Positions 1 through 36,454 of a stretch of 36,454 bases of DNA are shown in pieces (position 1 is the first letter of the stretch; the number at the start of each line of letters is the position of its first letter). Origin of the DNA: Thermodesulfovibrio sp. (lineage in GTDB: Bacteria; Nitrospirota; Thermodesulfovibrionia; UBA6902); the NCBI GenBank assembly GCA_026982355.1, contig JALSHG010000116.1, forward strand, positions 1-36,454, written 5' to 3'. The notes beneath the pieces were generated by a model. It saw only the letters and a list, made by a program, of their open reading frames with translations, did no database searches and was not told the origin of the DNA. The position numbers and the translations under genes are program-made.

Positions 1-126
1 GGCACGGGGCTGGGGCTTTACCTTACGAAAAAGCTCGCCACGGAGGTGCTGGGAGGCTCTGTATATGCAGAGAGCACATACGGAAAGGGCAGCACGTTTG
101 TGCTTCTCGTGCCAAAAGAGATATAA
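1..126 (+). CDS. Histidine kinase, C-terminal end (5' truncated by window edge)
   Basis: The first 41 codons of the window encode the end of a HATPase_c domain: the G2-box GTGLGL, then a segment ending in YGKGSTFVLLVPKEI and a TAA at 124-126. Only the ATP-lid and last strands are visible. Bases 1-104 are identical to 5412-5515, inside the complete kinase that follows, and diverge abruptly after that. The stop lies 26 bp before the TTG of the next gene in the same direction, so this is most likely the upstream member of a tandem pair of sensor kinases. The rest of the protein is outside the window and its sensor domains cannot be judged. Confidence 0.9.
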   Translation, partial: GTGLGLYLTKKLATEVLGGSVYAESTYGKGSTFVLLVPKEI

Positions 127-152
127 TTTCAGAATGGTTTTTTGTTTTACCT

Positions 153-3100
153 TTGAGACTGATAAACAGGCATAAATCAACAGGCGGGAAAGGGCTCGAT
201 GTGCTGACAATACCGGGTTACAGGGTGCTGGAGGAAATCCACGAGGATTCCTGCTCCCTGTATTACAGGGCGGACAGGATTAATGACAATCTGCCGGTTG
301 TCCTCAAGATTCTGAAAAAGGGGCTTGATCGCACGTCTTTTACAGCGAGATACCGCCATGACCTTGAGATCAGCGGTTCACTGCATACAGGCAGTATTGT
401 AACACTGCATGCACTTGAAAAAGCCCACGGGCTGCCGGTCCTTGTGCTTGAGGATTTCGGCGGAATCCCGGTGAAAAAGCTCATACCGGAGACAGGGCTG
501 ACCATGGATGAAGCCATCCCCCTTGCCGCAAAGGCCGCCGGCATACTTGGTGAGATTCACCACAGGAACATAATACATAAAAATATCAGTTCCTCATGCT
601 TTGTATTCAACCGGGAAACCGGATGCCTGAAAATCTCCGACTTCGGTATTTCGACGGTGCTCATACGCGAGGCTCCGGCCGTCACCGAAGTGGATATCAC
701 GGGAAGCGCACTGGCCTACATCTCTCCCGAGCAGACAGGAAGGATGAACCGTTCACTGGACTACCGCACGGACATTTACTCGCTCGGCGTCACCCTTTAT
801 GAGTGGTTCACCGGGAGGCTTCCCTTTGAAAGCGAAGATCCCCTGGAGCTTGTACATTGTCATATGGCCAAACAGCCCGCGCCTCCCCATCAAATTAATG
901 CCTCTGTCCCCGAGGCCGTTTCAGCCGTTGTCATGAAACTGCTGAGCAAGGCGCCCGAGGACCGCTACCAGAGCGCGCTCGGCCTGCAGGCGGACATGGA
1001 GGAATGCCGCAGGCAGCTTCAGGAGACGGGACATATTAAATGGTTCTCCCCAGGGAGATTCGATATATCAGAAAGACTGAACATCACCGAAAAACTCTAC
1101 GGCAGGAAGCGTGAAATCTCTTTCCTGCTCAGCGCGTTTGACCGCGCAAGCCGGGGGCATATGGAGATACTTCTTGTTTCCGGGTATCCGGGGATCGGAA
1201 AATCGGCGCTTGTCAATGAGGTTGGAAAACCGATCAGACTGAGAAAGGGATACTTCATATCAGGGAAGTTCGACCAGCTCCGGAAAAATATCGCCTACAG
1301 CGCCATTGTGGAAGCATTCCGCGACCTTATAAGGCAGTTGCTGGGGGAGGATGAACAAAGCCTGAAAAGATGGCGGGAAGAACTGCTGTCGGTCCTTGCT
1401 CCCAACGAAGGAATCATTATCGACCTGATTCCCGAGGTTAAGCTCATTCTCGGCTCACGGGAACCTGTTCATGAGCTCGGTCCACTCGAGACACGCAACA
1501 GGTTCAATATCGTGTTCCTGGATTTCCTGAAAATCTTCACCCGCAGGGAGCACCCCCTTGTTCTATTCCTTGACGACCTGCAGTGGGCGGATTCAGCGAG
1601 TCTTGAGCTTATAGAGCTTATCGCCGCTGATAACAGGGCGAATCATTTTTTGCTGATCGGCGCATACCGGAGCAACGAGATGGATGAGACACATGCGGCC
1701 ATGGCCGCCATGGAGAGAATCAGGAAGGCCGGGGGTTCGATTCATAATATCACCCTTCCACCCCTTGACATGGAGGATATAAGTCATCTGATCGCCGACA
1801 CACTGAACCTGGAAGGGGATGACGTGGCTTCGCTGGTGGATGCAGTCTACAGAAAAACGGAAGGCAACCCCTTTTTCACAAAGATATTTCTTCATTCCCT
1901 TTATGACAAAAAGATACTGCACTTCAGCCATGATGCCGGATGGCAGTGGGATGCGGATGAGATCAAACGCATGGAGGCCACCGAGAACGTTATCCGGCTC
2001 ATGATCGACCGCATCAATTCCCTCCCGGGGGCCGCACGCGAGATGCTGAAGATATCCTCATGTCTCGGCAATACCTTCAACCTTGAGTATCTGGTGATCA
2101 TTACCGGAAAGACAAGAGAGGAGATACTGTCGGACATGCAGTCCGTATTGACCGCAGGAATGGTGATCATGCAATCGGAAAATTCCTGCCGCTTTGTACA
2201 CGACAGCATACAGGAGGCGGCTTATTCCCTGATACCCGGTGAAAGCAAGCCGGCAGTACACCTCATGATAGGGCAGGCCCTGCTCAACGGCACCAGTGAA
2301 GATGAGCTGGACCGGAGACTCTTCGTGATCACGGAACAGCTCAATGCCGGACACGGGCTGATGGAGAGCGAGTCCGACAGGGTGAGACTCGCGGAGCTGA
2401 ACCTGAGAGCCGGCAAAAAGTCGAAGTCCTCGGCGGCGTTCGAGGAGAGCCTGCGCTATCTGAAGACGGCGTCCGCCATGCTGCCCGGAAATTCCTGGGA
2501 CAGGCATTTCAGGCTGACCATGGATATTTATACTGAAAGGGCGGAGGCGGAATATTTAAACACCAATTTCGAGGCCGCGGAGGAGCTCTTTGATATTATC
2601 ATCGCCAGGACCGGAGACCCTGTCAAGAAGACCAGGATATATGAGATCAAGATAGACCTCTACACAATGCAGAACAAATTCCCCGAGGCGGTATACATCG
2701 GCCTCAAGGCGCTGGAGATGCTGGGTGTGAACCTTCTGAAAGATCCCTCCCCTTCGCTGTTTATTGAAGAGATAAACAAGATAAGGTCATCCGTCGGAGA
2801 CACCGGAATCAGGGAACTGATAAACCTTCCTGTTCTTACTGACCCGTACAGGGCGGCGGCAATGCGCATACTTCTGCATACATGGACGCCGGCATATGTC
2901 GGGGTCGCGGAGCTGGCCCCGATCCTGGTCGCAAAGATGACAAGCCTCTCTCTGGAGCACGGTCATACGCCGGCTTCATCTCTTGCCTACAGTTGTTACG
3001 GCGCATTGCTGGCGGGGGTGTTATCTGATTTTGACTCCGCCTATGAATTCGGCCTCCTTTCACGGAAACTTATGGACAAGTTCAATGCCGTGGATATGAA

Positions 3101-5573
3101 ATGCAGAATATTTTTCAATATCGCGGTGTTTATCAATCACTGGAAAAAGGGGATGCGGTCAAGCCTGGATTATCTGGAGAAGGGATACCAGGACGGATTC
3201 AGACGAGGCGACCTGCAGTTTGCATCATACAGCATCAACCATTACCAGATATTGTCGATACTTGCCGGAAAGAAACTCGATGATGTCGAGAGTTGTTTCG
3301 ACAGGCTGTACGGCCGGATGTTGAAGGCCAAACAGGAGGATGCCATACTGTGGTTCAGGATGTTCAGGGAGTTTCTCCTGAACCTGAAGGGCGGGCCTGA
3401 GAACAGGCTCAGGCTTGCCGGACGTGAATTCAGTGAAGACAATGTCCTGCATATCTGGGTCAGGGCGAATAACCTGACCACTTTGTCAGGTTTATATATC
3501 GTAAAGGCCATCCTGTGTTATCTCTACGGAGAGTATCGCGGCGCGCTTGACTGCTCAGTGAAGGCGAAGGAATATATCAAGGGCATAACGGGCATGGCCC
3601 TTGTGCCTGTGCACAATTTCTTTCATTCGCTTACACTGGCCGCGCTTTGCCGGGGTGCGCAGCAGCCTGAGCGGAACAACTATCTGGAGCAGATCAGCAA
3701 AAATCAGGAAACCATGTCCGTATGGGCTGAAAACTGCCCTGAAAACTACAGGTCCAAATACCTCCTTGTGGAGGCCGAGGTATCCGCGATTCTCGATCCC
3801 GGCACAGGTGAAGCTGAAAAGGCTTTTGACGAGGCCGTAAAGATCGCGGCCGGCAGTGAAAACCTCTTTGACCTGGCGCTTGCCAACGAACTGGCGGCCG
3901 TGTTCCGTCTGAACAACGCCGATAAGGAACAAGCCTCATATTACATGAACGAGGCATACAATACTTACAGGTTGTGGGGGGCGCACGGGAAGGCAAAAGA
4001 CCTTGAGGAAAGATATGCTCACCTGATGAAACCGCAGGTGGTTCATAATGCCTCCGCTGAAACAGCCTCCGCGCCGCATGAACTCCTGGACATAAACACT
4101 GTAATAAAGGCATCGCAGGCCATATCCGGCGAGATAAATCTGGATAAGCTGATAGCCAAGATGATGGGGATAATCATCGAGAACGCCGGTGCGCAGAAGG
4201 GATTTCTTGTGCTTGAAAAAAACGACGCACTCTATATAGAAGCCTCGGCTGATGTGGATTCGGACAAGATCGAGGTGTTGCAGGCTGTGCCGGTTGACAA
4301 CAGCCCCGACCTCTCGGAGGCGATTGTCCGCCAGGTATTCAGGACAGGTGACAACGTCCTGCTCAACAATGCCTCTGAAGAGGGCGTCTTTGTTTATGAC
4401 CCCTACATTGTCAGGAACATGCCGAGATCGATACTCTGCACGCCCATCCGTCACAAGGATCACATAATGGGCGTGCTGTACCTTGAGAACAACCTCGCCG
4501 CCGACGTGTTCACGGAAGACCGTATCGAACTGCTCAATGTCCTGCTCGCCCAGGCGGCCATTTCGCTTGACAACGCGAGACTGTTCGAGGAGCGCAAGAA
4601 ATCCGAGGAAGAGCTTGAGAGGCACCGTCTGCATCTTGAGGAGCTGGTGAGGGAGCGGACGAGGGAACTGGAGGCGAAGACGGAGAACCTGAAGAGGTCG
4701 GAGCAGACGCTCATATATCTTCTTGAGGATGTAAACGAGATCAGGGCGGATCTTGAGAGGGCCAACGAGAAGCTGAAGGAGCTTGACCGTCTGAAGTCGA
4801 TGTTCATAGCGTCGATGTCGCATGAGCTGAGGACGCCGCTTAATTCGATAATCGGGTTTACGGGGCTGGTGTTGCAGGGGATGGCCGGAGAGATCAACGA
4901 TGAGCAGAGGGATCAGCTGCAGAGGGTTTATGCGTCGGCGAAGCATCTTCTGCTGCTCATCACGGATGTGATAGACATATCGAAGATCGAGGTTGGGGAG
5001 ATCGAGGTGTTCGTGGAGGAGTTTTCGCTTGAGGAAGTTATTAATGATGCGGTATCGAGTCTGAGGACGCAGATAGATGACAAGGGTCTTGATGTGGAGG
5101 TGGATGTAGCGCCTGAGATTCGGCTGAGGACGGACAGCAGGAGGCTTTTGCAGTGCATACTGAACTATCTCAGCAATGCGGTGAAGTTTACGGAGGAGGG
5201 AGGGGTGCGCATAATGGCGCGGCGTGTCAAGGGTCCCGGGACCCGGGGGCTGGAGTCCGAGAAACCCGGGACGCGGAAGCCGCAGCCTGTAACGGAGGAT
5301 TTCGTGGAGATAGCCGTAACCGACACGGGGATAGGGATAAGGGAGGAAGAGCTGCCGAAGCTGTTCAATTCCTTTGTCAGGCTTGAGTCGCATTTAAAGA
5401 TCATAACGCCGGGCACGGGGCTGGGGCTTTACCTTACGAAAAAGCTCGCCACGGAGGTGCTGGGAGGCTCTGTATATGCAGAGAGCACATACGGAAAGGG
5501 CAGCACGTTTGTGCTCAGAATACCGGAGGAACTCGACCCCCTTCATCTGAAAGGTTTATCAAGCCTTGAATAG
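153..5573 (+). CDS. Multi-domain sensor: Ser/Thr (pseudo)kinase - AAA/STAND ATPase - GAF - histidine kinase
   Basis: The protein has 1806 residues if started at TTG 153. GTG 201 (residue 17) is the more likely start: AAGGG lies 6 nt before it and LTIPGYRVLE is how this family usually begins. A Ser/Thr-kinase-like domain spans about 18-290. It keeps the VVLK lysine (K52) and DFG (163-165), but the catalytic-loop HRD is HKN (142-144) and the loop Asn is also gone, suggesting a pseudokinase. An AAA/STAND ATPase follows, with Walker A GYPGIGKS (344-351) and Walker B LVLFLDD (about 469-475). Next come a long helical TPR-like region, a GAF domain (about 1315-1470), a coiled coil, HisKA with SMSHELRTPLN (His1557) and a HATPase_c domain. 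This architecture is known from cyanobacteria and deltaproteobacteria as a cytoplasmic multi-sensor kinase. No response regulator is nearby. The end overlaps ogt tail-to-tail by 31 bp. Confidence 0.9.
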   Translation: MRLINRHKSTGGKGLDVLTIPGYRVLEEIHEDSCSLYYRADRINDNLPVVLKILKKGLDRTSFTARYRHDLEISGSLHTGSIVTLHALEKAHGLPVLVLEDFGGIPVKKLIPETGLTMDEAIPLAAKAAGILGEIHHRNIIHKNISSSCFVFNRETGCLKISDFGISTVLIREAPAVTEVDITGSALAYISPEQTGRMNRSLDYRTDIYSLGVTLYEWFTGRLPFESEDPLELVHCHMAKQPAPPHQINASVPEAVSAVVMKLLSKAPEDRYQSALGLQADMEECRRQLQETGHIKWFSPGRFDISERLNITEKLYGRKREISFLLSAFDRASRGHMEILLVSGYPGIGKSALVNEVGKPIRLRKGYFISGKFDQLRKNIAYSAIVEAFRDLIRQLLGEDEQSLKRWREELLSVLAPNEGIIIDLIPEVKLILGSREPVHELGPLETRNRFNIVFLDFLKIFTRREHPLVLFLDDLQWADSASLELIELIAADNRANHFLLIGAYRSNEMDETHAAMAAMERIRKAGGSIHNITLPPLDMEDISHLIADTLNLEGDDVASLVDAVYRKTEGNPFFTKIFLHSLYDKKILHFSHDAGWQWDADEIKRMEATENVIRLMIDRINSLPGAAREMLKISSCLGNTFNLEYLVIITGKTREEILSDMQSVLTAGMVIMQSENSCRFVHDSIQEAAYSLIPGESKPAVHLMIGQALLNGTSEDELDRRLFVITEQLNAGHGLMESESDRVRLAELNLRAGKKSKSSAAFEESLRYLKTASAMLPGNSWDRHFRLTMDIYTERAEAEYLNTNFEAAEELFDIIIARTGDPVKKTRIYEIKIDLYTMQNKFPEAVYIGLKALEMLGVNLLKDPSPSLFIEEINKIRSSVGDTGIRELINLPVLTDPYRAAAMRILLHTWTPAYVGVAELAPILVAKMTSLSLEHGHTPASSLAYSCYGALLAGVLSDFDSAYEFGLLSRKLMDKFNAVDMKCRIFFNIAVFINHWKKGMRSSLDYLEKGYQDGFRRGDLQFASYSINHYQILSILAGKKLDDVESCFDRLYGRMLKAKQEDAILWFRMFREFLLNLKGGPENRLRLAGREFSEDNVLHIWVRANNLTTLSGLYIVKAILCYLYGEYRGALDCSVKAKEYIKGITGMALVPVHNFFHSLTLAALCRGAQQPERNNYLEQISKNQETMSVWAENCPENYRSKYLLVEAEVSAILDPGTGEAEKAFDEAVKIAAGSENLFDLALANELAAVFRLNNADKEQASYYMNEAYNTYRLWGAHGKAKDLEERYAHLMKPQVVHNASAETASAPHELLDINTVIKASQAISGEINLDKLIAKMMGIIIENAGAQKGFLVLEKNDALYIEASADVDSDKIEVLQAVPVDNSPDLSEAIVRQVFRTGDNVLLNNASEEGVFVYDPYIVRNMPRSILCTPIRHKDHIMGVLYLENNLAADVFTEDRIELLNVLLAQAAISLDNARLFEERKKSEEELERHRLHLEELVRERTRELEAKTENLKRSEQTLIYLLEDVNEIRADLERANEKLKELDRLKSMFIASMSHELRTPLNSIIGFTGLVLQGMAGEINDEQRDQLQRVYASAKHLLLLITDVIDISKIEVGEIEVFVEEFSLEEVINDAVSSLRTQIDDKGLDVEVDVAPEIRLRTDSRRLLQCILNYLSNAVKFTEEGGVRIMARRVKGPGTRGLESEKPGTRKPQPVTEDFVEIAVTDTGIGIREEELPKLFNSFVRLESHLKIITPGTGLGLYLTKKLATEVLGGSVYAESTYGKGSTFVLRIPEELDPLHLKGLSSLE

Positions 5574-6046
5574 TATTCCAGCTCGAGAAGCCGTATCTTT
5601 GTCTTTATCCCTGATGAGTATCCGCCGATCGAGCCGTCCGATTCAATAACCCTGTGGCAGGGGATGACTATGGGTATGGGGTTCTTTGAAAGCGCCCTGC
5701 CCACGGCGCGGGCTGCTCCGGGCCTGCCGATCTTTTCCGCAACCTGCTTGTAAGTCATCGTCTCGCCGAATGGTATCTTCCTGACGGACAGCCAGACCTC
5801 TTTTTCAAAATCCGTTCCGGTCAGGAATCTTGTCTTCTGGCTGAAATCGCCTTTTACGCCCTTGAAATACAACGTCAGCTCTTCTATGAACCCTGCCGGC
5901 GCCGTGCCTTTTTTAAAGGGAATACCGGAAGGTTTTCTGAAAGATATGCCCGAAAGATACCTCCCCGAAAAGACCAAGTATACCGGTCCCACCGGTGAGT
6001 CGAAGATGTCGTAGAATGCAGAAGGCCTGTTCACTTCCCGGTTCAT
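5543..6046 (-). CDS. ogt: Methylated-DNA-[protein]-cysteine S-methyltransferase
   Basis: This is a 167-residue suicide DNA-repair enzyme that transfers the alkyl group from O6-alkylguanine (and O4-alkylthymine) to its own cysteine. The acceptor is Cys130 in IVIPCHRV. The DNA-binding winged helix with RAVGRALSKNP supplies the arginine finger, and GGYSSGIKTKIRLLELE completes the active-site loop. The N-terminal domain has the usual short Ogt/MGMT fold and there is no Ada-type methylphosphotriester domain. The start ATG shares its A (base 6046) with the TGA stop of rel (TGATG), so translation is probably coupled. The 3' end overlaps the convergent kinase gene by 31 bp. Confidence 0.93.
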   Translation of the reverse strand: MNREVNRPSAFYDIFDSPVGPVYLVFSGRYLSGISFRKPSGIPFKKGTAPAGFIEELTLYFKGVKGDFSQKTRFLTGTDFEKEVWLSVRKIPFGETMTYKQVAEKIGRPGAARAVGRALSKNPIPIVIPCHRVIESDGSIGGYSSGIKTKIRLLELEYYSRLDKPFR

Positions 6047-8205
6047 CAGGTCTGGACCCTTTTCACCTCTATCACACCGTTTATCTGCGACATTTTCCTG
6101 ACAGTCTGATCTAACTGCTGTTTGTCCCTGATGTCGAGGATAAAGTTGAACAGCGCCTGTTTCTCGTGGGTTGCGGAGGCCTCAAGGTGGTTTATGTTGA
6201 CATTGTTCGTTGATAAAACAGCGCTTAATTCCGCGAGCACCCCGCGCTTGTCCACCGTGAGAACCTGCACCTTGACGGCGTATGCGGCCTCCCCGTCACC
6301 GGACCATTCCACTTCAACAAGGCGGTCCGAATCGATTGTGTGCGTATCGAGCGTCGGACACCTGACAGTGTGTATGGATACGCCCCTGCCCCTCGTGACA
6401 AAGCCGACCACCTTTTCACCCGGCAGCGGATAACAGCACCTCGCCCGGTGAAACATTATATTGTCAACGCCCCTGATTGTTATGCCCCTGCTTTCTTCGG
6501 GCCTGCCGGAGGTTTCTTTCTTTGCAGGCGTTTTCTGCTCCGCCTCCGTCCCGGGCAGTAGCCTGCCTATGATCTTGTGGACGGAAAGCCTTCCGTATCC
6601 GATGGCTACAAACAGGTCTTCATGGGTTTTTATCCTGCTGTGCGGTCCGGCCGCCGCGGCGAGTATATCCTTTGATCTCGCCAGCGAAGGGCTCAGTCCG
6701 TGTCTCCTGAGGGCCTTTTCAAGGAGTTCTTCGCCGAGCATGAGGCCTTTCTCCCTTTCTTCCACCCTGAGCCACTGCTTAATCCTCGCCTTGGCTTTCT
6801 GTGTCTTTACGAACTTGAGCCAGTCCCTGCTCGGGGCGTGACCGCCGGATGTTATTATCTCGACCGTATCGCCGTTCTGAAGCTTGTACCTCAACGGCAC
6901 GATACGCTTGTTGACCTTGGCGCCGGTGCACTGGTGCCCCACCTCGGTATGTATGTTATATGCAAAATCAACGGGTGTCGCATCCTGGGGAAGCTCCACT
7001 ATATCGCCCTCCGGAGTGAATACGTAAACAACGCCGGGCAGGATATTGCCTTTTACCGCCTCGAGAAATTCCTTTGCATCCGGCGTGTCTTTCTGTGACT
7101 TCACCAGTTCCCTCAGCCATGAGAAGTACTTTTCATCCACTCTTTCGGAATGATCCTGCTCCTTGTACTTCCAGTGGGCGGCGATGCCCTCTTCGGCGAT
7201 CCTGTCCATTTCCTCCGTCCTTATCTGGAATTCGACCCTCTCGCCCCTCGGGCCTATAATCGTTGTATGGAGCGACTGGTACAGATTGGACTTGGGCGCG
7301 CCGATGAAATCCTTGAACCTGCCCGGAACCGGCGTCCACAGCGAATGGATAAGCCCCAGGATGGCATAGCAATTGGCCTGCGTATCCGTGATTATCCTCA
7401 TTGCTATTACGTCATACACCAGCTCAAAGGGTATTTTCTGTTTCTGCATCTTCTGGTATATCCCGTAATAGTGTTTTACCCTGCCCGATATCTTCCCGGG
7501 GATGGATGCCGCCTTCAAATGGGCCTCCACTATCTTTATCAGCTCGTTCAGATACCCTTCCTGCTCCTCTCTCTTTCTGGCGACCTTCTGCACGAGCTGG
7601 TTATAGAAATCCGGCTTGAGAAACTTGAAGCTCAGGTCTTCAAATTCGGACTTCAGCCAGCCGATACCGAGCCGGTTTGCAAGCGGGGCGTATATCTCCA
7701 GGGTCTCAAGGGCTATCTTCTCCCTTTTCTCGGGCGGGAGGTACTCGAGTGTGCGCATGTTATGCAGCCTGTCGGCGAACTTGATGAGTATGACCCTCAT
7801 ATCCTCTGCCATTGCAAGGAACATCTTCCTGAAATTCTCGGCCTGCGCGTCCTCGTTTGTCCGGAACTCCATCTGGCCGAGTTTTGTGAGGCTCTCGACG
7901 AGAAATGCAATATCGTCCCCGAACAGTTCTTTTATATCCTGAACAGTCGTCTCCGTGTCTTCAATGGTGTCGTGCAGGAGCCCGGCGGCTATGGTATTCG
8001 TGTCCATCCGCATTTCACATAAAAGCGCTGCTACGGCAAGGGGGTGTTCTATGTAGGGCGCCCCGCCCTTTCTCCTCTGCCTGTAGTGAGCCTCGTTGGA
8101 GAAGGCGTAGGCCCTGCGCAGGAGGTCGGCGTTGCCTTCGGGGTTATATGAAAAAACGCGGTCTATCAGGGCGTCGACCGTATTTATATCTCTCAGTACG
8201 ACCAT
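6046..8205 (-). CDS. rel: Bifunctional (p)ppGpp synthetase/hydrolase (Rel/SpoT)
   Basis: This 719-residue protein makes and degrades the stringent-response alarmone (p)ppGpp. The HD hydrolase domain (about 25-180) keeps HYRQRRKGGAPYIEHP and LLHDTIEDT, so the metal-binding His-Asp pair is intact. The synthetase domain (about 235-350) has YDVIAMRI, RFKDFIGAPK, NLYQSLHTT and EFQIRT. The basic RFKD motif, rather than RelA's ExDD, is typical of bifunctional enzymes. A TGS domain (about 395-455; GVVYVFTPEGDIVELP) and a C-terminal ACT domain (about 645-719) follow. It is translationally coupled to ogt. The only usable start is ATG 8205, which has no Shine-Dalgarno sequence and lies 5 nt from a TATAAT (see promoter entry). 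Confidence 0.95.
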   Translation of the reverse strand: MVVLRDINTVDALIDRVFSYNPEGNADLLRRAYAFSNEAHYRQRRKGGAPYIEHPLAVAALLCEMRMDTNTIAAGLLHDTIEDTETTVQDIKELFGDDIAFLVESLTKLGQMEFRTNEDAQAENFRKMFLAMAEDMRVILIKFADRLHNMRTLEYLPPEKREKIALETLEIYAPLANRLGIGWLKSEFEDLSFKFLKPDFYNQLVQKVARKREEQEGYLNELIKIVEAHLKAASIPGKISGRVKHYYGIYQKMQKQKIPFELVYDVIAMRIITDTQANCYAILGLIHSLWTPVPGRFKDFIGAPKSNLYQSLHTTIIGPRGERVEFQIRTEEMDRIAEEGIAAHWKYKEQDHSERVDEKYFSWLRELVKSQKDTPDAKEFLEAVKGNILPGVVYVFTPEGDIVELPQDATPVDFAYNIHTEVGHQCTGAKVNKRIVPLRYKLQNGDTVEIITSGGHAPSRDWLKFVKTQKAKARIKQWLRVEEREKGLMLGEELLEKALRRHGLSPSLARSKDILAAAAGPHSRIKTHEDLFVAIGYGRLSVHKIIGRLLPGTEAEQKTPAKKETSGRPEESRGITIRGVDNIMFHRARCCYPLPGEKVVGFVTRGRGVSIHTVRCPTLDTHTIDSDRLVEVEWSGDGEAAYAVKVQVLTVDKRGVLAELSAVLSTNNVNINHLEASATHEKQALFNFILDIRDKQQLDQTVRKMSQINGVIEVKRVQT

Positions 8206-8210
8206 GATTT

Positions 8211-8241
8211 ATTATACAACTTTTCAAATCTCAAGTTTCAA
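8211..8241 (-). promoter_or_regulatory. Putative rel promoter giving a leaderless transcript
   Basis: On the minus strand TTGAAA (8241-8236) and a perfect TATAAT (8216-8211) are separated by 19 nt. The -10 box ends 5 nt before the rel ATG, so transcription would begin at or next to the start codon. No Shine-Dalgarno sequence is present. Seen: the boxes and spacing. Inferred: leaderless initiation. Confidence 0.5.
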
Positions 8242-8349
8242 ACTCCGCAGGGGCTCATCATCCGGTTTTCAGGATCATCCGTCACTATGGTGTTCAGCCT
8301 GTTTTTTGCTGCTATTCCAAATAGTTCCCGGTATCCTGCCGGCGTATTA

Positions 8350-8362
8350 AGGGTGTCACCCT
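8350..8362. other. 13-bp palindrome in the rel-arsM intergenic region
   Basis: AGGGTG-T-CACCCT is a perfect inverted repeat about 110 bp upstream of the rel promoter. It could be an operator. The rest of 8242-8441 shows no coding potential that I can support. Confidence 0.3.
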
Positions 8363-8441
8363 GAATTCTGCCTCAGGCCCTCCCGGGTGTTTGTGCGGCT
8401 TTATCAGAGTCGGAGGGAAATCAGGGGAATTTAATGTTCCG

Positions 8442-8492
8442 CCATTAATGCTGCACGAGCGGGGAGGCGGCTGTTTTTATGCCACTGTAAGG
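8442..8492 (+). repeat. PIE element, short degenerate copy (reverse orientation)
   Basis: The segment begins CATTAATGCTGCACGAGC and ends TTTTTATGCCACTGTAAGG, matching the two ends of the family described at 26931 and 31845. The internal part is deleted. It lies downstream of the arsM stop and, unlike the cob-cluster copies, its TAAGG end points toward plus-strand transcription. Together with the palindrome at 8350 it accounts for what can be recognised in the 322-bp gap 8206-8527. Confidence 0.65.
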
Positions 8493-8527
8493 TTGCTGCC
8501 GTTATGAAACAGGGGGGGAGACGGTGA

Positions 8528-9583
8528 TCAGCAGCAGCTTCCTCCAGCGTCACTCTCCTCCGGGGCACGTGCAGGCGTACAGGGAAACGGTCCATAGTGG
8601 ACCGCCCGGTCCCCCGAAACCTTGAAATGCCGCGCAAAACGGGTTTCGCTCAGCATCGAGGCCGTGTTGCCGCATACGAGTGCCGGCTTCCCGGTAATAA
8701 ACCTGTGGTGGTCATCAAGATCAAAGGCATGCGGACGTCCGGGAACGGTTCCGAGATAGACCGCTGTCTGCCCGTAATCCTCGCAGGCGTCTTCAAGGCT
8801 GTCCAGTTTAAAGGCGCGTATCGTCATGGTAAAAAAATCGATCATCCCCACCTTTGCCTCCACTTCCCGGTTCTCAATGGCAATCCTTTTGCCTGACACC
8901 ACCCGGTAGTCCGGACAACCGATATCCCTTAACAATCTCCTGAAGTCCCCTGTGTACATTGCGCCTCCAAGACATTCGGCGTGGAGCAGGGAATCATTCG
9001 TCAAGTGCTCCGGCACTCTCCTTCCTGAAAAAACATCGGAGAAGCAGAGTTCACCGCCCGGTTTCAGTATGCGGAAGATCTCCGAAAACACCGCTCTCTT
9101 GTCGGGAGAGAGATTGATGACACAATTTGATATCACCACATCGACCGAACAGTCTTCAATCCCGGCTGTTCCCAAATCTTCAATAAGCCCTCTCCTGAAG
9201 TCCACGTTCGGTTTTTCATAACCGAATCTCTTCATCTGTGCGTCAAGGTGTCTCCGTGCAATCTCAAGCTGTTCATGAGCCACGTCAACACCGATGACGA
9301 ACCCCTTCGGCCCTACAAGGCGGGATGTTACATACACATCCCGCCCGGCGCCGCATCCCAGGTCAAGAACCACACACCCCTCGACTGCATCGGGGATGGG
9401 AGATCCGCATCCGTAAACCCTTGTAAGGATTTCTTCATCAATATTTTTTTCTATGGCGCGGATATAGGGAGACAATGTCTCATCAGTGCACTTGCACGTA
9501 CTCGTCTTAAGGTCTGTTTTATCCCGCAATGTCTTGCCGTAATACTCTTTGACAAATTCCGTTTTTTCTGAAATATGTTTCAT
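8528..9583 (-). CDS. arsM: Arsenite S-adenosylmethionine methyltransferase
   Basis: ArsM transfers methyl groups from SAM to trivalent arsenic in the cytoplasm. From ATG 9583 (GGGGAAGA lies 5 nt before it) the protein has 351 residues. SAM motif I is VVLDLGCGAGRDVY (about 71-84). The four cysteines of characterised ArsM enzymes have counterparts: Cys30/32 (STCKC), Cys59 (YGCG), Cys154 (SNCVINL) and Cys204 (AECLGG). The C-terminus ends GGSCC, a vicinal cysteine tail common in this family. An in-frame codon at 9625 would add 14 residues but has no ribosome-binding site. It is the last gene of the leftward arsR1 set and is separated from the MerP-like gene by 319 bp of repeats. Confidence 0.92.
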   Translation of the reverse strand: MKHISEKTEFVKEYYGKTLRDKTDLKTSTCKCTDETLSPYIRAIEKNIDEEILTRVYGCGSPIPDAVEGCVVLDLGCGAGRDVYVTSRLVGPKGFVIGVDVAHEQLEIARRHLDAQMKRFGYEKPNVDFRRGLIEDLGTAGIEDCSVDVVISNCVINLSPDKRAVFSEIFRILKPGGELCFSDVFSGRRVPEHLTNDSLLHAECLGGAMYTGDFRRLLRDIGCPDYRVVSGKRIAIENREVEAKVGMIDFFTMTIRAFKLDSLEDACEDYGQTAVYLGTVPGRPHAFDLDDHHRFITGKPALVCGNTASMLSETRFARHFKVSGDRAVHYGPFPCTPARAPEESDAGGSCC

Positions 9584-9651
9584 GATATTCTTCCCCGAAA
9601 ATTTTCCCGTGGATTCACGATGCATACCGCATCTCGACCCTGCACGCCCAT

Positions 9652-9701
9652 CCTAACGGTTGCATAACATCCCGTACTTCTTTTTTATGCAACTGTTAAG
9701 G
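9652..9701. repeat. PIE element, 50-bp minimal palindrome
   Basis: CCTAACGGTTGCATAA and TTATGCAACTGTTAAGG flank a 17-nt centre, so the two ends alone form a near-perfect hairpin. It is the shortest palindromic relic of the family, upstream of arsM. Confidence 0.7.
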
Positions 9702-9722
9702 AAGGTTTCAATTGTTATATAA

Positions 9723-9855
9723 GAGGCTCTTGCAAAAGCCCTCCGTCCGTCACCTGCAGCGGAGAGAGATGTCTTATAACTCATCTGTACCAAAAGATTT
9801 TTCCCTCCGGTCGAAATGACATATACGGGCATTTTCATACTTTTGCGAAAGGCTC
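9723..9855. repeat. CTCTTGCAAAAG-ended interspersed repeat (copy 1)
   Basis: About 133 bp with inverted ends GAGGCTCTTGCAAAAG and CTTTTGCGAAAGGCTC. The interior is closely similar to 21271-21398 and 31739-31834 (for example CAAAAGATTTTTCCCTCCGGTCGAAATGAC, split by substitutions). Read on the minus strand it gives a peptide containing ISTGGKNLLV, the sort of spurious product often annotated from such repeats. I treat it as a non-autonomous repeat, not a gene. Confidence 0.7.
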
Positions 9856-9901
9856 AAAGGTTTTACGCCGGACTCTCCTGGCTGCTTATGCAACATTAAG
9901 G
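9856..9901 (-). repeat. PIE element, right half only, fused to the interspersed repeat
   Basis: AAGGTTTTACGCCGGACTC and TTATGCAACATTAAGG match the right half of full PIE copies. The left half is missing where the 9723-9855 repeat begins, as if one element had replaced or inserted into the other. Its CCTTAA end lies 1 nt from the stop codon of the MerP-like gene. With 9652-9855 it fills the 319-bp gap 9584-9902, where I see no other gene. Confidence 0.7.
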
Positions 9902-9902
9902 G

Positions 9903-10199
9903 TTATTCTTCCCTGTCTATTGTTGCCTTGAACGGTCCCGCCTTTTCCACCGCCTCAATGAGTGTGCTGTCCGCAACCGAACCCTCCACGATAACACGGG
10001 CCTTGTTATCTTTGCGGGACACTTCCACATCCCTGACACCTTTGATCTGTGTCAAAGACTTCCTGACCGCAATGGGGCAGAGTTCGGTGGACATCCCTTC
10101 TATATCCATCACCACGCTCCGCTCCGCCGCCTTTGCATGAACCGCGGTTCCGGCCACGATCAGCAAAGCCGCAAGCACAATCAGACTCTTTCTGAACAT
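9903..10199 (-). CDS. MerP-like periplasmic heavy-metal-associated (HMA) protein
   Basis: The 98-residue product starts at ATG 10199, chosen because AGGAGG lies 5 nt upstream. A signal peptide (about 1-25, FRKSLIVLAALLIVAGTAVHAKA) is followed by one ferredoxin-like HMA domain. MerP normally binds Hg(II) through GMTCxxC. Here the motif is GMSTELCPIAV, so the first cysteine is Thr and only Cys41 remains. It follows the MerT-like gene by 32 nt. No merA or merR is present and the neighbours are arsenic genes, so a thiophilic metal or metalloid ligand other than Hg(II) is possible. The specificity is inference. Confidence 0.75.
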   Translation of the reverse strand: MFRKSLIVLAALLIVAGTAVHAKAAERSVVMDIEGMSTELCPIAVRKSLTQIKGVRDVEVSRKDNKARVIVEGSVADSTLIEAVEKAGPFKATIDREE

Positions 10200-10231
10200 C
10201 ACAGCCTCCTGTTTTTGTTGCAATCCGGCAC

Positions 10232-10567
10232 CTATCCGTAGATCCAGATGACAACCTTCTGAAACGACACGGCAAAGACCAGCGTCACAACGGCCGCCCA
10301 GAATATTCCGCGCGCAATCCTTTGCGCCCGCGGGTCCTCAACACAGGCGCAATCCGGTTTTTTCAGGTACAGTTTCCAGAAAGAATACCCCAGCATCAAA
10401 AATGCCGCTCCCAGCAGGTACGGCTTCAACGGCATCAGGAACGACAGCTTTCCAAGAAATCCCGCCGATGCGCCGAAGACAATAAAGATCACCGGCCCGA
10501 TACATGAGGATGCCGCCAGAAGTGATGCCAGTATGGTTCCGAGACCCGATATGCTTTCCTTTTTCAT
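10232..10567 (-). CDS. MerT-like membrane transporter
   Basis: A 111-residue integral membrane protein with three predicted helices (about 8-30, 45-66, 86-108). MerT carries Hg(II) inward using a vicinal Cys pair in helix 1 and a second pair in the cytoplasmic loop. Here helix 1 has SSCIGP (a single Cys22) and the loop has PDCACVED (Cys73, Cys75). The gene order MerT then MerP on one transcript copies mercury operons, but the regulator upstream is ArsR-type. A hairpin in its leader (10587-10609) could sequester GGAGG. Confidence 0.75.
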   Translation of the reverse strand: MKKESISGLGTILASLLAASSCIGPVIFIVFGASAGFLGKLSFLMPLKPYLLGAAFLMLGYSFWKLYLKKPDCACVEDPRAQRIARGIFWAAVVTLVFAVSFQKVVIWIYG

Positions 10568-10586
10568 TCAAACCCCAATCCCCCTT

Positions 10587-10609
10587 CCTCCCATCATGCC
10601 AATGGGAGG
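10587..10609 (-). promoter_or_regulatory. Leader hairpin before the MerT-like gene
   Basis: CCTCCCAT and ATGGGAGG pair perfectly over 8 bp around a 7-nt loop, 20 nt upstream of the MerT-like start. On the mRNA the 3' arm contains GGAGG and the 5' arm is its complement. No T-run follows, so it is not a simple terminator. It may modulate translation or stabilise a processed end. Confidence 0.45.
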
Positions 10610-10622
10610 TGAGGGGATGCAT

Positions 10623-10654
10623 AAAAAACTACCTGGCGCCCACACCTTGGGCGC
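10623..10654 (-). terminator. Hairpin plus T6 at the end of the SUMF-fold gene
   Basis: On the minus strand GCGCCCA-AGGTG-TGGGCGC (10654-10636) is a perfect 7-bp GC-rich stem with a 5-nt loop. Seven nucleotides later TTTTTT (10628-10623) follows. The gap makes it an imperfect intrinsic terminator. The stem also lies inside the 12 codons that would follow the premature TGA of the SUMF-fold gene. Confidence 0.4.
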
Positions 10655-10667
10655 AGCGGAAGCTGAA

Positions 10668-11648
10668 TCAGTTGAAATGCGCCGCCTGGTCCACGTGCTC
10701 CTTGTTCGCCGTGCGCAGAAGCTCGGGGTGCTTGCTCCATGAACCTCCGCGGACGATCCGGTGTGTGCCGGTCTCAGGCCCCTCTGGATTTCTGTAAGGA
10801 CTGTTCTTGTAATAATTCACGTCATACCAGTCCGCTACCCACTCCCACTGGTTTCCTGCCATGTCCATCACACCATACGGGGAGGCGCCGTCCGGGAAGC
10901 TTCCGACAGGCGCGGCATACTCATAGCCGTCCAGCATGCCGTCGGCTCCCTTGCCGTAATTTGCGCGGATTTTCCCCCCGACATCCGGATATACATTGCC
11001 CCATGGGAATATCCTTGCATCCGTTCCCCTTGCGGCTTTCTCCCATTCCGCCTCTGTAGGCAGGCGCTTTCCGGCCCATTCGCAGTAAGCTGCAGCATCG
11101 TTCCAGCTCACCTGGGCCACCGGATAATCCCACAGGCCCTCATCCTCGACGCTGTACCACTTGCCTTTGTAATCCGCGCCGTTGGGATGAAGCCAGTTCA
11201 TGGAGCCGTCTTTTTTCGTAACACCTGTGATCTTGTAAAAGCCGGACCATATCCATGCAAGCGCCGTCTTCGTTTTCTCGGCGTCGGTTATATAACCTGT
11301 CTCCTGCACGAATTTTCTGAACCGGGCATTGGTTACTTCATACTTGTCGATATAATATGCGTCGAGATAAACCTTGTGCTGAGGCATCTCATCTGTGTAG
11401 AATTTCTCCCTGTCACACTGTATGCCCGGATTGTATTCCCTCGATTCCTCGCACATCCTCATGGCATCATCCGCATCCTTTTCAGTAGAGCCCATGAGGA
11501 ACTCACCGGCAGGGATCAGCACCATCTCGGCCCCGTCCCTGCCTGTAATGGTCAGCGGCAGGTCATCCGCCGCGGCAGGTGCACGGCTAACCGCAAACGC
11601 CGCCAGCGCCGCCAGTACAACAGCAAGCAGTCGCTTCTTTTTCATCAT
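10668..11648 (-). CDS. Secreted FGE/SUMF-fold (PvdO/EgtB-like) protein, in-frame TGA before the terminal FRC motif
   Basis: A 326-residue protein with a signal peptide (MMKKKRLLAVVLAALAAFAV...AAADD, about 1-29), so probably periplasmic. The FGE-sulfatase fold is clear: MVLIPAGEFLMGS, PQHKVYLDAYYIDKYEVTN, PVAQVSWNDAAAYCEWAGK, RLPTEAEWEKAARG, FPWGN, MAGNQWEWVADWY and VRGGSW. The residues aligning with the two formylglycine-generating cysteines are Leu and Lys, so sulfatase activation is unlikely. The reading frame stops at TGA 10670-10668, yet the next 12 codons read FSFRCAQGVGAR then TAG (10629), which is the usual C-terminal FRC block of the family. Of the two start codons (11648, 11645), the second has better spacing to GGGAGG. 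The function in the arsenic island is unknown. Confidence 0.85.
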   Translation of the reverse strand: MMKKKRLLAVVLAALAAFAVSRAPAAADDLPLTITGRDGAEMVLIPAGEFLMGSTEKDADDAMRMCEESREYNPGIQCDREKFYTDEMPQHKVYLDAYYIDKYEVTNARFRKFVQETGYITDAEKTKTALAWIWSGFYKITGVTKKDGSMNWLHPNGADYKGKWYSVEDEGLWDYPVAQVSWNDAAAYCEWAGKRLPTEAEWEKAARGTDARIFPWGNVYPDVGGKIRANYGKGADGMLDGYEYAAPVGSFPDGASPYGVMDMAGNQWEWVADWYDVNYYKNSPYRNPEGPETGTHRIVRGGSWSKHPELLRTANKEHVDQAAHFN

Positions 11649-12057
11649 TGCCTCCCTTCACGCTTGAATTTCCGGACTTCTTTTTTTTCTTTCTCCGGAT
11701 TAAATGCCCGCCGGCCTCGCCTCCCTTCATCCTGCGCAATCCTTCTTTATGGACGTCCTCGCGGGAGCGGATGACGACGGGATAGCTCCCGGATATAAAG
11801 CGGAACAGTTCCCTGACCAGCCGTGGACGGGTAAGATAGTAGCACCGCAGGGCGCCGTCTTCATAGAAATCCACCACCTCTATCCTTCTCAGGGCGGAGA
11901 GATGCTGCGATACATTGGACTGGCGGATCTCCAGCAGGTCCTGGATATCCGTCACACATTTGGCCCCCTTGGAAAGCTCGTGCATTATCATGAGACGCGT
12001 TGGATGGCTCAGCAGCTTGAGTATCTCGGCCTTCTTACGGTAATCGAGATCTTTCAT
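11587..12057 (-). CDS. arsR: ArsR-family repressor 1, with odd 3' extension over the next gene
   Basis: A 156-residue reading frame whose first ~100 residues are a winged-helix ArsR/SmtB repressor: LKLLSHPTRLMIMHEL, VTDIQDLLEIRQSNVSQHLSALRRIEVV, LRCYYL. The As(III)-site position has GAKCVTDI, with one Cys instead of the classical CxC. AAGGAG precedes ATG 12057. The last ~30 codons overlap the start of the SUMF-fold gene by 62 bp and translate its signal-peptide region in another frame, which is unlikely to be meaningful. Just before, A_AAA_AAG sits in frame (11686-11680). A -1 shift there would end at TGA overlapping the next ATG. It heads the leftward set arsR1-SUMF-merT-like-merP-like-arsM. 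Confidence 0.85.
   Translation of the reverse strand: MKDLDYRKKAEILKLLSHPTRLMIMHELSKGAKCVTDIQDLLEIRQSNVSQHLSALRRIEVVDFYEDGALRCYYLTRPRLVRELFRFISGSYPVVIRSREDVHKEGLRRMKGGEAGGHLIRRKKKKKSGNSSVKGGNDEKEATACCCTGGAGGVCG
11680..11686 (-). other. Slippery heptamer A_AAA_AAG in arsR1
   Basis: On the minus strand the zero-frame codons are AAA-AAA-AAG within a run of eight A, giving exactly A_AAA_AAG, the dnaX-type -1 frameshift signal. The upstream GGAG could be a stimulatory Shine-Dalgarno-like element, though its spacing is short. The -1 frame reads KEVRKFKREGRQ and ends at TGA 11649-11647, overlapping the first ATG of the next gene (11648). A homopolymer error in the sequence would look the same. Confidence 0.4.
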
Positions 12058-12119
12058 GATCGTTTCTCCTTTGCCGCTGCAGGCGGTGTTGTTCGTTTGG
12101 AGGAATCAGTATATTCCAG

Positions 12120-12156
12120 TATTCGAATATTACAATAAACAAGATGATTCCGTCAA
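12120..12156 (-). promoter_or_regulatory. arsR1 promoter with overlapping operator-like palindrome
   Basis: On the minus strand TTGACG (12156-12151), an 18-nt spacer and TAATAT (12132-12127) form a reasonable sigma-70 promoter about 70 bp before arsR1. The perfect palindrome TATTCGAATA (12120-12129) overlaps the -10 box and start-site region, where an ArsR-type repressor would block transcription. Confidence 0.6.
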
Positions 12157-12184
12157 GGAGCGGGTGTTGCTTTTTATGCGCTGC

Positions 12185-12216
12185 TATAACATATAAATAA
12201 TTATTTATATGTTATA
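12185..12216. promoter_or_regulatory. 32-bp perfect palindrome, candidate ArsR operator
   Basis: The half-site TATAACATATAAATAA is followed immediately by its exact reverse complement TTATTTATATGTTATA. It lies between the two divergent ars promoters, just upstream of the arsR2 -35 box. Size and A/T-rich dyad symmetry resemble ArsR/SmtB operators. As RNA it would also be a long A/U hairpin. Confidence 0.6.
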
Positions 12217-12226
12217 ATGCATATTC

Positions 12227-12256
12227 TTGATTTAACCGGAAATTTTCGGTTATAAT
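12227..12256 (+). promoter_or_regulatory. arsR2-acr3-arsC promoter with palindrome in the spacer
   Basis: TTGATT (12227-12232) and TATAAT (12251-12256) are 18 nt apart. The near-perfect palindrome AACCGGAAATTTTCGGTT (12234-12251, one mismatched pair) fills the spacer, so a bound dimer would exclude RNA polymerase. GGGGAGGG 4 nt before ATG 12302 is the arsR2 ribosome-binding site. Confidence 0.6.
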
Positions 12257-12301
12257 GGTTTTATCATATAAAATAATATCTATATATCCGGGGAGGGCTT
12301 T

Positions 12302-12610
12302 ATGGAGAGGCTTTTACTGATCTTCAAGGCGTTATCGGAAGAGACGAGGCTGAAGATACTCGGGCTCCTCAGAAACGGGGAATTATGCGTCTGTGACATT
12401 ACCGCCGTCCTGAACATGACGCAACCAAACATATCATTTCATCTCGGCCTGCTTAAGGAGGCCGGCCTGATAAAGGACAGGCGGAACGGGCGGTGGATTC
12501 ATTACTCGCTGGACGAATCCGATATGTTTGTAAGATTCCTGCTGCTCGGGATATTTGAAAAAACCGGCGGCATGTCCGGCGTGAAGATCAAAAGGAAAAG
12601 AAAGTGCTGA
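12302..12610 (+). CDS. arsR: ArsR-family arsenite-responsive repressor 2
   Basis: A 102-residue winged-helix repressor: [16 protein letters not shown], then ELCVCDI with Cys29 and Cys31, the classical As(III)/Sb(III)-sensing site at the start of the DNA-recognition region, [18 protein letters not shown] and GRWIHYSL. It is the first gene of the rightward operon and 16 nt upstream of acr3. It probably represses its own promoter and may act at the 32-bp palindrome. The intact CxC suggests that this regulator, rather than arsR1, is the canonical arsenite sensor. Confidence 0.93.
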
Positions 12611-12626
12611 AGGACGCGGAAGGAAC

Positions 12627-13709
12627 ATGACTTCAGAACATGGCGCAAAGAATCTGTCTTTTCTGCATCGTTACCTGACCCTGTGGATTTTTCTTGCCAT
12701 GGCCGCGGGGGTGGGAGCCGGCTGCCTGTTACCCGGGGTGGAGCCGTTTATCAACTCCTTCCGGACGGGCACCACAAACATTCCCATCGCCATCGGGCTT
12801 ATACTCATGATGTACCCGCCGCTTGCCAGGGTGCGGTATGAAGAGCTCGGAGGGGTGTTTAAGGACAAAAAGGTTCTCGGCCTGTCACTGATCCAGAACT
12901 GGATAATCGGCCCGGCGCTCATGTTTTTTCTGGCTATCGTCTTTCTGCATAATTACCCTGAATACATGGCGGGGCTCATAATGATCGGGCTTGCGCGCTG
13001 CATCGCCATGGTGATTGTATGGAGCGACCTTGCGTGCGCCGATGCGGAATACACCGCAGGGCTTGTGGCCTTTAATTCAGTGTTCCAGGTTCTCTTTTAC
13101 TCTGTCTATGCATATGTCTTCATAACCGTCATGCCTGCATGGTTCGGCCTCAGGGGCGCGACAGTGGAGGTGACGATGGGACAGATTGCAGAGAGCGTGT
13201 TTATTTACCTCGGCATACCTTTTATCGCGGGGATAATCACTCGTTTCGCGATGATAAAAACCAGGGGTGTCTCCTGGTATGAACGGGTATTTATCCCGCG
13301 CATCAGTCCGCTCACCCTTATCGCCCTGCTTTTCACCATTGTCGTCATGTTTTCCCTTAAAGGCAATGTCATTGTGGATCTTCCGCTTGATGTGATCAGG
13401 GTAGCCGTGCCGCTTCTTGTTTATTTTGTGGCGATGTTTTTTGTATCATTTTACATGGCAATGAAACTGGGAACGGACTATCGGAAGTCCGCTTCCCTGT
13501 CGTTCACCGCCGCGAGTAATAATTTCGAGCTTGCCATTGCCGTGGCCGTGGCCGTTTTCGGAATAGATTCCGGCGCCGCTTTCACGGCTGTTATAGGCCC
13601 GCTGGTGGAAGTGCCCGTGTTGATCGGCCTGGTGAATGTTGCCCTGTATTTTCAGAAAAAGTCCTTTACGGCGCAGCATTGCCGTGTGAACGGAGTTGAT
13701 CCACTGTGA
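12627..13709 (+). CDS. acr3: Arsenite efflux permease Acr3
   Basis: A 360-residue inner-membrane carrier of the bile/arsenite/riboflavin transporter superfamily that exports As(OH)3/arsenite using the proton motive force. About ten hydrophobic helices are visible. The conserved cysteine is in [12 protein letters not shown] (Cys125, helix 4), and the conserved glutamate is in [11 protein letters not shown] near residue 327. The length is typical of bacterial Acr3. GGAAGG precedes ATG 12627. The stop overlaps the arsC start (TGATG), so efflux and reduction are translationally coupled. Confidence 0.95.
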
Positions 13710-14176
13710 TGAAAAAGAAAAAGGTGATGTTCCTGTGCACCGGCAACTCCTGCCGTTCCCAGATGGCCGAGGGGTTTGCAAGGAGATTCTGCAGGGGCCT
13801 GATTGAACCGTACAGCGCGGGGCTTGCGCCTGCCGGCGTTAATCCCAGGGCCGCGGCCGTCATGAAGGAAGCGGGCATTGACATATCGGGTCAGACATCA
13901 AAGGCGATTGACAGGGGCCTGCTCGTGCGTATGGATATTATCATAACCCTTTGCGGGCATGCAGAGGCGCTGTGCCCCGCAACGCCGCCGGGGATAAAAA
14001 GAATACACTGGCCCATTAAAGACCCTGTAGGCACCGTGGGCACGGAAGAAGAGATCATGGACGCATTCAGAGAGGTGCGGGATGAGATAAAAGAAAAGGT
14101 GAAGTCCCTTTGTGCAGGTATGGATGCTTCTCGGGATTCATACCGCGGACTCTTCCTGCCCGGTCTGCAACGTTAA
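13709..14176 (+). CDS. arsC: Arsenate reductase, thioredoxin-coupled (LMW-phosphatase type)
   Basis: A 155-residue cytoplasmic enzyme that reduces As(V) to As(III) for export by Acr3. The P-loop is CTGNSCRS with nucleophile Cys10 and Cys15. The redox relay cysteines are Cys82 and Cys89 in LCGHAEALC, exactly the numbering of the S. aureus pI258 family. DPVG (about 107-110) supplies the general acid Asp. ATG 13709 shares its A with the acr3 stop. A GTG one codon earlier is possible. The stop is only 3 bp from the end of convergent porB, so no separate terminator fits. Confidence 0.95.
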   Translation: MKKKKVMFLCTGNSCRSQMAEGFARRFCRGLIEPYSAGLAPAGVNPRAAAVMKEAGIDISGQTSKAIDRGLLVRMDIIITLCGHAEALCPATPPGIKRIHWPIKDPVGTVGTEEEIMDAFREVRDEIKEKVKSLCAGMDASRDSYRGLFLPGLQR

Positions 14177-14179
14177 GGC

Positions 14180-15142
14180 TTACTCCGTCTTTTCTTCGTC
14201 CTCTGCCCAGCAGGCCGCCTCTTTCTGAAGCCTTTCCCACTCCCTGTCAACATATTCCTGCGCCCGCTCTATCATCCATTCATTGCCGGGGGCAAACATG
14301 TGCTTGAACCTCCCCTGGCCCTTGAGAAAATCGGTAACGGGTTTCTTCTCCCTGGGCCTGACCGTGATTCTCGTCACGCCGTTTTCTATCTCGTACAACG
14401 GCCAGTAGCAGGTGTCGACCGCCAGTTTGCTCAGCATTATTGCATCATCGGTCCTGGACCGCCAGCCGCGGTTGCATGGCGCAATGATGTTTATGAATTT
14501 CGGTCCCTTTATCTCAAAGGCCTTTCTCACCTTTTTCATCAGGTCCATCCAGTGTCCCGGGGATGCCTGGGCTGCATAGGGGATATTGTGCGCCGCCATT
14601 ATCTTTGTCAGGTCTTTCCTGTTCTGCGGCTTGCCGGGTATTACATCTCCGGCAGGGCATGTCGTGGTATTCGCCCCGAAAGGCGTGGCGCTTGAGCGCT
14701 GAATGCCCGTATTCATGTAGGCCTCGTTGTCATAACAGATATACAGCATGTCGTGCCCGCGCTCCATTGCGCCGGAAAGGCTCTGAAACCCGATGTCGTA
14801 TGTGCCGCCGTCTCCGCCGAATGCTATGAACTTGACCTGCCGGTCATCGATCCTGCCCTGCCTTACCAGTGACCTGTACATGGCCTCCACTCCGGATATG
14901 GTCGCCGCTGCATTCTCGAACGCGCTGTGTATCCATGGTATCTTCCATGCCGTATACTCGGATATGCATGAGGATACCTCGAGGCATCCCGTGGCATTGG
15001 ATGCAATAACAGGATAGTCGGTGGCCATAAGCACCTGCTTGACAACTATGGGCGCTCCGCAGCCCGCACACATCCTGTGCCCGTATGCAAACCTGTCTTC
15101 CTGCCTTGAAATCTCTTTTAATCTAAGCGGTATTGTTGTCAT
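14180..15142 (-). CDS. porB: 2-oxoacid (pyruvate-type) ferredoxin oxidoreductase, beta subunit
   Basis: A 320-residue thiamine-diphosphate subunit of the complex that oxidatively decarboxylates pyruvate to acetyl-CoA, or runs in reverse for CO2 fixation, with ferredoxin. The [4Fe-4S] ligands are visible as MCAGCG near residue 25, GC near 53 and APCNRGW near 222. The TPP/Mg2+ motif is GDGGTYDIGFQSL...NEAYMNTG. GAGGG precedes ATG 15142. It is the last gene of a G-D-A-B set, separated from porA by 111 bp containing repeats. Substrate choice between pyruvate and another 2-oxoacid cannot be fixed from motifs alone. Confidence 0.93.
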   Translation of the reverse strand: MTTIPLRLKEISRQEDRFAYGHRMCAGCGAPIVVKQVLMATDYPVIASNATGCLEVSSCISEYTAWKIPWIHSAFENAAATISGVEAMYRSLVRQGRIDDRQVKFIAFGGDGGTYDIGFQSLSGAMERGHDMLYICYDNEAYMNTGIQRSSATPFGANTTTCPAGDVIPGKPQNRKDLTKIMAAHNIPYAAQASPGHWMDLMKKVRKAFEIKGPKFINIIAPCNRGWRSRTDDAIMLSKLAVDTCYWPLYEIENGVTRITVRPREKKPVTDFLKGQGRFKHMFAPGNEWMIERAQEYVDREWERLQKEAACWAEDEEKTE

Positions 15143-15253
15143 TTCATTCCCTCACTCTAATTATTTCAGTGTCCGTGTCTGTAAACAGTGTCAGTTTTGA
15201 AAAAGAAATTTTTTCATTTGTTGCCTGCACGTGCACTAATCACCGACACCGCG
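15143..15253 (-). repeat. porA-porB intergenic segment with inverted GTGTC repeats
   Basis: On the minus strand the segment starts GGTGTCGGTGATTAGTG and ends ACAGACACGGACACTG, so GTGTC-type and GACAC-type motifs face each other across about 85 bp. A small internal hairpin GAAAAA-ATTTC-TTTTTC is also present. It has no gene. It is unrelated to the PIE family and looks like another short palindromic repeat placed at an operon seam. Confidence 0.4.
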
Positions 15254-16432
15254 TTATTCTCTCAGACCTATATAGTCTTTTAAGGTGTGTACTTTGCCGG
15301 TTTCGGCAATACCGACCAGTTCGTCGAGCACCTTCTCCGCCTGGTTGGGCATGTAATCCCTTCCGCCGAGACCGTATATCCTGTTTATCATGGGAGGCTT
15401 TCCATCCATGGACATAACGGCTCCGCAGATTTCCGAGAACAACGGGCCGTAGCCGCCGAAGGAATCCGCCCTGTCCAGAACGGCTATAGCCTTTAAGTGG
15501 CTTAGTGCGGCAGCCACCTCTTCATACGGAAACGGCCTGAACATCCTCGGCTTAAGGAGGCCCGCCTTGATTCCTTTAGACCTGTAACTGTCCACCACGT
15601 CTTTTGTGGTTCCCGCAGCCGAGTTCAGTATGACAATGGCTATCTCGGCATCATCAAGCCTGTATGTCTCGAAAAGACCGTATTTCCTGCCGCTGAGTTT
15701 TTCAAAATCGGCTGCAACCTCAAGCACTACGTTCTTTACCCTTGTCATGACCTCATGCTGGGCCCTCTTGTATTCATGGTAGAGGTCCGTCAGTATCAAC
15801 GGCCCGTAGCTCTTGGGATTGTCGATATCGAGGAGGGGATTGACCGGCATGTATTCACCGACAAAATTTCTGACCTCGGCATCTTCAAGATATTCCACCC
15901 TCTCTATCGAGTGACTGACGATAAAGCCGTCCATGCATACCATTACAGGAAGCCTTATATCCGGATGCTCGCCGATCCTGAACGCCTGTATGGCATTGTC
16001 GTACGCTTCCTGAGCGGTCTCGGAATAGAGTTGTATCCAGCCTGAATCCCTTGCACCCATGGTGTCCGAGTGGTCACCGTGGATATTAAGGGGGGCGGAC
16101 AGCGCCCTGTTCACCACCGGCATGACTATAGGCAGCCTGTCTCCCGCGGCTATAAACAGCATTTCCCACATCAACGCCAGGCCCTGTGAGGATGTCGCCG
16201 TTGCAACCCTGCCCCCGGCTGCCGCGGCGCCTATGCAGGCGCTCATGGCGCTGTGCTCGCTTTCAACCAGCACCATCTCGGTGTCGACTTTACCGTCTGA
16301 TATAAAAGATGAAAATCTCTGCATCAGGTCAGTCGCCGGTGTAATGGGATAGGCAGCGCATACATCAGGGTTGACCTGTCTCAGAGATTCCGCAACCGCT
16401 TCATTTCCTGTTACAGCAACTATCTTGCCCAT
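15254..16432 (-). CDS. porA: 2-oxoacid ferredoxin oxidoreductase, alpha subunit
   Basis: A 392-residue subunit from ATG 16432 (MGKIVAVTGNEAVAE), preceded by GGAGGG. It carries the pyrimidine-binding TPP half: AAYPITPATDLMQ, ESEHSAMSACIGAAAAGGRVATATSSQGLALM and the later LKPRMFRPFP and DRADSFGGYGPL region. It forms the catalytic core with PorB. The start overlaps the porD stop (TGATG). An 18-codon upstream extension in frame lies wholly within porD and is not needed. Confidence 0.95.
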   Translation of the reverse strand: MGKIVAVTGNEAVAESLRQVNPDVCAAYPITPATDLMQRFSSFISDGKVDTEMVLVESEHSAMSACIGAAAAGGRVATATSSQGLALMWEMLFIAAGDRLPIVMPVVNRALSAPLNIHGDHSDTMGARDSGWIQLYSETAQEAYDNAIQAFRIGEHPDIRLPVMVCMDGFIVSHSIERVEYLEDAEVRNFVGEYMPVNPLLDIDNPKSYGPLILTDLYHEYKRAQHEVMTRVKNVVLEVAADFEKLSGRKYGLFETYRLDDAEIAIVILNSAAGTTKDVVDSYRSKGIKAGLLKPRMFRPFPYEEVAAALSHLKAIAVLDRADSFGGYGPLFSEICGAVMSMDGKPPMINRIYGLGGRDYMPNQAEKVLDELVGIAETGKVHTLKDYIGLRE

Positions 16433-16725
16433 CAGCCGCCCTCCTTTTCCATGACAATAGCCTTGTTGCCCTTCTTGCCCGGGCACTCAAGGGCGCATAT
16501 GCCGCAACCCTTGCAATAATCATAATTGAAATCCTTCCTTTTGCCGTCTTCCACGATCACCGACATGTCGGGACAGTATATCCAGCAAAAGAGGCATTGT
16601 ATGCAGTTTTCCTCTATCCACCTGGGCCTCATGGATCTCCATGAGCCTGTCTTGAACTTCGCCGAGCTTCCCGGCTCCAGTATGACAGAGCCTGGCGTGA
16701 GAGTCTTCCATAATGGTTCTTTCAT
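16432..16725 (-). CDS. porD: 2-oxoacid ferredoxin oxidoreductase, delta (2[4Fe-4S] ferredoxin) subunit
   Basis: A 97-residue subunit with two ferredoxin-type cluster motifs, CIQCLFCWIYCP (about 41-52) and CKGCGICALECP (about 70-81), which carry electrons out of the TPP site to external ferredoxin. The N-terminal stretch resembles the PorD linker. The start overlaps the porG stop by 4 nt (ATGA) and the end overlaps porA, giving a coupled G-D-A chain. Confidence 0.95.
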   Translation of the reverse strand: MKEPLWKTLTPGSVILEPGSSAKFKTGSWRSMRPRWIEENCIQCLFCWIYCPDMSVIVEDGKRKDFNYDYCKGCGICALECPGKKGNKAIVMEKEGG

Positions 16726-17297
16726 CCTTCTCTTACCTCCTCATAGCCGCGCTTCGTTGCATCGAGGTTGCCGTCAATGATCTTCCGGGAAAATTTCTTC
16801 CCGAAACTCTTTTCCACGTTTTCAAGGAGTACTTCCATCGATACAATCCCTGTCGCCCTTGAGACGGCGCCAAGCATCGAGGCGTTCGGAAGCGCCCGGC
16901 CGATACATTCGAGCGCTATCTTCGTGGCGTCAACAGTGAACACTTTCTGTTCCGGTTTCGCATCGAGCTTTTTCCTTATTTCTCCAGGGTCCTTTGACGT
17001 GTTGACGACGAATATGCTGTTGTCCCGGGCGCCCTCGGTGACATTTATCCCGTCGATAAGTGTAGCGTCTGCAATGCAGATTACGTTGGGATGAAGAACA
17101 GGACAGTACATTCTTATGATATGATCACTTATCCTGTTATACGCCCTCAGCGGGGCACCCGCCCTCTCAGGGCCGTATTCCGGAAAGGCCTGTACGTGTC
17201 TTCCTCCGCTCAGGCATGCATCGGCCAGCACCTTTGCGGCTGTAACCGTTCCCTGGCCCCCCCGGCCGTGCCAGCGAATTTCTATTGTTTTTTCCAT
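16722..17297 (-). CDS. porG: 2-oxoacid ferredoxin oxidoreductase, gamma subunit
   Basis: A 191-residue subunit: RWHGRGGQGTVTAAKVLADA at the N-terminus and FPEYGPERAGAPLRAYNRIS are the family signatures, implicated in CoA binding and complex assembly. It is the first gene of the por operon. CGGAGG lies 6 nt before ATG 17297, and a plausible sigma-70 promoter lies about 60 bp upstream. Confidence 0.95.
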   Translation of the reverse strand: MEKTIEIRWHGRGGQGTVTAAKVLADACLSGGRHVQAFPEYGPERAGAPLRAYNRISDHIIRMYCPVLHPNVICIADATLIDGINVTEGARDNSIFVVNTSKDPGEIRKKLDAKPEQKVFTVDATKIALECIGRALPNASMLGAVSRATGIVSMEVLLENVEKSFGKKFSRKIIDGNLDATKRGYEEVREG

Positions 17298-17355
17298 CTT
17301 GATCCTCCGAAATGCTTCAGGTTATGACACCGTATCAATCAAAGACTCGGACGTT

Positions 17356-17385
17356 ACTATAGCTTAAATTTGATGTTATTTTCAA
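17356..17385 (-). promoter_or_regulatory. por operon promoter
   Basis: On the minus strand TTGAAA (17385-17380) and TATAGT (17361-17356) are 18 nt apart, about 60 bp before porG. The leader between has no obvious riboswitch or repeat. Confidence 0.55.
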
Positions 17386-17475
17386 GCAGATGACCTCTCG
17401 TGCCGGCAATCCGCGGTAAAGCGTCCGGCTGAAGCCGCATTGCATCTTTTCTCTGAAACATGTTAAAACCTTAGT

Positions 17476-18159
17476 ATGTCCAAAAAAATCGTCATAGACA
17501 TTGAAACCATCGGGAAGGATTTCGACTCCTTCGACGAGGCATCCAGGGAGTATATTCTCAAGTTCGCGGAAACAGAGGAAGATATAAAGGCAGCCAAGGA
17601 GGGGCTCGGGTTTTCGCCCCTGACCGGTGAGATTGTTGCAATCGGGATGCTCAACCCTGATACGAACAGGGGAGCTGTATATTACCAGTCCCCCGGGGTC
17701 ACGCAGGAGCCACTTGAAGAGGATGGAATCGAATATGTGCCGGACACCGAGGCAGGGATACTGAGAAGGTTCTGGGATGCGGTGAAGTATTATGACCAGA
17801 TAATAACGTTCAACGGCAGGGGATTTGACGCCCCGTTTCTCATACTGCGCTCCGCGATCCATAAAATCCAGCCCACCAAGGAACTCATGCCCAACCGTTA
17901 CAACCTCTCTCATTGCGACCTGATCGACGTGCTGACGTTCTACGGGTCTGTCCGGAAAAAATTCAGCCTCCACATGTGGTGCAGGGCGTTCGGCATAAAG
18001 AGCCCGAAAGATGAAGGCGTTACAGGGCACAGGGTTCCGGAACTTTTCAGGCAGCGGCAGTATCTCACGATCGCCAGATACTGCTCTGGTGACCTGCATG
18101 CAACAAAGGATCTGTACGAATACTGGGAGAAGTTCGTGAAATTTTCACCGGATGGTTGA
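17476..18159 (+). CDS. Predicted 3'-5' exonuclease (DnaQ-like, PolB exonuclease-related)
   Basis: A 227-residue RNase H-fold nuclease. ExoI is VIDIETIG (catalytic DxE near residues 8-10). ExoII is ITFNGRGFDAPFLILRSA (about 114-131). The C-terminal YCSGDLHATKDLYEYW supplies the last acidic residue. This resembles the stand-alone 'exonuclease related to PolB' family of single-strand 3'-5' exonucleases, whose physiological role is unclear. No Shine-Dalgarno sequence is evident before ATG 17476, but DIET so close to the N-terminus supports this start. It is a single gene transcribed away from porG. Confidence 0.8.
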   Translation: MSKKIVIDIETIGKDFDSFDEASREYILKFAETEEDIKAAKEGLGFSPLTGEIVAIGMLNPDTNRGAVYYQSPGVTQEPLEEDGIEYVPDTEAGILRRFWDAVKYYDQIITFNGRGFDAPFLILRSAIHKIQPTKELMPNRYNLSHCDLIDVLTFYGSVRKKFSLHMWCRAFGIKSPKDEGVTGHRVPELFRQRQYLTIARYCSGDLHATKDLYEYWEKFVKFSPDG

Positions 18160-18188
18160 TGTGTCTGTTTAACGGCTTCCTGACCTGT

Positions 18189-18214
18189 CAAAACCTTATA
18201 TAAAGCGATATGGG
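18189..18214. repeat. Possible relic of the PIE internal sequence
   Basis: AAAACCTTATATAAAGCGAT, then ATGGGA, resembles AAAACCTTTATAAAGCGAT, then GGGA, in the long element at about 31884-31907. No element ends are recognisable around it. It lies in the 116-bp gap between two convergent genes. Confidence 0.3.
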
Positions 18215-18275
18215 AGTGTGTTCCCGTTGCCCGGTCATATGTGTTCGTTGGGCATTCATGATAAGAAAAATTTTA

Positions 18276-19052
18276 CTACGGCAGGGTAATATCCACGACC
18301 TTGCCGGGCGGTCCGAGTTTGCCGATATCCCTGTTGTTGAAAACAACCCGCGTGCCGCCTGCATTGCCCACCTTGAGGGCAAATCTTTTGTCTGCCGATA
18401 AGGTCACTGTCTCACCAGGCCTCAGGAGCCATTCCCTGCGCTTGCCGCCGTCTATGCTCACGGATACCCATGTAAGCTCGACAGCTGTTATTCTGAGGGA
18501 CAGTCTCTCGTTTTCCGCCGCACGCCCGGACTTTCCGTTCTCCCTGACAAAAGCAGTTTCTGTAACGGGCTGCTCCTCCCCGCCGCGCATGAAAACAAGC
18601 GCTGAAACGGCTATAAGCAGAAGGGATGCGGCCACTATCAAGACGGGTTTGTAATTCAGGGCGGTTATTTTTTTCAGGGGAGTGATTATCCTGCCGGCTG
18701 TTTCCTTAACCGGTTCTTTTATGTTTCTTATATAAGAAATCGCGGATGCCGGTTTATATTGCGTTCTTTTTGCAGGCGGCTCAGGTTCCCGCGGCTGTTC
18801 TGTATCCTCAACGGCGGCGGTTCCCGCAGCGCTCTTATAGAGGTCAAGTATAAAGTCGCTCTCAAGCCCGAGCAGGTTTGCATACAGGCGCAGGTACGCC
18901 TTTGTATATATCTCGGCCGGCAGCAGCCTGTAATCATCCTCTTCTATGGCCCTCAGATACTCGACCCTTATTTTCAGGGCCCTTGCAATACCCTTGAGGG
19001 ACTTCTTCTGTTTCTTTCTCTCCGTTTTTAAAACGCTGCCGGGTGTATCCAT
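18276..19052 (-). CDS. rodZ: RodZ-like cytoskeletal/HTH membrane protein
   Basis: A 258-residue protein with an N-terminal XRE-like HTH (about 3-68: GSVLKTERKKQKKSLKGIARALKIRVEYLRAIEEDDY), a Pro-rich linker, one transmembrane helix (about 133-153, PVLIVAASLLLIAVSALVFM) and a C-terminal DUF4115 beta domain (LRITAVELTWVSVSIDGGKRREWLLRPGETVTLSADKRFAL). This is the RodZ architecture, which tethers MreB to the elongasome and controls rod shape. MreB is not in the window. The gene follows the TPR gene, with a 90-bp PIE between them. TAAGG of that element is 19 nt before the ATG. Confidence 0.85.
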   Translation of the reverse strand: MDTPGSVLKTERKKQKKSLKGIARALKIRVEYLRAIEEDDYRLLPAEIYTKAYLRLYANLLGLESDFILDLYKSAAGTAAVEDTEQPREPEPPAKRTQYKPASAISYIRNIKEPVKETAGRIITPLKKITALNYKPVLIVAASLLLIAVSALVFMRGGEEQPVTETAFVRENGKSGRAAENERLSLRITAVELTWVSVSIDGGKRREWLLRPGETVTLSADKRFALKVGNAGGTRVVFNNRDIGKLGPPGKVVDITLP

Positions 19053-19070
19053 GATAAATCGAAAAATAAA

Positions 19071-19160
19071 CCTTACAGCGGCATGGAAAACACCGCATGC
19101 CGGCAGGGGGAGCCGGAGGTTTTACGCCGGGCTTTCCTGCCGGCCTATGCCACATTAAGG
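19071..19160 (-). repeat. PIE element, 90 bp (TPR-rodZ junction)
   Basis: Plus-strand ends are CCTTACAGCGGCATGGAAAA and TATGCCACATTAAGG. The inner arms GGCAGGGGGAGCCGG and CCGGGCTTTCCTGCC pair with two mismatches around AGGTTTTACG. The CCTTAA end directly abuts the TAG of the TPR gene (0 nt) and the other end precedes rodZ. Confidence 0.85.
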
Positions 19161-20030
19161 CTAATACTTCAGACGTTCCATCAGTTCCAGGGCCTCCCCG
19201 CCCCTCCGGGTGTCCTTATCCTGTTCCGCCACTATGCTGAAATGTTTCAGCGCCCTGGCCTTGTCGCCCCTTCTCATGTAGATATTGGCAAGCTCCCAGT
19301 GTGCCTCCGTATAACCGGGCGCGATGCCTATCGCTTTTTTGAATGCATCTATTGCAGCCCCATCATCATGGAGCTTTACATAAACGAGGCCGAGGATATA
19401 AAGCGCGGACGGGAAAACAGGGTTCCTGAGCAGGGCCTCTTTCACGGCCTTTTCCGCATTCTTATAATCGCCTTTTTTGTAATAGGCGTATCCCATGTTG
19501 GAATATGCCCATGCTGGGGTCCGGTATACAGGGTTGTTCAGCGCCGCCTTAAAGCATTTGACGGCCTCATCCCAGTCGCCGGTCTCCACGTAAACCACGC
19601 CGAGATTGTTCAGCGCCTCGGAATAGTCCGGGTCTATTGATATGGCCTGTTTGTAATATTTTACGGCATCGTCGTATTTTTTATACCTGGCGCTTATGAA
19701 TCCGAGATAATTGTAGGACTCCTTGTTCCTGGGGTCCAGCCTGACTGCCTTCTGAAATTCCACGAACGCCTCGCTGAGCTGCCCTTCGTTCAGATAGGAA
19801 TTACCAAGCTTGACGTATGCCGCTGCCTGCATGACATCATCATAATCAGGCGTAGTGGCACATGCGGCAATGAACAGAAGAAGGGCGGACACGCAGCAGA
19901 AAACCATACGTCGTATAAGAAACACAGCAGCGCAGCCGTCCGACTGTTTAACGGGAAATGGGGAAGCGGCGGAATATTCGAATCCGGATGATTGATTGTC
20001 TGTGCATAAAAATCGACGATTCCAGGTCAA
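19161..20030 (-). CDS. TPR-repeat lipoprotein-like protein (PilF/NlpI-like)
   Basis: A 289-residue protein. TPR units are obvious from about residue 70 to the end (AAYVKLGNSYLNEGQLSEAF, SYNYLGFISARYKKYDDAV, ALNNLGVVYVETGDWDEAV, AYSNMGYAYYKKGDYKNAE, ALYILGLVYVKLHDDGAAI, AHWELANIYMRRGDKARAL). The start is uncertain. TTG 20030 has an excellent GGGAGG 7 nt upstream, but a lipoprotein signal with lipobox FIAAC would fit a start at ATG 19907, which has no ribosome-binding site. PilF-like pilotin and NlpI-like roles are alternatives. No pilus genes are nearby. It has its own promoter-like site upstream. Confidence 0.8.
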   Translation of the reverse strand: MTWNRRFLCTDNQSSGFEYSAASPFPVKQSDGCAAVFLIRRMVFCCVSALLLFIAACATTPDYDDVMQAAAYVKLGNSYLNEGQLSEAFVEFQKAVRLDPRNKESYNYLGFISARYKKYDDAVKYYKQAISIDPDYSEALNNLGVVYVETGDWDEAVKCFKAALNNPVYRTPAWAYSNMGYAYYKKGDYKNAEKAVKEALLRNPVFPSALYILGLVYVKLHDDGAAIDAFKKAIGIAPGYTEAHWELANIYMRRGDKARALKHFSIVAEQDKDTRRGGEALELMERLKY

Positions 20031-20104
20031 ATAACAGCCTCCCGACAGGCTAAGTTACCAGAAAGTTTCGGAAAAACTCAACCGGATGTCCGCTGGTTCT
20101 CCCG

Positions 20105-20147
20105 CCATATCATATGGATTTTATCATAACTCATCCATTAAGAACAA
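20105..20147 (-). promoter_or_regulatory. Internal promoter for the TPR-rodZ pair, with palindrome at the start site
   Basis: On the minus strand TTGTTC (20147-20142), 18 nt, TAAAAT (20123-20118). Immediately downstream CCATAT-C-ATATGG (20117-20105) is a perfect 13-bp palindrome over the expected start site. It lies about 75 bp before the TTG of the TPR gene, in the only sizeable gap of this stretch apart from repeats (20031-20173). Confidence 0.5.
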
Positions 20148-20173
20148 CGAGTCTGTTGCGTCCGGTGAATAAG

Positions 20174-20262
20174 CCTTGCAGTTGCATGAAATACCGGCGG
20201 CGGAGCAGGGGAATCCGGAGGTTTTCCGGCAGACTCCCCTGCACGTTTATGCAATATCAAGG
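20174..20262 (-). repeat. PIE element, 89 bp (after cbiX/C)
   Basis: Plus-strand ends are CCTTGCAGTTGCATGAAA and TTATGCAATATCAAGG, with arms GCAGGGGAATCCGG and CCGGCAGACTCCCCTGC. It overlaps the 3' end of the cbiX/C gene: the last five residues (NLDIA) and the TAA stop are written by the element end. Confidence 0.85.
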
Positions 20263-21245
20263 TTAAGCAATGCATTGACTATGGCTGCTGCCACGGCCGA
20301 TCCTCCCTTTCTGCTCAGATTCGTTATAAACGGAAAGTCCTGTGCAGCAAGGAGGGACTTTGATTCCACCGCCCTGACAAATCCTACAGGAACGCCTATG
20401 ACAAGGGGGATGCCGCCGGGGCGGAAGGCATTGCCTGCATTCTTCAGTATATCTATCGTCTTCAGCAGGGCTGTCGGCGCATTTCCGATTGCAATAATGC
20501 CTATGTTGCCGTTTTCCTTCAGGGCATTCATGATTCCTCTCTCGGCCCTTGTCATGTCATCGGTATCCTGACTATTCAGTCCCTGATCCCGGATATTGCA
20601 TACAACCCTGCCGCCCCGCCTGTTCAGCAGTTTCTTGTTGATGCCTGCCCTGACCATCTCCACATCCGTGAGGATGTCCCTGCCGGCCCTTATCGCGGCT
20701 GTCCCTGTTCTGACAGCATCGGGATGAAATACAAGGCTGGTCTTGTATTCAAAGTCAGCAGTGGTATGGATGACGCGTTTGACAACCGGCAGCCTTTCAG
20801 CAGGCACATCGCCCAGGTCGATTTCATCCGAGATTATCTCAAAGCTCTTCTTTTCTATCTCACCGGGCGCTAAACCGGTTGCCGCCTCAATCCTTTCGAG
20901 CACCACCCGCGCTATCCTGTCGTGAACACCGAGGTGCGCCGTGCAGATGAATTCCACATCCGGGTACATGGCTTCAGCTTTCCTTATTATCGCAGGGATG
21001 TCCTTTGTTACGTGTGTGCCCCTGCTTAAGAAAAACGGATGCACAATCACCCTCTCAGCGCCTTCCCGCACGCAGGATGTGATCGCCTCCATCAGGTCCG
21101 GCCGTGCAAACCGGAGATAAGCCGCCTTTACACAACCGCCGCCGCATCCCGGGTGAATCATGCTGTGCAGAAGCCCTGCGGTATGCTCAATGCTGCCCGG
21201 GCCTTCCCCGGAACTGCCGTGTCCCGCGATAATAATCCTTTCCAT
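20247..21245 (-). CDS. cbiX-cbiC: Fused sirohydrochlorin cobaltochelatase (CbiX) - precorrin-8X methylmutase (CbiC)
   Basis: A 332-residue fusion of two steps of anaerobic corrin synthesis. Residues 1-125 are a short CbiX (IIIAGHGSS with the metal-chelating His, VIVHPFFLSRGTHVTKDIP with the second His), which inserts Co2+ into sirohydrochlorin. Residues 130-332 are CbiC (KRVIHTTADFEY with the catalytic His, VEMVRAGINK, GNAPTALL, PVGFVRAVESK), which moves the C-11 methyl to C-12 giving cobyrinic acid. The intermediate methylases (CbiE, T, F, G, H, J, L) are not in the window. GGAGAGAG precedes ATG 21245. The C-terminal codons are provided by a repeat element, see 20174. Confidence 0.92.
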   Translation of the reverse strand: MERIIIAGHGSSGEGPGSIEHTAGLLHSMIHPGCGGGCVKAAYLRFARPDLMEAITSCVREGAERVIVHPFFLSRGTHVTKDIPAIIRKAEAMYPDVEFICTAHLGVHDRIARVVLERIEAATGLAPGEIEKKSFEIISDEIDLGDVPAERLPVVKRVIHTTADFEYKTSLVFHPDAVRTGTAAIRAGRDILTDVEMVRAGINKKLLNRRGGRVVCNIRDQGLNSQDTDDMTRAERGIMNALKENGNIGIIAIGNAPTALLKTIDILKNAGNAFRPGGIPLVIGVPVGFVRAVESKSLLAAQDFPFITNLSRKGGSAVAAAIVNALLNLDIA

Positions 21246-21270
21246 CTCTCTCCTTTACCTTACACTTGGA

Positions 21271-21398
21271 GTCTCTTGCAAAAGTCCCCTGTCCGTCACC
21301 TCAAGCGGAGAGAGATCATATGATTCATCGATACCGAAAGATTTCTCCCTTCGTGTCGAAATGACATATACAAGCATTTTCATACTTTTGCAAGAGTC
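21271..21398. repeat. CTCTTGCAAAAG-ended interspersed repeat (copy 2)
   Basis: Perfect 12-bp inverted ends CTCTTGCAAAAG (21273) and CTTTTGCAAGAG (ending 21396), with an interior similar to 9723-9855. CCTTACACTTGGAG immediately to the left (about 21258) resembles a PIE left end, and a complete short PIE follows on the right, so the repeat may have entered a PIE. Confidence 0.75.
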
Positions 21399-21411
21399 TC
21401 TTGCAGCGACT

Positions 21412-21473
21412 CTTACAGCGGCATAAAAACACCGCCCGCCGGACTCTCCCGCCCGGCTTATGCAACATTTAAC
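21412..21473 (-). repeat. PIE element, about 60 bp (cbiA-cbiX/C junction)
   Basis: CTTACAGCGGCATAAAAACA at the left and CTTATGCAACATTTAACG at the right, with only one inner arm left. The cbiA TAA stop (21471-21469) lies inside the element end. Confidence 0.8.
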
Positions 21474-22815
21474 GATTGACAAAGCCGACAAATCTCTCCG
21501 CTATCCCTGGATTGCTCCCGAAATGTATGTGAATATAACTGCCGAGGGTGTTTTTGATCCTGTATCCCTCGTCATGGATGTATCTGCCTGATCCGTCCCT
21601 GACCGAATAACTCCGCGCGAGACCCGGGACAGGGGCTCCAGTGTTGTTTATTATCGTGGAATAGTGAAATTCATGCCCCCGGATAACAGCATCCTTTCCG
21701 CCCTGTATGCAGTCTTCCCTGAGTATCACCTCCCTGTAGCCGAGGCGGGCCCTGCGCCGTGTCATCTTTGTCTTAAATGGAAACACTCCGGCCATTGGAT
21801 AAAAAACACCGTCAGCGCCGTATATCCCCTGCGAGAGATACATGAATCCGCCGCATTCCGCATACACGGCCATGCCGCGTCCTGCAAAAGCGGCCACTGA
21901 CTCTATCATGGATTTATTCCCTGAAAGTTCCTTTGCATAAAGCTCGGGGTAGCCGCCTCCTATATAGAGGGCGTCAACATCCGGGGGAACAGCGGTGTCG
22001 GACATGGGGCTGAATGATACGATCTCAGCGCCCGCCTGTCTGAGCAGATCAAGGTTGTCTTCGTAGTAAAAGCAGAAGGCCCTGTCGCGCGCCACCGCAA
22101 TCCTGGCCCTCGGTGACGGGACCGGGCGGCCCCGTGCCGTCAAGTCCTCCTTTTCCCCGCGGGAGCGGGCGGGGGTGAGCATTGCGTCCACATCAATATG
22201 TTGCAGAACCGCATCCGCCAGTTTATCCACGTCTTCGGATGAAAAAGGCCTTTCCTCCGCCACGACCAGCCCGAGGTGCCTGTGCGGAATCTCAACACCA
22301 GGATTCTTCGGCAGACAGCCCAGGACCGCAACATCCCTGACACTGTCCCTGACCCTCTCATAATGCCTCTCCGAGGCAACACGGTTGAATATGACGCCCC
22401 TTATGCCGGGATGGGGCGCCAATGAGGCAAATCCATTCACAACAGCGCCCGCACTCTCGGCCATTCCAAAGGCATCGACAACAAGGACCACCGGCAGGCC
22501 GAGGGCAGCCGCGAGGTCTGCGGTGCTGAGATTGCCGTCATAGAGCCCCATCACCCCTTCGACAACCGCTGCATCGGCGCCGGCCGAGTTCCTGCGGAAA
22601 CATTCGGCCACGTACTCCCCGCCGCACATCCACAGGTCGAGGTTTCTCGACGGCCTCCCGGTGATAAGCCCGTGCAGCCCTGTATCTATAAAGTCGGGCC
22701 CTGCCTTGAAGGGCTGCACCGTGCAGCCCTTTTTTGCCAGGGCGGCGAGTATTCCGAGTGTGACGGTTGTCTTGCCGCATCCGCTGTGCGTCCCTGCGAT
22801 AACTATACCCTGCAT
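21469..22815 (-). CDS. cbiA: Cobyrinate a,c-diamide synthase
   Basis: A 448-residue ATP- and glutamine-dependent amidase that amidates the a and c side chains of cobyrinate. It has an N-terminal P-loop (IAGTHSGCGKTTVTLGIL), the dethiobiotin-synthase-like domain with VVEGVMGLYDG, and a C-terminal triad-type glutaminase with nucleophile Cys in AVYAECGGFMYL and the later RGHEFHYS. ATG 22815 has GAGGAG 7 nt upstream. A start five codons earlier is not supported. It is flanked by PIE copies on both sides. Confidence 0.95.
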   Translation of the reverse strand: MQGIVIAGTHSGCGKTTVTLGILAALAKKGCTVQPFKAGPDFIDTGLHGLITGRPSRNLDLWMCGGEYVAECFRRNSAGADAAVVEGVMGLYDGNLSTADLAAALGLPVVLVVDAFGMAESAGAVVNGFASLAPHPGIRGVIFNRVASERHYERVRDSVRDVAVLGCLPKNPGVEIPHRHLGLVVAEERPFSSEDVDKLADAVLQHIDVDAMLTPARSRGEKEDLTARGRPVPSPRARIAVARDRAFCFYYEDNLDLLRQAGAEIVSFSPMSDTAVPPDVDALYIGGGYPELYAKELSGNKSMIESVAAFAGRGMAVYAECGGFMYLSQGIYGADGVFYPMAGVFPFKTKMTRRRARLGYREVILREDCIQGGKDAVIRGHEFHYSTIINNTGAPVPGLARSYSVRDGSGRYIHDEGYRIKNTLGSYIHIHFGSNPGIAERFVGFVNR

Positions 22816-22838
22816 GCAATCTCCTCGCAACAGTTCAA

Positions 22839-22879
22839 CCTTACGGTTGCATAAAATACCGGCTCATGCAACATTAAGG
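22839..22879 (-). repeat. PIE element, 41-bp minimal copy (cobD-cbiA junction)
   Basis: Only the ends remain: CCTTACGGTTGCATAAAA and TCATGCAACATTAAGG around a few bases. The cobD stop is written by it (CCT-TAA, residue Pro then stop). Confidence 0.85.
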
Positions 22880-23920
22880 TTTACTCAACATCGAGAGCAG
22901 GACTTCATTGTCCCTGCGCGACTTGACGGCGACCCTCATGTATGAGCCGTCCAGCCCTTTGAAATTCGAACAATCCCTGAGCAGAACGCCTTTCCGCCTC
23001 AGGGCGCCGACCATGCCGGAGGCGTTATCCGTCCTCAGCAGATAATAGTTGGCTGCGGACGGGAAAAACTCTATCCCCGCCTCCCGGAAACCGTTCTCAA
23101 GAAACCTCTTCTCTTTCTCCATCAGCCGCATTGTCCCATGTGCATAGGCGCTGTCACGAAGCGCTGCAATGGCGGCCTTCTGTGCCAGGCTGTTGACGGT
23201 CCACGGCTCCTTGTATTCCCTGATACGCGGCATTAAATCCGCATGAAAGACACCGTAGCCGATTCTCAGGCCGGCGAGGGCGTAAAACTTCGTCATGGAT
23301 CTCAGCACCGCAAGATACGGATTCTCCCGTACATGCCTGATCACGGACGCACCGGGGCAGAAGTCGATAAACGCCTCATCAACGACAAGCAGGCACTTCA
23401 TCTCCCGGGCCGCCCCGGCAATCCGCAGCACCTCGGTTCCGGCCAGCAGGTGCCCCGTGGGATTGTTCGGATTGCACAGAAAGGCCATATCACAGCCCTC
23501 CATGGCCCTGATGAATTCCGCGGGGTCAACGGCAAATCCATGCTCAACCCGCAATTCATGGCCCGCGACCCGCGACCCGCAACCTGCAACCGCCCGCTCA
23601 TACTCTGAAAAAGACGGACGGGGTACCATGACCTTATGCGGTTTAAGCGCCCTTGGAACGAGATAAATAAGCTCCGTGCTTCCATTGCCGCAGAGTATGC
23701 TTTCGGGGTCAACGCCGTAATGGCGGGCTATCTCATGCCTGAGCAGTGTTGTATCAGGATCAGGGTAGTTCACGAGGCTGTCCAGGGCCTCCGCGATTGC
23801 CTCCTTCGCCCTCCCGGGAACACCGAGGGGGTTTACCGATGCGCTGAAATCGACAAGGTCCCGTTCCGGGATCCCGCTCTCTTCAGCAACGCTGTAGATA
23901 TTTCCGCCGTGCGTTTCCAT
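22874..23920 (-). CDS. cobD: L-threonine-O-3-phosphate decarboxylase-type aminotransferase
   Basis: A 348-residue PLP enzyme of the HisC/CobD family. It decarboxylates threonine phosphate to (R)-1-aminopropan-2-ol phosphate, the linker attached by CbiB. VDFSASVNPLGVP is the CobD signature, LCNPNNPTG and LVVDEAF(I)DF bind the cofactor, and SMTKFYALAGLRIGYG holds the Schiff-base Lys. HisC (histidinol-phosphate aminotransferase) is the alternative, but context favours CobD. Between about residues 128 and 142 a short GSRVAGHELRVEHG stretch is encoded by repeats of (A)CCCGCGACCCGCA and looks inserted. From ATG 23920, TAAGG supplied by the PIE element lies 10 nt upstream and there is no other ribosome-binding site. 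Confidence 0.92.
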   Translation of the reverse strand: METHGGNIYSVAEESGIPERDLVDFSASVNPLGVPGRAKEAIAEALDSLVNYPDPDTTLLRHEIARHYGVDPESILCGNGSTELIYLVPRALKPHKVMVPRPSFSEYERAVAGCGSRVAGHELRVEHGFAVDPAEFIRAMEGCDMAFLCNPNNPTGHLLAGTEVLRIAGAAREMKCLLVVDEAFIDFCPGASVIRHVRENPYLAVLRSMTKFYALAGLRIGYGVFHADLMPRIREYKEPWTVNSLAQKAAIAALRDSAYAHGTMRLMEKEKRFLENGFREAGIEFFPSAANYYLLRTDNASGMVGALRRKGVLLRDCSNFKGLDGSYMRVAVKSRRDNEVLLSMLSKP

Positions 23921-23928
23921 GGTGTTAA

Positions 23929-23979
23929 CCTTACAGCGGCATAAAAATGCCGCCCCTGCCGGCTTGTGCAACATTAAGG
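23929..23979 (-). repeat. PIE element, 51 bp (upstream of cobD)
   Basis: CCTTACAGCGGCATAAAAAT and TTGTGCAACATTAAGG. On the minus strand its CTGTAAGG end precedes the cobD ATG, and its CCTTAA end directly abuts a TAA (23982-23980). Confidence 0.85.
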
Positions 23980-24072
23980 TTAAGTGTAAAGCAGTAATGA
24001 CAGTTCAGCGCCGCCCCTCCCCATGCCCCTCTCGCGCCTGGGGGTAAAGTCATCAGGGCGGAGGTGAACCAT
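23980..24072 (-). CDS. Possible 30-residue ORF, or relic of a lost gene end
   Basis: ATG 24072 to TAA 23980 encodes MVHLRPDDFTPRRERG and 14 further residues, ending LSLLLYT. No good Shine-Dalgarno sequence and no family is recognised. It is mentioned because its TAA directly abuts a PIE end, as the stop codons of real genes do elsewhere in this unit. The Pro/Arg-rich part also resembles common G/C-rich intergenic repeats, so it may be non-coding. It is the only content I see between cbiB and the element. Confidence 0.2.
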   Translation of the reverse strand: MVHLRPDDFTPRRERGMGRGGAELSLLLYT

Positions 24073-24082
24073 GAATATCCGC

Positions 24083-25318
24083 TTAAAGCAAATACATAAT
24101 AAGCAGCGCTGTCAACAACCCCAGCACGGACGTGAGCTTTACGATCAGGAGAGCCTTTTCGCATGCCCGCACATAACCCGTTTCATCGTCCGTGCCCGGA
24201 CGGCCCGTACCCTGCCTGAGCAGGCTGGGATGCTCCTCTCCTATGTACGGCTTGTTCACGAAAATCCCGCCGTAGGTCGCCGGACCGCCGAGCCGGACAC
24301 CGAGGGCCCCGGCCATTGCCGCCTCGGGGATTCCGCTGTTGGGGCTTGAATGCTTCATCCCGTCCCTGAACATCATCTTGAAGGCATTGATGCCGCTCCT
24401 GAAATTCGACTGCGTAAATCCCTGTTTCAGGTTTGCCGGCAGTTCGGAGAGTCTTATCTTTGAGGCCGTGCCCGTATTCCTGAACCACCTTGAAAACTCC
24501 CCTCCGACAACCCTGAAAAAACAGATTATGAACGCTGCGGCAACAATCAGGAAGCCCGTGATCCTCGCGGGAATGTAGTTTGCGATATCATCAAGCCTTG
24601 CCGCCGCCCAGCCGAAGTTTTTATAGGTTTCATTCCTGTAGCCGACCATGGAATCAAGGGTGTTCACCGCCTTGTACGCCATTGCAAGGGGCAGGCCGCC
24701 CAGCGCAAAGTAAAACATCGGGGCAACGATGCCGTCCGAGGCATTTTCAGACAGTGTCTCTATCACCGCCTTCAGAATGCTCCTGCGGTCGAGGGAGTGC
24801 GTATCCCTGCCCACGATCATGCCGAGCTTCCGGCGTGCGGGCCCGATACTGCCTGCGGCTGCTTCTCCGATCACGGCCATGGCGGAGCCGAGCAGGTCAC
24901 GCGTTGCAACAGTGGTTGACACCAGGTATACAAACACCGCAAACAGCACATAGGATGTAACGGCCGTCGGCTTCACCTCAAGAAGGACGGAGGTGATGAT
25001 GTGAAACAGGAAATAGGTCAGGCCGGTTATTATGACGACAAGTATGACGCCGGCCAGCTTTTCCCTTGCCTCCAGGCTCAGCCTCTCCTCGGCCCTCTTG
25101 AGAAAGGCGCATGCAATGGAAACGGGGCTCCTGCTTTTCCCCTTCCGGACTGTGTCCTGCTCTGCTGCATGCTGGCGCTTTATTATCTTCTCTCTCAACA
25201 TCCCGGCGGTCCTGTCTATCGCCCATCCCATGCCCTCGACAGGGTGCGGGATCCGGCGGGGGTCGCCGATCAGCAGGTCGAGTATATAGGCCAGCGCAAG
25301 CGCTGCGGTATCCGTCAT
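24083..25318 (-). CDS. cbiB: Adenosylcobinamide-phosphate synthase
   Basis: A 411-residue membrane protein that joins aminopropanol (phosphate) to adenosylcobyric acid. It begins with AYILDLLIGDPRRIPHPVEGMGWAID, the CbiB hallmark. ETLSENASDGIVAPMFYFALGGLPLAMAYKAVNTLDSMVGY and FGWAAARLDDIANYIPAR are further conserved blocks, and AMAGALGVRLGGP is near the end. Compared with the usual ~320 residues it is long, partly from an inserted acidic/basic loop near residues 30-70 and a hydrophobic stretch after it. ATG 25318 has GGGAGG upstream and overlaps the cbiP stop (ATGA). Confidence 0.93.
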   Translation of the reverse strand: MTDTAALALAYILDLLIGDPRRIPHPVEGMGWAIDRTAGMLREKIIKRQHAAEQDTVRKGKSRSPVSIACAFLKRAEERLSLEAREKLAGVILVVIITGLTYFLFHIITSVLLEVKPTAVTSYVLFAVFVYLVSTTVATRDLLGSAMAVIGEAAAGSIGPARRKLGMIVGRDTHSLDRRSILKAVIETLSENASDGIVAPMFYFALGGLPLAMAYKAVNTLDSMVGYRNETYKNFGWAAARLDDIANYIPARITGFLIVAAAFIICFFRVVGGEFSRWFRNTGTASKIRLSELPANLKQGFTQSNFRSGINAFKMMFRDGMKHSSPNSGIPEAAMAGALGVRLGGPATYGGIFVNKPYIGEEHPSLLRQGTGRPGTDDETGYVRACEKALLIVKLTSVLGLLTALLIMYLL

Positions 25319-26922
25319 CTCATCCTCCCGGATTTTCGCAGGCAGCATTTCAGTCCCGCCTGTCTCAACATAAAGCATATATCAACACTGTTTCTCAGTG
25401 TATCGGCCCACCTGTTTATGGCCTCTTCCCTCTTCGCCCGGTAACTGAATTTACATCCCCGCGGCTGCAGCCCCTTCCGTTCCCTCAATGCATTGATGAG
25501 GGATGTCCTGAAGCCGTCATTATCGAATATCCCGTGGATATAGGTCCCCCAGACACTGCCCTTTACGGCCCCGTCGGGGATACCGCGTCGCGACGTACTC
25601 CTGAAGATTTTAAACAATCCTGTATCCCCTGTCGTGTTTCCCATATGGATCTCGTAACCCTTGAGTCTTTCCCTTTTTTTCGTGCCCGCCCGGGCCGTGC
25701 CGAAGAGTCTCGAGTAATCGGCGACAGCCGATATCCGGCAGGTGGTCTTCGTCCTGTCAAGAGTTGTTACAGTATCAAGGAGGCACATGCCCCTGACTTC
25801 CTTCAGCGGGCTCTCCACGCCGTGGGGATCGAGTATCTTCATGCCGAGCATCTGGTAGCCCCCGCATATGCCGGCAACGGGAGTGCCGTGTTCGGCAGCG
25901 GCCCTGAGAGAGTCCTCCACGCCGTTTTCCCTCAGGAAGAGCAGGTCGCTTACCGTGTTTTTCGAGCCGGGTATGATTATGAGGTCGGCGCTCTTGATAT
26001 CCTCCTCCCACAACGAATATTTCAGTTCTACATCGGGCTCGTACAGGAACGGCGCGAAGTCTGTAAAGTTGGAGATATAGTTAAGCCTGATGATTACTAT
26101 CCTGACCGGGCGGCCGTGTTCCTGCCGGTTCAACTGTTTCAGACGTCTCAGGGGTTCGATGGACAGGCCGTCCTCTTCATCGAGGCCCAGGTTCCCCTGG
26201 TGATAGAGCGTGCCTATGACCGGCCTGCCCGTCCTGTCCTCTATCATGCGCAGTCCCGGACGCAGGATGTTGATGTCCCCGCGGAACTTGTTTACGATAA
26301 AAGCCTTTATATAATCCGCATCCGACATCCCGTCACCTCCGGGACGGCAGCCGTTGAGGCCGCTGAAACTGTCTTTCAGCAGGCTCACCGTCCCGTAAAA
26401 AGACGCAAAGACACCGCCCTTGTCAATATCGCCCACGAGTATCACCGGCGCATCCGCATAGCGGGCCACCCGCATGTTCACCACATCCTCGTTCAGAAGA
26501 TTGATTTCCGCGGGGCTGCCTGCGCCTTCAATTACAATCAGGTCGTATTGTTCTGAAAGTCTGTCGTATGCAGCGGTGATTTCCTTCCATACCATGTCCC
26601 TGACCGCGTAATACTCACCGGCTTTCATTGTTGCGTAGACCCTGCCGTTCAGGACAACCTGGCTGCCCGCCTCTCCGGTGGCCTTGAGCAGCACGGGGTT
26701 CATGTCATTGCAGGGCTCTATGCCGGCCGCCTCTGCCTGAAATGCCTGCGCGCGCCCGATCTCCCCTCCCTCTGTGGTGATAAAGGAATTCAGCGCCATG
26801 TTCTGCGCCTTAAACGGTGCAACCCTGATGCCCATGTCCCTGAATATCCTGCACAGGCCCGCAACGATGGCGCTTTTGCCAGTACCCGAACCTGTTCCCT
26901 GTATCATTATCGCCCTTGACAT
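25315..26922 (-). CDS. cbiP: Adenosylcobyric acid synthase
   Basis: A 535-residue glutamine amidotransferase that amidates the b, d, e and g side chains of adenosylcobyrinate a,c-diamide. P-loop MIQGTGSGTGKSAIVAGL, then FKAQNMALNSFIT and VVIEGAGSPAEINL-type blocks (here IVIEGAGSPAEIN), and a class I glutaminase with Cys in GICGGYQMLG, GYEIHMG and TYIHGIFDN. The start is ATG 26922 (MSRAIMIQG). Codons further upstream come from a PIE end. The stop overlaps cbiB. cobQ is a synonym. Confidence 0.95.
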   Translation of the reverse strand: MSRAIMIQGTGSGTGKSAIVAGLCRIFRDMGIRVAPFKAQNMALNSFITTEGGEIGRAQAFQAEAAGIEPCNDMNPVLLKATGEAGSQVVLNGRVYATMKAGEYYAVRDMVWKEITAAYDRLSEQYDLIVIEGAGSPAEINLLNEDVVNMRVARYADAPVILVGDIDKGGVFASFYGTVSLLKDSFSGLNGCRPGGDGMSDADYIKAFIVNKFRGDINILRPGLRMIEDRTGRPVIGTLYHQGNLGLDEEDGLSIEPLRRLKQLNRQEHGRPVRIVIIRLNYISNFTDFAPFLYEPDVELKYSLWEEDIKSADLIIIPGSKNTVSDLLFLRENGVEDSLRAAAEHGTPVAGICGGYQMLGMKILDPHGVESPLKEVRGMCLLDTVTTLDRTKTTCRISAVADYSRLFGTARAGTKKRERLKGYEIHMGNTTGDTGLFKIFRSTSRRGIPDGAVKGSVWGTYIHGIFDNDGFRTSLINALRERKGLQPRGCKFSYRAKREEAINRWADTLRNSVDICFMLRQAGLKCCLRKSGRMR

Positions 26923-26930
26923 GAAATTAA

Positions 26931-27019
26931 TCTTACAGCGGCATAAAAACACCGCCTGCGGGCAGGAGAGTCCGGAGGTTTTACGCCGGACCCTCCTGCC
27001 GGCTTGTGCAATATTAAGG
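26931..27019 (-). repeat. PIE element, 88-bp reference copy (cobC-cbiP junction)
   Basis: Plus-strand ends are CTTACAGCGGCATAAAAACA and TTGTGCAATATTAAGG. The inner stem GGCAGGAGAGTCCGG pairs with CCGGACCCTCCTGCC (one mismatch) around AGGTTTTACG. The CCTTAA end directly abuts the TAA of cobC (0 nt). The other end reaches to within 9 nt of the cbiP ATG and supplies TGTAAGA as a weak ribosome-binding site. Confidence 0.9.
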
Positions 27020-27625
27020 TTAAACCACCAGGTTCATCAGTTTCACCACCGGGTAGTCCCAGAACTCTATAATATTCAGCGCCGCAAAATCCTGCTCTAT
27101 CCTGAAGATATTTTCAAGCGGGATTCCCAGCAGGCGGCAGAGTATCACCCTGTTTATCCCTCCGTGAGCCACCACCGCGATACTCTCCCCGGGATGGGCC
27201 GAGACTATTCCGTCAAACGCCTTCACCGCCCTGTTGCCGAAATCAACCGTGCTCTCACCCCCGGGCGGGCTGAACCGCAGCGGGTCCGCCGCCCATGCCT
27301 TGAAGGCCCCGGGTTCCACCTGTCTTATCTCATCGAATGTCATGCCTTCCCATGCGCCGAAGTTGCGCTCCTTCAATCCCTCAACAACCACCGGCCTGAT
27401 CCCGTGCGGCCCGGCTATGATCTCCGCGCTTTTCACCGCCCTGCCGAGACCCGAGCTGTAAACGGCCTCCAGTTTGCCGCGGCCGTTGCGGGTGAGATAA
27501 TCCGCAAGCTTTCTCATCTGCTCCATGCCGCGCCCGGAAAGCGGCACATCGATATGCCCCTTGTACCGTGCGGAATCCGCATCCACTGTCTCTCCGTGCC
27601 GTATCAGGCAGACCCTTGTGACCAT
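27020..27625 (-). CDS. cobC: Alpha-ribazole phosphatase-type histidine phosphatase
   Basis: A 201-residue phosphoglycerate-mutase-fold enzyme. The catalytic motif is LIRHGET (His10), the second His is in VVAHGGINRV, and ERNFGAWEGMTFDEI is the family acid block. In this setting it probably removes the 5'-phosphate of alpha-ribazole or adenosylcobalamin 5'-phosphate in lower-ligand assembly. Its start overlaps the end of cobS by 22 bp. A general PGM-like phosphatase is the alternative, made less likely by the location. Confidence 0.88.
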   Translation of the reverse strand: MVTRVCLIRHGETVDADSARYKGHIDVPLSGRGMEQMRKLADYLTRNGRGKLEAVYSSGLGRAVKSAEIIAGPHGIRPVVVEGLKERNFGAWEGMTFDEIRQVEPGAFKAWAADPLRFSPPGGESTVDFGNRAVKAFDGIVSAHPGESIAVVAHGGINRVILCRLLGIPLENIFRIEQDFAALNIIEFWDYPVVKLMNLVV

Positions 27626-28389
27626 ATCACCATTACCGCCAGAATTATCAATACCGCAATCTCGTGAACCGCGCCGAGGGTATCACCCGTCATGCCGCCG
27701 AAGTTTCTGTTGCAGAACCATACTGCTGCAAAGGCAAACATGTAAAGCACCGGCATGATGAACATGAGGTGGAATGTCAGCACCGAAAACTGCGACATAA
27801 TGCCCAGCGCCGTGAATGAGGCCGCTACGCACAGGAGGGTGGCGGTCACCACCTCTTTTTTGCCGGTATGTTGCGCGAACATCCTTCCCAGCCCTTCCTG
27901 TTTAGCCGGCCGGCAATGATAGATTGCGGGCACCATTGTCCAGCGGGACAGCACGGGCATCAACAGCAGTGTCGAGTAATAGACCCGTCTCACTGAATCG
28001 AAGAAAAGGGCATCAAGCAACAGGTATTTCAACAGCAATGCCATGACTATTGCAGTCACCCCGAGGGCGCCTACCGTGCTTTCCTTCATGATCGCACGTT
28101 TTCTCTCGGTGCCGCCCCTTGATGCAATTGCGTCAAAGGTATCCGCAAGGCCGTCGAGGTGCAGGCCGCCGTTCACCACCACCATTACGAGGACGAGGAG
28201 GCCGTTCGCCAGCCCGCCGGGAAAAACGCCGAGAAACACCGGCGCCAGCACCAGCAGGAGCGCGCCTTCAAAAAGCCCGGTCAAAGGGAAAAAGGCCGTT
28301 GCCTTCCCTATTTCCTCCCCTGGAACCTCTCCAAGGTCCCTTACAGGTATGATTGTCAAAAACTGAAAAGACAGTAATATCCGCTTCAT
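27604..28389 (-). CDS. cobS: Cobalamin 5'-phosphate synthase
   Basis: A 261-residue polytopic membrane enzyme that joins adenosylcobinamide-GDP and alpha-ribazole(-phosphate). FLTIIPV near the start, ATAFFPLTGLFEGALL, the metal-binding GGLHLDGLADTFDAIAS and the later GMTGDTLGAVHEI are diagnostic. About six hydrophobic helices are visible. ATG 28389 is 14 nt from a PIE end whose CTGTAAGG is the nearest ribosome-binding-like sequence. Confidence 0.95.
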   Translation of the reverse strand: MKRILLSFQFLTIIPVRDLGEVPGEEIGKATAFFPLTGLFEGALLLVLAPVFLGVFPGGLANGLLVLVMVVVNGGLHLDGLADTFDAIASRGGTERKRAIMKESTVGALGVTAIVMALLLKYLLLDALFFDSVRRVYYSTLLLMPVLSRWTMVPAIYHCRPAKQEGLGRMFAQHTGKKEVVTATLLCVAASFTALGIMSQFSVLTFHLMFIMPVLYMFAFAAVWFCNRNFGGMTGDTLGAVHEIAVLIILAVMVIWSQGSA

Positions 28390-28402
28390 GTCTTGAGGTG
28401 AA

Positions 28403-28494
28403 CCTTACAGTTGCATAAAATACCGCCGGCGGTGCAGAGGAGTGTGTGGCAGGTTTTCCGGCGGACTCCCCTGCATGTTCATGCAATATTAAGA
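28403..28494 (-). repeat. PIE element, 92 bp (cobT-cobS junction)
   Basis: CCTTACAGTTGCATAAAATA and TCATGCAATATTAAGA. The arms (GCAGAGGAGTGTGTGGC and CCGGCGGACTCCCCTGC) pair less well than in other copies. The CTTAA end starts 1-2 nt after the cobT TAA. Confidence 0.85.
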
Positions 28495-28495
28495 T

Positions 28496-29584
28496 TTACT
28501 GTTGGCTCTCCGCTACCTCGGCCTCTGCGAATGTGGCCATCTCCCTGTAGATCCTGAGACCTGCCTCTATAACCGGCATGGCCAGCGCGGCCCCTGTTCC
28601 CTCCCCGAGTCTCAGGCCGAGGTCAAGTACGGGCCTCAGCCCGAGCTTCTCCAGCACGGATTTGTGGCCGGTCTCCTGCGACACGTGGGCCGCAAACATG
28701 TAGTCTCTTGTTTTCGGCTCGAGCAGGTATGCTATCAGGGCTCCGGCGCCTGATATAAAGCCGTCGATTACAACCGGCACCCTGTTTGCCGCCGCGCCCA
28801 CAATCAGGCCGGCTATTCCGCCGATCTCAGCGCCGCCGATCTTGCAAAGCACATCAAGCGGGTCCGAAGGGTCGGGCCTGTTGACCGCGATTGAATCCCT
28901 GATGACCTGCACCTTTTTCTTCCATGCCGCGTCGTCTATGCCTGTGCCCCGGCCCGTAATTTCCTCAACCGGCCTGCCCGTAACCACCGACGTTATGGCG
29001 CTGGACGGCGTCGTGTTGGCGATCCCCATATCTCCTGTACCGAATATATGATAGCCTTTCCCTGCATATTCGCCTGCAAGCTCTATCCCCACCTCGATAC
29101 ACTTCTCAGCCTCCTGCCTTGTCATTGCAGGGCCCCTGCGCATGTTTTTCGTGCCGGAGACGACCTTGCGCGAAACAAAGGCGCCCGAGCCTCCCCTGCT
29201 GAATGAGAGGGAGGCCGGCGCGTCGCCGAAATCATGGTCAACACCTATATCCACTATGACCACCTCTGCGCCTGCATGCCTTGCAAGGACATTAATGCCC
29301 GCGCCTCCGTGCATGAAATTCAGTACCATCTGGGGAGTCACTTCCTTTGGAAACGCGGAGACACCCTCATCCGCAACGCCGTGGTCTCCCGCAAAGGTGA
29401 AGACGACCTTTTTATCAAGCACCGGCATCTTTTCTCCGGTAATTGCGGCCAGTTGCCTCGCAAACTCCTCCAGCCTTCCCAGGCTGCCCCGGGGTTTGGT
29501 AAGGCTGTCAAGGCGGTTCTGCGCCTCTTCGGCACAGGCGCCGTTGGTGTTTGCAACGCTTTGCAGAATCGAATCCAGATCCAT
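28496..29584 (-). CDS. cobT: Nicotinate-nucleotide:dimethylbenzimidazole phosphoribosyltransferase
   Basis: A 362-residue enzyme that forms alpha-ribazole phosphate from the lower-ligand base and nicotinate mononucleotide. Diagnostic blocks are [62 protein letters not shown] and [15 protein letters not shown] near the C-terminus, with the catalytic Glu. ATG 29584 has GGAGAGG upstream. Codons upstream of it simply read the ribosome-binding site. No bzaA-F-type base-synthesis gene is seen, so the lower ligand is not predicted. Confidence 0.95.
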
Positions 29585-29612
29585 AATCTTCCTCTCCTTT
29601 TGAACTTTCAAT

Positions 29613-30149
29613 CTATTTTATCCTCAGCGGTATCCCGGCTGTCACCAGGTAAACCTCATCGGCGATCCCTGCAACATCCCGGTTCAAAAGACCCGCGAGG
29701 TCCCTGAATCTCCTCGCGGTTTCATTGTCCGGCACGATGCCCATGCCCACTTCATTGGAGACGATGAAAACACGTGCCCCCTGCCCCCTGCCCCCTCCTT
29801 CATTTTTCAACCCGGACAAATCACCGGTGAATTTCCGGACACTCTCCTCCACCGCCCCTCCTGCCGCGGACAGGACATTGGACAGCCAGAGCGTCAGGCA
29901 ATCAAGCACAACGGCGCCGTACCTGTTTTTTATATCCGACAGCACGGCTGCAACATTCAGCGGTTCCTCATACGTGTCCCATTCCGCGCCCCTTTCCCTT
30001 TTGTGTCTTTCGATACGCACCCGCATCTCGTTATCAAGGGGCTCCGCCGTTGCAATGTAAGCCTTCCGTCCGGTTGTGGCGGAGGCCTCTTTCAGCGCAA
30101 AGGCGCTCTTGCCGCTCCTGGCGCCTCCTGTAACAAAAACAATCTTCAT
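29613..30149 (-). CDS. cobU: Adenosylcobinamide kinase / adenosylcobinamide-phosphate guanylyltransferase
   Basis: A 178-residue bifunctional nucleotide enzyme: P-loop [16 protein letters not shown], the guanylylated His in [22 protein letters not shown] and [13 protein letters not shown]. Near residue 118 the loop GGGRGQGAR is encoded by three exact copies of TGCCCCC (plus-strand 29775-29795), a 21-bp in-frame expansion. The start overlaps the gatA stop (ATGA). It is the first cobalamin gene of the unit. Confidence 0.94.
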
Positions 30150-31606
30150 TCCTGCAGCCGGGGCCTCATCCTGTGCCAGCCTGTCGCCTGCTCGTACGCA
30201 TATGCGGCCCTGAATACGGACTCTTCATCGAAATGCCTTCCGATTATCTGCAGCCCGACCGGCAGGTTCGCGGACGTGAAACCGCAGGGTATCGATATGG
30301 CGGGCACGCCGGCAAGATTTACTGATATGGTAAAGATATCGGACAGGTACATCTGAAGGGGATCGGCCGTTTTCTCGCCGGCCCTGAATGCAGGGGTGGG
30401 CGTTGTGGGTGTCACCACGAGGTCAACCGTTTCAAATGCCTTCCGGAAATCCCGGCTTATCAGCGTCCTTACCTGCTGCGCCTTCCTGTAATACGCATCA
30501 TAGTATCCTGATGACAGGGCATAAGTGCCGAGTATTATCCTTCTCTTGACCTCGGGCCCGAAGCCTTCATCTCTCGTCTTCATGTACATGTCAATCAGGT
30601 CATCCCCCTCCACCCTCAGACCGTACTTCACGCCGTCGTACCGCGCGAGGTTGGATGACGCCTCCGAAGTCGCAAGTATGTAATATGCCGCCACTGCATA
30701 TTCCGTATGCGGCAGCGATATTTCAACGGCAACGGCTCCGAGCGTCTCGAGCTGCTTTATCGCCTCTTTTACGGCGCCGGCCACCTCCCCGTCCAGTCCT
30801 TCAATGAAATATTCCTTCGGTATTCCGATTTTCATACCGTTTATATCCCGTCCGAGCGCGGATGTGAAATCAGGTGTGTCCACTGCTGCCGACGTTGAAT
30901 CAAGGGGGTCATGGCCGCTGATGACATTCATGAGTATTGCCGAGTCCCTCACGGTCTTTGTCACCGGCCCTATCTGGTCAAGAGATGACGCAAATGCCAC
31001 AAGGCCATAACGGGAGACCCTGCCGTAGGTGGGCTTCAACCCCACAACCCCGCAAAAAGCAGCGGGCTGCCTGATGGAGCCGCCCGTGTCGGAGCCGATG
31101 GCCGCGATGCACTCATCCGCTGCCACCGCCGCTGCCGAGCCCCCGCTTGAGCCGCCCGGCACCCTCTGCAGGTCCCAGGGATTTTTCGTGCGTCCGAAAA
31201 AGGAGTTCTCCGTGGAGGAGCCCATGGCGAATTCATCAAGATTGGTCTTGCCGGCCAGCACATACCCCTGCTCCCCGAGCCGCTGTGTCACGGTGCTCTC
31301 ATACGGGGGGATGAAGTTCTCGAGTATTCGTGACGAACATGTGGTTTTTATCCCCTTCGTGCATATATTATCCTTTACTGCAATGGGTATGCCGGGAAGG
31401 GCCGGTGTGTCCCCGGACCTGATACTGTCTTCGGCCTGTTTTGCCTGTGACAGTGCATGCTCCTTCCGGACGGAGACATACGAGCCGATCTTTTCTTCCA
31501 CGGCCCCGATCCTCTCAAATACCGCACCGGCCAGTTCCACGGGGCTTATCTCCCCGCGGATAACAGCCGAGCGCGCCTCCTCGATATTCATGCTGTAAAG
31601 TTCCAC
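30146..31606 (-). CDS. gatA: Aspartyl/glutamyl-tRNA(Asn/Gln) amidotransferase subunit A
   Basis: A 486-residue amidase-signature subunit that releases ammonia from glutamine for transamidation of misacylated Glu-tRNA(Gln) or Asp-tRNA(Asn). The Ser-cisSer-Lys triad is visible: Lys in IAVKDNI (about 79) and [13 protein letters not shown] with [30 protein letters not shown]. The likely start is GTG 31606 ([15 protein letters not shown]), with TGGAGG 4-5 nt upstream. ATG 31591 has none. gatB and gatC are not in the window. Its placement ahead of cobU with a 4-nt overlap ties a translation gene to B12 synthesis. Confidence 0.95.
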
Positions 31607-31616
31607 CGTTCCTCCA

Positions 31617-31664
31617 TTTCAGGAATATTTCAGGAATATTTCAGGAATCAGGGACAAGAGTCAA
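31617..31664 (-). promoter_or_regulatory. gatA promoter and three 11-bp direct repeats
   Basis: TTTCAGGAATA, TTTCAGGAATA, TTTCAGGAATC are perfect or near-perfect tandem 11-mers (31617-31649), about one helical turn each. On the minus strand TTGACT (31664-31659), 17 nt and AAATAT (31641-31636) form a promoter whose -10 lies within the repeats, immediately before the gatA ribosome-binding site. This is the likely promoter of the gatA-cob unit. Confidence 0.5.
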
Positions 31665-31738
31665 TGAACATTTTACAATTTTACCCTGCCGGAAAGAAAG
31701 CCTTGGTTTTTAAAATCATCCGGGTTGGGGTATACTAA

Positions 31739-31834
31739 GCGGAGAGAGAGGTCTTATAACGCATCGATACCAAAAGATTTCTCCCTGCGGTCGAAATGAC
31801 ATACGCAGGCATTTTTACACCTTTGAAGGGGCCT
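31739..31834. repeat. CTCTTGCAAAAG-type interspersed repeat, partial (copy 3)
   Basis: Starting at GCGGAGAGAG the sequence follows copies 1 and 2 (GTCTTATAAC, CCAAAAGATTTCTCCC, GGTCGAAATGACATA) but lacks the left inverted end and has a degenerate right end. As at 9723 and 21271, a PIE element follows within about 10 bp. Confidence 0.7.
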
Positions 31835-31844
31835 GGATAATATA

Positions 31845-32058
31845 CCTTAATGTTGCATAAGCCGGCTGTGGAGTCCGGCGTAAAACCTTTATAAAGCGAT
31901 GGGATATCGGAAATATGTCTCTGTTGCAGGACGTAACGGAGAGTGAAATTGCCAAAGACGGCAATATGCCGTGCGGAATATGTCCTGAAGGTATCGCAGA
32001 TAAAGCTTTTCCGCCGGACTCCACAGCCCGCAGGCGATGTTTTTATGCCACTGTAAGG
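31845..32058 (+). repeat. PIE element, 214-bp full-length copy (upstream of glgB)
   Basis: Ends are CCTTAATGTTGCATAAGC and TTTTTATGCCACTGTAAGG. The arms GGCTGTGGAGTCCGGC and GCCGGACTCCACAGCC pair perfectly. About 110 bp of internal sequence absent from the 88-92 bp copies separates them. The TAAGG end faces glgB, the same polarity toward the next start codon as in the cob unit. An unlikely 56-codon frame runs through it (see rejected). With the repeat at 31739 it fills most of the 475-bp gap between gatA and glgB. Confidence 0.85.
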
Positions 32059-32081
32059 CATATTATAGGGAAAACGCAGGT

Positions 32082-34040
32082 ATGACTGTAAGACACGATG
32101 TAAGCCTCCTTACGGATCACGACATCTATCTTTTCAAGGAAGGCAACCACTTCAGGCTTTACGACAAACTCGGCTCACACCTGATGACGGTCGACGGGAA
32201 AGAGGGCGCCTATTTTGCGCTGTGGGCCCCGAATGCGCAGAAGATAACGGTCATGGGGGATTTCAACCAGTGGAACAAGGTCTCCCACCGGTTGATGCCG
32301 CGATGGGACGGCTCCGGCATATGGGAAGGCTTTATTCCGGGGATAAAAAAGGGGGACATCTACAAGTACCACATAGTATCCACCTGCAATAATTACCGTG
32401 TGGACAAGGGCGACCCGTTCGCCTTTTACTGGGAGGCGCCGCCCAGGACCGCATCCAGGGTGTGGGACCTGGAATATAAATGGAACGACGACGAGTGGAT
32501 GACGGAAAGGCGCAGGCGCAATGCGCTGGATGCCCCTTTTTCCATATATGAGGTTCATCTCGGCTCTTGGAGGCGTGCACCGGGTTCGGGCGGCGGGTTT
32601 CTCAATTACAGGGAAATGGGCCGTTATCTGGCGGATTACGTGAAAGACATGGGCTTTACCCACGTCGAGCTCATGCCGGTTACCGAACATCCGTTTTACG
32701 GCTCGTGGGGATACCAGACCGTGGGCTACTTTGCGCCCACGGCCAGATACGGAACCCCGCAGGACTTCATGTATATGATCGACTGCCTGCATCGGAACGG
32801 AATCGGTGTCATAATCGACTGGGTGCCCTCGCACTTTCCTTCCGACGAGCACGGGCTCTCCTATTTTGACGGCTCATGCCTCTATGAGCATGAAGATCCC
32901 AGGAAGGGCTACCACCCTGAATGGCACAGCTATATCTTCAACTACGGCAGGAACGAGGTGAGGAACTTTCTCATAAGCAGCGCGCTGTTCTGGCTCGACA
33001 GATACCATATCGACGGCATCAGGGTGGATGCCGTTGCCTCCATGCTGTACCTGGACTATGCAAGAAAAGACGGGGAATGGATACCCAATGAATACGGCGG
33101 CAAGGAGAACCTGGAGGCGATAAGTTTTCTTAAAAGATTCAATGAAGCGGTCTATGCAGCGCACCCGGATGTACAGACCATGGCCGAAGAATCAACCGCA
33201 TGGCCCATGGTCTCAAGACCGACCCATGTGGGCGGTCTCGGTTTCGGCATGAAGTGGAACATGGGATGGATGCACGATACGCTGGATTACATGTCAAAGG
33301 ACCCGGTACACAGAAAATATCACCACAACAGGCTTACCTTCAGCATCTGGTATGCATTTTCGGAAAACTTCATTCTGCCCCTGTCCCACGACGAGGTGGT
33401 CTACGGCAAGGGCGCCCTTATAGGCAAGATGCCCGGCGATGAATGGCGGAAGAACGCGAACCTCAGGCTTTTGTTCGGATACATGTACGCCCACCCCGGA
33501 AAGAAACTGCTGTTCATGGGCGGGGAGTTTGCGCAGTGGAAGGAGTGGAACCACGACGAGAGTCTTCAATGGCATGTCCTTGAATATCCCGCGCACAGGG
33601 GGATACAGAACTGGGTCAGGGATTTAAACCGCCTCTACAGAAATGAACCCGCCCTGCACGAGCTTGATTTTTCGGAAGAGGGCTTTCAGTGGGTGGACCT
33701 CAGCGATTATGAAAAAAGCATAATCTCGTTTATACGCAGGGCCCGGGACCGGGATGATTTCCTCGTGTTCGTATTCAACTTCACCCCCGTGCCCAGGAGC
33801 GGCTACAGAATCGCGGTGCCGTGCGGGGGCTTTTACAGGGAGGCGCTTAACAGCGATGCCGCACAGTACGGGGGGAGCAATGTCGGCAACTGCGGGGGTG
33901 TGCGTACCGAACCCCTGCAGAAGGCGGGAGACTTCCACATGCTCAGCCTGAACCTTCCGCCTCTCGGTGTGCTCGTTCTGAAACCCGTGCCCTCAGAGCC
34001 TGCCGGCGTAAATCCTGAAGTCCAGGTTGCCGAAGATTGA
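32082..34040 (+). CDS. glgB: 1,4-alpha-glucan branching enzyme, GH13
   Basis: A 652-residue enzyme that makes alpha-1,6 branches in glycogen. A CBM48 N-terminal domain (about 30-120: [21 protein letters not shown]) precedes the (beta/alpha)8 barrel with [48 protein letters not shown] (nucleophile Asp), MAEESTAWP (acid/base Glu), [14 protein letters not shown], and a C-terminal beta domain. ATG 32082 is preferred because upstream codons are PIE sequence. AGGG lies 11 nt and CAGG 1 nt upstream. The 3' end overlaps the convergent GH57 gene by 48 bp. Confidence 0.95.
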
Positions 34041-35603
34041 GTTCCTGTATTCCAGCCTTTCCAGGAACTCCGTGTCCACGTTGTCCGACAAAAGGTCATC
34101 AAGCAGTTTGTTGAAATTTGCAAAATGTTCCTTTGTCCTTTTCGTCGAGTATTCCACCGCGGTCTTCGTTGTCATCAGAAATGCCCAGTCACTGCTCTGG
34201 GCAAGGAGCAGTTCCCTCGCCATCTGGTTAAGCAGCCGGGTATTAAGCGGGCCGGTCTCATGGTAATACTTGCCGGCAAGGTCCTCCATGGTCGAGGCCA
34301 TGTGATGCAGGTGTGGGTAAATCCAGTCATTTTCACTGTTAAGCCATGCATCGTAATATCCCCTGTCCCCCCAGGATGCGGGTGAGGGGGATATTACCTG
34401 GTTCCGGGGGTATAACCCGAGGTATTCCCCGGGCGTGATGGTGCGTATCAGGCCGTGCGTGCTGATTTCCCGGAATGCGTGGTAGAGAAATTCAGGGCCT
34501 TCAAACCACCAGTGTCCGAAGAGCTCGGCGTCATAGGGGGATACGATGACCGGGGGCCTGTCCATGAGCGCATTCAGCGCCTCTATATGTTTCTTCCTTT
34601 CGGAATAAAAATGCGCCGCATGCTCCATGGACTTTTTCAGGGCAGCATCAGGCCTGTACGGTTTCTTGCGGTCGGTATTGCCGGTGATCCTGTAATACTT
34701 TATGCCCGTAAACACCCTCGTGCCCTCAGGGCTGATGTAGGGCCTGATATACTCGAGGTCGAGATCAAATCCTGCATCCCTGTAGAAATCGCGGTAATCG
34801 AAATCACCCGGGTAGCCCTCCTCCGCGCTCCATACCTGTTTGGAGGACAGGGGGTCCCTGCCGAATGCCGCCACGCCGTTTATCGTGTAGACAGGCGCAT
34901 AGACCGCATATCCGGGGGGCGGTTCGCCTTTCATCAGGGCGTGTGAATCAAGGAAGAAGAATTTCAGGCCGTATTTCCTGAGTATGCCGTCAAGCCCCCT
35001 GTAGTAAGCGCATTCAGGCAGCCACATGCCCTCGGGCGGCCTGCCGAAATGCCGTGTATAACAGTCCACGGCCACTGATATCTGGACCTCCACAGATATG
35101 GGATTAACGCTGAGCAGCGGCAGGAAACCGTGGGTCGCACAGCACGTGATGATTTCAAGCTTTCCAGCGTCCCTGAAACACCTGTAGCCGTTGAGCACAT
35201 TGCCCCTCAGAAAACCGGTGAAAAACGACCTGACCCTGCCGAATCTCCCGTAATAAAACCCTGAAAGGTGGCGGAACTCCCTGTCGTTTTTCAGTCTGTG
35301 CATCTCTTTTTCCGAGAGTTCCGCAAGCCTGTCCAGGTATTTCAGGTACTGCTGCATGAGGTATTCATCGGAAAGCATTTCAAGCAGCGGCGGCGAGATC
35401 GATACGGTCAGCCTGAAGTCGATGCCTTCATCGGACATCTGTTTCATTTTCATCAGCAGGGGGATATACGATTCGGAGATCGCCTCGAAAAGCCAGTGCT
35501 CCTCGAGGAAATAATCATATTCAGGGTGTTTCACAAACGGCAGGTGTGCGTGAAGCACCGGCATCCAGTATCCTTTTATCATCCGGTTTCCCATGGAGTC
35601 CAT
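33993..35603 (-). CDS. GH57 glycoside hydrolase, probable 1,4-alpha-glucan branching enzyme
   Basis: A 536-residue GH57 protein from ATG 35603. [20 protein letters not shown] is the family's N-terminal block. [13 protein letters not shown] carries the putative nucleophile Glu, and [16 protein letters not shown] the acid/base Asp. The C-terminal helical DUF1957-like domain ([27 protein letters not shown]) is typical of the branching-enzyme clade. An amylopullulanase-like activity is less likely. The PIE at 35609 contributes CTGTAAGG 5 nt before the ATG, the only ribosome-binding site. Confidence 0.9.
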
Positions 35604-35608
35604 GTGCA

Positions 35609-35711
35609 CCTTACAGTCGCATAAACCTTACAGCGGCAAAAAACCAGCGCCCGCGGGCAGGGGAGCCCGGAGATTTTACGGCGGACTCCCCTTCCTGCTT
35701 ATGCAACATTG
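35609..35711 (-). repeat. PIE element with duplicated left end (upstream of the GH57 gene)
   Basis: CCTTACAGTCGCATAAA (35609-35625) is immediately followed by a second left end CCTTACAGCGGCAAAAAAC (35626), the arms GGCAGGGGAGCCCGG and CGGCGGACTCCCC, and TTATGCAACATTGTCA. The right end has lost TAAGG and lies 28 nt from the DUF4912 stop. Confidence 0.8.
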
Positions 35712-35738
35712 TCATGGGATGTCCATCCGATGCAATGG

Positions 35739-36326
35739 TTAAAAACGTTTGCTCGATAAATGATTTTCAAGCAACGGGGCGGTTTCTTCATAAAACCGGA
35801 AAAGTTCGTGCGTCTTTCCGGTCTCTTTAAGCGGTGCTCTCTCGATTTCGTACATGTCCCTGATTCCCCGCATCCACATATCCTCCCCGGTCTCCGATAT
35901 GCCCGGAGAGACCGCTGGAAATGTTCTTGACTTCAGGAGGCTGATGAATGCACCCCCATTCAATATTCCGATCTCCGCCGTAAGGGGCTGAAACGACGTG
36001 TGATAATCTATATAACGCCGTCCGGTAAGATTTTCCACTGTAAATGAAAGAAGCTCCTTCCGGCTGTCCGCGCCGAAGACCTTTATCATCAACCGGGGCC
36101 GTCCTGAGCCGGCATTTGATTCCTGGAGTTTCCCGTCGATCAGTTTCCGGGTTACCTCCCAGTAGATGAAGCTCCTGTCTGCATTGACCGGCATAATGAC
36201 AATGGTATCAATCCCCGGGGAATCCGGAATATTGCCAACTCCGTTTGCCGGACGGCCCTGTCCCTCATCCGGAAGCCCTCCACGCGTTAAACCGCCTTCC
36301 CGATTCATTCTGTTTTCCTGCTTCAT
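35739..36326 (-). CDS. DUF4912-domain protein
   Basis: A 195-residue protein. After a polar N-terminal tail (about 1-35) comes a DUF4912-like beta domain: TIVIMPVNADRSFIYWEVT, LMIKVFGADSRKELLSF, RRYIDYHTSFQPLTAEIGIL, GGAFISLLKSRTFPAVSP, and a helical tail to the end. Genes of this kind are often found beside GH57 enzymes. A carbohydrate-binding or regulatory role in glycogen metabolism is inference. It precedes the GH57 gene in the same direction with a PIE between them. Confidence 0.75.
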   Translation of the reverse strand: MKQENRMNREGGLTRGGLPDEGQGRPANGVGNIPDSPGIDTIVIMPVNADRSFIYWEVTRKLIDGKLQESNAGSGRPRLMIKVFGADSRKELLSFTVENLTGRRYIDYHTSFQPLTAEIGILNGGAFISLLKSRTFPAVSPGISETGEDMWMRGIRDMYEIERAPLKETGKTHELFRFYEETAPLLENHLSSKRF

Positions 36327-36390
36327 TACTGAATTCTCCAGCTTAAAATTTCCAGGGGGAATGAGCGCGACTGTCCATTTGCAATAATCA

Positions 36391-36444
36391 ATTATACAGA
36401 AAAACCTTCCCTTTAGAAAGCCGGGGGAAAAACAGCGGAAGGTT
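36391..36444 (-). promoter_or_regulatory. Promoter of the DUF4912-GH57 unit with upstream inverted repeat
   Basis: On the minus strand TATAAT (36396-36391) has a weak TTTCTA -35 (36419-36414) 17 nt upstream. AACCTTCC (36403-36410) and GGAAGGTT (36437-36444) form an 8-bp inverted repeat that brackets the -35 region, a possible operator. The leader to ATG 36326 is about 60 nt. Confidence 0.45.
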
Positions 36445-36454
36445 GATTAAAGAA

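Follow-up and report, generated by a model that had tools for sequence, protein, structure and literature searches.

Within the 36,454-nucleotide stretch of Thermodesulfovibrio sp. DNA analyzed here (the window; its genome is designated G000), two gene sets diverge from a shared promoter region. The forward strand carries a complete canonical arsenic resistance operon, comprising arsR2 (12302..12610), which encodes an As(III)-type ArsR with a GELCVCD motif, acr3 (12627..13709), an arsenite efflux pump gene (TIGR00832, E 5.8e-135, 449.8 bits), and arsC (13706..14176), for a thioredoxin-type arsenate reductase that scores 170.7 bits against TIGR02691 (curated cut-off 174.3). On the reverse strand, an ArsR/SmtB repressor gene, arsR1 (11590..12057), is followed leftward by genes for a secreted SUMF/FGE-fold protein (10671..11648), a MerT-like protein (10235..10567) and a MerP-like protein (9906..10199), and then, past a repeat-filled gap, by arsM (8531..9625, start possibly 9583). 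Gene calls and family matches bear out the sequence-only reading in this layout of an ArsR-led leftward set opposite arsR-acr3-arsC. The latter has the content of known arsenic resistance operons of this type, but diverges from a mer-derived unit that has its own ArsR and operator.

The MerT-like protein belongs to the three-transmembrane MerT family (PF02411, E 8.6e-16), and the MerP-like protein combines a signal peptide with an HMA domain (PF00403, E 1.4e-9) and matches TIGR02052 at E 1e-11, under that model's cut-off, so that a MerT-family transporter and a MerP-family binding protein are both present. As in Tn21/Tn501-type mer systems, the order is merT-merP, the Pfam families are the same, and a periplasmic chaperone is paired with a three-transmembrane importer bearing two cytoplasmic-loop cysteines (CxC). 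The window unit differs from those systems in having SSC rather than CC in the first transmembrane helix of MerT, TxxC rather than CxxC in MerP, and no merA or merR. Its MerT is only about 30–36% identical to canonical MerT, and a plasmid search returned no MerT above 60% identity, the best among the matches listed being 36%. In the published Hg(II) relay, the ion passes from MerP Cys33/Cys36 to MerT Cys24/Cys25 and then to Cys76/Cys82, and the Cys24/25 pair is required (PMC5715351). Neither the vicinal pair nor the CxxC motif is intact in G000 or in a second species of the same genus (G001), both of which have SSC in MerT and GMSTELC in MerP.

The window MerT falls in a distinct, class-restricted clade that was detected in 12 of the 230 class genomes (in one of them as a fragment) and is split from canonical MerT with 100/100 support. 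Within this clade it is nested among sequences from genuine mer operons with MerR, MerA and MerB, and we therefore regard the pair as a repurposed or disarmed mer transporter. The operons in question, of the form MerR-MerT-MerP-MerA(-MerB) (G117, G137, G133, G098, G168, G169 and G172), encode MerT proteins 56–69% identical to that of the window and share its short CxC loop and transporter unit; unlike the window, they keep SCC and CxxC or CxxU and have MerA adjacent. The claim that each Mer-like protein has lost one cysteine is upheld by alignment with these relatives: SSCIGP in the window stands against SCC(I/V)GP, with SCC in 9/9 other full-length MerT sequences of the clade, and GMSTELC stands against GMxCxxC or GMxCxxU, with the first-position Cys in 7/7 other MerP sequences.

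In several relatives the second position of the MerP motif is a UGA-encoded selenocysteine, and this is the position of the Cys that the window MerP retains. The best NCBIfam match of the window MerP is NF041115, a UxxU metal-binding (seleno)protein family, at 51.4 bits, below the curated cut-off of 95. Compared with this family and with NF045683 (MerT/CopZ selenoprotein), the relatives carry the second-position UGA, whereas the window protein has no selenocysteine; no tRNA-Sec scored over the cut-off in G000 or G001.

The absence of merA and merR noted from the sequence alone also holds, with neither gene in the window; G000 and G001 gave no match above the TIGR02053 cut-off. One MerA candidate, split over two G000 contigs, was rejected: its parts score 255 and 175 bits (cut-off 454), the profile match ends at position 451 of 465, short of the MerA tail, and its scores are like those of the dihydrolipoyl-dehydrogenase-like proteins present in most relatives. 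Loss of merA alone is insufficient to explain the cysteine changes, because the MerT-MerP pair of another genome (G006) also lacks MerA and yet retains all its cysteines.

A pair of this ancestry might still serve mercury, with ArsR-controlled MerT/MerP handing Hg(II) or organomercury on to a methylating enzyme or a different reductase, or simply binding it. Organomercury binding requires just one thiolate, and one cysteine is left at each site, with the loop CxC intact. In addition to family membership, precedents favor this view: ArsR is found in 8.1% of surveyed mer operons, every one with merA (PMC3466566), isolated merT2-merP2 clusters without adjacent merA have been described (PMC3737084), and arsenic-responsive ArsR regulation of hgcAB has been published (PMC10349881). 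Against it, the MerT Cys pair needed for Hg(II) transport is broken, no MerA exceeds the cut-off, and Mer importers are described as supplying Hg(II) to MerA or MerB for transformation (PMC4570782). On balance we consider continued service to mercury possible but rather unlikely.

Of the two regulator types of mer operons, MerR and ArsR, the unit has the latter alone, in the form of ArsR1. This protein contains Cys34 (GAKCVTD) and Cys71 (LRCYYL) and no ELCVCD arsenite motif, and its paralog, an ArsR found across the class, is located at a DsrE/YeeE-like sulfur cluster; for these reasons it may not sense arsenic. A 14-bp palindrome, AGTATTCGAATATT (12118..12131), lies over the arsR1 promoter region and is probably the ArsR1 operator, and a perfect 32-bp palindrome, TATAACATATAAATAATTATTTATATGTTATA (12185..12216), is probably that of ArsR2. 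Both are conserved at least partly in G001, the second as a 20-bp core. The ArsR1 paralogs adjoin DsrE, sulfide-quinone-reductase-like and YeeE genes (locus L128), and the closest solved structures are PDB 6O8K-6O8O, which we take to be the persulfide sensor SqrR. These affinities, together with the CxxU selenoproteins among the MerP relatives, would suit a pair that handles other soft species (Cu(I), Ag(I), sulfane sulfur or selenium) under a sulfur- or redox-sensing ArsR1. However, one of the sensing-cysteine positions of SqrR is occupied by His in ArsR1, and the setting in both species is one of arsenic resistance; we judge this alternative improbable.

The core of the locus, in which arsR1-merT-merP and arsR2-acr3-arsC point away from each other, is also conserved in G001, where the island comprises two contigs that we joined by inference through an exact 91-bp end overlap. 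There the ArsR1 ortholog is 92% identical and its gene adjoins merT; the SUMF and ArsM genes are absent. The leftward set as first read from the sequence thus recurs in its core but not in its full extent. Between the two species, dN/dS is 0.12 for merT and 0.19 for merP, indicating purifying selection: 5 of 18 changes in MerT are nonsynonymous where about 13 would be expected (binomial p 4e-5 against neutrality), and for MerP p is 1e-4. Recurrence by acr3/arsC under such selection, together with the cysteine losses, fits the earlier proposal that the role of the pair has shifted away from Hg(II).

These data also bear on whether the pair is what is left of a mer operon in decay after the loss of merA. 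Such decay could be read from the fragmentary MerT and MerP of one relative (G017), from a shift of frame in the G001 MerP past about residue 90, from the repeats and rearrangements around the locus, and from a genome of the same genus (G002, 88% complete) in which no MerT match was found. It is harder to reconcile with the constraint on both genes, with the intact frames and ribosome-binding sites in the window, or with conservation of arsR1 and its predicted operator, and we regard a relic as unlikely.

The SUMF protein has the FGE fold (PF03781, E 1.9e-59; FGE chains, E 1e-44). It shares fold family and signal peptide with the SUMF1/FGE superfamily (FGE, PvdO, EgtB-like, GldK), but lacks the FGE Cys pair and has Cys66 and Cys78 in an N-terminal segment. 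As had been proposed, the FGE catalytic cysteines are missing: the corresponding region, GGSWSKHPELLR, contains no Cys, and K306 and L311 align with human FGE Cys336 and Cys341. An AlphaFold2 model built from three sequences had a mean pLDDT of 34.7 and was discarded. The subfamily was found at only three further loci in a scan of about 85,000 species, after an unrelated ArsR/winged-helix pair; orthologs about 80% identical follow ArsR3-wHTH in BMS3Bbin08 and HyVt-268. Moderately similar proteins of the class (38–48%) neighbor cytochromes, YebC and NtrC-type regulators, with no metal genes. Missing in G001 and unrelated in setting elsewhere, the SUMF gene was rejected as a conserved partner; it represents a recent insertion that separates arsR1 from merT and lies outside the core set. 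The ArsR1 tail overlaps its start by 62 bp in a different frame and was probably altered by the insertion.

ArsM has the methyltransferase fold, with all four ArsM cysteines aligned to 5EVJ (E 2.2e-108). Its gene lies about 277 bp past merP, and the interval is occupied by interspersed repeats (9682..9901; further copies at 19.1, 20.2, 21.3, 27.0, 28.4, 31.8 and 35.7 kb), so it is at most a putative member of the operon. ArsM is a roaming gene whose neighbors vary across the family, and it was rejected as an operon partner.

That all five genes from ArsR1 to ArsM form one periplasmic arsenic system, as proposed from the sequence alone, is therefore very unlikely. In its favor, the genes share strand and order in the window, constraint on the SUMF protein is strong (dN/dS about 0.05) and its gene follows an ArsR-type regulator at every locus with upstream sequence, and merT/merA of G133 and G169 have an ArsM fusion 1 to 3 kb away. 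Against it stand the G001 locus, the variable neighbors of ArsM and the gap before its gene. Moreover, no SUMF ortholog elsewhere adjoins MerT, MerP, Ars partners or ArsM, and a search of other genomes found no co-occurrence of SUMF, MerT and MerP genes beside arsR/arsM. No paper that combines MerT/MerP, a formylglycine-generating protein and arsenic came up in a literature search.

ArsR-led mer genes as such, the MerT/MerP family and the arsR-acr3-arsC operon are already known. For their combination here we tentatively favor, with slightly less than even confidence, a MerT-like inner-membrane protein and a MerP-like periplasmic metallochaperone that derive from a mer operon, were parted from merA and merR by loss of those genes, passed to the control of an ArsR-family repressor, and were retained beside arsR-acr3-arsC in one genus, the SUMF gene being inserted later in the window's species. 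Because each protein retains one thiol of its pair (the Cys of SSC in MerT, plus the loop CxC, and the Cys of TxxC in MerP), the two-thiol Hg(II) hand-off is probably disabled. A species coordinated through one thiolate would be the most likely cargo, or else a different thiophilic metalloid (As(III), free or methylated, is an example); it may move inward for export or methylation. Several points weigh against this explanation: ArsR1 may respond to something other than arsenic, the G006 pair keeps all its cysteines, and there are the G001 merP frame change and the G002 genome. In addition, the MerT family is one of importers, and arsenic import next to an exporter is of no obvious use. A more specific version, in which a one-thiol mer transporter under ArsR control imports a singly thiol-bound organometalloid (e.g., dimethylarsenite or methylmercury) and acts with Acr3 and ArsM, is a speculative proposal that we consider unlikely; if true, it would give arsenic a route of periplasmic capture of a kind that has not been described for it.

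Hits to merT and merP in genomes or metagenomes alone do not amount to mercury resistance. The locus also offers a natural experiment in how a two-thiol relay changes its metal specificity. One transporter clade presents three states, CC/CxxC with MerA, CC/CxxU (selenocysteine) with MerA, and SC/TxxC without MerA by arsenic genes, and the role of each ligand is therefore testable in a single protein background.

The genome that carries the window (2.6 Mb, 119 contigs) is estimated to be 100% complete, and sequence comparison makes the family assignments of the arsenic-locus genes clear. On the minus strand, the repressor gene arsR1 (11590-12057) leads a leftward set comprising a gene for a secreted SUMF/FGE-fold protein (10671-11648; PF03781, E 1.9e-59), merT-like (10235-10567; PF02411, E 8.6e-16), merP-like (9906-10199; HMA PF00403, E 1.4e-9) and, beyond a gap of ~277 bp, arsM (8531-9625). 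The rightward set, on the plus strand, consists of arsR2, acr3 and arsC (12302-14176; Acr3 449.8 bits). ArsM aligns, its four cysteines included, to the arsenite methyltransferase structure 5EVJ (E 2.2e-108); FGE structures match the SUMF protein (E 1e-44), and the alignment places no cysteine at either FGE catalytic position. Short interspersed repeat families, which occur also in G001, a second species of the genus, fill the spaces between many of this genome's genes and disrupt operon spacing (window 9723-9901, 19065-19189, 20174-20264, 21269-21442, 26926-27045, 28403-28496, 31737-32066 and 35621-35710). The window also holds a cobalamin biosynthesis cluster (20247-29611: CbiC/CbiX, CobB/CobQ, aminotransferase, CbiB, CobS, CobT) and an exact 104-bp direct repeat, possibly an assembly end effect, of the contig start (1-104) at 5412-5515, where a large kinase/AAA/GAF/histidine-kinase gene ends.

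In G001, arsR1, merT and merP are contiguous at ~90% DNA identity to the window. The G001 contigs bearing arsR1 and arsR2-acr3-arsC have an exact 91-bp end in common, the expected signature of a single locus broken by the assembler, which indicates that the back-to-back arrangement is conserved. Between the two species dN/dS is 0.12 for merT, 0.19 for merP, 0.11 for arsR1 and 0.04 for arsR2, and under a simple binomial test neither merT (p 4e-5) nor merP (p 1e-4) fits neutrality, with the caution that G001 merP has a frame change near the gene end. These selection data indicate that the Mer-like pair is being maintained. A palindrome, AGTATTCGAATATT, lies at the arsR1 promoter between the divergent genes and a perfect 32-bp palindrome lies 5' of arsR2, both recognisable in G001; ArsR1 and ArsR2 probably each bind an operator of their own.

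The SUMF gene is absent from this locus in G001, which has 48 bp where the window has ~1.1 kb. Across ~85,000 species scanned, just three further loci carry it, in Bacterium BMS3Bbin08 and Nitrospirae HyVt-268, relatives from the organism's family and order. Where upstream sequence exists, the gene is preceded by genes for a different, cysteine-free ArsR (ArsR3) and a FeoC-like winged-helix protein of 89 aa, and Mer or Ars genes are lacking; the BMS3Bbin08 contig terminates within the winged-helix gene. This regulator pair recurs across the class beside other cargo (L034:8085-8899(-), L118:4374-5222(-), L156, L161-L164), and in G001 it stands directly downstream of merP. Its cargo varies: SUMF, ABC-type binding proteins, an ArsM-like methyltransferase without the catalytic Cys, and a ~390-aa zinc-ribbon protein resembling DUF5714. 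Although constrained, the SUMF protein is thus a mobile passenger at ArsR-type loci, and its insertion probably explains the odd arsR1 tail.

The window-type MerT clade is present in 12 of 230 class genomes (window and one fragment included), with full-length relatives at 56-95% identity, and is separated, with 100/100 support and by long branches, from the class's canonical MerT proteins. Plasmid MerT proteins reach at best 36% identity to it among the matches listed, and a 396-genome sample of the phylum added a single match (43%), adjoining a MerR-like gene. The remaining members of the clade belong to bona fide mer operons: MerR-thioredoxin-MerT-MerP-MerF-MerA in G117, MerR-MerT-MerP-MerA-...-MerB in G137, MerT-MerA in G133, G098, G168, G169 and G172, and MerT-MerP-MerR in G006. 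By this evidence the window pair is derived from mercury operons rather than an independent invention. MerA scores above the family cut-off in G117, G098 and G137, and no protein of the window's genome or of G001 does so. The fragmentary MerT and MerP of HyVt-268 (L066:516-774(+)) adjoin an ArsR-FeoB operon. ArsM is common in the family with variable neighbours; in G133 and G169 a fusion that places ArsM behind a radical-SAM/DUF3641 (ArsS-like) domain (L062:4272-6356, L139:1-1923) lies 1 to 3 kb from merT/merA.

Both genus members read SSC in MerT helix 1, where 9/9 other full-length clade sequences read SCC, and Thr (GMSTELC) at the first MerP motif position, which is Cys in 7/7 others; the cytoplasmic-loop CxC of MerT is retained throughout the clade. 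The second MerP position is an in-frame TGA in G098, G168 and G169 (GMxCEL-U-PLAI), in CxxU genes 3' of merA (L064:5183-5455(-), L139:6445-6720(+), L140:530-805(-)). Since G098 and G168 also carry a clear tRNA-Sec, these relatives are very probably selenoproteins; two of the three genes also have a predicted hairpin 3' of the TGA. The cysteine that the window MerP retains occupies exactly the Sec position.

Mer importers carry Hg(II) inward for transformation by MerA or MerB (PMC4570782); among the works cited in that paper is a 1979 report by Nakahara et al. on Hg hypersensitivity caused by cloned mer fragments. In the published relay, Hg(II) passes from the paired cysteines of MerP to those of MerT helix 1, which are required, and on through the loop pair to MerA (PMC5715351). 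ArsR-regulated mer operons are known (22/272, all selected by merA; PMC3466566), links among ArsR, arsenic and mercury methylation have been described (PMC10349881), and merT-merP pairs without adjoining merA occur on a plasmid that carries another merA (PMC3737084). Our literature search found no MerT/MerP unit that lacks merA, has altered cysteines and lies beside acr3/arsC.

The ELCVCD arsenite motif is missing from ArsR1, and paralogs of this repressor occur at sulfur-transfer genes, so its inducer may not be arsenite; one paralog leads DsrE-like, sulfide-quinone-reductase-like and YeeE-like genes (L128:1505-4743(-)), and most class genomes encode an ArsR similar to it. Loss of merA alone does not force cysteine change, because G006 keeps the MerT-MerP cysteines intact with no MerA above the cut-off. 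A disabled Hg(II) hand-off would be expected after merA loss if the importer were retained for another task. The substrate, direction and inducer of the pair are inferred. One thiol per site would fit singly coordinated species such as methylated arsenic or methylmercury, or another metalloid.
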